From Candidatus Coproplasma excrementipullorum (GTDB lineage: Bacteria > Bacillota > Clostridia > Christensenellales > Borkfalkiaceae), in contig DVNU01000060.1 in assembly GCA_018714165.1 (NCBI GenBank), positions 1 to 34,739 of the forward strand: 34,739 bases of DNA, written 5' to 3'. The notes beneath the pieces are model-generated. The model saw only the letters and a list, made by a program, of their open reading frames with translations. It had not been told where the DNA came from and made no database searches. The position numbers were made by a program, and so were the translations under genes. This document shows positions 1 to 34,739 of the stretch, one piece after another (position 1 is the stretch's first letter; each line of letters begins with the position of its first letter).

Positions 1-1803
1 AAACCCAACGACAGAATTCGCAACTTTTGCATAATCGCACATATCGACCACGGCAAGTCCACGCTTGCCGACAGGCTTATAGAAATGACGGGCCAGGTCT
101 CCAAGCGCGAAATGGAGGAACAGCTCCTCGACTCTATGGACATAGAGCGCGAGAGGGGCATCACCATCAAGCTTACGCCCGTAAGAATGTTCTATACGGC
201 CTCCGACGGCGAGGAGTACATCTTCAATCTCATCGATACGCCGGGACACGTCGACTTCACCTATGAGGTCTCCCGCTCGCTCGCCGCGTGCGAGGGCGCA
301 ATCCTCATCGTCGACGCCTCCCAGGGCATCGAGGCGCAGACGCTAGCCAACGTATATCTGGCGCTCGAAAACAACCTCGAAATTCTGCCCGTCATAAACA
401 AGATAGACCTTCCCTCCGCCCGTCCCGACGAGGCCAAAAAGGAGATAGAGGAGGTCATCGGCCTCGACGCGTCGTATGCGCCCCTCGTATCTGCCAAGGA
501 GGGCACAAACGTTGGCGAGGTGCTGGAGGATATAGTAAAGTACTTCCCCGCCCCCGACGGCGACGAGGACGCCCCTTTGAAGGCGCTCATCTTCGACAGT
601 TATTACGACAACTACAAGGGCGTCATTCTCTTCGTGCGCGTAAAGGACGGCAAAGTAAACGTCGGCGATAAAATCAAGGGCTTTCGCTCTGACAAGGTGT
701 ACGACGTGGTGGAGGTGGGCGTGTTTGCTCCCCATATGTCCCCCAAAAACGGTTTGTTTGCGGGCGAGGTCGGCTATATCGCCGCCTCTATAAAGTCCAT
801 TCAGGACGTCGCCGTCGGCGATACCGTAACCAATGCCGACAACCCCGCCGCCGAGCCCCTGCCCGGCTATAAAAAGGTGCAGTCGGTCGTGTTCTGCGGA
901 ATTTATCCCCTCGACGGCTCCAAGTTCAACGATTTAAAGGAGGCGCTGTTAAAGCTTCAGCTCAACGATGCCTCCCTCATATTCGAGCCCGATACCTCGG
1001 TAGCTCTGGGCTTCGGCTTCCGTTGCGGCTTTTTGGGCCTCCTGCATATGGAGATAATCCAGGAGCGCATAGAGCGCGAGTTCGGTCTGGACATAATAAC
1101 CACCGCGCCCTCGGTAAGCTACAAGGTAATTAAAACGGACGGCGAGGAGCTGTTTGTGGACAATCCCTCGCACCTGCCGCCCCAGTCGGAGATTGACTAT
1201 ATGGAGGAGCCCATTGTCAGGTGCGACATATACTCCCCGCCCGATTACCTCGGCCAGATAATGGATCTTTGCCGCGACAAGCGCGGTACATTCATCGAGA
1301 TGAACTATCTCGACGCCAACCGCGTTCAGCTCATATATAAACTGCCCCTCAATGAAATCATCTTTGATTTCTTCGACCAGATCAAGTCGCGCACGCGCGG
1401 CTATGCCTCGTTCGACTACGAGCTGGAGGGGTACGAGCGCAGCAAGCTCGTCAAGCTCGACATTCTTTTAAACGGCGAAGTGTGCGACGCGCTGTCAATG
1501 ATAGTGCACGAGGATTCGGCCTATTCGCGCGGCAGAACGCTGTGCGAAAATCTGAAGGAGGCAATCCCCCGCCAGCTCTTCGAAGTGCCCGTTCAGGCGG
1601 CCATAGGCGGCAAAATAATCGCGCGCGAAACGGTAAAGGCGGTTCGCAAAGACGTGCTTGCCAAGTGCTACGGCGGCGACATCACCCGCAAAAAGAAGCT
1701 GCTTGAAAAGCAGAAAGAGGGCAAAAAGCGTATGCGTTCGATAGGCTCGGTTGAGGTGCCGTCGGAAGTGTTTATGCAGATTCTCAAAACCAACAAAGAC
1801 TAG
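1..1803 (+). CDS. lepA: Elongation factor 4 (LepA), 5' end cut by window
   Basis: Translational GTPase that binds the ribosome and promotes back-translocation. The frame is open from base 1, and the first visible residues run straight into the G1 loop AHIDHGKST, so only a handful of N-terminal residues lie outside the window. G2/G3 elements follow (RERGITIK, then DTPGHVDF), and the G4 element NKIDLP lies near residue 136 of the visible part. The C-terminal half has the LepA-specific domain with the basic segment [14 protein letters not shown]. The stop is TAG at 1801-1803 after KTNKD, the expected family length. A hairpin about 130 nt downstream may end the transcript. LepA next to HemW is a common Bacillota arrangement; here a short MGMT-like gene sits between them. 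Identification is firm. Confidence 0.97.
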
Positions 1804-1876
1804 TTTTCGCACAATATATGCGTCGCAATACTTTGTTGAGCTTGCGTTTGCCCTCGGTCACATACGTCTATGTATG

Positions 1877-1919
1877 CTCCCGTCGGGACAATCCGCGCTC
1901 GCCTTGTCTTGCTCGCATC
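1877..1919 (+). repeat. Dispersed intergenic repeat, copy 1
   Basis: A 43-bp stretch beginning CTCCCGTCGG and ending TGCTCGCATC. It aligns with 7510-7550, sharing both ends and the central CGCGCTC and TGTC blocks, with a 2-nt length difference. Just upstream, CATAC-gtctat-GTATG can form a small hairpin. Related fragments (GCGCGCTCCG, CTCGCATCTG) recur at 1963-1975 and 2033-2058. Function unknown. Confidence 0.5.
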
Positions 1920-1930
1920 TCTTGCCCGAA

Positions 1931-1958
1931 AACCCCGTCGACCGGGGTTGGCTTTTAT
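1931..1958 (+). terminator. Possible lepA terminator
   Basis: AACCCCG / CGGGGTT is a perfect 7-bp stem (1931-1937 with 1943-1949) around the loop TCGAC, followed by GGCTTTTATT. It lies 128 nt after the lepA stop. Confidence 0.5.
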
Positions 1959-2116
1959 TCTGCGCGCGCTCCGCGTCTGACTTGCAACTTTTATCCAAAA
2001 ATCGGCAGACCGCAGTTGGGTATAATTTTCCGCGCGCTCCGCAATCTGCTCGCATCTGACGACAAAAACCCGTCGACCGATGCGGAGCAAAAGTTTGGCG
2101 CATTAATTTTTCAGTA

Positions 2117-2162
2117 TGTCATTTCGACCGAAGCGCACATAGGGCGCGTAGTGGAGAAATCT
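2117..2162 (+). repeat. REP-like motif, interrupted copy
   Basis: TGTCATTTCGACCGAAGCG is followed, after 17 unrelated bases, by GGAGAAATCT. The same two blocks are contiguous at 7635-7662 and appear as inverted arms at 27565-27690, so this copy carries an internal insertion. Confidence 0.6.
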
Positions 2163-2207
2163 ATCAGTAATACCCATTCATTCAACCATACTACGGGGGT
2201 AATTGCC

Positions 2208-2516
2208 TTGAAAGAGGGATTTTTTGAACAGGTTTATAAAATAGTCAGCGACATTCCGCGCGGCAAGGTGCTCTCCTACGGCGACGTGGCCAGGCTGTGC
2301 GGCAACCCTAAAATGTCCCGCCAGGTGGGCTGGGCATTGCACTGCAACCCCCGCCCCGGCGTAGTTCCCTGCCACAGAGTGGTGTTCAAGGACGGTTCGC
2401 TTTCGCGCGGCTTTGCCTTCGGCGGGCCCGAAGTCCAGGCCGCCCTTCTCAAAGAAGAGGGGGTGGAAGTTGAGAACTGCAAGGTGGATATGAAAAAATA
2501 CAGGTGGAATATATAA
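2208..2516 (+). CDS. MGMT-like DNA alkyltransferase, short C-terminal-domain type
   Basis: A 102-residue protein made only of the DNA-binding/methyl-acceptor domain of O6-alkylguanine-DNA alkyltransferases. The domain opens with FFEQVYKIVSDIPRGKV (residues 5-21), continues with the helix-turn-helix SYGDVARLCG, and carries PCHRV at 54-58. Cys55 is the acceptor position, so this is not the Trp-substituted alkyltransferase-like (ATL) form. TTG at 2208 is chosen because homology begins there, GGGGGT lies upstream, and no ATG in this frame fits. The stop overlaps the hemW start (TAATG), so the two are probably co-translated. The N-terminal domain of full-length Ada/Ogt is absent. Whether it repairs alkylated guanine or only senses damage is not decided by sequence. 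Confidence 0.85.
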   Translation: MKEGFFEQVYKIVSDIPRGKVLSYGDVARLCGNPKMSRQVGWALHCNPRPGVVPCHRVVFKDGSLSRGFAFGGPEVQAALLKEEGVEVENCKVDMKKYRWNI

Positions 2517-3634
2517 TGGCAGGAATTTACGTTCACATACCCTTCTGCAAGCAGAAGTGCCGCTACTGCGACTTTGCGTCATTCCCAGATAAGATCGGTC
2601 TGGCCGAAAGCTATATGGCCTGCGTCTACCGCGAAATGGCCATGCGCGAGCCCCAACTTAAAGATTATAAGTTCGACACGCTGTACATAGGCGGAGGCAC
2701 GCCCTCGGTCATTGACGAAAGTTACATCGCAATGCTCGTCGCGGCGGCGAAAAAGCACTACAACCTCGATAAAAATGCCGAAATCACTATAGAGATGAAC
2801 CCGGGCACCGTGTCTGCCTCCAAGATAGATATGTATAAAAAGGCGGGCATAAACCGTTTTTCGGTGGGGCTTCAGTCTGCGAACGACGAAATTCTCCGCG
2901 ATCTCGGCAGGGTGCACACCTTAAACCAGTTCATAACCTGCGCCAAACTTTTAAAGGGCGAAAACTTCTCCGTCGACATAATGATAGGCCTCAAGGGCCA
3001 GTCATTGCAGGATATATCGCAGGCAATTGAGGTTTCCGCGCTCTACGGCGCCTCGCACGTATCAATGTATGCCCTCACGCCTGAGGACGGCACGCCCGTC
3101 TACACCGACTATCTCAACGGCGAACTGCCGGACTCCGACGAGGTGGCGGAGCAATATGCCTTTGGCGTAAAAAAGCTCAAGGAGCTGGGGTATGAGCGAT
3201 ACGAAGTCTCCAATTTCTGCAAAAAGGGCAAAGAGAGCCGCCACAACTTAAATTACTGGCGGCGCGGCGAGTATATCGGCTTCGGCGTTTCTGCCTCCAG
3301 CCACATAAAAAACGTGCGCTTCACTAATACCTTCGACCTTGACGAGTATTTCAAGTGCATAATCTCCAACCACTTCGCCGTCGTCGACAGCGAGGAGATC
3401 TCCCCCGAAGGCCGGCGCGACGAGTATGTCATGCTTGCCCTGCGCACGGTGGCAGGGGTGGATACCGAAGAGTACGAAAAGTTGTTCAAAGTGCTGTTCG
3501 ATAGGGAATATGCCGCGGCCATTGAAAAGAATAAAGACTATCTCAACATCACTCCACGCCGCGTAAGCATAAAGGATGACTACCTCTTTGTGCAGAACAA
3601 CATCATTATAGATTTTTTAGAGGAGCGCAAATGA
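2516..3634 (+). CDS. hemW: Radical SAM heme chaperone HemW-type
   Basis: A 372-residue member of the HemN/HemW radical SAM family. The cluster motif CKQKCRYC (Cys11, Cys15, Cys18) is followed by Asp-Phe rather than the extra Cys of coproporphyrinogen dehydrogenase HemN, which favours HemW, a heme-binding chaperone. The SAM-site glycine motif YIGGGTPS follows at about residues 57-64. ATG at 2516 is preferred over the in-frame GTG at 2504 because AGGTGG lies 8 nt upstream and MAGIYVHIPFC is the usual family start. It overlaps the preceding MGMT-like stop by one base and the following GNAT gene by four, so all three are probably translated from one message. The gene next to lepA is often labelled a coproporphyrinogen oxidase, which the missing Cys argues against. 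Confidence 0.92.
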   Translation: MAGIYVHIPFCKQKCRYCDFASFPDKIGLAESYMACVYREMAMREPQLKDYKFDTLYIGGGTPSVIDESYIAMLVAAAKKHYNLDKNAEITIEMNPGTVSASKIDMYKKAGINRFSVGLQSANDEILRDLGRVHTLNQFITCAKLLKGENFSVDIMIGLKGQSLQDISQAIEVSALYGASHVSMYALTPEDGTPVYTDYLNGELPDSDEVAEQYAFGVKKLKELGYERYEVSNFCKKGKESRHNLNYWRRGEYIGFGVSASSHIKNVRFTNTFDLDEYFKCIISNHFAVVDSEEISPEGRRDEYVMLALRTVAGVDTEEYEKLFKVLFDREYAAAIEKNKDYLNITPRRVSIKDDYLFVQNNIIIDFLEERK

Positions 3635-4140
3635 ACAATTACACGGTAGAGCGCGCCGTTGCCGAAGATCTGGACGCGATCATGTCAATTTTCAGCAGTG
3701 CGCGCGCATATATGGCCGCGCAGGGCAACCCGCAGTGGCAGGATGGATTTCCGCAAAGGGAGTTTATTGAAGGCAGGATAAGAAATAAAGTTATGTACAA
3801 AATAATGTGCGGCGGCGATATCGCTGCGGTTTTTTCCATGCTCGATGCCGACAGCGATTATGATAAAATAGACGGCAAATGGCTGACGGACGGAAGCTAC
3901 TTCGCCGTCCACAATGTGGCCGTGGCAGAAAATTACCGCGGCAAGGGTTGTGCGCGGTATATGTTCGCTCACGTTCTGAACGAGGCCGCCGCGCGCGGCA
4001 AGGACAGCGTAAGGGTGGACACCCACGAAAAGAACCTGCCTATGCGCACTCTTTTAAATTCGTTGGGCTTTTCCTGCTGCGGAATAGTTTTGGTCGGCGG
4101 CAACAAAATCCGCATTGCGTTCGAAAAGTTGGTAAAATAA
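3631..4140 (+). CDS. GNAT-family N-acetyltransferase
   Basis: A 169-residue single-domain GNAT protein. The acetyl-CoA motif A is clear: a beta strand (FAVHNVAVAE) leads into NYRGKGCARYMFAHVL, fitting the R/Q-x-x-G-x-G/A loop. Later segments RVDTHEKNLPMRTLL and LGFSCCGIV match the motif B region. The N-terminal part includes the AQGNPQWQDGFP stretch seen in many Clostridia GNATs. The substrate cannot be read from sequence. It starts inside the hemW stop (ATGA overlap) and is followed by a strong hairpin at 4156-4187, so it closes the operon. Confidence 0.88.
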   Translation: MNNYTVERAVAEDLDAIMSIFSSARAYMAAQGNPQWQDGFPQREFIEGRIRNKVMYKIMCGGDIAAVFSMLDADSDYDKIDGKWLTDGSYFAVHNVAVAENYRGKGCARYMFAHVLNEAAARGKDSVRVDTHEKNLPMRTLLNSLGFSCCGIVLVGGNKIRIAFEKLVK

Positions 4141-4155
4141 ATAAATTTTTAAACG

Positions 4156-4187
4156 CGTGGCGGCGCAACTTCAGTTGCGCCGCCACG
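4156..4187. terminator. Hairpin between convergent genes
   Basis: CGTGGCGGCGCAACT pairs perfectly with AGTTGCGCCGCCACG (15 bp, loop TC). It sits between the plus-strand acetyltransferase stop (4140) and the minus-strand lipoprotein stop (4203), so it can serve both. The T-tract is poor on either side. Confidence 0.75.
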
Positions 4188-4202
4188 TACTTGTATTGAT
4201 TA

Positions 4203-4850
4203 TTAAAGCTTCCTTTCGGCAATTACGTTGCCGTTTTCGCCGTCCACAAGGTAGGCGGCGGTGTTGCCCTCGCGGTCTATAACGCCCACATAGTAGTAGC
4301 ACTTGCCCTCGTCGGCAAGCAGGCGCACGTAAATTTCGCCCTCGAAGTTGTTGCCGTCCGTCAGTGATAGGAACAGCTCGCTGTCATACTGTCTTGCGCT
4401 CTCCAGGGCCTCCTCGCAGGTAATCACGCCGTCGTAAAGCGCGCTCGGCGCGGTTATCTGCCTTGTCTCTTCGCCGTAAGTCAGCTCTACCTGCGCGCTG
4501 TCGCCCAAATCGCTCCCCGTAAAGCTCAGATAGAAGCTGTCTGAGACCGACATATAGCTCATCTCGCCGCCGCTCTCGCCGATTTTTGCGGTCACGCTGT
4601 CGGGGCTGTCGGCAAATGTCACAAATACCTCGCACAGTTCCTGCATTTCGCCTTTATATCCGTCCGAAAGATAGGGGCTTTCGCGCGAGGATATGTGCAC
4701 CTTAACCGAAATTGAGTCATCCTCGTACAGGTATACCTGTGCTCGGCGCTCTGATATAAAGTCGCTGTAGTCTATTCCGCCGCCGCAGGCGGTAAAAGTT
4801 ATTAGCGCGGCAACCAGGGCCACAATGGCCGGACAAAAAATTTTCTTCAT
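4203..4850 (-). CDS. PepSY-type secreted lipoprotein
   Basis: A 215-residue predicted lipoprotein. The start MKKIFCPAIVALVAALITF and the lipobox FTAC (Cys22) give a classic type II signal peptide, so it should be tethered to the outer face of the membrane. The C-terminal part, about residues 145-215, reads as a PepSY-like domain: a helix (CEEALESARQYDS), paired strands around CYYYVGVIDREGN, and the ending YLVDGENGNVIAERKL. PepSY domains are thought to inhibit or interact with peptidases. The middle region is not recognised. The frame stays open upstream to 4943 but that part is basic and unlike a signal peptide, so ATG at 4850 is chosen. No clear ribosome site precedes it. It converges on the acetyltransferase and diverges from the gene at 5089. 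Confidence 0.75.
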   Translation of the reverse strand: MKKIFCPAIVALVAALITFTACGGGIDYSDFISERRAQVYLYEDDSISVKVHISSRESPYLSDGYKGEMQELCEVFVTFADSPDSVTAKIGESGGEMSYMSVSDSFYLSFTGSDLGDSAQVELTYGEETRQITAPSALYDGVITCEEALESARQYDSELFLSLTDGNNFEGEIYVRLLADEGKCYYYVGVIDREGNTAAYLVDGENGNVIAERKL

Positions 4851-4907
4851 ATTTAAAAGATATTTTGCGCGCGCCGTAATATTCCTTATTTTTACAAATT
4901 TATTGCC

Positions 4908-4941
4908 GCGCGCCCGCAGACTTTTGCGTCTGCGGGCGCGC
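4908..4941. repeat. Perfect GC-rich inverted repeat between divergent genes
   Basis: GCGCGCCCGCAGAC (4908-4921) pairs with GTCTGCGGGCGCGC (4928-4941) around TTTTGC. It lies 58 nt upstream of the minus-strand lipoprotein and 147 nt upstream of the plus-strand gene at 5089. No gene ends here, so it is not an obvious terminator. It could be an insulator or a leader hairpin. Confidence 0.6.
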
Positions 4942-4993
4942 ATAAATTACGCGTGAAGAAGGGCGGTGCAAAGCAAAGACTTTTATAATTTTC

Positions 4994-5022
4994 TTGCATT
5001 TTATGCAAGGGTGTGGTAAACT
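4994..5022 (+). promoter_or_regulatory. Sigma-A-like promoter for the gene at 5089
   Basis: TTGCAT (4994-4999), a 17-nt spacer and TAAACT (5017-5022). The -35 box overlaps a small palindrome, CTTGCAT-ttt-ATGCAAG (4993-5009), a possible operator. Confidence 0.5.
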
Positions 5023-5088
5023 TATTGTGTAGTATTATAAAACGCGCTTAAAGTTTTTAGACGCGTTGCACAAAACGGCGGATTATAA

Positions 5089-5709
5089 TTGAAAAATTTA
5101 ATTGTAAAGACTGCGGTCAAAACATTTTTAATAATTTTAGCTGTTGCCGTCGTGGCGTTCGGCATATTCAATTTTGCCTGCCCCCAGCATATGGCCACTT
5201 TCGCCGAGCAGGTGGGCAACTACGGCATGGCCGTCAGGTACGCCTCATTGCGCTATACATATACGGGCGACACGCGCGATCTCGCGCGCTGTTTCGAGGA
5301 CTCCATTCTGGCTGAGGACGACTCGTCCGTCGTGCGCTACGGCGACGAATTCTTCCGGAAGGACGACTGCGCGCAGGTAATGTACGAGCTGACTGCCGAA
5401 AGTGTGGATGAGACTACGGGCAGATATGTCGACTATCTTTCTCTCTTCGGCGGAAGTTTAGTCAAGTCGCGCTATGCCACGGGCAATTTTGAAGGCGCGC
5501 TTTCGCTCGCCCTCGACCTCAACGGCGGAACCGACAGCTTTGAGTACGGCTGTCCGCTGATGTCGCTCACGGCCGCCGTATACGGCGGGCAGGACAGGGA
5601 AAACGCTCCCGCCCTGCTTGAGGCGCTCCGCGGCCTTTCCCCTTCTGATGAGGAGCAAAAACAGCTTCTCGAACAGCTCATAAAGAGCGTAACCACGCTC
5701 ACATTGTAA
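5089..5709 (+). CDS. Membrane-anchored protein of unknown function
   Basis: A 206-residue protein I do not recognise. An N-terminal hydrophobic helix at about residues 9-29 (TVKTFLIILAVAVVAFGIF region) follows a Lys-rich start and suggests a membrane anchor or uncleaved signal. The rest is acidic and probably all-helical. Segments such as NYGMAVRYASLRYTYTGD and YATGNFEGALSLALDLNG resemble the small-residue pattern of TPR-like helical repeats, but no repeat can be called firmly. The start is TTG at 5089, with GGCGGAT upstream as a modest ribosome site. A promoter is visible at 4994-5022 and a hairpin terminator follows at 5715. It stands alone in front of guaA. Confidence 0.7.
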   Translation: MKNLIVKTAVKTFLIILAVAVVAFGIFNFACPQHMATFAEQVGNYGMAVRYASLRYTYTGDTRDLARCFEDSILAEDDSSVVRYGDEFFRKDDCAQVMYELTAESVDETTGRYVDYLSLFGGSLVKSRYATGNFEGALSLALDLNGGTDSFEYGCPLMSLTAAVYGGQDRENAPALLEALRGLSPSDEEQKQLLEQLIKSVTTLTL

Positions 5710-5714
5710 TTAAA

Positions 5715-5745
5715 AAGCGCCGCTTGTGCGGCGTGCTTGATTTTT
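5715..5745 (+). terminator. Terminator between the 5089 gene and guaA
   Basis: AAGC-GCCGC pairs with GCGGC-gt-GCTT (2-nt bulge, loop TTGT), followed by GATTTTT. Confidence 0.7.
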
Positions 5746-5776
5746 GGCAAAATAATTTTTAAAAAGGATATATAAT

Positions 5777-7309
5777 ATGCAGCACCAAAGAGTACTTATT
5801 CTCGATTTCGGCGGACAATACAACCAGCTCATCGCAAGGCGCGTGCGCGAACTCAACGTCTTTTGCGACCTGTTGCCCTCGGATATGAGCCTTGAAAAGA
5901 TCAAGGAATACAACCCCATCGGCATCATATTCACCGGCGGCCCCAACAGCGTATATGACGAGGATTCACCCAAGATCGATAAGGGCGTCTTTGACCTCGG
6001 CATTCCCGTTCTGGGCATATGCTACGGCTGTCAGCTTATGGCATACACGCTGGGCGGCGAGGTTGAGCGCGCCACCACATCGGAATACGGCAAGGCGGAG
6101 GTCACCTATCTCTCATCGCACATAACGGTGGATATGCCTTCCTCGGCCGTGTGCTGGATGAGCCACACCGACAGGATAACCCGCCTTCCCGAAGGCTTTA
6201 AAATGCTGGCCAAGAGCGATAATTGCCCCTATGCCGCCTTCGGCGACGAGAGCCGCAAGCTCTATGGCGTTCAGTTCCACCCCGAAGTCAACCACACCTT
6301 CAAGGGCACTGTAATACTCAAAAATTTCCTCTACAACGTCTGCGGCGCCGTGGGCGACTGGACGATGTCCAACTTCGTCTCCAACCAGATTGCGGCGCTC
6401 AAGGAGAAGATAGGCGACAAAAAGGTGCTGTGTGCAATGTCCGGCGGCGTAGATTCCGCCGTGGCGGCCACGCTCATTCACAAGGCGGTGGGCGACCAGC
6501 TTACCTGCGTGTTTGTAGACCACGGGCTTCTTAGAAAGTATGAGGCCGACGAGGTCATGTCCGTCTTTAAGGACGGCCTGGGAATGAACCTCATAAAGGC
6601 CGACGACGGCGCTATTTTCCTGGAAAAATTAAAGGGCGTCTCCGACCCCGAAACCAAGCGCAAGATTATAGGCGAGCAGTTTATCCGCTCGTTTGAAAAG
6701 CAGGCCAAGGCCATCGGCAAGGTCGATTTCCTCGTTCAGGGCACCATCTATCCCGACGTTATCGAAAGCGGCAAGGGCAAGTCTGCCGTAATAAAGTCCC
6801 ACCACAACGTGGGCGGGCTTCCCTCTGTTGTCGACTTCAAGGAGATAATCGAGCCCCTTCGCGACCTGTTCAAGGACGAAGTGCGCAAAGTCGGCTTTGA
6901 GTTAGGACTTCCCAAAAATGTGGTAATGCGCCAGCCCTTCCCCGGCCCCGGCCTTGCCATAAGGATTATGGGCGAAGTTACCGAGGAGAAGCTTGAAACT
7001 CTCCGCGATTCCGACTATATTTTGCGCGACGAGATTGCCAAGGCGGGTCTTGACGATAAAATCTGGCAGTATTTCACTGTCATCACCAACTCCAGGACAG
7101 TCGGCGTGCAGGGCGACTTCAGAACGTATGAAAATGTAATCGCCATCCGCGCCGTGACGTCAGTGGACGCCATGACGGCCGACTGGGCGCGCATCCCCTA
7201 CGATGTATTGGAAAAAATTTCCACCCGCATCGTAAACGAGGTAAAGCACGCCAACCGTATAGTGTATGATATAACCAGTAAACCGCCGGCTACAATTGAA
7301 TGGGAATAA
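5777..7309 (+). CDS. guaA: GMP synthase (glutamine-hydrolysing)
   Basis: Converts XMP to GMP using glutamine and ATP, the last step of guanine nucleotide synthesis. The 510-residue two-domain form is complete. The N-terminal class I amidotransferase has GICYGCQ with nucleophile Cys82, and VQFHPEV with His168 and Glu170. The ATP-pyrophosphatase domain has the PP-loop SGGVDS at 222-227. The C-terminal dimerisation domain includes [11 protein letters not shown] and ends in IEWE, as expected. AAGGA sits 7 nt upstream of the ATG. A terminator-like hairpin precedes the gene and another follows it, so it is probably a single-gene unit. I saw no purine riboswitch in the short leader. Confidence 0.98.
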
Positions 7310-7316
7310 AACTGCT

Positions 7317-7362
7317 CACGAAAGTTGTGCGCTGGCGACGCGCAACAACTTTCCGTGATTTT
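7317..7362 (+). terminator. guaA terminator
   Basis: CACGAAAGTTGTGCGC pairs with a right arm at 7340-7357 ending CCGTG, with two single-base bulges, followed by ATTTT. It starts 8 nt after the guaA stop. Confidence 0.75.
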
Positions 7363-7509
7363 GGGGAGCCAGCTCCCCTTTGCGCGATGTTTAAGGGCAC
7401 CCGTATTATATAATCGCGCAAATTCCCCACGCTGAGGTGCAGGTATGCACAAATTGTGTCTTGCTGCGCGAAAGCGCGGTTTCGCTTGCAACGTAATTTA
7501 TTTTTTAAA

Positions 7510-7550
7510 CTCCCGTCGGACGTACTCGCGCTCCGTGTCCTGCTCGCATC
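7510..7550 (+). repeat. Dispersed intergenic repeat, copy 2
   Basis: A 41-bp stretch beginning CTCCCGTCGG and ending TGCTCGCATC, matching the copy at 1877-1919 with a 2-nt deletion and scattered substitutions. Both copies lie in long gene-free gaps. Confidence 0.5.
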
Positions 7551-7622
7551 GCTGTGTTTATCAGACCGCGCTTTGCGCGGGTAGAATAAGGTAGGTTAGA
7601 TATATAAAAAAATAAATTTTTA

Positions 7623-7692
7623 TGCTACACCCGTTGTCATTTCGACCGAAGCGGAGAAATCTCGTCGCAACAGCGACGGACAACGGGTAGCA
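7623..7692. repeat. REP/MITE-like stem-loop element
   Basis: The outer arms TGCTACACCCGTTGTC (7623-7638) and GACAACGGGTAGCA (7679-7692) pair with a 2-nt bulge. An inner hairpin CGTCGC-aaca-GCGACG spans 7663-7678. The left half contains the motif TTCGACCGAAGCGGAGAAAT, also found at 2117-2162 and, in diverged form, at 27565-27690. The pairing suggests a small non-autonomous mobile or REP-type element. Confidence 0.65.
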
Positions 7693-7735
7693 TTAATAAA
7701 TGCGATATTTATTGTTAACGTGTGGTGATTAAACA

Positions 7736-8155
7736 ATGCAGTTTCAAAGATTTGGCAATAAAGTTATAGTACGGATAGACAGAGGGGAGGAGATTGTCTC
7801 TTCCCTTCAGTCTGTCTGTGAAAAAGAGGGTATAGCGCTGGCCTCGGTCTCGGCCATAGGCGCCGTAAATAACTTTACAGTCGGCGTGTTCTCGCCCTCA
7901 ACAAAGATCTATAAATCCAACCGCTTCGAGGGAGACTTCGAGATTGTCTCTCTTACAGGCACGGTAACTACTAAGGAAGGAATTCCTTACATTCACCTGC
8001 ATATGAGCGCGGGCGACGGCGAAGGCCGCGTTTTCGGCGGCCACCTCAATCAGGCTTTCGTCTCGGCCACCTGCGAGATGGTCATAGATATTTCGGACGG
8101 CACCGTAGAGCGGCAGTTTTCGGAGGAGATAGGTTTAAACCTCTTTAAGTTTTAA
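7736..8155 (+). CDS. PPC/DUF296-domain protein
   Basis: A 139-residue protein consisting of one PPC (DUF296) domain. Bacterial members are small trimeric proteins; in plants the domain is fused to AT-hooks. The family pattern is visible: ASVSAIGAVNNFTVGVF near residues 36-52, EIVSLTGTV, then HLHM (His87, His89) and GGHL (His103), the residues that form the putative metal site. The domain ends with LNLFKF, as in relatives. Bacterial function is unsettled; DNA binding is often annotated but not established. The SpoU methyltransferase ATG follows the TAA directly, so the two are very probably translationally coupled. Confidence 0.88.
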   Translation: MQFQRFGNKVIVRIDRGEEIVSSLQSVCEKEGIALASVSAIGAVNNFTVGVFSPSTKIYKSNRFEGDFEIVSLTGTVTTKEGIPYIHLHMSAGDGEGRVFGGHLNQAFVSATCEMVIDISDGTVERQFSEEIGLNLFKF

Positions 8156-8992
8156 ATGGACGTCAACGAGCTCTTAAAACAACTCAATTTCCAGCCCATA
8201 GGCGAGGCAAACGGCAGAATAAAGCGCGTAAAGGGCATAGTCTCCAACTCCAAGCCCAATCCCGAAAAGCTGTTCGCGGCGGAGGGTATCTGGCTGGCAT
8301 CCATGTGCCTCAAGTTCGGCACGCGCATAGACAGCCTCATTGTCTGCCCCGACTATGTCCGCACGCCAGAGGTATTGAAGCTCATCGGCGATTTGAGCGA
8401 GCGCACGCCCGACAGGTTTTGCGTGTCCGCCAAAACTTTCGAAAAGATTTCCGAAAAAGGCCAGCCCGACGGCATAATGGCCCTTGCCGCCCTGCCTCAG
8501 CGCGACATTGCCGACTTCATTCCCCCCAAGAAGTCGGTAATTCTCGTCATCGACGGGGTGGAGATACCCGGCAATGCGGGCACAATGCTGCGCATGGCCG
8601 ACGGCGCGGGTGCAGACGCGGTGTTCTTCTGTAACCGCAAGGTGCGAATGACTCACCCCAAGCTCATAAAATCGAGCCAGGGCGCCATACTTACCGTGCC
8701 GACTTACGAATTTTCCTCGGTGACGGAGTGCAGGAAGTGGCTGAGGCGCTTCGGCTTCACCGTCTACCTTGCCGATACGCGCGCCGATAAATTCTATTAC
8801 GACGAACCCTTCGGCAAGAACGCCGCGCTGGTTGTGGGCAGCGAACGCTACGGCATCGCCCGCGAGTGGTACGACGGCGACTATTCAATGATAGCCATTC
8901 CCATGCTCGGCAAGTGTGACAGTTTAAATGTCGGCGTGGCCGCAACCGTGCTCACTTACGAGGCCTGCATCAAAAATAAGTTAAAACAGTAA
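8156..8992 (+). CDS. SpoU/TrmH-family RNA 2'-O-methyltransferase
   Basis: A 278-residue SPOUT-class methyltransferase that would methylate a ribose 2'-OH in rRNA or tRNA using SAM. All three signature motifs are present: GNAGTMLRMADGAG (139-152), VGSERYG (227-233), and IPMLGKCDSLNVGVAATVL, with the Ser-Leu-Asn-Val core at 256-259. The N-terminal region (about residues 20-100) resembles the L30e-like substrate-binding domain of this family. The exact RNA target cannot be inferred. The ATG abuts the stop of the PPC-domain gene, and ppa follows after 27 nt, suggesting one transcript. Confidence 0.92.
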   Translation: MDVNELLKQLNFQPIGEANGRIKRVKGIVSNSKPNPEKLFAAEGIWLASMCLKFGTRIDSLIVCPDYVRTPEVLKLIGDLSERTPDRFCVSAKTFEKISEKGQPDGIMALAALPQRDIADFIPPKKSVILVIDGVEIPGNAGTMLRMADGAGADAVFFCNRKVRMTHPKLIKSSQGAILTVPTYEFSSVTECRKWLRRFGFTVYLADTRADKFYYDEPFGKNAALVVGSERYGIAREWYDGDYSMIAIPMLGKCDSLNVGVAATVLTYEACIKNKLKQ

Positions 8993-9019
8993 GAAAGTTA
9001 AGGAAAGTAAGGTATATTT

Positions 9020-9550
9020 ATGAATATCTGGCACGATATAGATAAGTCCAGGATAACGTCCGAGCAGTTCGAGGCGCTCATCGAGATACCCAAGGGCTGT
9101 AAAACCAAATACGAGCTGGACAAGCAGACGGGCATGCTCAAGATGGACAGGGTGCTGTACACCTCCACAGTCTATCCCGCAAACTACGGATTCATTCCGC
9201 TCACTTATGCCGAGGACGGCGACCCGCTGGACGTTTTAGTGCTGTGCGCCGACTCCATCTACCCCTTGACGCTCGTCACTTGCACGCCCATAGGCGTTAT
9301 AAAGATGCTCGACAACGGCGAATATGACGAAAAGATAATCGCCGTGCCCACGGGCGATCCCACCTATAAGGACTATAACGACATCCGCGAGCTTCCCAAG
9401 CACATTTTCGAAGAGATGATGCACTTCTTTTCGGTGTATAAATTTCTTGAGCAGAAGGTGACGGAGGTGAAGGAGATCTGCGGACGAAAAGAGGCTGTGA
9501 AGATCATTCAGAGCTGTATAAAAAGCTACGCTCTTAAATTCGGCAGATAA
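9020..9550 (+). CDS. ppa: Inorganic pyrophosphatase, family I
   Basis: A soluble enzyme that hydrolyses pyrophosphate to phosphate and pulls biosynthetic reactions forward. The 176-residue length fits the family I bacterial enzyme. The signature DGDPLDVLV is present, with the metal-binding Asp66, Asp68 and Asp71. The upstream segment VYPANYGFIPLTY and the later GDPTYKDYNDI are also diagnostic. An AAGG-rich leader precedes the ATG. It is the last gene of the PPC-SpoU-ppa run; a perfect hairpin terminator follows at 9571. A family I enzyme is notable because many Clostridia use family II or membrane-bound pyrophosphatases. Confidence 0.96.
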   Translation: MNIWHDIDKSRITSEQFEALIEIPKGCKTKYELDKQTGMLKMDRVLYTSTVYPANYGFIPLTYAEDGDPLDVLVLCADSIYPLTLVTCTPIGVIKMLDNGEYDEKIIAVPTGDPTYKDYNDIRELPKHIFEEMMHFFSVYKFLEQKVTEVKEICGRKEAVKIIQSCIKSYALKFGR

Positions 9551-9570
9551 GCAGTCATATTGCAGTAATT

Positions 9571-9610
9571 GCGGCGCGAAAGGCAAAGCCTTTCGCGCCG
9601 CGATTTGTTT
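9571..9610 (+). terminator. ppa terminator
   Basis: GCGGCGCGAAAGGC (9571-9584) pairs perfectly with GCCTTTCGCGCCGC (9588-9601), loop AAA, followed by GATTTGTTTT. Confidence 0.85.
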
Positions 9611-9665
9611 TGCGTGCGGGCAACGTCCATTCGCAAAATGTTTTATTTGCCGTTAAAAATGGGTA

Positions 9666-9694
9666 TTGCTTTTTTTGTATATACGTGCTATAAT
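9666..9694 (+). promoter_or_regulatory. Sigma-A promoter for the HelD-like gene
   Basis: TTGCTT (9666-9671), a 17-nt spacer and TATAAT (9689-9694) with an extended TG one base upstream. The predicted leader to the ATG is about 68 nt. Confidence 0.75.
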
Positions 9695-9769
9695 AATATG
9701 AACACCTTTTCCGCCCGTTTGCGGATTTAGGCTCAGCTACAGGATTAGCGCAACAGCATTAAAATTAGT

Positions 9770-12142
9770 ATGGCCGACATCAAGGAAATAAGAAAAATTT
9801 TATCGCCCTCAAAACAGCCTGATAAGCAGTTTTACCTCGACCTTTTAGACGAGGACAAACAAAGGTTGTACGAGGAGGGGCATTTAAATGCCGTGCTTCT
9901 CATGCTCAAGGCAATTTACGTCAAAAAATTGCTCGACGGCATAAAGGCGGCCGCGGCGGAGAGGGACGCGCTTCAGCGCGGCCCCGATTACAATGCCGAA
10001 AAATACCGCCGTGTGTTGGAGCTCAACGCCAAAATTGCAGAGGACAGGAAAAAGGTCGACAGCTACAAATGCTTTTTTGTAGAACCCTACTTTGCCCGGA
10101 TGGACTTGTACGACGATAAGGACGGCTACAACAGCTACTATATCGGCAAGAAGGGCGACTACGGCCTGGAGATTGTCGACTGGCGCGCTCCGCTCGCCCG
10201 CAAATATTACCAGAAGAGCCAGCTTAAATTTTCCATAAACGACTTCAACTTCAAACTCATTTTACGCCGCGCGCTCCGCGTTCACAACGGCAAGCTTCTG
10301 GGATTCCAGAACGAGTATCTCCGCCTCGACGACTATCTCACCAAGGAGGAGATAGCCGGCCGCGACGAGTCGGTAATCTTCGATCCGTTCCTGAAGGACA
10401 TCCTAAAGAGCCGCAAGGAGAAACAGGAGATCTGCGACATAATCGAGACCATTCAGGAACAGCAGTACGAGATCATAACCGCGCCCGAAGGCGCCCGCTT
10501 CATCGTGCAAGGCGTGGCCGGTTCGGGCAAGACGATGATAATGCTGCACAGGCTGTCCTATCTGATGTACAACGACGAAAATATTAAGCCCTCCAATGTG
10601 CTCGTCATCACCCCTTCCGATTCGTTCAACGCCTTTATTGACGAGCTCGCACAGGTGCTCGAACTCGAAAAGGTGAAAACTTCCACTCTGGACAGTTATT
10701 TCCTCACCCTTTTAAAAAATCAGGGCATACATCCCGAAGCTAAAATAGATTACCACGTGCAGGTTAACCCGGACTATCTCGAGTACATCTATTCGCCGCG
10801 CTTTGCCGCCGACAGGGACAAAAAGCTGGCAAAAATATACAGCAGCGTGCGCTCGATGCTCTCCCGCGAGGTGGGCGGCGAGCTCATTGACAGCGTAATA
10901 TCCTGCGCCGAATCGCAGATTGCCGAGTACGAGCGCATAAAAAACGCCTCCGTGCGCGTGCGCAGATGCGTGCTGGGCGAAATCAAGGAAAAACCGGACG
11001 GCGGGCTGTACTACACCAAGCAGATGCGCGCGCTCTTCAACTGCGTGTCGGATGTAAAAGAGTTTCTGGAGGTCAACGAAAGCGACAGGCGGATGGACAA
11101 TTATTCTTATTTCTACCGCCAGCTCCTTTCGTTCTACAAATCGCTGCGCTTCATCCGCCGCTACGGCGAAAAAATCTGCCTTTCGGCGGTGGAGGACTTG
11201 ACTGCGCTCGATGTTGCGGTGGACAAGGAAATTTTTGATTTAAAACGCTATAAAATAAATATCGGCGGCAAGGAGGAGTACACCTATCCCGACAGAATAG
11301 CCAGGCGCGCCGAGCTCAAAAAAGAGATTGGTACCACAATATCCCGCGTTGAAAGTATTTTGTCGCAGTTTGCGGCCGTCTTCGACTTTGCCGACGTCAC
11401 CCGCGGCGAGGGTTACCTTGTGCATATAGGCAAGTGCGAGGATACGGTCGATCTGGCCCGCTTTTTCTATAAGGAGATTGTAAAGTCGGTAAAGACGCGC
11501 TACGGCGTTTCAAACAGGATCATGTGCCGCGCCGACGTGTTCGGGCTGTGCTCTGTGCTTGCCGCCGTAGGGTTCGACCTTACGCCGAGGTATTCCTATG
11601 TGTTTGTAGACGAAGCGCAGGACATATCCCCCGCCGAATACGATATTCTGAAGTATGTAAACGCCGATGCCTGCCTCAACGTGTTCGGTGATTTAAAGCA
11701 GAACATCACGCCCTACCGCGGCGTAAAGGACTGGGCAGAGCTGGGCTATGAGGTGTACACGTTAAACCGCAACTACCGCAATACCAACCAGATAGTTGAC
11801 TATGTCTCATCTCATCTTGGCATAGATATGCAACCCATAGGACTGCCCGGCGACGAGGTGGAGGTTATCGCTCCCAAGGCCATAGGGCGGTACCTTTCGG
11901 ATAAAAAGGGTCTGCGCGCCGTAATAACTTCGGAGGCCAACCTTGAAAAATTCACCCGCAAAGCGTACAATTTAGTGCGCGAAACGGGCGTAATTTCCAA
12001 GTCAAAGATAAATATCATGACGGTGTACGAGAGCAAGGGTCTCGAATTTACCGCCGTGGCGGTGGTCGACGGCGACCTTTCGGTCAACGAAAAATACATC
12101 GCATATACCCGTGCGCTCAAAGAGCTGGCCGTCGTCCGTTGA
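9770..12142 (+). CDS. helD: HelD-like superfamily 1 helicase
   Basis: A 790-residue UvrD/Rep-like ATPase of the HelD type. HelD releases stalled or terminated RNA polymerase from DNA in Bacillota. A long charged N-terminal region (residues 1-100), rich in helices, is followed by the HelD hallmark VDWRAPLARKYYQ. Walker A is GVAGSGKT (248-255). Walker B YVFVDEAQD is at 610-618, and the C-terminal motifs include MTVYESKGLEF and YIAYTRALKELAVV. The length fits HelD rather than UvrD or PcrA. The ATG is the first in frame after a stop at 9746, and there is no obvious ribosome site in the 20 nt before it. A good promoter lies upstream. Transcription appears monocistronic. Confidence 0.88.
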   Translation: MADIKEIRKILSPSKQPDKQFYLDLLDEDKQRLYEEGHLNAVLLMLKAIYVKKLLDGIKAAAAERDALQRGPDYNAEKYRRVLELNAKIAEDRKKVDSYKCFFVEPYFARMDLYDDKDGYNSYYIGKKGDYGLEIVDWRAPLARKYYQKSQLKFSINDFNFKLILRRALRVHNGKLLGFQNEYLRLDDYLTKEEIAGRDESVIFDPFLKDILKSRKEKQEICDIIETIQEQQYEIITAPEGARFIVQGVAGSGKTMIMLHRLSYLMYNDENIKPSNVLVITPSDSFNAFIDELAQVLELEKVKTSTLDSYFLTLLKNQGIHPEAKIDYHVQVNPDYLEYIYSPRFAADRDKKLAKIYSSVRSMLSREVGGELIDSVISCAESQIAEYERIKNASVRVRRCVLGEIKEKPDGGLYYTKQMRALFNCVSDVKEFLEVNESDRRMDNYSYFYRQLLSFYKSLRFIRRYGEKICLSAVEDLTALDVAVDKEIFDLKRYKINIGGKEEYTYPDRIARRAELKKEIGTTISRVESILSQFAAVFDFADVTRGEGYLVHIGKCEDTVDLARFFYKEIVKSVKTRYGVSNRIMCRADVFGLCSVLAAVGFDLTPRYSYVFVDEAQDISPAEYDILKYVNADACLNVFGDLKQNITPYRGVKDWAELGYEVYTLNRNYRNTNQIVDYVSSHLGIDMQPIGLPGDEVEVIAPKAIGRYLSDKKGLRAVITSEANLEKFTRKAYNLVRETGVISKSKINIMTVYESKGLEFTAVAVVDGDLSVNEKYIAYTRALKELAVVR

Positions 12143-12188
12143 TTTTCACATTCGTTTGTTCGACAAAGTGCTGAAAATTAGTAGACTA

Positions 12189-12213
12189 AACATTCTTGCC
12201 GTGTTAGAATGTT
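12189..12213 (+). repeat. Small inverted repeat before the glycosyltransferase
   Basis: AACATTCT pairs with AGAATGTT around a 9-nt loop. It lies 46 nt after the helicase stop and 37 nt before the next ATG. It could be a weak terminator or an operator; there is no T-tract. Confidence 0.35.
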
Positions 12214-12250
12214 GATAATGCAAACTATAAGCATATGTTAAGGAGGGTTT

Positions 12251-13567
12251 ATGTGGTACGAATACCTTTACAGGGTGCTCAGCATAATTAATTATGCAAT
12301 ACTCATAATCGTGGCATTGTGTCTTTTGCCGCAGATTATGTACGTTCTTCTGGCCTTTGTAAAGAAGAAGACATGGCCAAAGAGCGATAAAAAGTGCAGG
12401 ATAGCCTTCGTCATCCCCGCCCACAATGAGGAGGACGTCATCTACGACACCGTCAAAAACGTGGTGGAGGGACAGGACTACCCCCGCGAACTCTTCAATG
12501 TATTCGTCGTTGCGCACAACTGCACCGACGGCACTGCCGAACTCGCCCGCAAGGCGGGCGCCATTGTGCTCACCCTAGATGACCCCGACCCTAACCGCCG
12601 CATGGCCCTCTATCCGTTGAAGCACGGCATAGAGCACATCATAAACATAACCGAAAATCCCTATGACCTGGTCATTCACCTCGACGCCGATAACCACATC
12701 AACGCACAGTTTGCTTCGCTGATGAACGACGCGTTCCAGTCGGGCGTGGAGTTCGCCCGCCCCTACGAGGGCGCGCTCAACTCCACCCAGAACTTCTACA
12801 CCAAGGCCTGCTCGCTCTTTTACGCCTTCGACTCGCGCTACGGCAGCAGGGTGAGGGAGCGCCTCGGCCTCGCCGCGCACGTCGACGGAAGCGGTGCTAC
12901 TATGGCCGTGAGCATGCTCAGGCGCACCAACGGTTACGATGCGGTGACCATCGCCGACGACGCCGAATATTCCCTCAACCGCATGCTGGAGGGGGTTAAG
13001 GCGCACTTTGTCGAGGACGCCATAGTCTACCAGGATTCGCCCTCGACCTTCAAGGACACGGCGGCGCGCAACCGCAGGATTGGCCATGGCGTCATGAACC
13101 TGATGAAGTCCCGCGCGGGCGAAATATTAAAAACCTTTTTCAAAACGGGGAACATGTCTCTTTTGGAGATGTTCTCGATGTACGCCCTCAACTTTATCAA
13201 CGTGTTCATATGCATATGGTTCCCGCTCTTCTACGTGTACCACTTCCTGTACACCGGCTTTGCGGCATACGGCTACATACCCCTTGAAGTATGGGATGTC
13301 ACATTCTATCACAACGTATTCTGGAACACCATCATCATAGGTCTTAGCATCGGCATTGCGCTCTTCATACTCTTCGGCTACATTCAGGCCTTCATAATTG
13401 TAATGACCGACTATAAAAAGCTGGGCGCCCAAAAGCGCAGCCAGCTGATGGGTGCGGTGTTCCTTTTTCCCGCGTTCCTTGTTGTGTATATGTTCACCCT
13501 CGGCAAGGGCGCCGTTTCAAAGCCCAAAAAATGGGACAAAATCAAGCGCAATAAAATAAGCAATTAA
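12251..13567 (+). CDS. Membrane family 2 glycosyltransferase
   Basis: A 438-residue processive-type glycosyltransferase. An N-terminal membrane helix (about residues 11-36) is followed by a GT-A domain beginning CRIAFVIPAHNEE. The catalytic/metal Asp pair is at VIHLDADNH (Asp145, Asp147), and the acceptor-site region IADDAEYSLNRM follows. The segment RNRRIGHG (273-280) takes the place of the Q-x-x-R-W motif of cellulose- and PNAG-type synthases. At least three further membrane helices lie in the C-terminal third, and the protein ends in a basic tail. No PilZ domain is present. The product may be an extracellular polysaccharide or glycolipid, but the sugar is unknown. The SD AGGAGGG lies 3 nt before the ATG. 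The ABC exporter genes start 11 nt after the stop. Confidence 0.87.
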   Translation: MWYEYLYRVLSIINYAILIIVALCLLPQIMYVLLAFVKKKTWPKSDKKCRIAFVIPAHNEEDVIYDTVKNVVEGQDYPRELFNVFVVAHNCTDGTAELARKAGAIVLTLDDPDPNRRMALYPLKHGIEHIINITENPYDLVIHLDADNHINAQFASLMNDAFQSGVEFARPYEGALNSTQNFYTKACSLFYAFDSRYGSRVRERLGLAAHVDGSGATMAVSMLRRTNGYDAVTIADDAEYSLNRMLEGVKAHFVEDAIVYQDSPSTFKDTAARNRRIGHGVMNLMKSRAGEILKTFFKTGNMSLLEMFSMYALNFINVFICIWFPLFYVYHFLYTGFAAYGYIPLEVWDVTFYHNVFWNTIIIGLSIGIALFILFGYIQAFIIVMTDYKKLGAQKRSQLMGAVFLFPAFLVVYMFTLGKGAVSKPKKWDKIKRNKISN

Positions 13568-13578
13568 AGGTATCTGTT

Positions 13579-14535
13579 GTGGAAAACCTCGAATATGCAC
13601 TGCAAATTGAAAACTTAACCAAGTCCTACGGCAACGTCCACGCCGTCAACGGCATATCCTTCAGCGTAAAGAAGGGCAGCCTGTTCGCCTTCCTCGGCGT
13701 AAACGGCGCGGGCAAGTCGACGACTATAAATATCATTTGCTCGATACTTGATAAGGATTCGGGCAAAATTTATGTCGGCGGCGAGGACCTAGACGAGAAT
13801 TCGCGCGCAATAAAGCGCAACATAGGCATAGTCTTTCAGACCTCCGTGCTCGATAAGGAGCTCACCGTTCTGCAGAATCTTGAAATCCGCACGGCATTCT
13901 ACGGCCTCAGCAAGGAGGAGAAGAAGGAGAATATAAATACTATAATCGACCTTCTGGAGCTTGAGCCCATCTTGAAGCGGCCCGTCAAAAACCTTTCGGG
14001 CGGCCAGATGAGGCGCGTGGACATCGCGCGCGCCATGGTTCACCGCCCCAAACTGCTCATTTTGGATGAACCCACCACCGGTCTCGACCCCAAAAACCGC
14101 CGCATAGTATGGTCGCTGATTGACAAGATCCGCACCGAGACGGGCATGACCGTCTTTCTTACGACGCACTATCTTGAGGAGGCGGAGCTCGCCACCGACG
14201 TCGTCATTATGGACAGGGGCAGAATAATTGCCCACGGTACGCCCAACGAGCTCAAAAACGCATACTCGTCCGACGTGCTCGTCAGCTATATGGACAGGAA
14301 CGAACAATTTGAAAGCGCCCTTCAGAGCGCAGGGTATGAATATACCTATGACGGCGAAAAGTGCGCCTACCGCATAAAGATTGCCGATACCGCTGCCGCG
14401 CGCGGCATTATCGAAAAATTCCCCGCGTACACGCAGGATATCGAAATACTCAAGGGGAAGATGGACGACGTGTTCCTGAACGTTACGGGCAGGGACATTA
14501 CGCTGACGGAGGAAGAAGATGGCGGCAAAGATTAA
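13579..14535 (+). CDS. ABC-2 type exporter, ATP-binding subunit
   Basis: A 318-residue ATPase of the DrrA/CcmA type. It has Walker A GVNGAGKST (40-48), the Q-loop region GIVFQTSVLDKELTV, the ABC signature LSGGQMRRVDIARAM (about 139-153), Walker B LLILDEPTTGLDP and the switch His in LTTHYLEEAE. The C-terminal extension of about 90 residues is typical for drug or polysaccharide exporter ATPases. The start is GTG at 13579 with AAAGG 8 nt upstream. It overlaps the permease gene by 17 nt. The glycosyltransferase just upstream suggests, but does not prove, export of a glycan, lipid or drug. Confidence 0.93.
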   Translation: MENLEYALQIENLTKSYGNVHAVNGISFSVKKGSLFAFLGVNGAGKSTTINIICSILDKDSGKIYVGGEDLDENSRAIKRNIGIVFQTSVLDKELTVLQNLEIRTAFYGLSKEEKKENINTIIDLLELEPILKRPVKNLSGGQMRRVDIARAMVHRPKLLILDEPTTGLDPKNRRIVWSLIDKIRTETGMTVFLTTHYLEEAELATDVVIMDRGRIIAHGTPNELKNAYSSDVLVSYMDRNEQFESALQSAGYEYTYDGEKCAYRIKIADTAAARGIIEKFPAYTQDIEILKGKMDDVFLNVTGRDITLTEEEDGGKD

Positions 14536-15520
14536 AACCAACTATCTTGAGCAGCTGGGCAGCCTCACCAAAAGGCACTTGCTGGTATTTATCAACAGCC
14601 GCATGCGTGTGTTCTTTACGCTCATGGTGCCCTTCATCATATTTGTAATTTACATCTTTTTCCTGCGCGATTTAGAGCTCATGACCATTGACCCCGTGCT
14701 CGCCGAATACGGGCTGAGCATGGAGGATGAACAGCTCAAGCATTATGTGTACACGCTCATCGATTCGTGGATGCTTTCAGGCATTGTGGCCATGTGCACG
14801 ATAACCGTGTCGCTTCAGATAAACAACATCACCGTCAGCGACAAGGAGAACGGCATCAACCGCGACTTCGCGTCCTCACCCGTCTCCTCAAACGTGCTCA
14901 TATTCAGCTATTTTCTGGCCAATTTCATCATAACCTTCGTCGTCTGCCTCGTCTTTCTGGTGGCCTGCTTCATATATCTTGCCGTACTTGGCGAGCTTAT
15001 AATGACTTTTACCTCCATAATAACGATGTTGGGCGTGCTTATCTTCGCCACCATAAACGGCGTGCTTTTCACCGTTTTCATCTGCTCGTTCATCTCGCGC
15101 GATTCAACCATGGCAAGCATAATTACCATCTTTTCCACGGCCATTGGCTTTTTGATCGGCGCATATATGCCGCTGTTCATGATGCCCGAAGCCGTTCAGT
15201 ACGTCTGCGGGTTCGTCCCCGGCACGTATTCGTGCGCACTCTTCAGGTATGCGTTTATGGGTGACGCAATAAACGAGATGACAGAATATGTCATCTCTGT
15301 CGATGCCGCCAACGGGCAGGCGATAATGGCGCAGCTGACCGACAGTTTCGGCTACAACCTCAACTTCTTCGGCTATATCGTCACGCCCGGATATCAGGCG
15401 CTCGCCCTCGTTCTGTTCACCATTTTGCTGCTTGTTCTCAATATATTGTTCGGCAGAAAACTCACGGCCGTAGTCGGCGGCATGGCCAAAAAGGTGTTCG
15501 GCAGGAAAAAGAAGGACTGA
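14519..15520 (+). CDS. ABC-2 type exporter, permease subunit
   Basis: A 333-residue integral membrane protein with the layout of ABC-2 permeases: a short cytoplasmic N-terminus, a first helix near residues 36-54, a loop, then a block of four helices (about 85-230) and a final helix near 295-315. The segment NRDFASSPVSSNVLIFSYF is characteristic of the DrrB/ABC-2 family. Its ATG lies inside the last codons of the ATPase gene with GGAGGAAG as ribosome site, so the two subunits are coupled. The basic C-terminus (KKVFGRKKKD) is cytoplasmic. The substrate is unknown. A palindrome at 15551 probably closes the transcript. Confidence 0.9.
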   Translation: MAAKIKTNYLEQLGSLTKRHLLVFINSRMRVFFTLMVPFIIFVIYIFFLRDLELMTIDPVLAEYGLSMEDEQLKHYVYTLIDSWMLSGIVAMCTITVSLQINNITVSDKENGINRDFASSPVSSNVLIFSYFLANFIITFVVCLVFLVACFIYLAVLGELIMTFTSIITMLGVLIFATINGVLFTVFICSFISRDSTMASIITIFSTAIGFLIGAYMPLFMMPEAVQYVCGFVPGTYSCALFRYAFMGDAINEMTEYVISVDAANGQAIMAQLTDSFGYNLNFFGYIVTPGYQALALVLFTILLLVLNILFGRKLTAVVGGMAKKVFGRKKKD

Positions 15521-15550
15521 TTTGAAATTTTTTATATTTCTGAAAGTTGC

Positions 15551-15574
15551 GCGCCCGCGGATATCCGCGGGCGC
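15551..15574. terminator. Perfect palindrome after the ABC operon
   Basis: GCGCCCGCGGAT is followed directly by its reverse complement, ATCCGCGGGCGC, and then by ACAGCTTTT. It is probably the terminator of the glycosyltransferase-ABC unit, with a weak T-tract. Confidence 0.6.
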
Positions 15575-15660
15575 ACAGCTTTTACCGCATTTTGGCACTG
15601 TTTCCATCAGTGCAGAGCGGGTAAGTTATTATAAAATTTTTTGCGGGGCGGCAAAAGTAT

Positions 15661-15688
15661 TTGTCTTTGGCAAAACATGTGCTATAAT
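15661..15688 (+). promoter_or_regulatory. Promoter of the malic enzyme gene
   Basis: TTGTCT (15661-15666), a 16-nt spacer and TATAAT (15683-15688) with an extended TG-C element. The leader to the ATG is about 25 nt and contains AAAGGAAGG. Confidence 0.75.
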
Positions 15689-15719
15689 TATTTTGTAAGA
15701 CAACAAAGGAAGGTTTTTT

Positions 15720-16901
15720 ATGAATTACAGAGAGGAATCGCTCAAAAAACACGCAGAGTGGAGGGGCAAGATCGAGTCGGTCTGCCGCGTTCCCGTTTCA
15801 AACCGCGAGGAGCTTTCGCTGGCATATACTCCCGGCGTTGCGGAGCCCTGCATGGCCATTCACAACGACGTGGAGAAGAGCTTTGAACTCACCCGTCGCT
15901 GGAACACCGTGCCCGTCATAACCGACGGCACCGCCGTTCTTGGCCTGGGTGATATCGGACCCGAAGCGGGAATGCCCGTAATGGAGGGCAAGTGCGCGCT
16001 GTTCAAGGCTTTCGGCGGCGTCGACGCCTACCCGCTCTGCATAAAGAGCAAGGATCCCGAAGAGATCATCGCAACCATCAAACTGCTTTCGGGCTCCTTC
16101 GGCGGCATAAATCTTGAAGATATCTCCGCTCCCCGCTGTTTTGAGATAGAGGCGCGCCTTAAAAAAGAGCTGGACATCCCCGTCTTTCACGACGACCAGC
16201 ACGGCACGGCAATAGTCGTTGCCGCGGCGCTCACCAACGCCTTAAAACTTGCGGATAAGAGCGTGGACGGCATCAAAGTTGTAATAAACGGCGCCGGCGC
16301 GGCGGGCATTTCCATAGGCAAATTCCTGTTAAAGCTGGGAGTAAATGACATTATAATGTGTGACAAGTTCGGCATAATCTGTGAGGGCGACGAGGGGCTC
16401 AACGCTGCACACGAGGAGATCTCGCACATTACCAACCTCTCAAAGATGCACGGCACCCTGGCCGACGCGATGAAGGGTGCGGACGTGTTCATCGGCGTCT
16501 CGGCGCCCAACGTCGTAACGCCCGAAATGGTCAGGAGCATGGCGGAAAGATCCATTCTGTTCACAATGGCCAACCCCGTGCCCGAAATCGACCCCGCTCT
16601 GGCCAGGGAGGCAGGCGCATATATAATAGGTACGGGCTCCTCTCAGTACCCCAATCAGATAAACAACGTGCTGGTATTTCCCGGCCTCTTCCGCGGCGCG
16701 CTCGACGTGCGCGCAAGCACGGTAAATACCGAAATGATGATCGCCGCCGCAAAGGGCATTGCGCAGTACGTGACGCCCGATAAGCTCTCGCGCGAGTACA
16801 TACTGCCCTATGCCTTTGATAGGGCCGCCCACGAGTGCGTGGCCAAGGCCGTGGCACGGGCCGCAATAGACAGCGGCGTATCCAAGCTGTACAAAAAATA
16901 A
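15720..16901 (+). CDS. NAD(P)-dependent malic enzyme
   Basis: Oxidatively decarboxylates malate to pyruvate and CO2, linking the C4 pool to pyruvate. The 393-residue short bacterial form is complete. It has the catalytic Tyr in [11 protein letters not shown] (Tyr36), the Lys-containing segment [11 protein letters not shown], the metal-binding Asp pair in DDQHGTA (158-164), and a Rossmann glycine motif GAGAAG (191-196) for the dinucleotide. No C-terminal phosphotransacetylase domain is fused, unlike MaeB of enteric bacteria. NAD versus NADP preference is not clear. It has its own extended -10 promoter and AAAGGAAGG ribosome site upstream and a 16-bp hairpin downstream, so it is a single-gene unit. 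Confidence 0.95.
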
Positions 16902-16918
16902 TTGACTCATTCTCACTG

Positions 16919-16954
16919 TTGACAGCGGCGGCCCTTTCGGGCCGCCGCTGTCAA
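16919..16954 (+). terminator. Malic enzyme terminator
   Basis: TTGACAGCGGCGGCCC pairs perfectly with GGGCCGCCGCTGTCAA (16 bp) around TTTC. A T-tract is lacking. Confidence 0.75.
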
Positions 16955-16987
16955 TTGCTATAAAAAAGTAATAATCAAACGACAAAG

Positions 16988-17020
16988 AAGTTGCGGGCCG
17001 CCAAATGCGGCCCGCAACTT
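16988..17020 (-). terminator. Terminator of the minus-strand surface protein
   Basis: AAGTTGCGGGCCGC (16988-17001) pairs with GCGGCCCGCAACTT (17007-17020). It lies 16 nt beyond the minus-strand stop at 17036. Together with the hairpin at 16919 it separates two convergent genes. Confidence 0.75.
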
Positions 17021-17035
17021 TACTATATTCATTTT

Positions 17036-18469
17036 TTAAGTGTACAAATCCTCATCGGGCGGGTCTTTGCGCCGTCTGCCGTTCCTGTCGCTCTTGCGGG
17101 TGAGGTAGAATATTACATAGCCTATGGCTATCAGCACAAGCAGAACTATCAGCAGAACGATTATAACCGTCTGGATGTTATTGTCAAATGTAAAGCCGTC
17201 CGTACCGGTCGTCTGTTCGTCCTCGTTTTCGGTGGCGAATGTGTAGGGGGTGAGAAGGCTCTGCGCCACAAATCCCGAAATTTCCTGTCCTTCCACAGTG
17301 CAGGTCACGCGGTAGTACTGCGTGTCTATATAGCTGAGCGAAAAGCTCTCTTCAACCGTGAAAATTGTGCCCGCGGGCACCTTAAAAATTACGCCGTTTT
17401 CATCGCGCGTAACAACTGTTGCCCCGCACATATATGGCCGCGAATATAAAATTACGTCCTCGCGCGCGTATGCCTGCTGTATATCCGGGGAGACAGATGT
17501 GTAGCTCTGCGCTTCTACCGCGGTGGTCAGGGTTATATAGCTCTGACTGAAGCCCTGCTCATCGGGCATCACAAAAATCGTGGCGTTTCCCACCTCGGCT
17601 ATGGCAATGGCGTTGCTGTCGTTGAGCAGTCTCTTGGTGCTGGGAACAGTTGTATTGCCCGACTGGTCGGTTATGTCCGGGGTGACAAACACTTCGCCGA
17701 TCGTCGTCAGGTCGACCTCGGTTATATAGGTGTTGTATCCGTCGGAAGTGCTGCTTCTTATTATTACGGGCTGTATCGTATAGTCTCCGAGCAGCGCTTC
17801 GGCCGCGTTGCCCGTGTTTATGCCGTTGTCCTTGCGCGTGTCCACGTATTCGGTGGAAACTTCGGTGGCGTTCAGTCCCTCCAGGCGATAGACGCCGTCG
17901 TCATAAATGATATAGGCTGTGTCGTTGTATACCTTGAGGTGGGAACAGCCCTCCTCAAACAGGTACTGCGGGTCGGGTTGGTCGATGTTGTAAACCATAA
18001 GCCCGCCGGACGAACTGTTGAGCACATATCTGTATCCGCCCGCGTCCACTTCGGTGTTGGTGGAAAATTCGTATTCGGCCTCTACCAGCTTGTTCTGCGA
18101 AGAGGCGTCGGGCACATAGCGGTATACCTGCGGCGGTGCGTAGACGTACAGGTTGCCCTCGTCGTCGTAGTCGATATCGGTTATGCGCGACGGCGCGGAC
18201 ACAGGTTCGCTCAGCTGATTGTCGCCATACACCTCGTCGGGCGAGATGATGAATAAATTCATATCGCTGGCAAAGGCGCTGCAACTGCCGTAAAAGGCGT
18301 AGTCTGTCAGGCCGTTGAAATCCTCGTGCTCCTTTAAATCCTCCACAAACTCAACGGGGTAAACGCATTCCCCGCTTTTGCTTTCGGCTTCGGGCGCCGC
18401 AAATACGTATGATGGCGCCAGAGCAAGGCATAGTGCCAGCGCCGTTGTGACTGCCGTCAATTTTTTCAC
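17036..18469 (-). CDS. Surface protein: signal peptide, SH3-like domain, C-terminal membrane anchor
   Basis: A 477-residue predicted cell-surface protein I cannot name. Residues 1-25 form a signal peptide (KKLTAVTTALALCLALAPSY). Residues about 60-330 contain short strand-rich repeats such as SRITDIDYDDEGNLYVYAP and DGVYRLEGLN, suggesting a beta-propeller-like fold. Residues about 335-415 look like a bacterial SH3 domain, ending GFVAQSLLTPY. A hydrophobic helix at about 434-455 and a basic tail complete it. GTG at 18469 is the start because the signal peptide begins there. A TTTACA-17-TATAAT promoter ends only 6 nt upstream. The gene at 19277-19924 has the same signal-SH3-like-anchor layout. 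A role in cell-wall binding or sensing is inference. Confidence 0.75.
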   Translation of the reverse strand: MKKLTAVTTALALCLALAPSYVFAAPEAESKSGECVYPVEFVEDLKEHEDFNGLTDYAFYGSCSAFASDMNLFIISPDEVYGDNQLSEPVSAPSRITDIDYDDEGNLYVYAPPQVYRYVPDASSQNKLVEAEYEFSTNTEVDAGGYRYVLNSSSGGLMVYNIDQPDPQYLFEEGCSHLKVYNDTAYIIYDDGVYRLEGLNATEVSTEYVDTRKDNGINTGNAAEALLGDYTIQPVIIRSSTSDGYNTYITEVDLTTIGEVFVTPDITDQSGNTTVPSTKRLLNDSNAIAIAEVGNATIFVMPDEQGFSQSYITLTTAVEAQSYTSVSPDIQQAYAREDVILYSRPYMCGATVVTRDENGVIFKVPAGTIFTVEESFSLSYIDTQYYRVTCTVEGQEISGFVAQSLLTPYTFATENEDEQTTGTDGFTFDNNIQTVIIVLLIVLLVLIAIGYVIFYLTRKSDRNGRRRKDPPDEDLYT

Positions 18470-18475
18470 GCTAAA

Positions 18476-18504
18476 ATTATACCACCTTTTATAAATATTG
18501 TAAA
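18476..18504 (-). promoter_or_regulatory. Promoter of the 17036-18469 gene, adjacent to its start
   Basis: On the minus strand, TTTACA (18504-18499), a 17-nt spacer and TATAAT (18481-18476), then only TTTAGC before the GTG start. Transcription would begin at or near the start codon. The GGTGG that might serve as a ribosome site lies between the two promoter boxes and would not be transcribed from here. Confidence 0.65.
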
Positions 18505-18623
18505 GTTTTTGCGCGCATATTGCGCACTGCTTGTTTATCTTTTGGCCACCTGCGGCGCAACTGTGCATCGGATGACCGCGCTTTTGCTCAAAGGGCCGTC
18601 TGCAAATTTTATAAGGCTCAGTC

Positions 18624-18658
18624 GGCGCGCCCCGCCCTCGGCGGGGCGCGCCTTTTTT
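18624..18658 (+). terminator. Strong intrinsic terminator with no upstream gene
   Basis: GGCGCGCCCCGCC (18624-18636) pairs perfectly with GGCGGGGCGCGCC (18640-18652), loop CTC, followed by six T. The nearest plus-strand gene upstream ends at 16901 and has its own terminator. It may end a small RNA or act as an attenuator or insulator before the phage-like genes. Confidence 0.85.
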
Positions 18659-18754
18659 AATTGTCAAAACAAAATCCTCCGCAAGCACACAAATTTTTTT
18701 AAAAAAAGTTAAATTTATTTTTTAATTATGCACTTTTTGTCAGCATTTTCGCTT

Positions 18755-18786
18755 TATAATAGTTCCGTAAACAAACAAACGTTTGT
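18755..18786 (+). promoter_or_regulatory. Possible promoter -10 box and operator palindrome
   Basis: TATAAT at 18755-18760 follows an A/T-tract-rich stretch, but no good -35 box stands at the right distance (TTGTCA at 18737 is only 12 nt away). The perfect palindrome ACAAACGTTTGT (18775-18786) lies just downstream, where a repressor would block transcription. Confidence 0.45.
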
Positions 18787-18833
18787 ATTTGTTTAAATGT
18801 TCTTTCACCGCCGTGAGGCAGAGGAGGCAGACT

Positions 18834-19229
18834 GTGACCAGTAAAAAATTGCTCAGATTTTATTTTCGGGCCGAAAGGCTCAACGTAGTGCTCGACGGCG
18901 CGGCCATGCGCGCGGCGCTGGCTTCGGCATCGGGCGGATACGCCGGCGAGCACTACGCCGACAGGATAATAACCATAATCGACGCCAAGCGCAAGCTGTC
19001 GTCGCTCTGGGCATATCTCAACGAGGTCATATCCTCCTTGAGCGACGGCGACAGACGGGTGCTGGCATACTACGCACAGCTTCGGGGCGGCTATTCGGCC
19101 CTCCCCGCCGCGCAGGCAAAGGCAGTGCGCAGGGTGGTTGTAAAATTTGTCCGCCGCGCAAGATATCTCGGCCGGCATAAGCAGGCTGTAGAGCTGGTGG
19201 GCTCAATGTCCGCGCTTTTGGGCGGGTAG
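18834..19229 (+). CDS. Putative phage-type sigma-like regulator
   Basis: A 131-residue basic helical protein. The middle and C-terminal parts resemble small phage regulators related to sigma-70 region 4 (ArpU/DUF1492 type): YADRIITIIDAKRKLSSLW, then LNEVISSLSDGDRRVLAYYA at about residues 63-82, then a possible recognition helix in KAVRRVVVKFVRRARYL. Such genes often precede terminase genes in Clostridia prophages and control late transcription. A small terminase subunit is an alternative. GTG at 18834 has GAGGAGG just upstream and is a better start than ATG at 18783, which lies in the leader. The minus-strand gene at 19277-19924 separates it from the terminase. Assignment is tentative. Confidence 0.5.
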   Translation: MTSKKLLRFYFRAERLNVVLDGAAMRAALASASGGYAGEHYADRIITIIDAKRKLSSLWAYLNEVISSLSDGDRRVLAYYAQLRGGYSALPAAQAKAVRRVVVKFVRRARYLGRHKQAVELVGSMSALLGG

Positions 19230-19276
19230 GCCCTTTGGCTGTCCGGTTAAACGGCCGCAAGATGGTGCCACGCCTG

Positions 19277-19924
19277 TCAGTCGCTCTTGCGCTTTTTGGT
19301 GGAGAGGAACACGAGTATTATGGCCCCCGCGGCCAGGGCAACTATTACGACGGCCGTCACTACGGACGCGTCGCCGCCGCTCTCGTCCACGGTCTCCTCC
19401 GTCTCGTCGGTGGGCAGAGGGTTGAGGGGGTAGTCGTCGTTGGCGCCCGCTATGTAGCCGAACGACCCGTTGCACAGCACGTAGGAATAGGCTGTCGCGC
19501 CCGAATAGTATGTGCCGTAAAATGCGGCCTCCACTTCAATTTCGCCGAGGGCGGGCAGCGAGGCGCTGTCGTCGCCCGCACTGTAGGTTATGGTCACGCT
19601 CTTTATCAGGTAAATGTCGGGGGGAGGCTCGGTCAAAAGATAGAAGTCGCTCTTGAGCACGTACCCGTAGAGCGCGCGGTATATGCCCTCGTCCTCGGCA
19701 TACTGAACGTAGTACCACTGCCCGTCGTCGCGCACAATGCGAACGCAATAGGTGTACGGCACGGCAAAGAGGGAGGTGGACAGATCCTTCTGCGAAAAGA
19801 AGTAGGCGGTGGAGTTTGCCGCCTGGGCGTAGCTTTCGGTCTCCGCCGAAGCTTCCGCCCGTCCGCCCGTTCCGCAAAATGTCAGAGCGATGACGCAAAT
19901 TATTATAAATAATAATTTCTTCAT
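19277..19924 (-). CDS. Surface protein with signal peptide and C-terminal membrane anchor
   Basis: A 215-residue predicted exported protein. The N-terminal signal is MKKLLFIIICVIALTF, with a possible cleavage region at AEASAE. Residues about 34-100 look like an SH3-type barrel (NSTAYFFSQKDLS, then GQWYYVQYAEDEGIY and YGYVLKSDFYLL). A second strand-rich segment follows, ending GSFGYIAGAND. An acidic linker, a hydrophobic helix at about 186-206 and the basic tail STKKRKSD complete it. The layout repeats that of the larger protein at 17036-18469. It sits antisense between the putative regulator and the terminase. A TATAAT box ends 8 nt before the ATG with no usable ribosome site. Function is unknown. 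Confidence 0.75.
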   Translation of the reverse strand: MKKLLFIIICVIALTFCGTGGRAEASAETESYAQAANSTAYFFSQKDLSTSLFAVPYTYCVRIVRDDGQWYYVQYAEDEGIYRALYGYVLKSDFYLLTEPPPDIYLIKSVTITYSAGDDSASLPALGEIEVEAAFYGTYYSGATAYSYVLCNGSFGYIAGANDDYPLNPLPTDETEETVDESGGDASVVTAVVIVALAAGAIILVFLSTKKRKSD

Positions 19925-19932
19925 ACCCGCTG

Positions 19933-19938
19933 ATTATA
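19933..19938 (-). promoter_or_regulatory. -10 box close to the start of the 19277-19924 gene
   Basis: TATAAT on the minus strand, 8 nt before the ATG at 19924. The -35 position (ACATTT) is poor, so this is weaker evidence than the other close promoters. Confidence 0.4.
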
Positions 19939-19959
19939 TACCGCACGGCGGGCCGAAAT

Positions 19960-21426
19960 GTGGGAGATTTTGTCGCAAAATATATGTGTAAGCAGGAAAT
20001 ACTTGAGCGCATAGCGCGCATAGACGCAATTCTGGCCGCGCGCGCAAAAAACAATAAGCTGGCGCGGTACAATGCGGGGCGAAAAAAGCACAAAAAGCAG
20101 ATGGCCTTTCACCGCTGCAAAAAGCGCAACCGCTGGGTGTTCGGGGGCAACCGTTCGGGCAAGACTGAGTGCGGCGCTGTCGAGGCCATATGGCTGGCGC
20201 GCGGCATTCACCCCTACCGCAAAAACCGTAAGGACGTGTTCGGGTGGGTGGTGTCCCTCTCCCAGCAGGTTCAGCGCGACGTCGCCCAGAGCAAAATTCT
20301 TTACTATCTGCCTGCAAGCTGGATAGTCGACATAACAATGCTTTCGGGCCGCAAGGACAGCCCGTCGGGCGGCATCATAGACCAGATAAAGATCAAAAAC
20401 GTGTTCGGCGGAATTTCGACCATCGGCTTCAAGACGTGCGACCAGGGCCGCGAAAAATTTCAGGGGAGCTCGCTCGACTTTGTCTGGTTCGACGAGGAGC
20501 CGCCGCGCGACGTGTACGAGGAGTGCGTTATGCGCGTAATGGATAAGCGCGGCGACATATTCGGCACGATGACGCCCTTGAAGGGCATGACCTTCATCTA
20601 CAACGAAATTTATCTCAACCGCAGAAACAACCCCGAAGTATGGTGCGAGTTCATGTGCTGGGACGACAATCCCTATCTTTCCAGGCAGGAGATAAAGCTT
20701 CTGGAGAGCGCGCTCGACGAACAATCCCTCGACAGCCGCCGCTACGGCAAGTTCTCTTCGGGCGCGGGGCTCGTCTATCCCGAATTCGACCCGTCCGTGC
20801 ACGTCATTCCGCCCTTTAAAGTGCCCGGTGAGTGGCAGGACACAATTTCAATCGACCCCGGCCTCAACAATCCCCTGTCGGCGCACTGGTACGCCGTCGA
20901 CTGGGACGGCAACATATATGTTGTGGCAGAGCACTTCGCGGCCGGCAGAGATGTGGACTTTCATGCGCGTTCGATAAATGATATGTGCAGGGCAATCGGC
21001 TGGAAGAGCGACTCAAAGGGCAGGTATTCGGCGCTCATAGACTCGGCCGCCTCGCAACGCACGCTGGCCTCGTCAAAGAGCGTGGCAGAGCTGTTCTGCG
21101 ACAGCGGGATAATGGTCAACACCAAGGTCAACAAGGATGTGTTTGCGGGCATCTGCCGCGTTAAGGAGTATTTAAAGCGGGGCAACGGCAGGGCGGATAT
21201 CTATATATTCGATACCTGCAAAAATATGATAGAGGAGTTTTTGACCTATTCCTGGGCGGCGGGCGACAGTCCCAAGAAGGTGGACGACCACTGCATGGAC
21301 GAGCTCCGCTACTACATAATGAGCCGCCCCCGCCCCGCCGAGCGCCCGAGCAAATCGCCCGTGGGCGCAGACAAGGCCAGACGGATACGCAGGCTGAGGA
21401 ATTCAAGGTTAAACAGGGAGGTGTAA
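19960..21426 (+). CDS. terL: Phage terminase large subunit
   Basis: The ATP-driven DNA-packaging motor and headful nuclease of tailed phages, docking on the portal. It is 488 residues from GTG 19960; ATG 19984 (480 residues) is a possible alternative, and neither has a strong ribosome site. The ATPase domain has Walker A GGNRSGKT (62-69), Walker B with Asp178-Glu179 in FVWFDEEP, and the coupling motif GTMTPL. The RNase H-like nuclease domain keeps three acidic residues: Asp299 (SIDPG), Asp361 (LIDSAAS) and Asp447 (MDELRY). All catalytic positions are therefore intact and there is no frameshift, unlike a decaying gene. The TAA is followed directly by the next ATG. No clear promoter lies in the 35 nt upstream. 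Confidence 0.95.
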   Translation: MGDFVAKYMCKQEILERIARIDAILAARAKNNKLARYNAGRKKHKKQMAFHRCKKRNRWVFGGNRSGKTECGAVEAIWLARGIHPYRKNRKDVFGWVVSLSQQVQRDVAQSKILYYLPASWIVDITMLSGRKDSPSGGIIDQIKIKNVFGGISTIGFKTCDQGREKFQGSSLDFVWFDEEPPRDVYEECVMRVMDKRGDIFGTMTPLKGMTFIYNEIYLNRRNNPEVWCEFMCWDDNPYLSRQEIKLLESALDEQSLDSRRYGKFSSGAGLVYPEFDPSVHVIPPFKVPGEWQDTISIDPGLNNPLSAHWYAVDWDGNIYVVAEHFAAGRDVDFHARSINDMCRAIGWKSDSKGRYSALIDSAASQRTLASSKSVAELFCDSGIMVNTKVNKDVFAGICRVKEYLKRGNGRADIYIFDTCKNMIEEFLTYSWAAGDSPKKVDDHCMDELRYYIMSRPRPAERPSKSPVGADKARRIRRLRNSRLNREV

Positions 21427-21693
21427 ATGCAGAAAGACGACGATTTGGAACAGGCACTCAAAAAATGCGCGGTGGGCTTCGATACGAGCGAAACAGTGGA
21501 GGAGTTTGCCGTGCAGGACGGCGAACTGAGGCTGGTCAAGCGCAAGGTCACCCGCCGTGACATTCCACCCGATATCAAGGCCGTAAAAATGCTCCTCGAC
21601 GGCAGGCAGGACATCGGTGAACTTTCCGACGAAGAGCTGGCCGCCGAGCGCGAAAAATTATTAAAAATGCTTAAGGAGGAGGACTTTGACTGA
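21427..21693 (+). CDS. Small protein between terminase and portal, unknown
   Basis: An 88-residue charged protein. The middle contains a strand-like stretch (EEFAVQDGELRLVKRKVT), then RRDIPPDIKAVKMLLDG and a C-terminal helix ELSDEELAAEREKLLKML that could be a short coiled coil. I do not recognise a named family. The position suggests a terminase- or portal-associated factor; a small terminase subunit is possible but it lacks an evident DNA-binding helix-turn-helix. It begins immediately after the terminase stop and overlaps the portal gene by 8 nt. The ribosome site for the portal (AAGGAGGAGG) lies inside its last codons. Confidence 0.75.
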   Translation: MQKDDDLEQALKKCAVGFDTSETVEEFAVQDGELRLVKRKVTRRDIPPDIKAVKMLLDGRQDIGELSDEELAAEREKLLKMLKEEDFD

Positions 21694-23533
21694 AAAGACA
21701 GACGCCGCCCGCAGGGCGGAGAAACAACTGGTAGACGACGTAAAGAGCGATTTCGCCCGCAGACAGGAGGAGCGCCGCGCCATAGAGCGCGGCTGGCAGC
21801 TCAACATGAATTTTCTGTGCGGCAATCAGTACTGCGACGTCAATTCACTGGGCGAGATAGAGGAGGACGCGCCGGGATTCTTCTGGCAGACGAGGCGCGT
21901 GTTCAACTACATAGCGCCCACCATAGATATGCGTTGTGCAAAGCTCAACCGCATACGCCCCAAGCTGGCCGTGCGGGCGGCCACCGATTGCGATGAGGAC
22001 GTGCGCTCGGCGCGCATTTCCTCGGCAGTGCTTGCGGCCGTTGCGGAGAGGGAAAACCTCGACGACTGTATAACCCGTGCCACAATCTGGTCGGAGACGT
22101 GCGGCACGGCCTTCTATAAGATCATCTGGGACAACTCGGCGGGCAGCACCATAGCCGCCACCGAGGAGGGCGAACTGCGCGACGGCGGCGTAAAGATAAT
22201 GCCGCTCTCGCCCTTTGAAATCTACCCTGCGGCCCTCTCGGAAGAGAGTATAGAGGGGCAGCCCAGCATTATACATGCCAAGGCCGTGGCCGTGGAGGAC
22301 ATCTATGCCGTCTACGGCGTAAAACTGCCCGGCAGGGACATAGACGAATTTTCGCTTTCGCCCTACTCGGCCTCGGTACATTCGGTCACGCGTTCTGCGC
22401 CCGTCAAGGCCGTAAAGCACGGCTACGAGATAGTCATCGAGCGCTACGAGCGCCCCGCCGAGGACATTCCCAACGGCAGACTGACCATAGTTGCGGGCGA
22501 CACGCTGCTCTTCGACGGCGACCTGCCCTATATAAACGGCCCTGACGGCACGCGCGGCTATCCCTTCGTCAGGCAGAACTGCCTGCCGCTCGCGGGCGGC
22601 TTCTTCGGCGGGAGCGTGGTGGACAGGCTCATCCCCGTCCAGCGCGCCTACAACGCCGTCAAAAACCGCAAGCACGAGTTTTTAAACAGAATTTCTATGG
22701 GCACGATCGCCGTCGAGGACGGTTCCGTCGATACCGACGACCTGTTGGAGGACGGCCTGGCGCCCGGCAAAATTCTCGTCTACCGCCAGGGCGGAACGCC
22801 GCCTGCAATGCTCGCGCTCGGCTCGGTGCCCGCCGAATTCTCCGAAGAGGAGGACAGGCTGGTTGAGGAATTCGGCAAGGTTTCGGGCGTGGGCGAAATC
22901 ACGCAGAGCGCAAATTCATTCAATTCGGTCACTTCGGCCACGGGACTGCAACTTCTCATCGAACAGGACGAGACCCGCCTCACCGTCTCATACGAGCAGA
23001 TAAAGTCGGCGTTGAAGGCTATAGGGCGGCACATATTGTGCCTCTACCGCCAGTTCTCGCCACAGATGCGCGTCATGCGCGGCGCGCACGAGGACGGGAA
23101 GGCGGCTATGCTCAGCTTCTCTTCGGCAGATCTCTCGTGCGACGACGTCGTGCTGGAGGCCGACAGCGAAATAAACCTCTCGCCCGCCCGCCGCAGAACG
23201 CTGATGTACGAGCTCATGTCGAGCGGACTATTATCCGATGCGCAGGGCAAATTGCCCGAAGGGACGAAGAATAAAATTTTAACCTACCTCGGCTACAACG
23301 GGCTTGCCGCCGGGCGGGATATTGCCGCCCTTCACCGCGCCCGCTGCGAGGAGGAGAACGCAAAGCTCTTAAAGGGCGACGTGCCCGTAAAGTTTTACGA
23401 CGACCACGCCCTGCACATAGAGGGGCACACGGCGTTTATTTTAAGCAACAATTTAACCGCCGCAAACGAGGCGGCCTTCGAACGCCACCTCGACGGACAT
23501 AAAAAAGCATTAAAGGAGGAACAGAATGGATAA
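21686..23533 (+). CDS. Phage portal protein
   Basis: A 615-residue portal, the dodecameric ring at the capsid vertex through which DNA enters. The N-terminal part is typical of P22-type and related podovirus portals: a charged helix (RRQEERRAIERGWQLNMNFL), then GNQYCDV, then RVFNYIAPTIDMRCAKL. The central region includes YPFVRQNCLPLAGGFFGGS and VVDRLIPVQRAYNAVKNRK, and ENLDDCITRATIWSETCGT lies in the wing/clip region. The later segment SATGLQLLIEQDETRLTVSYEQ is also portal-like. Length is at the upper end for siphovirus portals and normal for podovirus ones. The start is TTG at 21686 with a strong AAGGAGGAGG site. It overlaps the genes on both sides by 8 nt. Confidence 0.88.
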   Translation: MTEKTDAARRAEKQLVDDVKSDFARRQEERRAIERGWQLNMNFLCGNQYCDVNSLGEIEEDAPGFFWQTRRVFNYIAPTIDMRCAKLNRIRPKLAVRAATDCDEDVRSARISSAVLAAVAERENLDDCITRATIWSETCGTAFYKIIWDNSAGSTIAATEEGELRDGGVKIMPLSPFEIYPAALSEESIEGQPSIIHAKAVAVEDIYAVYGVKLPGRDIDEFSLSPYSASVHSVTRSAPVKAVKHGYEIVIERYERPAEDIPNGRLTIVAGDTLLFDGDLPYINGPDGTRGYPFVRQNCLPLAGGFFGGSVVDRLIPVQRAYNAVKNRKHEFLNRISMGTIAVEDGSVDTDDLLEDGLAPGKILVYRQGGTPPAMLALGSVPAEFSEEEDRLVEEFGKVSGVGEITQSANSFNSVTSATGLQLLIEQDETRLTVSYEQIKSALKAIGRHILCLYRQFSPQMRVMRGAHEDGKAAMLSFSSADLSCDDVVLEADSEINLSPARRRTLMYELMSSGLLSDAQGKLPEGTKNKILTYLGYNGLAAGRDIAALHRARCEEENAKLLKGDVPVKFYDDHALHIEGHTAFILSNNLTAANEAAFERHLDGHKKALKEEQNG

Positions 23534-23972
23534 CACCACAACCAACATCCCGGCCGCGGCAGACCCCGCGCAGGCGGAAGAGAACAGGACAGCTGCGACA
23601 GGGCTGGGAAAATTCAGGGACGTGGATGCCCTGCTCGAAGCCTACACGAGTCTTGAGGCCGAGTTTACCCGACGCAGCCAGCGGCTGAAAGAACTCGAAA
23701 GAGCGGTAAAGGAGGTGGCGCCCGCACAAGCGGCGGCAAGCGATACGCCTTCCCCGCAGGCCGGGCAATCAGGCGCGCAACTGTCCGACGCGGCAAAAAA
23801 CGATGAAGAGGTCAAGGCGCAGATTATAGCCGAATACCTCGAAAACGCGGCGAAAAACAGAAGCGTGCCACTCATCTCGGGCGGAGTAAAGATCTCCGCC
23901 CAGCGCAGGGTGCCCGCAAGCGTGCGCGAAGCGGGAGCCCTTGCACAACAATTTTTAAATAAAAGGAGATAA
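23526..23972 (+). CDS. Probable capsid scaffold protein
   Basis: A 148-residue acidic-to-basic protein placed directly before the capsid gene, the usual scaffold position. A conserved-looking helix GKFRDVDALLEAYTSLEAEF leads into TRRSQRLKELERAVKEV (about residues 28-64), giving a coiled coil. An Ala/Pro-rich disordered linker (about 65-88) follows, then helix DEEVKAQIIAEYLENAAKN. The basic C-terminus (AQQFLNKRR) fits the capsid-binding end of scaffold proteins. No protease motif is seen, so the scaffold would be expelled rather than digested. ATG 23526 overlaps the portal stop, with AAGGAGG upstream. The call rests on position and architecture. Confidence 0.75.
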   Translation: MDNTTTNIPAAADPAQAEENRTAATGLGKFRDVDALLEAYTSLEAEFTRRSQRLKELERAVKEVAPAQAAASDTPSPQAGQSGAQLSDAAKNDEEVKAQIIAEYLENAAKNRSVPLISGGVKISAQRRVPASVREAGALAQQFLNKRR

Positions 23973-23975
23973 AAA

Positions 23976-25133
23976 TTGATTACATTGTCTAATGCAGATG
24001 CGGCTTTGAAGGAGTATTACCTCGACGCCGTAACACAGGAACTCAACCAGGGCGTATCGCCCTTCTTCAGCGCCATCGAAAAGAGCACGCAGTACATCTA
24101 CGGCAAGAACGCAAAGTGCGCGCTCATCAAGGGCGATATGAACAGAATAGTAACCGGCGACGAGGACGGCGATCTGCCCTCGGCCACTGGCAACAACTAT
24201 TACGACGTCAGCCTGCCGTTAAAGAACATCTACGGCACGGTAGCCATCACCGATAAGGCCCTGCGCGCCTCTCAGGATTCTTCGGGCGCCTTCGTCAATC
24301 TTTTGAATGCCGAGATGGAGGGGCTCGTCGCCGACGCAAAGGCCAATTTTGCGCGCATGCTCTTCGGCAACGGCAACGGTCTGCTCGCCTACATAACTGC
24401 GGCCAACAGCGGCACCACCTTCAAGCTTACAAGCGTAAAGAGCTGGTACAAAGACCTCATAGTCGACATTGCCGACGCAACGGGCACTTCCGCTTCGGTA
24501 ATGGAGCTCAAGATATCTTCCGTCGATACGCAGAACGGCACCGTAACTTTCAATAAATCTGTCACCAACCACGCAAACTATGTCGGCTATCCTGTCGTCA
24601 TAAGCGGCGCATACGGCAAGGAGCTCACGGGTCTTTCGGCCATTTTCGACAACGCCACCCTCTACGGCTATACCAAGAGCACGGACGACTTTTTCAGTCC
24701 CTATGTAAAAACTTACTCCACGCTCACCGAGGACGTGATCACGGGCGCCATCGAGGAGATCGAAGAGCGCGGCGGCGACAAGGTAAAGATGATCATCTGC
24801 TCGCACGCCGTCCGTTCCAAGATAGCTTCGCTCTTCAAAGATATGCGCGTGATCGGCACGCCCCAGATAAACGGGGGATATTCGACGGTATATGTCAACG
24901 AAATACCCGTCTATGCCGACAGGTTCTGCCCCTCCGACAGAATATATCTTTTGAATCCCGACGACTTCGTGTTGTGCCAGCTGTGCGACTGGGAGTGGAT
25001 GGAGGACGACGGCGGCAGAATTTTAACGCGCGTTGCCGACAAGGCCGCGTACACCGCAACCCTTGTAAAGTATGCCGAGCTTATCTGCAAAAAGCCCTAC
25101 GCACAGGGTATGCTTCAGCTCGTCACCACATAA
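23976..25133 (+). CDS. Major capsid protein, HK97-fold type
   Basis: A 385-residue shell protein. The N-arm helix (NADAALKEYYLDAVTQELN) and an E-loop-like region (about residues 50-75) are followed by TVAITDKALRASQDSSGAF and the helix FVNLLNAEMEGLVADAKANFARMLF. Residues about 143-225 read as an inserted beta domain (KLTSVKSWYKDLIVDI, later VGYPVVISGAYGKELTGL), as in P22-like coats. The C-terminal P-domain includes KVKMIICSHAVRSKIASL and IPVYADRFCPSDRIYLLNP. No N-terminal delta domain or protease site is visible. The start is TTG at 23976 with AAAGGAG 7 nt upstream; a stop codon at 23970 rules out an upstream start. A strong hairpin follows the gene at 25159. Confidence 0.9.
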   Translation: MITLSNADAALKEYYLDAVTQELNQGVSPFFSAIEKSTQYIYGKNAKCALIKGDMNRIVTGDEDGDLPSATGNNYYDVSLPLKNIYGTVAITDKALRASQDSSGAFVNLLNAEMEGLVADAKANFARMLFGNGNGLLAYITAANSGTTFKLTSVKSWYKDLIVDIADATGTSASVMELKISSVDTQNGTVTFNKSVTNHANYVGYPVVISGAYGKELTGLSAIFDNATLYGYTKSTDDFFSPYVKTYSTLTEDVITGAIEEIEERGGDKVKMIICSHAVRSKIASLFKDMRVIGTPQINGGYSTVYVNEIPVYADRFCPSDRIYLLNPDDFVLCQLCDWEWMEDDGGRILTRVADKAAYTATLVKYAELICKKPYAQGMLQLVTT

Positions 25134-25158
25134 TCCGGCGGGCTGTATAAACAGAGAG

Positions 25159-25187
25159 GCGGCCGCGCGCATATGGCGCGCGGCCGC
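25159..25187 (+). promoter_or_regulatory. Hairpin between capsid and adaptor genes
   Basis: GCGGCCGCGCGC (25159-25170) pairs perfectly with GCGCGCGGCCGC (25176-25187) around ATATG. No T-tract follows, only ATAAAATAAGGAGG leading into the next gene. It could protect the capsid mRNA 3' end, pause polymerase or lower downstream expression. Confidence 0.7.
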
Positions 25188-25205
25188 ATAAAATAAGGAG
25201 GAGCA

Positions 25206-25766
25206 ATGCAAGTAAAAAATATTTTAATCGACGTCATGCGCATGGTCGGGCGGCCGGATGCGGCCGAGGAATGCGAGGGCGACGGCCAGCTTTCCGGGGA
25301 AACGGAGCGCATGCAGCGCGCCCTGCTGCTCTGCCTCAACGCCGTCACTGACGAGCTCGCGCGCGGATACTTCCCGCTCAAAGACGTGCAGTCATTATCG
25401 TCGCAGAGCGGTGAATATTCCTATTCTTCGTTTGAGCATACTCCCTACCGCATAGTGCGTGTCACTTCGGACGGAAAAAAGGTCAGGTGGAGCGCCGAAC
25501 CGCTCAGCCTCGTCTGCGACAGCAAGTCGGTGGAGGTGGAGTACGAGTACGTGCCCGATGCGCTCGGACTTTCGGACGAGTTCTCATATCCGGACAGCAG
25601 CGTTGGCGTTGCGCTGGTGAGCTATGGCGTGGCTGCCGAATATATGCTCATCGCGGGCGAGGTGGAGAGCGCCGAGATGTGGGAGAGCAAGTACCGCTCC
25701 GAAATTGACAGACAGCTGTCGCTCTCTCCCGTAAGGGGGCGCGTGCCTCCGAGGAGGTGGCTGTGA
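25206..25766 (+). CDS. Probable head-tail adaptor protein
   Basis: A 186-residue protein in the position of the connector that joins portal and tail. The N-terminal half is helical (NILIDVMRMVGRPD, then ERMQRALLLCLNAVTDELAR). It leads into a strand-rich middle (YRIVRVTSDGKKVRW, then SVEVEYEYVP) and a C-terminal helical part (VALVSYGVAAEYMLIAG, then MWESKYRSEIDRQLSL). This alternation matches gp4/gp6/gp15-type adaptors, which form a ring under the portal. It has a strong GGAGG site before ATG 25206 and its TGA overlaps the next gene's GTG. Family assignment is by position and fold pattern. Confidence 0.75.
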   Translation: MQVKNILIDVMRMVGRPDAAEECEGDGQLSGETERMQRALLLCLNAVTDELARGYFPLKDVQSLSSQSGEYSYSSFEHTPYRIVRVTSDGKKVRWSAEPLSLVCDSKSVEVEYEYVPDALGLSDEFSYPDSSVGVALVSYGVAAEYMLIAGEVESAEMWESKYRSEIDRQLSLSPVRGRVPPRRWL

Positions 25767-27013
25767 AGATCAGGCTGCGCAAGAGCACGACCTACTACAG
25801 ACCCTCCGCAAAGAATGTTGACCTGCTCGACGAAGGCTGCTGTCTCCGCACGGTAAATCTTATACGGGACGACGGACATTATTTCCCCGCCGTTTCGGCC
25901 GTGGCGCAGCAGACCTTTGCCGACTGTCCCGAAGGGGTTGAAGGAGCGTACTATTCCGAGGGCAACGGCGCGCTGTTCGTTATCACCGCGACCGATGTTT
26001 ACCGCCTCGACAGCGGAGCGTCGGCGTATGTGAAGATAGCCGACAGCCTTTCGGAGAAGCCCTTCTTTATCGATATGTACATCAACGGCTTTTCTGCTAC
26101 CACTATGTTCAGCGGCAACAGCCGCGTGGTGTTCACGGGAATGGCGCAGGACACCGCAACGGACGATCACCTGTTTTCAACGGGCGTTGTGCACTGCGGC
26201 AGGTTTTTCGCCGTCGATAAATCGGACGGGTTCAAGTTGTGGTGGGCGGCTTCGCACCCCCTCGACTGGGAGGAGGGCATCTACGGCTGCGGCTATGTAT
26301 GGCTGCCCGCCGAGGGCGGAAAAATTTTGCGCCTCTTCAGCTACGACGACCGCCTCGTGGCCGTGAGAGAGCGCGGCATAACCGTCGTTCGCGCCTACGG
26401 CGAGCCCCAGAACTACAAGGTTGACGCCACGGCCAACTACCTGACGGCCGACGGCATAATCGGCGATACCTGCGCGCTGTGCGGCGGGCAGATAGTTTTT
26501 TGTACGGACAGCGGCATCTATGCCTTCGACGGCTCGGACATCGAACGGCTCATGCGCTTTGATTGCGGCATATCCGCACCCCTTTGTGCGGCGGCCTGCG
26601 GCGAGAGGTACTTTTTAATGTGCACCGAAGAACACCTCGGCGAGGGCTGCGTGTACTGCTTTGACCTGTCTGAAGGGCTGGGTGCGGCGTGCGATATAAA
26701 GCCCTCCGCCCTCTTTTCGGGGCCCGACGGGGTGTATGCCGTCATCGGCACGGCTATCAAAAAGCTGCTTCCGGGCGAAGGGGAGGGAGAGTGGTATTCG
26801 GCCGAAGTGCGCTTCGGCGGGAGCAGAGCCCTTTTAAAGAGCATAGAGGCGGAGTGCGACGGCGAGGTGTCCGTCACTGTCTCCGCTCTCGGCGTGTCGC
26901 GCACCTTTTCGGGCAGCGGCGTGCACAGGGTAGGTATGAGCGGCAGTTCATTTTCTTTTTGCGTGCAGGCGGGCGGAACTCTCCGCACCCTCACAGCGCG
27001 GGCGGAGGTGTAA
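25763..27013 (+). CDS. Probable tail nozzle/hub protein, beta-propeller-like
   Basis: A 416-residue strand-rich protein. Repeated blade-like units are visible: GNGALFVITATDVYRLDSG, GKILRLFSYDDRLVAVRE, GGQIVFCTDSGIYAFDGS, CGERYFLMCTEEH and GPDGVYAVIGTAIKKLLPG. They are spaced roughly 45-70 residues apart. This fits a propeller like those of podovirus tail hubs (P22 gp10) and T7-type nozzles. The N-terminus RLRKSTTYYRPSAKNVDLL resembles the strand that docks on the adaptor ring. GTG 25763 is preferred to GTG 25757 because AGGAGG lies just before it and the 4-nt overlap with the adaptor stop is typical. It suggests a short, podovirus-like tail. Confidence in phage tail role is good; in exact homology, moderate. 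Confidence 0.7.
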   Translation: MKIRLRKSTTYYRPSAKNVDLLDEGCCLRTVNLIRDDGHYFPAVSAVAQQTFADCPEGVEGAYYSEGNGALFVITATDVYRLDSGASAYVKIADSLSEKPFFIDMYINGFSATTMFSGNSRVVFTGMAQDTATDDHLFSTGVVHCGRFFAVDKSDGFKLWWAASHPLDWEEGIYGCGYVWLPAEGGKILRLFSYDDRLVAVRERGITVVRAYGEPQNYKVDATANYLTADGIIGDTCALCGGQIVFCTDSGIYAFDGSDIERLMRFDCGISAPLCAAACGERYFLMCTEEHLGEGCVYCFDLSEGLGAACDIKPSALFSGPDGVYAVIGTAIKKLLPGEGEGEWYSAEVRFGGSRALLKSIEAECDGEVSVTVSALGVSRTFSGSGVHRVGMSGSSFSFCVQAGGTLRTLTARAEV

Positions 27014-27508
27014 ATGGATTTCGACATAATCGATCTGACCGAAGAGGAGGCCGAGTCGCTCTCCACCATACAGCTCAAGCTTCTGCGCACCGCCCAGCAG
27101 AACAAAAACGAGCTCTACCACAAGCTTCAGCAGGAGATAAACACCTACTACTGTCTGTGCAATACCAACAACGTCTATCTCGGTTCGTTGTTTACCGACA
27201 AGAAGGCCGAGCTTGAGGCTGAGTTTGACTATCAGGTGGCAATCCTGAAGGAACAGCTCATATTCAATATGAGCCTGAGCGAGCCGACCAACGACGATGA
27301 AACGGGTTCAAGCGGCAGCGACGACTCAGGTTATATCGTCGATTACGAGCTGTCCTATCTCGAACGCTACATTCAGGTCAGGGACTACTACCTCGGCATA
27401 GAGGACGCGTCCGAGCGCATGGCTCTGTTCGCCGCCGACGAAACTGCACAGAGCTACCTGGGAAGTTATTACACAACCTTATACAACTATCTTTCCACCT
27501 ATACCTGA
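27014..27508 (+). CDS. Last gene of the phage-like operon, unknown
   Basis: A 164-residue acidic protein I do not recognise. A helical N-terminal region (SLSTIQLKLLRTAQQNKNEL, then LYHKLQQEINTYYCL) and a second helix (KKAELEAEFDYQVAILKEQL) could form a coiled coil. An acidic Ser/Gly-rich linker (about 94-110) is followed by a Tyr-rich C-terminal helical part (LSYLERYIQVRDYYLGI, later YYTTLYNYLSTYT). It has no signal peptide or membrane helix. The ATG follows the nozzle stop directly. In short-tailed phages this slot may hold ejection, tail-needle or receptor-binding proteins, so it is the only candidate here for a tip or cargo component. A strong terminator follows. Confidence 0.75.
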   Translation: MDFDIIDLTEEEAESLSTIQLKLLRTAQQNKNELYHKLQQEINTYYCLCNTNNVYLGSLFTDKKAELEAEFDYQVAILKEQLIFNMSLSEPTNDDETGSSGSDDSGYIVDYELSYLERYIQVRDYYLGIEDASERMALFAADETAQSYLGSYYTTLYNYLSTYT

Positions 27509-27526
27509 TTTTCTTTGTTATCGGGG

Positions 27527-27561
27527 CGCGGCGCGGCCATTGCGGCCGCGCCGTGTTTTTT
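27527..27561 (+). terminator. Terminator of the phage-like operon
   Basis: CGGCGCGGCC (27529-27538) pairs with GGCCGCGCCG (27544-27553), loop ATTGC, followed by TGTTTTTT. It starts about 20 nt after the last gene. Confidence 0.85.
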
Positions 27562-27564
27562 GGC

Positions 27565-27690
27565 CTGTCATTCCGACTGGAGCGAAGCGGAACGGAGAAA
27601 TCTATCGATAAAATACGGTCTATGGTAAAGCCATAGCGGACGCATACTGCGGCTTAAAGATAGATTTCTCGGCTGCGCTCGAAATGACAG
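27565..27690. repeat. 126-bp MITE-like inverted-repeat element
   Basis: The left arm begins CTGTCATTCCGACTGGAGCG and ends GAGAAATCTATC (to 27606). The right arm (27659-27690) is its diverged reverse complement, ending CGAAATGACAG. An inner hairpin, CTATGG-taaag-CCATAG, is at 27620-27636. The arms carry the motif seen at 2117-2162 and 7635-7662. It is probably a non-autonomous mobile or REP-type element that landed behind the phage-like operon. Confidence 0.7.
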
Positions 27691-27824
27691 AGTAATAATA
27701 TCGAACAAAGTTGTCTGCAAGAGATGCCGGTTAATGTGAAAGGGCAAGATTGCGGAACCCGACAGCGGGGTTACTCGCAGAGAATAGTTGGGGTGGTGAG
27801 ATTTTTTCAGCGGCGCGCTTTTGC

Positions 27825-27853
27825 TTTACTTTTGCGCGCGGATATTTTATAAT
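27825..27853 (+). promoter_or_regulatory. Promoter of the methyltransferase gene, adjacent to its start
   Basis: TTTACT (27825-27830), a 17-nt spacer and TATAAT (27848-27853), then 7 nt to the ATG at 27861. The message would start at or within a base or two of the ATG. Confidence 0.7.
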
Positions 27854-27860
27854 AATTGCC

Positions 27861-28733
27861 ATGAAGATATCAGGCGGCTGGAAAGATTATCGCATAATTG
27901 CCACGGGCGACGGCATGAAACTCGAAAAATGGGGGGACGTGTGTCTTTTGCGCCCCGACCCGCAGGTCATATGGAAGAGCTCGTTCGATCTCTATTCCTA
28001 CCCCGCAATCAACGCCGTGTACCGCAGAAGCCGCAGCGGCGGAGGCGGCTGGGAGAGGAGAAAGCCCTTCCCCGACGAATGGACAGTGGCGTACAACGAC
28101 CTCGCCTTCAAAATAAAGCCCATGGGCTTCAAGCACACGGGCCTCTTCCCCGAACAGGCCGTCAACTGGGATTATATGCGTTCGCTCATAGAGGAGCGCA
28201 GGGCGGCCAGCCCGCAGGACAAAATTAAGGTTTTAAACCTCTTCGCCTACACGGGCGGCGCGTCTGTGGCCTGCGCAAAGTCGGGCGCCGAGGTCACGCA
28301 CGTCGACGCGGCAAAGGGCATGGTCGAGCGCGCGGGCGAAAACACACGCCTTTCGGGCATAAATTCGGGCATACGCTACATAGTCGACGACTGTGCAAAG
28401 TTCGTCGCGCGCGAAATACGCCGCGGCAACCGCTACGACGCCATAATTATGGACCCGCCCAGCTACGGCCGCGGCCCCGGCGGCGAGATGTGGAAGATAG
28501 AGGACAACCTCTTCGACTTTGTCACCCTCTGCTCGCAGGTGCTGGCAGACAGACCGCTCTTCGTGCTAATCAACAGTTACACCACGGGCCTCCAGCCCTG
28601 CGTGATAAGCAACATATTGAAGCTGACATTAAAGCAGTTTGAAGGCAGTGTGGAGGCATACGAGATAGGCCTGCCCACCGACGAGGGCATACCCCTTCCC
28701 TGCGGCAACAGCGGCATATTCACAGGTAAATGA
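27861..28733 (+). CDS. Class I SAM-dependent RNA methyltransferase (RlmI/RlmK-like)
   Basis: A 290-residue Rossmann-fold methyltransferase. The N-terminal segment (WKDYRIIATGDGMKLEKWG, then LLRPDPQVIW) matches Clostridia relatives annotated as rRNA cytosine methyltransferases. Motif I is NLFAYTGGASVACA (about residues 126-139), the acidic end of strand 2 is HVDAAKGMVE, and motif IV is DPPSYGRG (198-205), a form used for base N or C5 methylation. The phrase PMGFKHTGLFPEQAVNWD is a conserved family marker. The RNA target is not determinable. ATG 27861 is chosen by homology. The upstream frame is meaningless, and a promoter -10 box lies 7 nt before the ATG with no ribosome site between. The pseudouridine synthase gene follows after 1 nt. 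Confidence 0.87.
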   Translation: MKISGGWKDYRIIATGDGMKLEKWGDVCLLRPDPQVIWKSSFDLYSYPAINAVYRRSRSGGGGWERRKPFPDEWTVAYNDLAFKIKPMGFKHTGLFPEQAVNWDYMRSLIEERRAASPQDKIKVLNLFAYTGGASVACAKSGAEVTHVDAAKGMVERAGENTRLSGINSGIRYIVDDCAKFVAREIRRGNRYDAIIMDPPSYGRGPGGEMWKIEDNLFDFVTLCSQVLADRPLFVLINSYTTGLQPCVISNILKLTLKQFEGSVEAYEIGLPTDEGIPLPCGNSGIFTGK

Positions 28734-28734
28734 T

Positions 28735-29424
28735 ATGGACGACAAGGATTTAACCATTCTCTACGAAGACAACCACATAATAGTCGTGCTCAAGCCGCAG
28801 AACGTGGCTTGCTGTCCCGATGAAAGCGGCGACGACAACCTCTTTGACTGCGTAAAGAGATACATCAAGACAACCTACAACAAACCCGGCAACGTGTTTT
28901 TGGGGCTCGTTCACAGGCTGGACAGGCCCACTGGCGGCGTTATGGTGTATGCAAAAACCTCCAAGGCGGCGGCGAGGCTGTCCGAACAGATGCGCACGGG
29001 CGGCTTTGAAAAGCTGTATTTCGCCGTGCTGTGCGGCTGTCCTTCAAAGCCGCGCGCCACGCTCGAAAATTATCTGCGCAAGAACTCGCTCAACAACATG
29101 GTTTACGTCTGCACGCAGACGGAGGAGGGGGCAAAGTTCGCCTCTCTCGAATACACTGTGCTGGAGCGTAAGGGTGCGCTCACCCTGGCCGAAATTAAAT
29201 TGCATACGGGCAGAACGCACCAGATACGCGTGCAGATGGCGGCCATAAACTGCCCGCTGTACGGCGACATGCGCTACGGCGGTGAAAACGCCGTAAAGGG
29301 CAAACTTGCGCTGTGGGCTTACTCGCTGCGCTTTTCCCATCCCACCACGGGCGAAAAACTGCGCTTTGAAATTGAACCTCCCAAAGACGAACGCCCCTGG
29401 AACAATTTCGCAATCAAGCTTTGA
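28735..29424 (+). CDS. RluA-family pseudouridine synthase
   Basis: A 229-residue single-domain enzyme that isomerises uridine to pseudouridine in rRNA or tRNA. The catalytic motif is HRLDRPTGGVMVYAKT, with nucleophile Asp63. The C-terminal signature GRTHQIRVQMA and the closing GDMRYGG are intact. There is no N-terminal S4 domain, as in RluA/TruC-like rather than RluD-like members, so the substrate stays open. It follows the methyltransferase gene after one base, and both act on RNA, so they form a two-gene RNA-modification unit. No clear terminator follows before the promoter at 29480. Confidence 0.93.
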   Translation: MDDKDLTILYEDNHIIVVLKPQNVACCPDESGDDNLFDCVKRYIKTTYNKPGNVFLGLVHRLDRPTGGVMVYAKTSKAAARLSEQMRTGGFEKLYFAVLCGCPSKPRATLENYLRKNSLNNMVYVCTQTEEGAKFASLEYTVLERKGALTLAEIKLHTGRTHQIRVQMAAINCPLYGDMRYGGENAVKGKLALWAYSLRFSHPTTGEKLRFEIEPPKDERPWNNFAIKL

Positions 29425-29479
29425 ATTGTTCGTCCGCGTTAAATTTTAATGAAATTTTGTCCGTCGTTTTTCAAATTGA

Positions 29480-29508
29480 TTGACAAAGGAACTATATTAT
29501 AGTAGTAT
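29480..29508 (+). promoter_or_regulatory. Promoter of the large surface-protein gene
   Basis: Consensus TTGACA (29480-29485), a 17-nt spacer and TAGTAT (29503-29508). The leader to the ATG is about 45 nt. Confidence 0.7.
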
Positions 29509-29558
29509 TTAGTAGTATGTATGCGCGCGCAGCGCGCTTTATAAAAGGTTGCTAATTT

Positions 29559-31919
29559 ATGAAAAAACTCAGACTATCGCTAATCGCCGCCTCGGCCGTC
29601 TGCGCGGTTGCGGCATCGGCCATGACATTTACTTCCGTCGCGGCCGCCGACGACTACAGGGAAGTTACGCTAACGGGCACCAACGTGTTCTATGCCGGTG
29701 CGGGCGGGGCGCAAATTTCCGTTCATCGCTTCACCGAAGGCAGCGACTACACCGACTACACCTCCTTTATAATCGGCGAGGATCAGACGGTTGCTTTCCG
29801 CAAAAATCTTGCATACAGCTGGTATGCCCTTAACGAAAGCGATGTTGTTGAACACAATACGTTCAGCATGGAGATCGGCTTTACAGAGCTCAACTTCGAA
29901 AGCTATGTCATAAGGTTCCAGTCGCAGCAGTACAACATCACCGAGGACGGCGTCACCGAAAATTACCTCGTGTTCGTTCCCGACGGTGACAATCTCAACC
30001 TGTACGTCTCCGAGACGGAGGAGATTGCCGATGATGAACAGCCCACCTATGTGATTGAAGAGTATTCGACCGTTTCAATCGGCTTCGGCGACTATGCCGA
30101 CGGAAATTATTCCATTCTCGTAAATGGTATAGACAGCGGGGCCGACTTTGTCAACGTGCGCGAAGCTTACGCCTCATATGTCTCTTCGGGCGATTCTGCG
30201 GCTACGCCCTTAACTTTCAGCGCCACCTTTGCCGAGGATGCCGGGGAGGACGTTACCTGCGAAATGATAATGCGTTCGCTCAACGGCCAGTCCTTTGAAG
30301 TATTCGACGCTGAGGAGGATGCTAACGGAAATCTTTCGGGATTTATTCACGACGATATGCCTCCCGTCGTCTGCCTGGCGCAGGGTATAAACTACCTCAC
30401 ATACGGCGAAGAGGTGGATATCGACTACACCGTAATCGACGTGATAGGCACTTCGCCCAGAACGACCGTTAAATACTACGTGCTCAGCACCGAAGATTTC
30501 AACGCTGCCGACTTTGACTATAACGACACTTCTGCTGAAGATTTGTTCAGGGATGTTACGACTTCTTCCGATTACAGACTCATTCGCGAGCCCAACACAT
30601 ATGTGCCTGACTCTGCATACGACGCTGCAACGGGCTTTATCGAAACTGACGGCTACAAGACCTACGGCCTGGTAAAACTCTGCCTGTATGTGAGGGATAC
30701 CTCATCGTCGAGCGCACAGGGTGACTACGTATTCATTGACTGGTACGTTCCCGGCGAATACAAGGTTGACATAAACGACATCAAACAGACTGACCGCACG
30801 GTCGACAGCGGTTTTATAAGAATGGTGGAAGACCTTCAGGGCACTACCTATGCAGGAGATGCGGTCAATCTTGAAGAATACGAGGCGCGAATAGCACAAA
30901 TAGAAGAGGAGTATCAGCAAAAGATCGACGATTATATTGCCGAGAATTATCCCGACGGACTGTTTGCAAGTTCGGACGCAAACCTCTATCTTCCCGATTT
31001 TTCCGGCTATGTTACGGATAACCTCGGCGGTTATACTGATCTCCAGTATCGCATATATTACAGTGCAAGCTCTACAGGCTCCACCGGCACGCTCGACTAT
31101 AACGAGTTGGCAATGTCCATCTCCGAGGCGGATGTAACGTATCGCTTCACCATCTATGTGACGGATGCTGCCGACAACGAGATGTACTATCCCGACGAAA
31201 ACGGCGAACTGCAGACCATCTCCACGGACGACATCTGGGACGAGGATTTTGCAGACCTTCTGCCTTTCTTCGAGGTTTCGGTCTCCTATAAGTCGGCCAC
31301 GGTAGAAACTCCCGGTTTGCAGTCGGTAGGCTATGTGGGTTCGACCTACAACAGTGCTTCCTTCGACATAACCGGTGTATCCGGCACATATTCGACTGCC
31401 TATTACCTTTATATATTTGATCGTGACCGCTTTTACCGCGAACAGCAGATAGAGCTCTCGTATAACGACGTAATTTCGTCCGTCGACGCGTTGTTCTCCA
31501 ACACGTACCGCGAAGGTTTGAATACCAGGCAGTATTTCACGCTCGTCACCGACGACGAAGAATACGCCGACTACGAGTGGGACTCCACCAACGTGACCTT
31601 TGTTCCGCAGGATTCTACCGAGTACTACGTAGTGAGGCTTGAACTCAAGGATACAGGACTTTCAAACACCGTAACCAATTCCTTCCTCGTTGTCCGCGCG
31701 TCCGCGCGTGCCGCTGAAATTTACGGTGAGGACAATTGGGTGCAGAACAATATTGCCTCGATAGTTCTCTTCTGCGTTGCAGGCGTATGCTTCATAGCTT
31801 TCATAGTTCTGCTCATCGTCAAGCCCAAGGACAAGGGCGATATAGACGCAATCGCGCTCGAAATCGCCGGCGATGATGACAAACCCTCCAAGGGCGGCAA
31901 GCGCAAGGGCAAAAAGTAA
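29559..31919 (+). CDS. Large exported surface protein with C-terminal membrane anchor
   Basis: A 786-residue acidic protein of unknown function. Residues 1-30 form a Sec signal peptide (MKKLRLSLIAASAVCAVAAS), probably cleaved near VAAADDY. The ectodomain is rich in Asp, Tyr, Ser and Thr and mainly beta, with alternating strand and turn patterns suggesting several Ig-like or jelly-roll domains. The N-terminal part (about 35-260) could be a carbohydrate-binding-like module. A short coiled coil (LEEYEARIAQIEEEYQQKI) sits near 445. A membrane helix at about 732-754 and a basic tail (SKGGKRKGKK) end it. No LPXTG motif precedes the helix. It has its own promoter and terminator. Adhesin, polymer-binding or structural roles are possible. 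Confidence 0.8.
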   Translation: MKKLRLSLIAASAVCAVAASAMTFTSVAAADDYREVTLTGTNVFYAGAGGAQISVHRFTEGSDYTDYTSFIIGEDQTVAFRKNLAYSWYALNESDVVEHNTFSMEIGFTELNFESYVIRFQSQQYNITEDGVTENYLVFVPDGDNLNLYVSETEEIADDEQPTYVIEEYSTVSIGFGDYADGNYSILVNGIDSGADFVNVREAYASYVSSGDSAATPLTFSATFAEDAGEDVTCEMIMRSLNGQSFEVFDAEEDANGNLSGFIHDDMPPVVCLAQGINYLTYGEEVDIDYTVIDVIGTSPRTTVKYYVLSTEDFNAADFDYNDTSAEDLFRDVTTSSDYRLIREPNTYVPDSAYDAATGFIETDGYKTYGLVKLCLYVRDTSSSSAQGDYVFIDWYVPGEYKVDINDIKQTDRTVDSGFIRMVEDLQGTTYAGDAVNLEEYEARIAQIEEEYQQKIDDYIAENYPDGLFASSDANLYLPDFSGYVTDNLGGYTDLQYRIYYSASSTGSTGTLDYNELAMSISEADVTYRFTIYVTDAADNEMYYPDENGELQTISTDDIWDEDFADLLPFFEVSVSYKSATVETPGLQSVGYVGSTYNSASFDITGVSGTYSTAYYLYIFDRDRFYREQQIELSYNDVISSVDALFSNTYREGLNTRQYFTLVTDDEEYADYEWDSTNVTFVPQDSTEYYVVRLELKDTGLSNTVTNSFLVVRASARAAEIYGEDNWVQNNIASIVLFCVAGVCFIAFIVLLIVKPKDKGDIDAIALEIAGDDDKPSKGGKRKGKK

Positions 31920-31940
31920 TTGAATATTTTTAAGTATTAA

Positions 31941-31977
31941 AGCCGCGGCGCTCTTTCTAGAGCGCCGCGGCTGTTTT
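31941..31977 (+). terminator. Terminator of the large surface-protein gene
   Basis: AGCCGCGGCGCTCT (31941-31954) pairs perfectly with AGAGCGCCGCGGCT (31959-31972), loop TTCT, followed by GTTTT. The stem is nearly the same as that at 33286. Confidence 0.85.
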
Positions 31978-32001
31978 AGGCGGTTAAGCTACAGAACTTA
32001 G

Positions 32002-32841
32002 TTAAATAGATGTAGAATACTCTATGTTGGCAGAGTCAGCCACAGTATCGGTAAATACGGAAGTGTTAAAACTTATGGATACGCCTTGAATATTAAATCC
32101 TATGCAACCAATAAAAGGATTACGGTTATGTCTATATTGAGCAGTAACAGAAGTTACACTATGATTAGGCGCATAATAAGTAGGGTTATGTGCAGGAATA
32201 AGATTGAAATTTGATGAGCCATATAGCTTTGTGGGTGGATATGAAAAAGTATCATCAACTATGCGGCCTAATTGCACATTATATGCAAGTGCGCTAAGAG
32301 TAATATTGGCTGCGTTATAGCTTTCAAGTTTATAACTTAATCCTTCAATTGCATCAGTTTCTGCATAATTATACTGATAGAATGAATTTTCTTCTAATGT
32401 AAAAATATTTGAATCCCAATTTACTATTACGGCGTCTTGTTTTAAATAGAATGGAATGTTTAACCATCTATACGCAGTAGTAATATAGACATGCTCAATT
32501 TGCTTTGTTGTATAATCAGTATACATATAAATAGGTGTAATCATAAATATCATATCCTCATCAGGGATAGTGCCTCTTGCTTCGACATTGGTTGTTTCAG
32601 TTAATGTTAAAACAGTGCTTTCACCACATTCAAAAGGTTGATTATATAAATCATTGTATAGATGTTCAATTTGTTCGCTGCTAGTTGATTCTAAGTAAAG
32701 CGAAGGGATGTTAGAATCCAGTAAATACTGCTTCATTTCGTCAAGACTTACAGATGTGGTTAGTTTGAGATTACCCATTGAAGAAGCCATAATTACAGAT
32801 GTGGATAATAATAGGATTGGTAGTTTGTAAAGTTTACGCAT
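32002..32841 (-). CDS. AT-rich secreted protein of unknown function
   Basis: A 279-residue exported protein not recognised. Residues 1-21 (MRKLYKLPILLLSTSVIMAS) are a signal peptide. The rest is strand-rich with many Tyr, Asn, Ser and Thr. Segments such as YRWLNIPFYLKQDAVIVNWD and SVTAQYRHNRNPFIG may mark a conserved core. There is no membrane anchor, so it is probably released or wall-associated. ATG 32841 is chosen over ATG 32853 because GGAGG sits just before it. Base composition and codons are strikingly AT-rich compared with its neighbours, pointing to recent transfer. A minus-strand TTGACA at 32937-32932 may be its -35 box. It is divergent from the small membrane-protein gene at 33031, which shares the composition. 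Confidence 0.75.
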   Translation of the reverse strand: MRKLYKLPILLLSTSVIMASSMGNLKLTTSVSLDEMKQYLLDSNIPSLYLESTSSEQIEHLYNDLYNQPFECGESTVLTLTETTNVEARGTIPDEDMIFMITPIYMYTDYTTKQIEHVYITTAYRWLNIPFYLKQDAVIVNWDSNIFTLEENSFYQYNYAETDAIEGLSYKLESYNAANITLSALAYNVQLGRIVDDTFSYPPTKLYGSSNFNLIPAHNPTYYAPNHSVTSVTAQYRHNRNPFIGCIGFNIQGVSISFNTSVFTDTVADSANIEYSTSI

Positions 32842-32993
32842 AAGCGCCTCCATATTAAAAATTTATTGGTTAATATATTGTTAAATAGCAATATTGATCA
32901 TAAGTTTAGTTTTATCATTTTAATTAATAAATGTCAATATGTACAAATAATATTTTTCAAAATATAATTAAAAACATTTCTGTAAAATTTTTA

Positions 32994-33021
32994 TTGACAT
33001 TTTTAAAACGAGTGATATAAT
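32994..33021 (+). promoter_or_regulatory. Consensus promoter abutting the 33031 start
   Basis: Perfect TTGACA (32994-32999), a 16-nt spacer and perfect TATAAT (33016-33021), then 9 nt to the ATG. The predicted start site is within about 3 nt of the ATG. Confidence 0.8.
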
Positions 33022-33030
33022 AGACCTATT

Positions 33031-33270
33031 ATGAAAAATATAGCACTTATTTTGTTTGGTATTGGAATGGTTTTATTTGGTATATTCTGCCTTGAGTTTA
33101 TGCAGCTCGGAACGGAGTCTTATGTCCTTGCGTATCTTGGGCCAATATGTGGCATTGCAGGCTTTATAGCCTGTATCGTTGGTTTAGTAAATACGTTTAT
33201 TTCGGCTTCCAGAGAAAAGGCCAAGGATGACGAACGTGACAATAGCCATAATGATATGCATACTGTATAA
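33031..33270 (+). CDS. Small two-helix membrane protein
   Basis: A 79-residue protein with two hydrophobic helices, about residues 4-22 (IALILFGIGMVLFGIFC) and 34-56 (LGPICGIAGFIACIVGL), and a charged cytoplasmic-type tail (REKAKDDERDNS). No family is recognised. It is AT-rich and divergent from the secreted-protein gene at 32841. The start follows a fully consensus promoter so closely that there is no room for a ribosome site. The hairpin at 33286 terminates it. It could serve as a partner, immunity or anchoring factor for the divergent secreted protein, but nothing in the sequence proves a link. Confidence 0.7.
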   Translation: MKNIALILFGIGMVLFGIFCLEFMQLGTESYVLAYLGPICGIAGFIACIVGLVNTFISASREKAKDDERDNSHNDMHTV

Positions 33271-33285
33271 TTTATAAAAATTACG

Positions 33286-33318
33286 CGCGGCGCTCTTTTA
33301 AGAGCGCCGCGGTTGTTT
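33286..33318 (+). terminator. Terminator of the small membrane-protein gene
   Basis: CGCGGCGCTCTT (33286-33297) pairs with AAGAGCGCCGCG (33300-33311), followed by GTTGTTT. It is GC-rich although the gene it serves is AT-rich, and its core matches the stem at 31941-31972. Confidence 0.8.
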
Positions 33319-33320
33319 AT

Positions 33321-33380
33321 AGTGAACAGAGAATAGTGAAGAGTGAATAGTTGTGGTTTAATGGCATGCTTCGTCGCAAG
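33321..33380 (+). repeat. 60-bp direct repeat with heptads, left copy
   Basis: It matches 34676-34735 at 53 of 60 positions. Its first half is a tandem of 7-mers (GAACAGA, GAATAGT, GAAGAGT, GAATAGT). It ends with ATGCTTCGTCGCAAG. It begins right after a GC-rich terminator, as does the right copy. Confidence 0.75.
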
Positions 33381-33441
33381 GCAGGGTTTGGAATGTGAGC
33401 ATATTTTGTAACAAAAAAGTAATAATTATTGAAAACGAATA

Positions 33442-33470
33442 TTGACAACAAGTACATTAAGGTTTAAAAT
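33442..33470 (+). promoter_or_regulatory. Promoter of the diguanylate cyclase gene
   Basis: TTGACA (33442-33447), a 17-nt spacer and TAAAAT (33465-33470). The leader contains AAGGGCGG just before the ATG at 33515. Confidence 0.7.
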
Positions 33471-33514
33471 ATAATATAATAAATGGTAGCGATTACCTGA
33501 ACTAAGGGCGGATA

Positions 33515-34624
33515 ATGAGCAATAATTACGATGTAAAGAATTTCACGTTTTTCAAGCAACGTGATTTAACTTATTCCACCGACAGCCTTACCGGCGTCCT
33601 TTCGCGCGACGAGGTGGCGGAGTATGTCCGGTTTTTGCTTTCAAACGAAGTGCCCTTCAGTTTTGCCATTGTGGACGTTGATAACTTCAAAACCGTAAAC
33701 GATACATTGGGTCATTTGCTTGGCGACAGGGTTCTTGCCATTTTTGCGTCATATCTCTGTGAAAAGGTAGGCTCTTTGGGTATTGTGGGCAGGTTTGGCG
33801 GCGACGAGTTTATGGTGGTGCTTGAGGGCACCACCGAATATAAGGATGTATGGGATCTTGGCCACGACATCAATATGAATATCGGTTCGCTCAAGTTCGG
33901 TGATATCAAGGGCCTTTCAATTACGGTTACGATGGGCATTTCGCGCTCTCCCATAGACGGAAAAACTTACGATGGCCTTCTGGCCCTGGCCGACAAGGCG
34001 CTCTACCGCGGCAAGATGAAGGGACGCAACTGTTTTATAATCTATCTGCCCGAAAAACACCGCGACATCGACATCACAAAGGAGATGAGCATAAGGTATA
34101 CGAGCACCCATCTCTGTTCGCGGGTGTTCCACTATCTCACCGTCACAGAAAATGTTGAGGACGGAATCGGTTTGCTGTTCAGACAGTTCGTTGCATATTT
34201 TATGGTGGATCACATCTGCCTGGAGACTAGCGGCGGCATAAATTTTCAGGTCATACACCACCTGTCCAAGAACAAGAATTTCGCCCATCTCAATTACGAT
34301 GGTATCGGCGATTTTGTCAACAATATCGGCATCGTCTCCTTCAATAAGGTAGAGGAAATGGAGGAAGGCAAATATTCGCCCATGCTGCGCGAGCTCATAA
34401 ACCAGCACATAAGTTCTGCACTGTATTGCAGGATAAGCGCCTTCGGCAAGGTGTACGGCTATATCCGCGTCGATATGACCGACACCGTGCGCATCTGGCA
34501 GCAGTCAGAGATGGATATAATCATAATAATGGCCAATGCCATAGGCCTGTTGCTTCATTATCAGAACAAAACGCTCGAAGATTTGCCCCGCCAGGAAGTG
34601 CTCCTGCTGGGCTCCGAGCAATAA
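33515..34624 (+). CDS. Soluble diguanylate cyclase (GGDEF domain)
   Basis: A 369-residue protein that should make cyclic di-GMP from two GTP. The GGDEF domain occupies about residues 20-180. It opens with DSLTGVLSRDE, has the metal Asp in IVDVDNFKTVND and an intact active-site motif GGDEF (95-99), and ends with ALADKALYRGKMKGRNCF. The usual upstream inhibitory-site RxxD is absent, so product feedback by that site is unlikely. Residues about 205-355 form a second domain with alternating strands and helices (VEDGIGLLFRQFVAYFMVD, later YCRISAFGKVYGYIRVD) that resembles a GAF sensor. This order, GGDEF first, is unusual. No membrane helix is present. The gene lies between two 60-bp direct repeats. 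Confidence 0.9.
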   Translation: MSNNYDVKNFTFFKQRDLTYSTDSLTGVLSRDEVAEYVRFLLSNEVPFSFAIVDVDNFKTVNDTLGHLLGDRVLAIFASYLCEKVGSLGIVGRFGGDEFMVVLEGTTEYKDVWDLGHDINMNIGSLKFGDIKGLSITVTMGISRSPIDGKTYDGLLALADKALYRGKMKGRNCFIIYLPEKHRDIDITKEMSIRYTSTHLCSRVFHYLTVTENVEDGIGLLFRQFVAYFMVDHICLETSGGINFQVIHHLSKNKNFAHLNYDGIGDFVNNIGIVSFNKVEEMEEGKYSPMLRELINQHISSALYCRISAFGKVYGYIRVDMTDTVRIWQQSEMDIIIIMANAIGLLLHYQNKTLEDLPRQEVLLLGSEQ

Positions 34625-34637
34625 AATGTATTCGCCC

Positions 34638-34675
34638 GCCCGCGGCGGAGCTGTGGCTCCGCCGCGGGCTGTTTT
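34638..34675 (+). terminator. Terminator of the diguanylate cyclase gene
   Basis: GCCCGCGGCGGAGC (34638-34651) pairs perfectly with GCTCCGCCGCGGGC (34656-34669), loop TGTG, followed by TGTTTT. Confidence 0.85.
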
Positions 34676-34735
34676 AGTGAATAGAGAATAGTGAAGAGTG
34701 AATAGTTGAGGTATAAGTGTATGCTTCGCCGCAAG
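34676..34735 (+). repeat. 60-bp direct repeat with heptads, right copy
   Basis: It has the same orientation as 33321-33380, with seven mismatches. The heptads read GAATAGA, GAATAGT, GAAGAGT, GAATAGT. It ends ATGCTTCGCCGCAAG close to the window edge and may continue beyond it. Confidence 0.75.
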
Positions 34736-34739
34736 AGCG

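Follow-up and report, generated by a model that had tools for sequence, protein, structure and literature searches.

The locus lies in a 34,739-nucleotide stretch of DNA from Candidatus Coproplasma excrementipullorum, referred to here as the window. An ORF check of the window identified eight intact genes running in one direction at 19960–27508, all on the plus strand. They encode, in order, the terminase large subunit (TerL, 19960–21426), an 88-residue protein (21427–21693), a portal (21686–23533), a scaffold-like protein (23526–23972), the major capsid protein (23976–25133), a 186-residue head-tail adaptor (25206–25766), a 418-residue tail nozzle (25757–27013) and a 164-residue protein (27014–27508). 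Six of the seven junctions overlap, abut or leave a 3-base gap; the seventh, between the capsid and adaptor genes, is a 72-base gap. The unit ends at an intrinsic terminator on the plus strand at about 27524–27559 (-32.8 kcal/mol, z -3.6), and the GC3 of the operon genes, 0.64–0.76, is close to the 0.69–0.77 of four host genes. The preliminary description of this DNA, made from the letters of the window, was accurate on each of these points: eight consecutive intact genes, tight junctions, a strong closing terminator and host-like composition. Two upstream genes are also members of the operon's unit. A gene for a phage-type transcription regulator of the F15/F14 family occupies 18834–19229 on the plus strand, with a GTG start and AGAGGAGG ahead of it. 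A gene for an SH3-like protein of family F6 occupies 19277–19924 on the minus strand, divergent from TerL, with the two start codons 36 bases apart. The cluster has host flanks on both sides. An Rfam search of the window returned no match.

TerL was assigned by family searches. Its Walker A lysine, Walker B Asp-Glu pair and three nuclease aspartates, reported earlier as kept in the window, are invariant across 43 genomes. The 88-residue protein had been described as an intact gene of no assigned function; the ORF stands, but profile matches identify its product as a small terminase reduced to its C-terminal part, the N-terminal DNA-binding domain being absent. Of the 44 members of its family, 38 give a phrog_309 match at E <= 0.1, with a best value of 8.6e-9, and the match is limited to positions 188–261 of 319 in five of the seven members seen in detail. 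In the phage-like contigs L246 and L248 the small terminase is longer by about 60 N-terminal residues, a segment that is helix-turn-helix-like by eye. According to a published study, a small terminase that lacks the DNA-binding domain is a proposed hallmark of gene transfer agent (GTA) terminases. The intact catalytic residues of TerL, together with the loss of just the specific DNA-choice part of the small terminase, point to packaging of DNA as the function under selection.

Family searches also support a P22/SU10-type portal and an SU10-type capsid protein (phrog_14242). The same searches gave no match of weight for the scaffold-like protein, which is named for its position, length and partial conservation. 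The adaptor and the propeller-like nozzle proposed in the preliminary description are borne out by structure models. The AlphaFold2 model of the adaptor has a pLDDT of 94.9. Among solved structures, most of its best matches are adaptors from short-tailed phages, and the P1 connector ranks second (E values of 1.8e-5 to 7.5e-4 over the first 15). The nozzle model (pLDDT 93.9) has the P22 gp10 / Sf6 gp8 fold; Foldseek aligns it with podophage tails at 7.7e-15 to 1.6e-11 and with general β-propellers from 1.6e-8. The predicted folds thus support the assignment of both proteins as short-tailed phage parts. The 164-residue protein, encoded by an intact ORF as described, is not the isolated unknown it was taken for: hhalign relates it, with a probability of 97.5, to F9, a longer coiled-coil family encoded 3' of the nozzle gene in other families, and it is perhaps a plug, needle or ejection protein. 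One of the published marks of a GTA (PMC9662315) is a caudovirion-like particle built from proteins of Caudoviricete derivation; proteins that would make up such a particle are encoded here.

The preliminary description held that the system has no regulator, which is incorrect: a regulator gene is present at 18834–19229, behind a LexA-type (SOS) box. The window regulator matches F15 at 1.8e-47 and F14 at 5e-9, each in a one-sequence search. A match to phrog_36 at E <= 0.01 was obtained for 12 of 34 members of the regulator family, but not for the one in the window, and some members in other genomes are sigma-70 region 4-like. The box, AAACAAACGTTTG, is located at 18773–18785 on the plus strand, downstream of a TATAAT element. 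Boxes were counted at loci with a called regulator, 22 from the genus (with a manual placement for the window's own) and 22 from elsewhere. A box precedes the gene in 21 and 15 of these, respectively, compared with means of 0.25 and 0.22 in dinucleotide shuffles and one and two loci for the reversed pattern. In L044, L101 and L083, three of the 36 loci with a box, it falls 20–47 bases into the called gene, whose start was probably set too early. A whole-genome search of the window genome with RAACRNRYGTTYG gave 3 matches, against 19 for the reversed-pattern control. A looser form of the box, RAAC-N4-GTTY, lies ahead of lexA at 26 of 30 loci, including that of the window genome; the control here consisted of mononucleotide shuffles only. 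The strict form seen at the regulator, RAACRNRYGTTY, precedes lexA in 9 of the 30, and the lexA of the window genome has the looser form. A second co-controlled locus was sought in 30 genomes by a promoter-plus-box pattern, which yielded one match in each of 14 genomes, none in 16 and two in none. Judged from the box sequence, LexA would bind ahead of the regulator and place the cluster under SOS control, and DNA damage appears to turn on the particle operon.

The F6 protein is predicted to be secreted, C-terminally membrane-anchored and SH3-like, the signal peptide and anchor having been judged by eye. An SH3_3 match was obtained for 5 of 41 F6 members, the window's own not among them. The F6 gene adjoins TerL even where TerL is unlinked from the remaining cluster, and it is missing together with the operon in genomes that lack the operon.

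The signs that would place the cluster within a prophage or satellite are integrase, replication or repressor genes beside it and attachment repeats. As the preliminary description had stated, no integrase, repressor or replication gene was detected among the 20 window proteins searched, a set that excludes the genes at 85–9550, and no convincing repeats flank the unit; the same 20 proteins include no primase. The sole pair of direct repeats found at 18500–28200 with 12-base seeds is 23 nt long, G+C-rich and 78% identical; it joins the regulator gene (18896–18918) to the terminator (27529–27551) and is probably due to chance. A tRNA-Ser call at 28077–28167 was considered as an attachment site and rejected, because it is contained in a methyltransferase gene of the opposite strand and is likely to be a spurious call. 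The satellite origin entertained earlier gains no support and was discarded, since the 20 proteins include neither integrase nor primase. No lysis gene or tail fibre gene was found for the window genome, of which the window alone was examined (assembly 81% complete). The earlier statement that the system lacks lysis genes is only partly right, since elsewhere in the order other families have holin genes within this cluster.

The capsid gene was detected in 148 of 200 sampled relatives, as a rule in one copy per genome: the genome itself, 83 of 92 of the same genus, 25 of 27 from other genera of the family and 39 of 80 from other families of the order, the same search giving no match in the other 41 of these 80. 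It is open in most genus genomes and is present in 17 further families. Gene order in the cluster is constant across the order, with few exceptions. These two comparisons, of synteny and of presence in relatives, had been proposed as checks, and both speak for the GTA-like reading. Most genus regions have host flanks in common and thus share a chromosomal site. The flanks of other regions were compared by clustering, in which the family counts are lower bounds because the rough gene caller used overlooked or misplaced a number of small genes. In six of the seven genomes of family f28 that have both genes, TerL is 38–103 kb away from the capsid gene, and both genes are open. The cluster is lost or broken in part of the genus. 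Among its 92 genomes, three retain a capsid remnant only (G086, G066 and G012), one retains only both ends of the cluster (G077), one has two stops within the capsid gene (G011), and in two (G025 and G045) the flanking genes are adjacent and the unit is missing.

The operon tree comprises 43 genomes of 14 families, and each of the five families represented by more than one genome forms one clade. It has 24 of 40 splits in common with the rpoB tree, compared with a maximum of 2 after shuffling. Mantel correlations with rpoB are 0.61 for the operon and 0.73 for TerL, with none of 2000 permutations as high. The trees exclude G078, in which rpoB is split, and G110 and G116, which have no rpoB match; the operon trees also exclude G151, which carries two copies, as well as G309, G355 and G225. 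The capsid tree is less host-like, with a Mantel r of 0.24 and 13 of 2000 permutations as high. Capsid matches were found in 13 of 50,697 phage records, all below 27% identity, which places the cluster at a great distance from known phages. Phage-like capsids nest among those of the cluster in a tree that is partly mixed. This nesting, together with the weaker congruence with the host, makes capsid exchange with phages possible. Mostly vertical inheritance with a host-congruent phylogeny, which PMC9662315 gives as a further mark of GTAs, is thus what the trees describe, the capsid alone being clearly weaker.

Pairwise dN/dS, the third check proposed earlier, is far below 1, at 0.06–0.43 over four distinct pairs. 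L099 and L100 duplicate L042 and L041 and were excluded as separate pairs, and the row for L039, in which the front half of the cluster is missing, was dropped. The gene for the 164-residue protein gives 0.06–0.13, and the nozzle is fast-evolving, with values of up to 0.43.

These data bear on two origins other than early domestication. The recently trapped, decaying prophage remnant allowed for in the preliminary description would account for those species of the genus in which the cluster is broken, replaced or missing. It was rejected, and is now scarcely credible, given an open capsid gene in most of the genus, its spread through the order, the low dN/dS and an operon tree congruent with rpoB. 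Repeated acquisition of an ordinary defective prophage, or of a satellite that carries a capsid gene, would fit the mixing in the capsid tree and the related portal and capsid genes carried by the phage-like contigs or prophages L246, L248, L125 and L130. It is very improbable in view of the host-congruent trees, the common site in most of the genus, the rule of a single copy, the absence of integrase among the proteins searched, the unconvincing attachment repeat, and the f28 cluster, which is split yet intact.

We consider that the operon is probably a GTA-like system, in which the head and tail set of a short-tailed phage was domesticated early in the history of the order and has been vertically inherited since (probability roughly 0.78). 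Synteny, dN/dS and presence in relatives support the domesticated, GTA-like, short-tailed packaging particle put forward at the outset. Because the operon is kept as part of host genomes and has an apparent DNA-damage switch, the sequences suggest that the host moves its own DNA by particle rather than carrying a virus. LexA would repress the regulator gene until DNA damage relieves the repression; the regulator, or read-through from its promoter, would then activate the cluster from TerL to the gene for the 164-residue protein. Capsid, scaffold and portal would form a procapsid, into which the terminase, with its intact ATPase and nuclease residues and trimmed small subunit, may load host DNA independently of sequence until a headful is reached, by analogy with RcGTA. 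The definition in PMC9662315 also asks for packaging of random host DNA, to which the trimmed small terminase is an indirect pointer, for a head too small to take up all of the agent's own genome, and for transfer of the packaged DNA into other cells. The adaptor and nozzle would close the head and make the short tail. Release would occur through cell lysis, for which the window's family would depend on genes elsewhere, and uptake by recipients via ComEC, a gene present in the window genome, may follow.

A domesticated phage particle could have another job, for example killing, by a particle that takes in host DNA but does not deliver it, a role that has been discussed for PBSX of Bacillus subtilis. 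Vertical descent, purifying selection and the SOS box are equally compatible with such a particle, the dN/dS of the nozzle could reflect variation of a target surface, and the authors of PMC12946183 raise the same possibility for FpGTA. This explanation is nonetheless unlikely, as the kept catalytic residues of TerL and a small terminase without its DNA-choice part indicate that DNA packaging is selected, and toxin families are all below cut-off among the cluster proteins.

In a wider formulation of the GTA-like reading, which is still probable but held with somewhat less confidence, the cluster belongs to a lineage of short-tailed GTAs that is ancient, was exapted separately and extends across an entire order of uncultured Clostridia of the gut. 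The lineage would be SOS-wired by LexA boxes, pack DNA with a small terminase reduced to its non-specific part and be common enough to count as ordinary DNA exchange in animal guts, with a mobile defence element recurrently removing the packaging core. If so, an order of gut bacteria would possess a heritable route of gene exchange in a vertically inherited, SOS-controlled short-tailed GTA, and truncation of the small terminase alongside GTA evolution would have a further independent case, usable as a genomic marker.

The cluster resembles the short-tailed phages of P22, Sf6 and SU10 type in the families and folds of its portal, capsid, adaptor and nozzle. Unlike them, it has a shortened small terminase, and the window proteins searched include none for replication, integration or fibres. 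Its short-tail nozzle also sets it apart from RcGTA of Rhodobacter capsulatus, which has a different tail type. The published descriptions of RcGTA drawn on here (PMC6854486, PMC7947584, PMC6473078) agree with the cluster in a small terminase devoid of its N-terminal DNA-binding domain, in vertical inheritance and in parts spread over several loci; they differ in phylum and in control, which is exerted by the direct activator GafA under CtrA rather than through a LexA-type box at the regulator. In CcGTA of Caulobacter (PMC9632790), an activator gene is likewise gated by a repressor, the LexA-like RogA acting over gafYZ. However, RogA is missing key cleavage residues and was recovered in an SOS-independent screen, whereas the box here is similar to the one at lexA itself.

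Outside Alphaproteobacteria, GTAs have been described in few cases, as stated in PMC12946183 (Borodovich et al. 2026), which presents FpGTA, a podovirus-like GTA of Faecalibacterium. The same study also found GTA-like packaging in Christensenellaceae and, in the sections drawn on here, names no operon for that family; if the present reading is correct, the cluster provides genes with which to compare it. A conserved TerL/portal locus of another family (L113–L120 without L116) was considered as FpGTA and rejected, because its gene order does not fit. Compared by description (PMC12946183), FpGTA and the cluster are both podovirus-like and from Clostridia, have an operon with TerL, portal, scaffold and capsid, a possible small terminase without an obvious DNA-binding domain, and no replication genes, in the present case among the window proteins searched. 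FpGTA, as described there, is found in one genus and falls into two parts, FpGTA I of 10.5 kb and FpGTA II with baseplate, fibre, holin and endolysin, whereas the present cluster covers 18 family codes of one order, has a LexA-type box and, in other families, includes holins. The small-terminase gene lies behind TerL in this cluster and ahead of it in FpGTA (PMC12946183).

The window carries eight intact and tightly packed genes, all on the forward strand, with host genes on either side. They extend from TerL (19960-21426) to a gene ending at 27508. Family searches support TerL, a P22/SU10-type portal and an SU10-type capsid; the other products are an 88-residue protein between TerL and portal, a scaffold-like protein between portal and capsid, and three proteins downstream of the capsid. 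A strong terminator closes the set. The gene set, order, intactness and terminator of the preliminary description were thus all found again. For the 418-residue protein, the predicted structure (pLDDT 93.9) is closest to the solved nozzles of the short-tailed phages Pa223, Pan3, GP4, Sf6 (gp8) and P22, with E values of 7.7e-15 to 1.6e-11, versus E values from 1.6e-8 for general β-propellers. The 186-residue protein (pLDDT 94.9) has tail adaptors, mostly those of short-tailed phages, as its nearest structures. Directly behind the terminator, a 26-nt inverted repeat (27586-27679; 81% complementary, arms 42 nt apart) resembles a small intergenic repeat element.

The cluster probably works like a gene transfer agent (GTA), and three of the six features in a published GTA definition (PMC9662315) are present as far as sequence allows; the other three in that definition are random packaging, incomplete self-packaging and delivery. 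It would represent a short-tailed, SOS-linked, order-wide form of the known GTA kind, which can be set beside the Faecalibacterium GTA, FpGTA, by description only. Borodovich et al. 2026 (PMC12946183) describe FpGTA, which carries 8.4-8.9 kb of DNA in 40 nm heads, as the first podovirus-like GTA. For Christensenellaceae (HGM11616, QANA01) they list three cases of GTA-like packaging, and the accessible part names no cluster for these. In searches of the open-licence literature, none of the titles and abstract openings listed pointed to a published description of the operon.

With the window capsid protein as query, matches at E ≤ 0.001 were found in 148 of 200 relatives, spanning 18 family codes. 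These comprise the window's own genome, 83/92 genomes of the same genus (including three remnants and one capsid gene with two stops), 25/27 from other genera of the family and 39/80 from other families of the order. NCBI taxonomy places Coproplasma in Clostridia, Eubacteriales incertae sedis; GTDB has it in Christensenellales, family Borkfalkiaceae. Capsid identity drops with taxonomic distance, from 47-80% within the genus (full-length matches) to ~40-46% in the family and 35-44% in the order. Thirteen of 50,697 phage records match the capsid, every one below 27% identity. Most IMG/VR contigs with at least 36% capsid identity (L031, L201-L259) look like chromosome pieces bearing the cluster, so that IMG/VR appears to list cluster loci as viruses; 12 of them have both the regulator and the SH3-like gene described below.

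Gene order was compared in 72 regions, the window and 71 fetched loci, and is kept wherever a region spans the genes, with three exceptions: L085 and L092 lack TerL, which is unlinked, and L097 has an 88-residue match ahead of TerL. The genus's upstream neighbor family F10 was found in 27 regions, and 26 contain the methyltransferase family F11 that lies downstream; almost all of these regions belong to the genus. Two capsid genes stand in tandem in the cluster of genome G319 (L352 8035-10380), and TerL, portal and capsid are each present in two copies in the single-contig genome G151 (L080/L081).

Trees were built for 43 genomes from 14 families, five of which are represented more than once. 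Each of these five forms one clade in the tree of TerL, portal and capsid, which has 24 of 40 splits in common with the rpoB tree (maximum of 2 in 500 label shuffles). The distance correlation with rpoB is 0.61 for the three proteins together, 0.73 for TerL, 0.52 for portal and 0.24 for capsid; values as high arose in 0, 0, 0 and 13 of 2000 permutations, respectively. The low value for the capsid indicates that it tracks the host less closely. When phage-like sequences were included, the capsids (33 from the cluster, 16 others) did not form one clade, with five label changes, and the 33 cluster portals grouped in a single clade that also takes in L243 and L245 from among the 16 others (SH-aLRT 98).

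The dN/dS ratios in four distinct close pairs are 0.06-0.12 for TerL, 0.06-0.11 for the 88-residue gene, 0.09-0.16 for portal, 0.27-0.36 for scaffold, 0.11-0.19 for capsid, 0.13-0.25 for adaptor, 0.18-0.43 for nozzle and 0.06-0.13 for the last gene. The regulator gave 0.09-0.33 in three pairs, the fourth being saturated, the SH3-like gene 0.12-0.24 and two host genes 0.03-0.12. The TerL residues assigned as the lysine of Walker A, the Asp-Glu of Walker B and the three aspartates of the nuclease are invariant in 43/43 genomes, and two further Walker A positions vary in at most 10% of them.

Seven genomes of family f28 have both TerL and the capsid gene. In six of them the two genes, with open frames, are 38-103 kb apart on one contig; in the seventh, G319, they are together. 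G146, also of this family, has neither. The unlinked TerL still adjoins the regulator and the SH3-like gene in 4/4 regions inspected, and the remaining cluster genes stay together on the capsid side in three regions. Outside the order, in three genomes of family f76, a TerL (52-53%) is on a different contig from a set of scaffold, capsid and nozzle genes; this set adjoins apparent serC and serA genes in 4/4 genomes inspected. Such loss of linkage without gene decay is not expected of a prophage. The f76 loci (L346, L347, L348, L349 and L122, L123, L124) look like a dispersed relative, with leu genes on the other flank in L346 and L347.

Loss of the cluster was also seen. G025 and G045 lack the whole unit, from the regulator and the divergent SH3-like gene through all eight genes, and their upstream and downstream neighbors adjoin. 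G086, G066, G012 and G077 have a gap from TerL codon ~286 to capsid codon ~338, and in G077 the capsid end is missing as well. One contig spans the replacement in G086 only, the other three stopping at contig breaks. The G086 insert (L198 5557-13800) is 8.2 kb long with 36% GC, versus 53% around it; it encodes a type II methyltransferase and the Thoeris pair ThsA and ThsB. Adaptor, nozzle and last gene remain next to it. The left ends in G086, G066 and G077 are near-identical in sequence, as are the right ends in G086, G066 and G012, and the ends at the contig breaks indicate the same replacement element in G066, G012 and G077. An element with conserved ends thus replaces the packaging core at the same two places, its ends occurring in L199, L296, L289 and L290 too.

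The 88-residue protein is, on sequence comparison, a predicted small terminase without its DNA-binding domain. In its family, 38/44 members match the small-terminase family phrog_309 at E ≤ 0.1 (best 8.6e-9), and the window's own protein, searched by itself, gave no phrog_309 match. Of seven members detailed, five cover positions 188-261 of 319 alone and two gave no match. The phage-like IMG/VR contigs L246 (48 kb) and L248 (60 kb), of which ~21 kb each was examined, encode small terminases with lengths of 157 and 165 residues; in each, the second half gives a match to the 88-residue profile (E of 1.8e-8 and 2.9e-9, two-sequence search). The ~60 N-terminal residues ahead of the match are helix-turn-helix-like by eye. 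A study of the Rhodobacter capsulatus GTA small terminase proposes that random packaging results from the lack of this N-terminal domain, and that its absence is a mark of GTA-type terminases (PMC6854486).

The preliminary description reported no regulator; a regulator gene (18834-19229, forward strand) is in fact present upstream of TerL. Its family in the genus, F15, is related to F14, which occupies the same place in other families. Twelve of the 34 members gave matches to a phage transcriptional regulator family and four to sigma-70 region 4 (E ≤ 0.01), and the window's own regulator matches neither at this threshold. Where the regulator was called, RAACRNRYGTTY precedes it in 21/22 genus loci and 15/22 loci of other genera and families (dinucleotide shuffles: means 0.25 and 0.22, maxima 2 and 3, respectively). 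RAACRNRYGTTY is of the Bacillus LexA/DinR type. One paper, PMC2248561, contains CGAACRNRYGTTYC along with LexA. RAACRNRYGTTYG matches the window genome at three places, namely at the regulator, upstream of a radical SAM gene for DNA repair (TIGR03916) and inside a gene; the reversed pattern matches at 19.

lexA was found in 29 of 30 genomes searched, above the cut-off in 27. Of 30 lexA loci fetched, 26 have RAAC-N4-GTTY ahead of the gene (mean 0.77 and maximum 4 in mononucleotide shuffles); its position in the window genome is -61. The strict RAACRNRYGTTY precedes lexA in only 9/30 loci (shuffles: mean 0.08, maximum 2) and is absent there in the window's genome. Because a box precedes the regulator and a related box precedes lexA, LexA likely controls the cluster via the putative box at the regulator. 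Alphaproteobacterial GTAs are also known to touch the SOS network: the GTA cluster of Dinoroseobacter has putative LexA sites (PMC6473078), and in Caulobacter the GTA repressor, RogA, resembles LexA but is missing key residues for cleavage (PMC9632790).

The SH3-like surface gene (family F6; 19277-19924) lies antisense between the regulator and TerL, and therefore transcription running on from the promoter of the regulator would work against it, possibly as an either-or switch. A second protein of similar build, F10 (17036-18688, reverse strand), is encoded upstream of the unit within the genus; its profile is weakly similar to that of F6 and in this sense SH3-like. There is a strong hairpin at 18624-18652.

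One or two holin-like genes stand behind the tail genes in 19/27 regions from other families of the order, with matches to BhlA (3.5e-17) and Phage_holin_1 (4.9e-5 in L351, 9.2e-8 in an IMG/VR member); none was found in 47 regions of the window's family. Any lysis genes that the window's genome uses must lie elsewhere. ComEC was found in 51/61 genomes, including the window's own.

A second, different conserved mini-locus occurs in four genera of family f48 (L113, L114, L115, L117, L118, L119, L120), and is possibly another GTA-like system. It comprises a 287-aa protein, a portal-like protein of 564 aa, an XRE-like gene on the opposite strand, an F14-like regulator and a TerL 71-91% identical to that of L114. 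In several of these loci it adjoins a gene that reads as YqgF.
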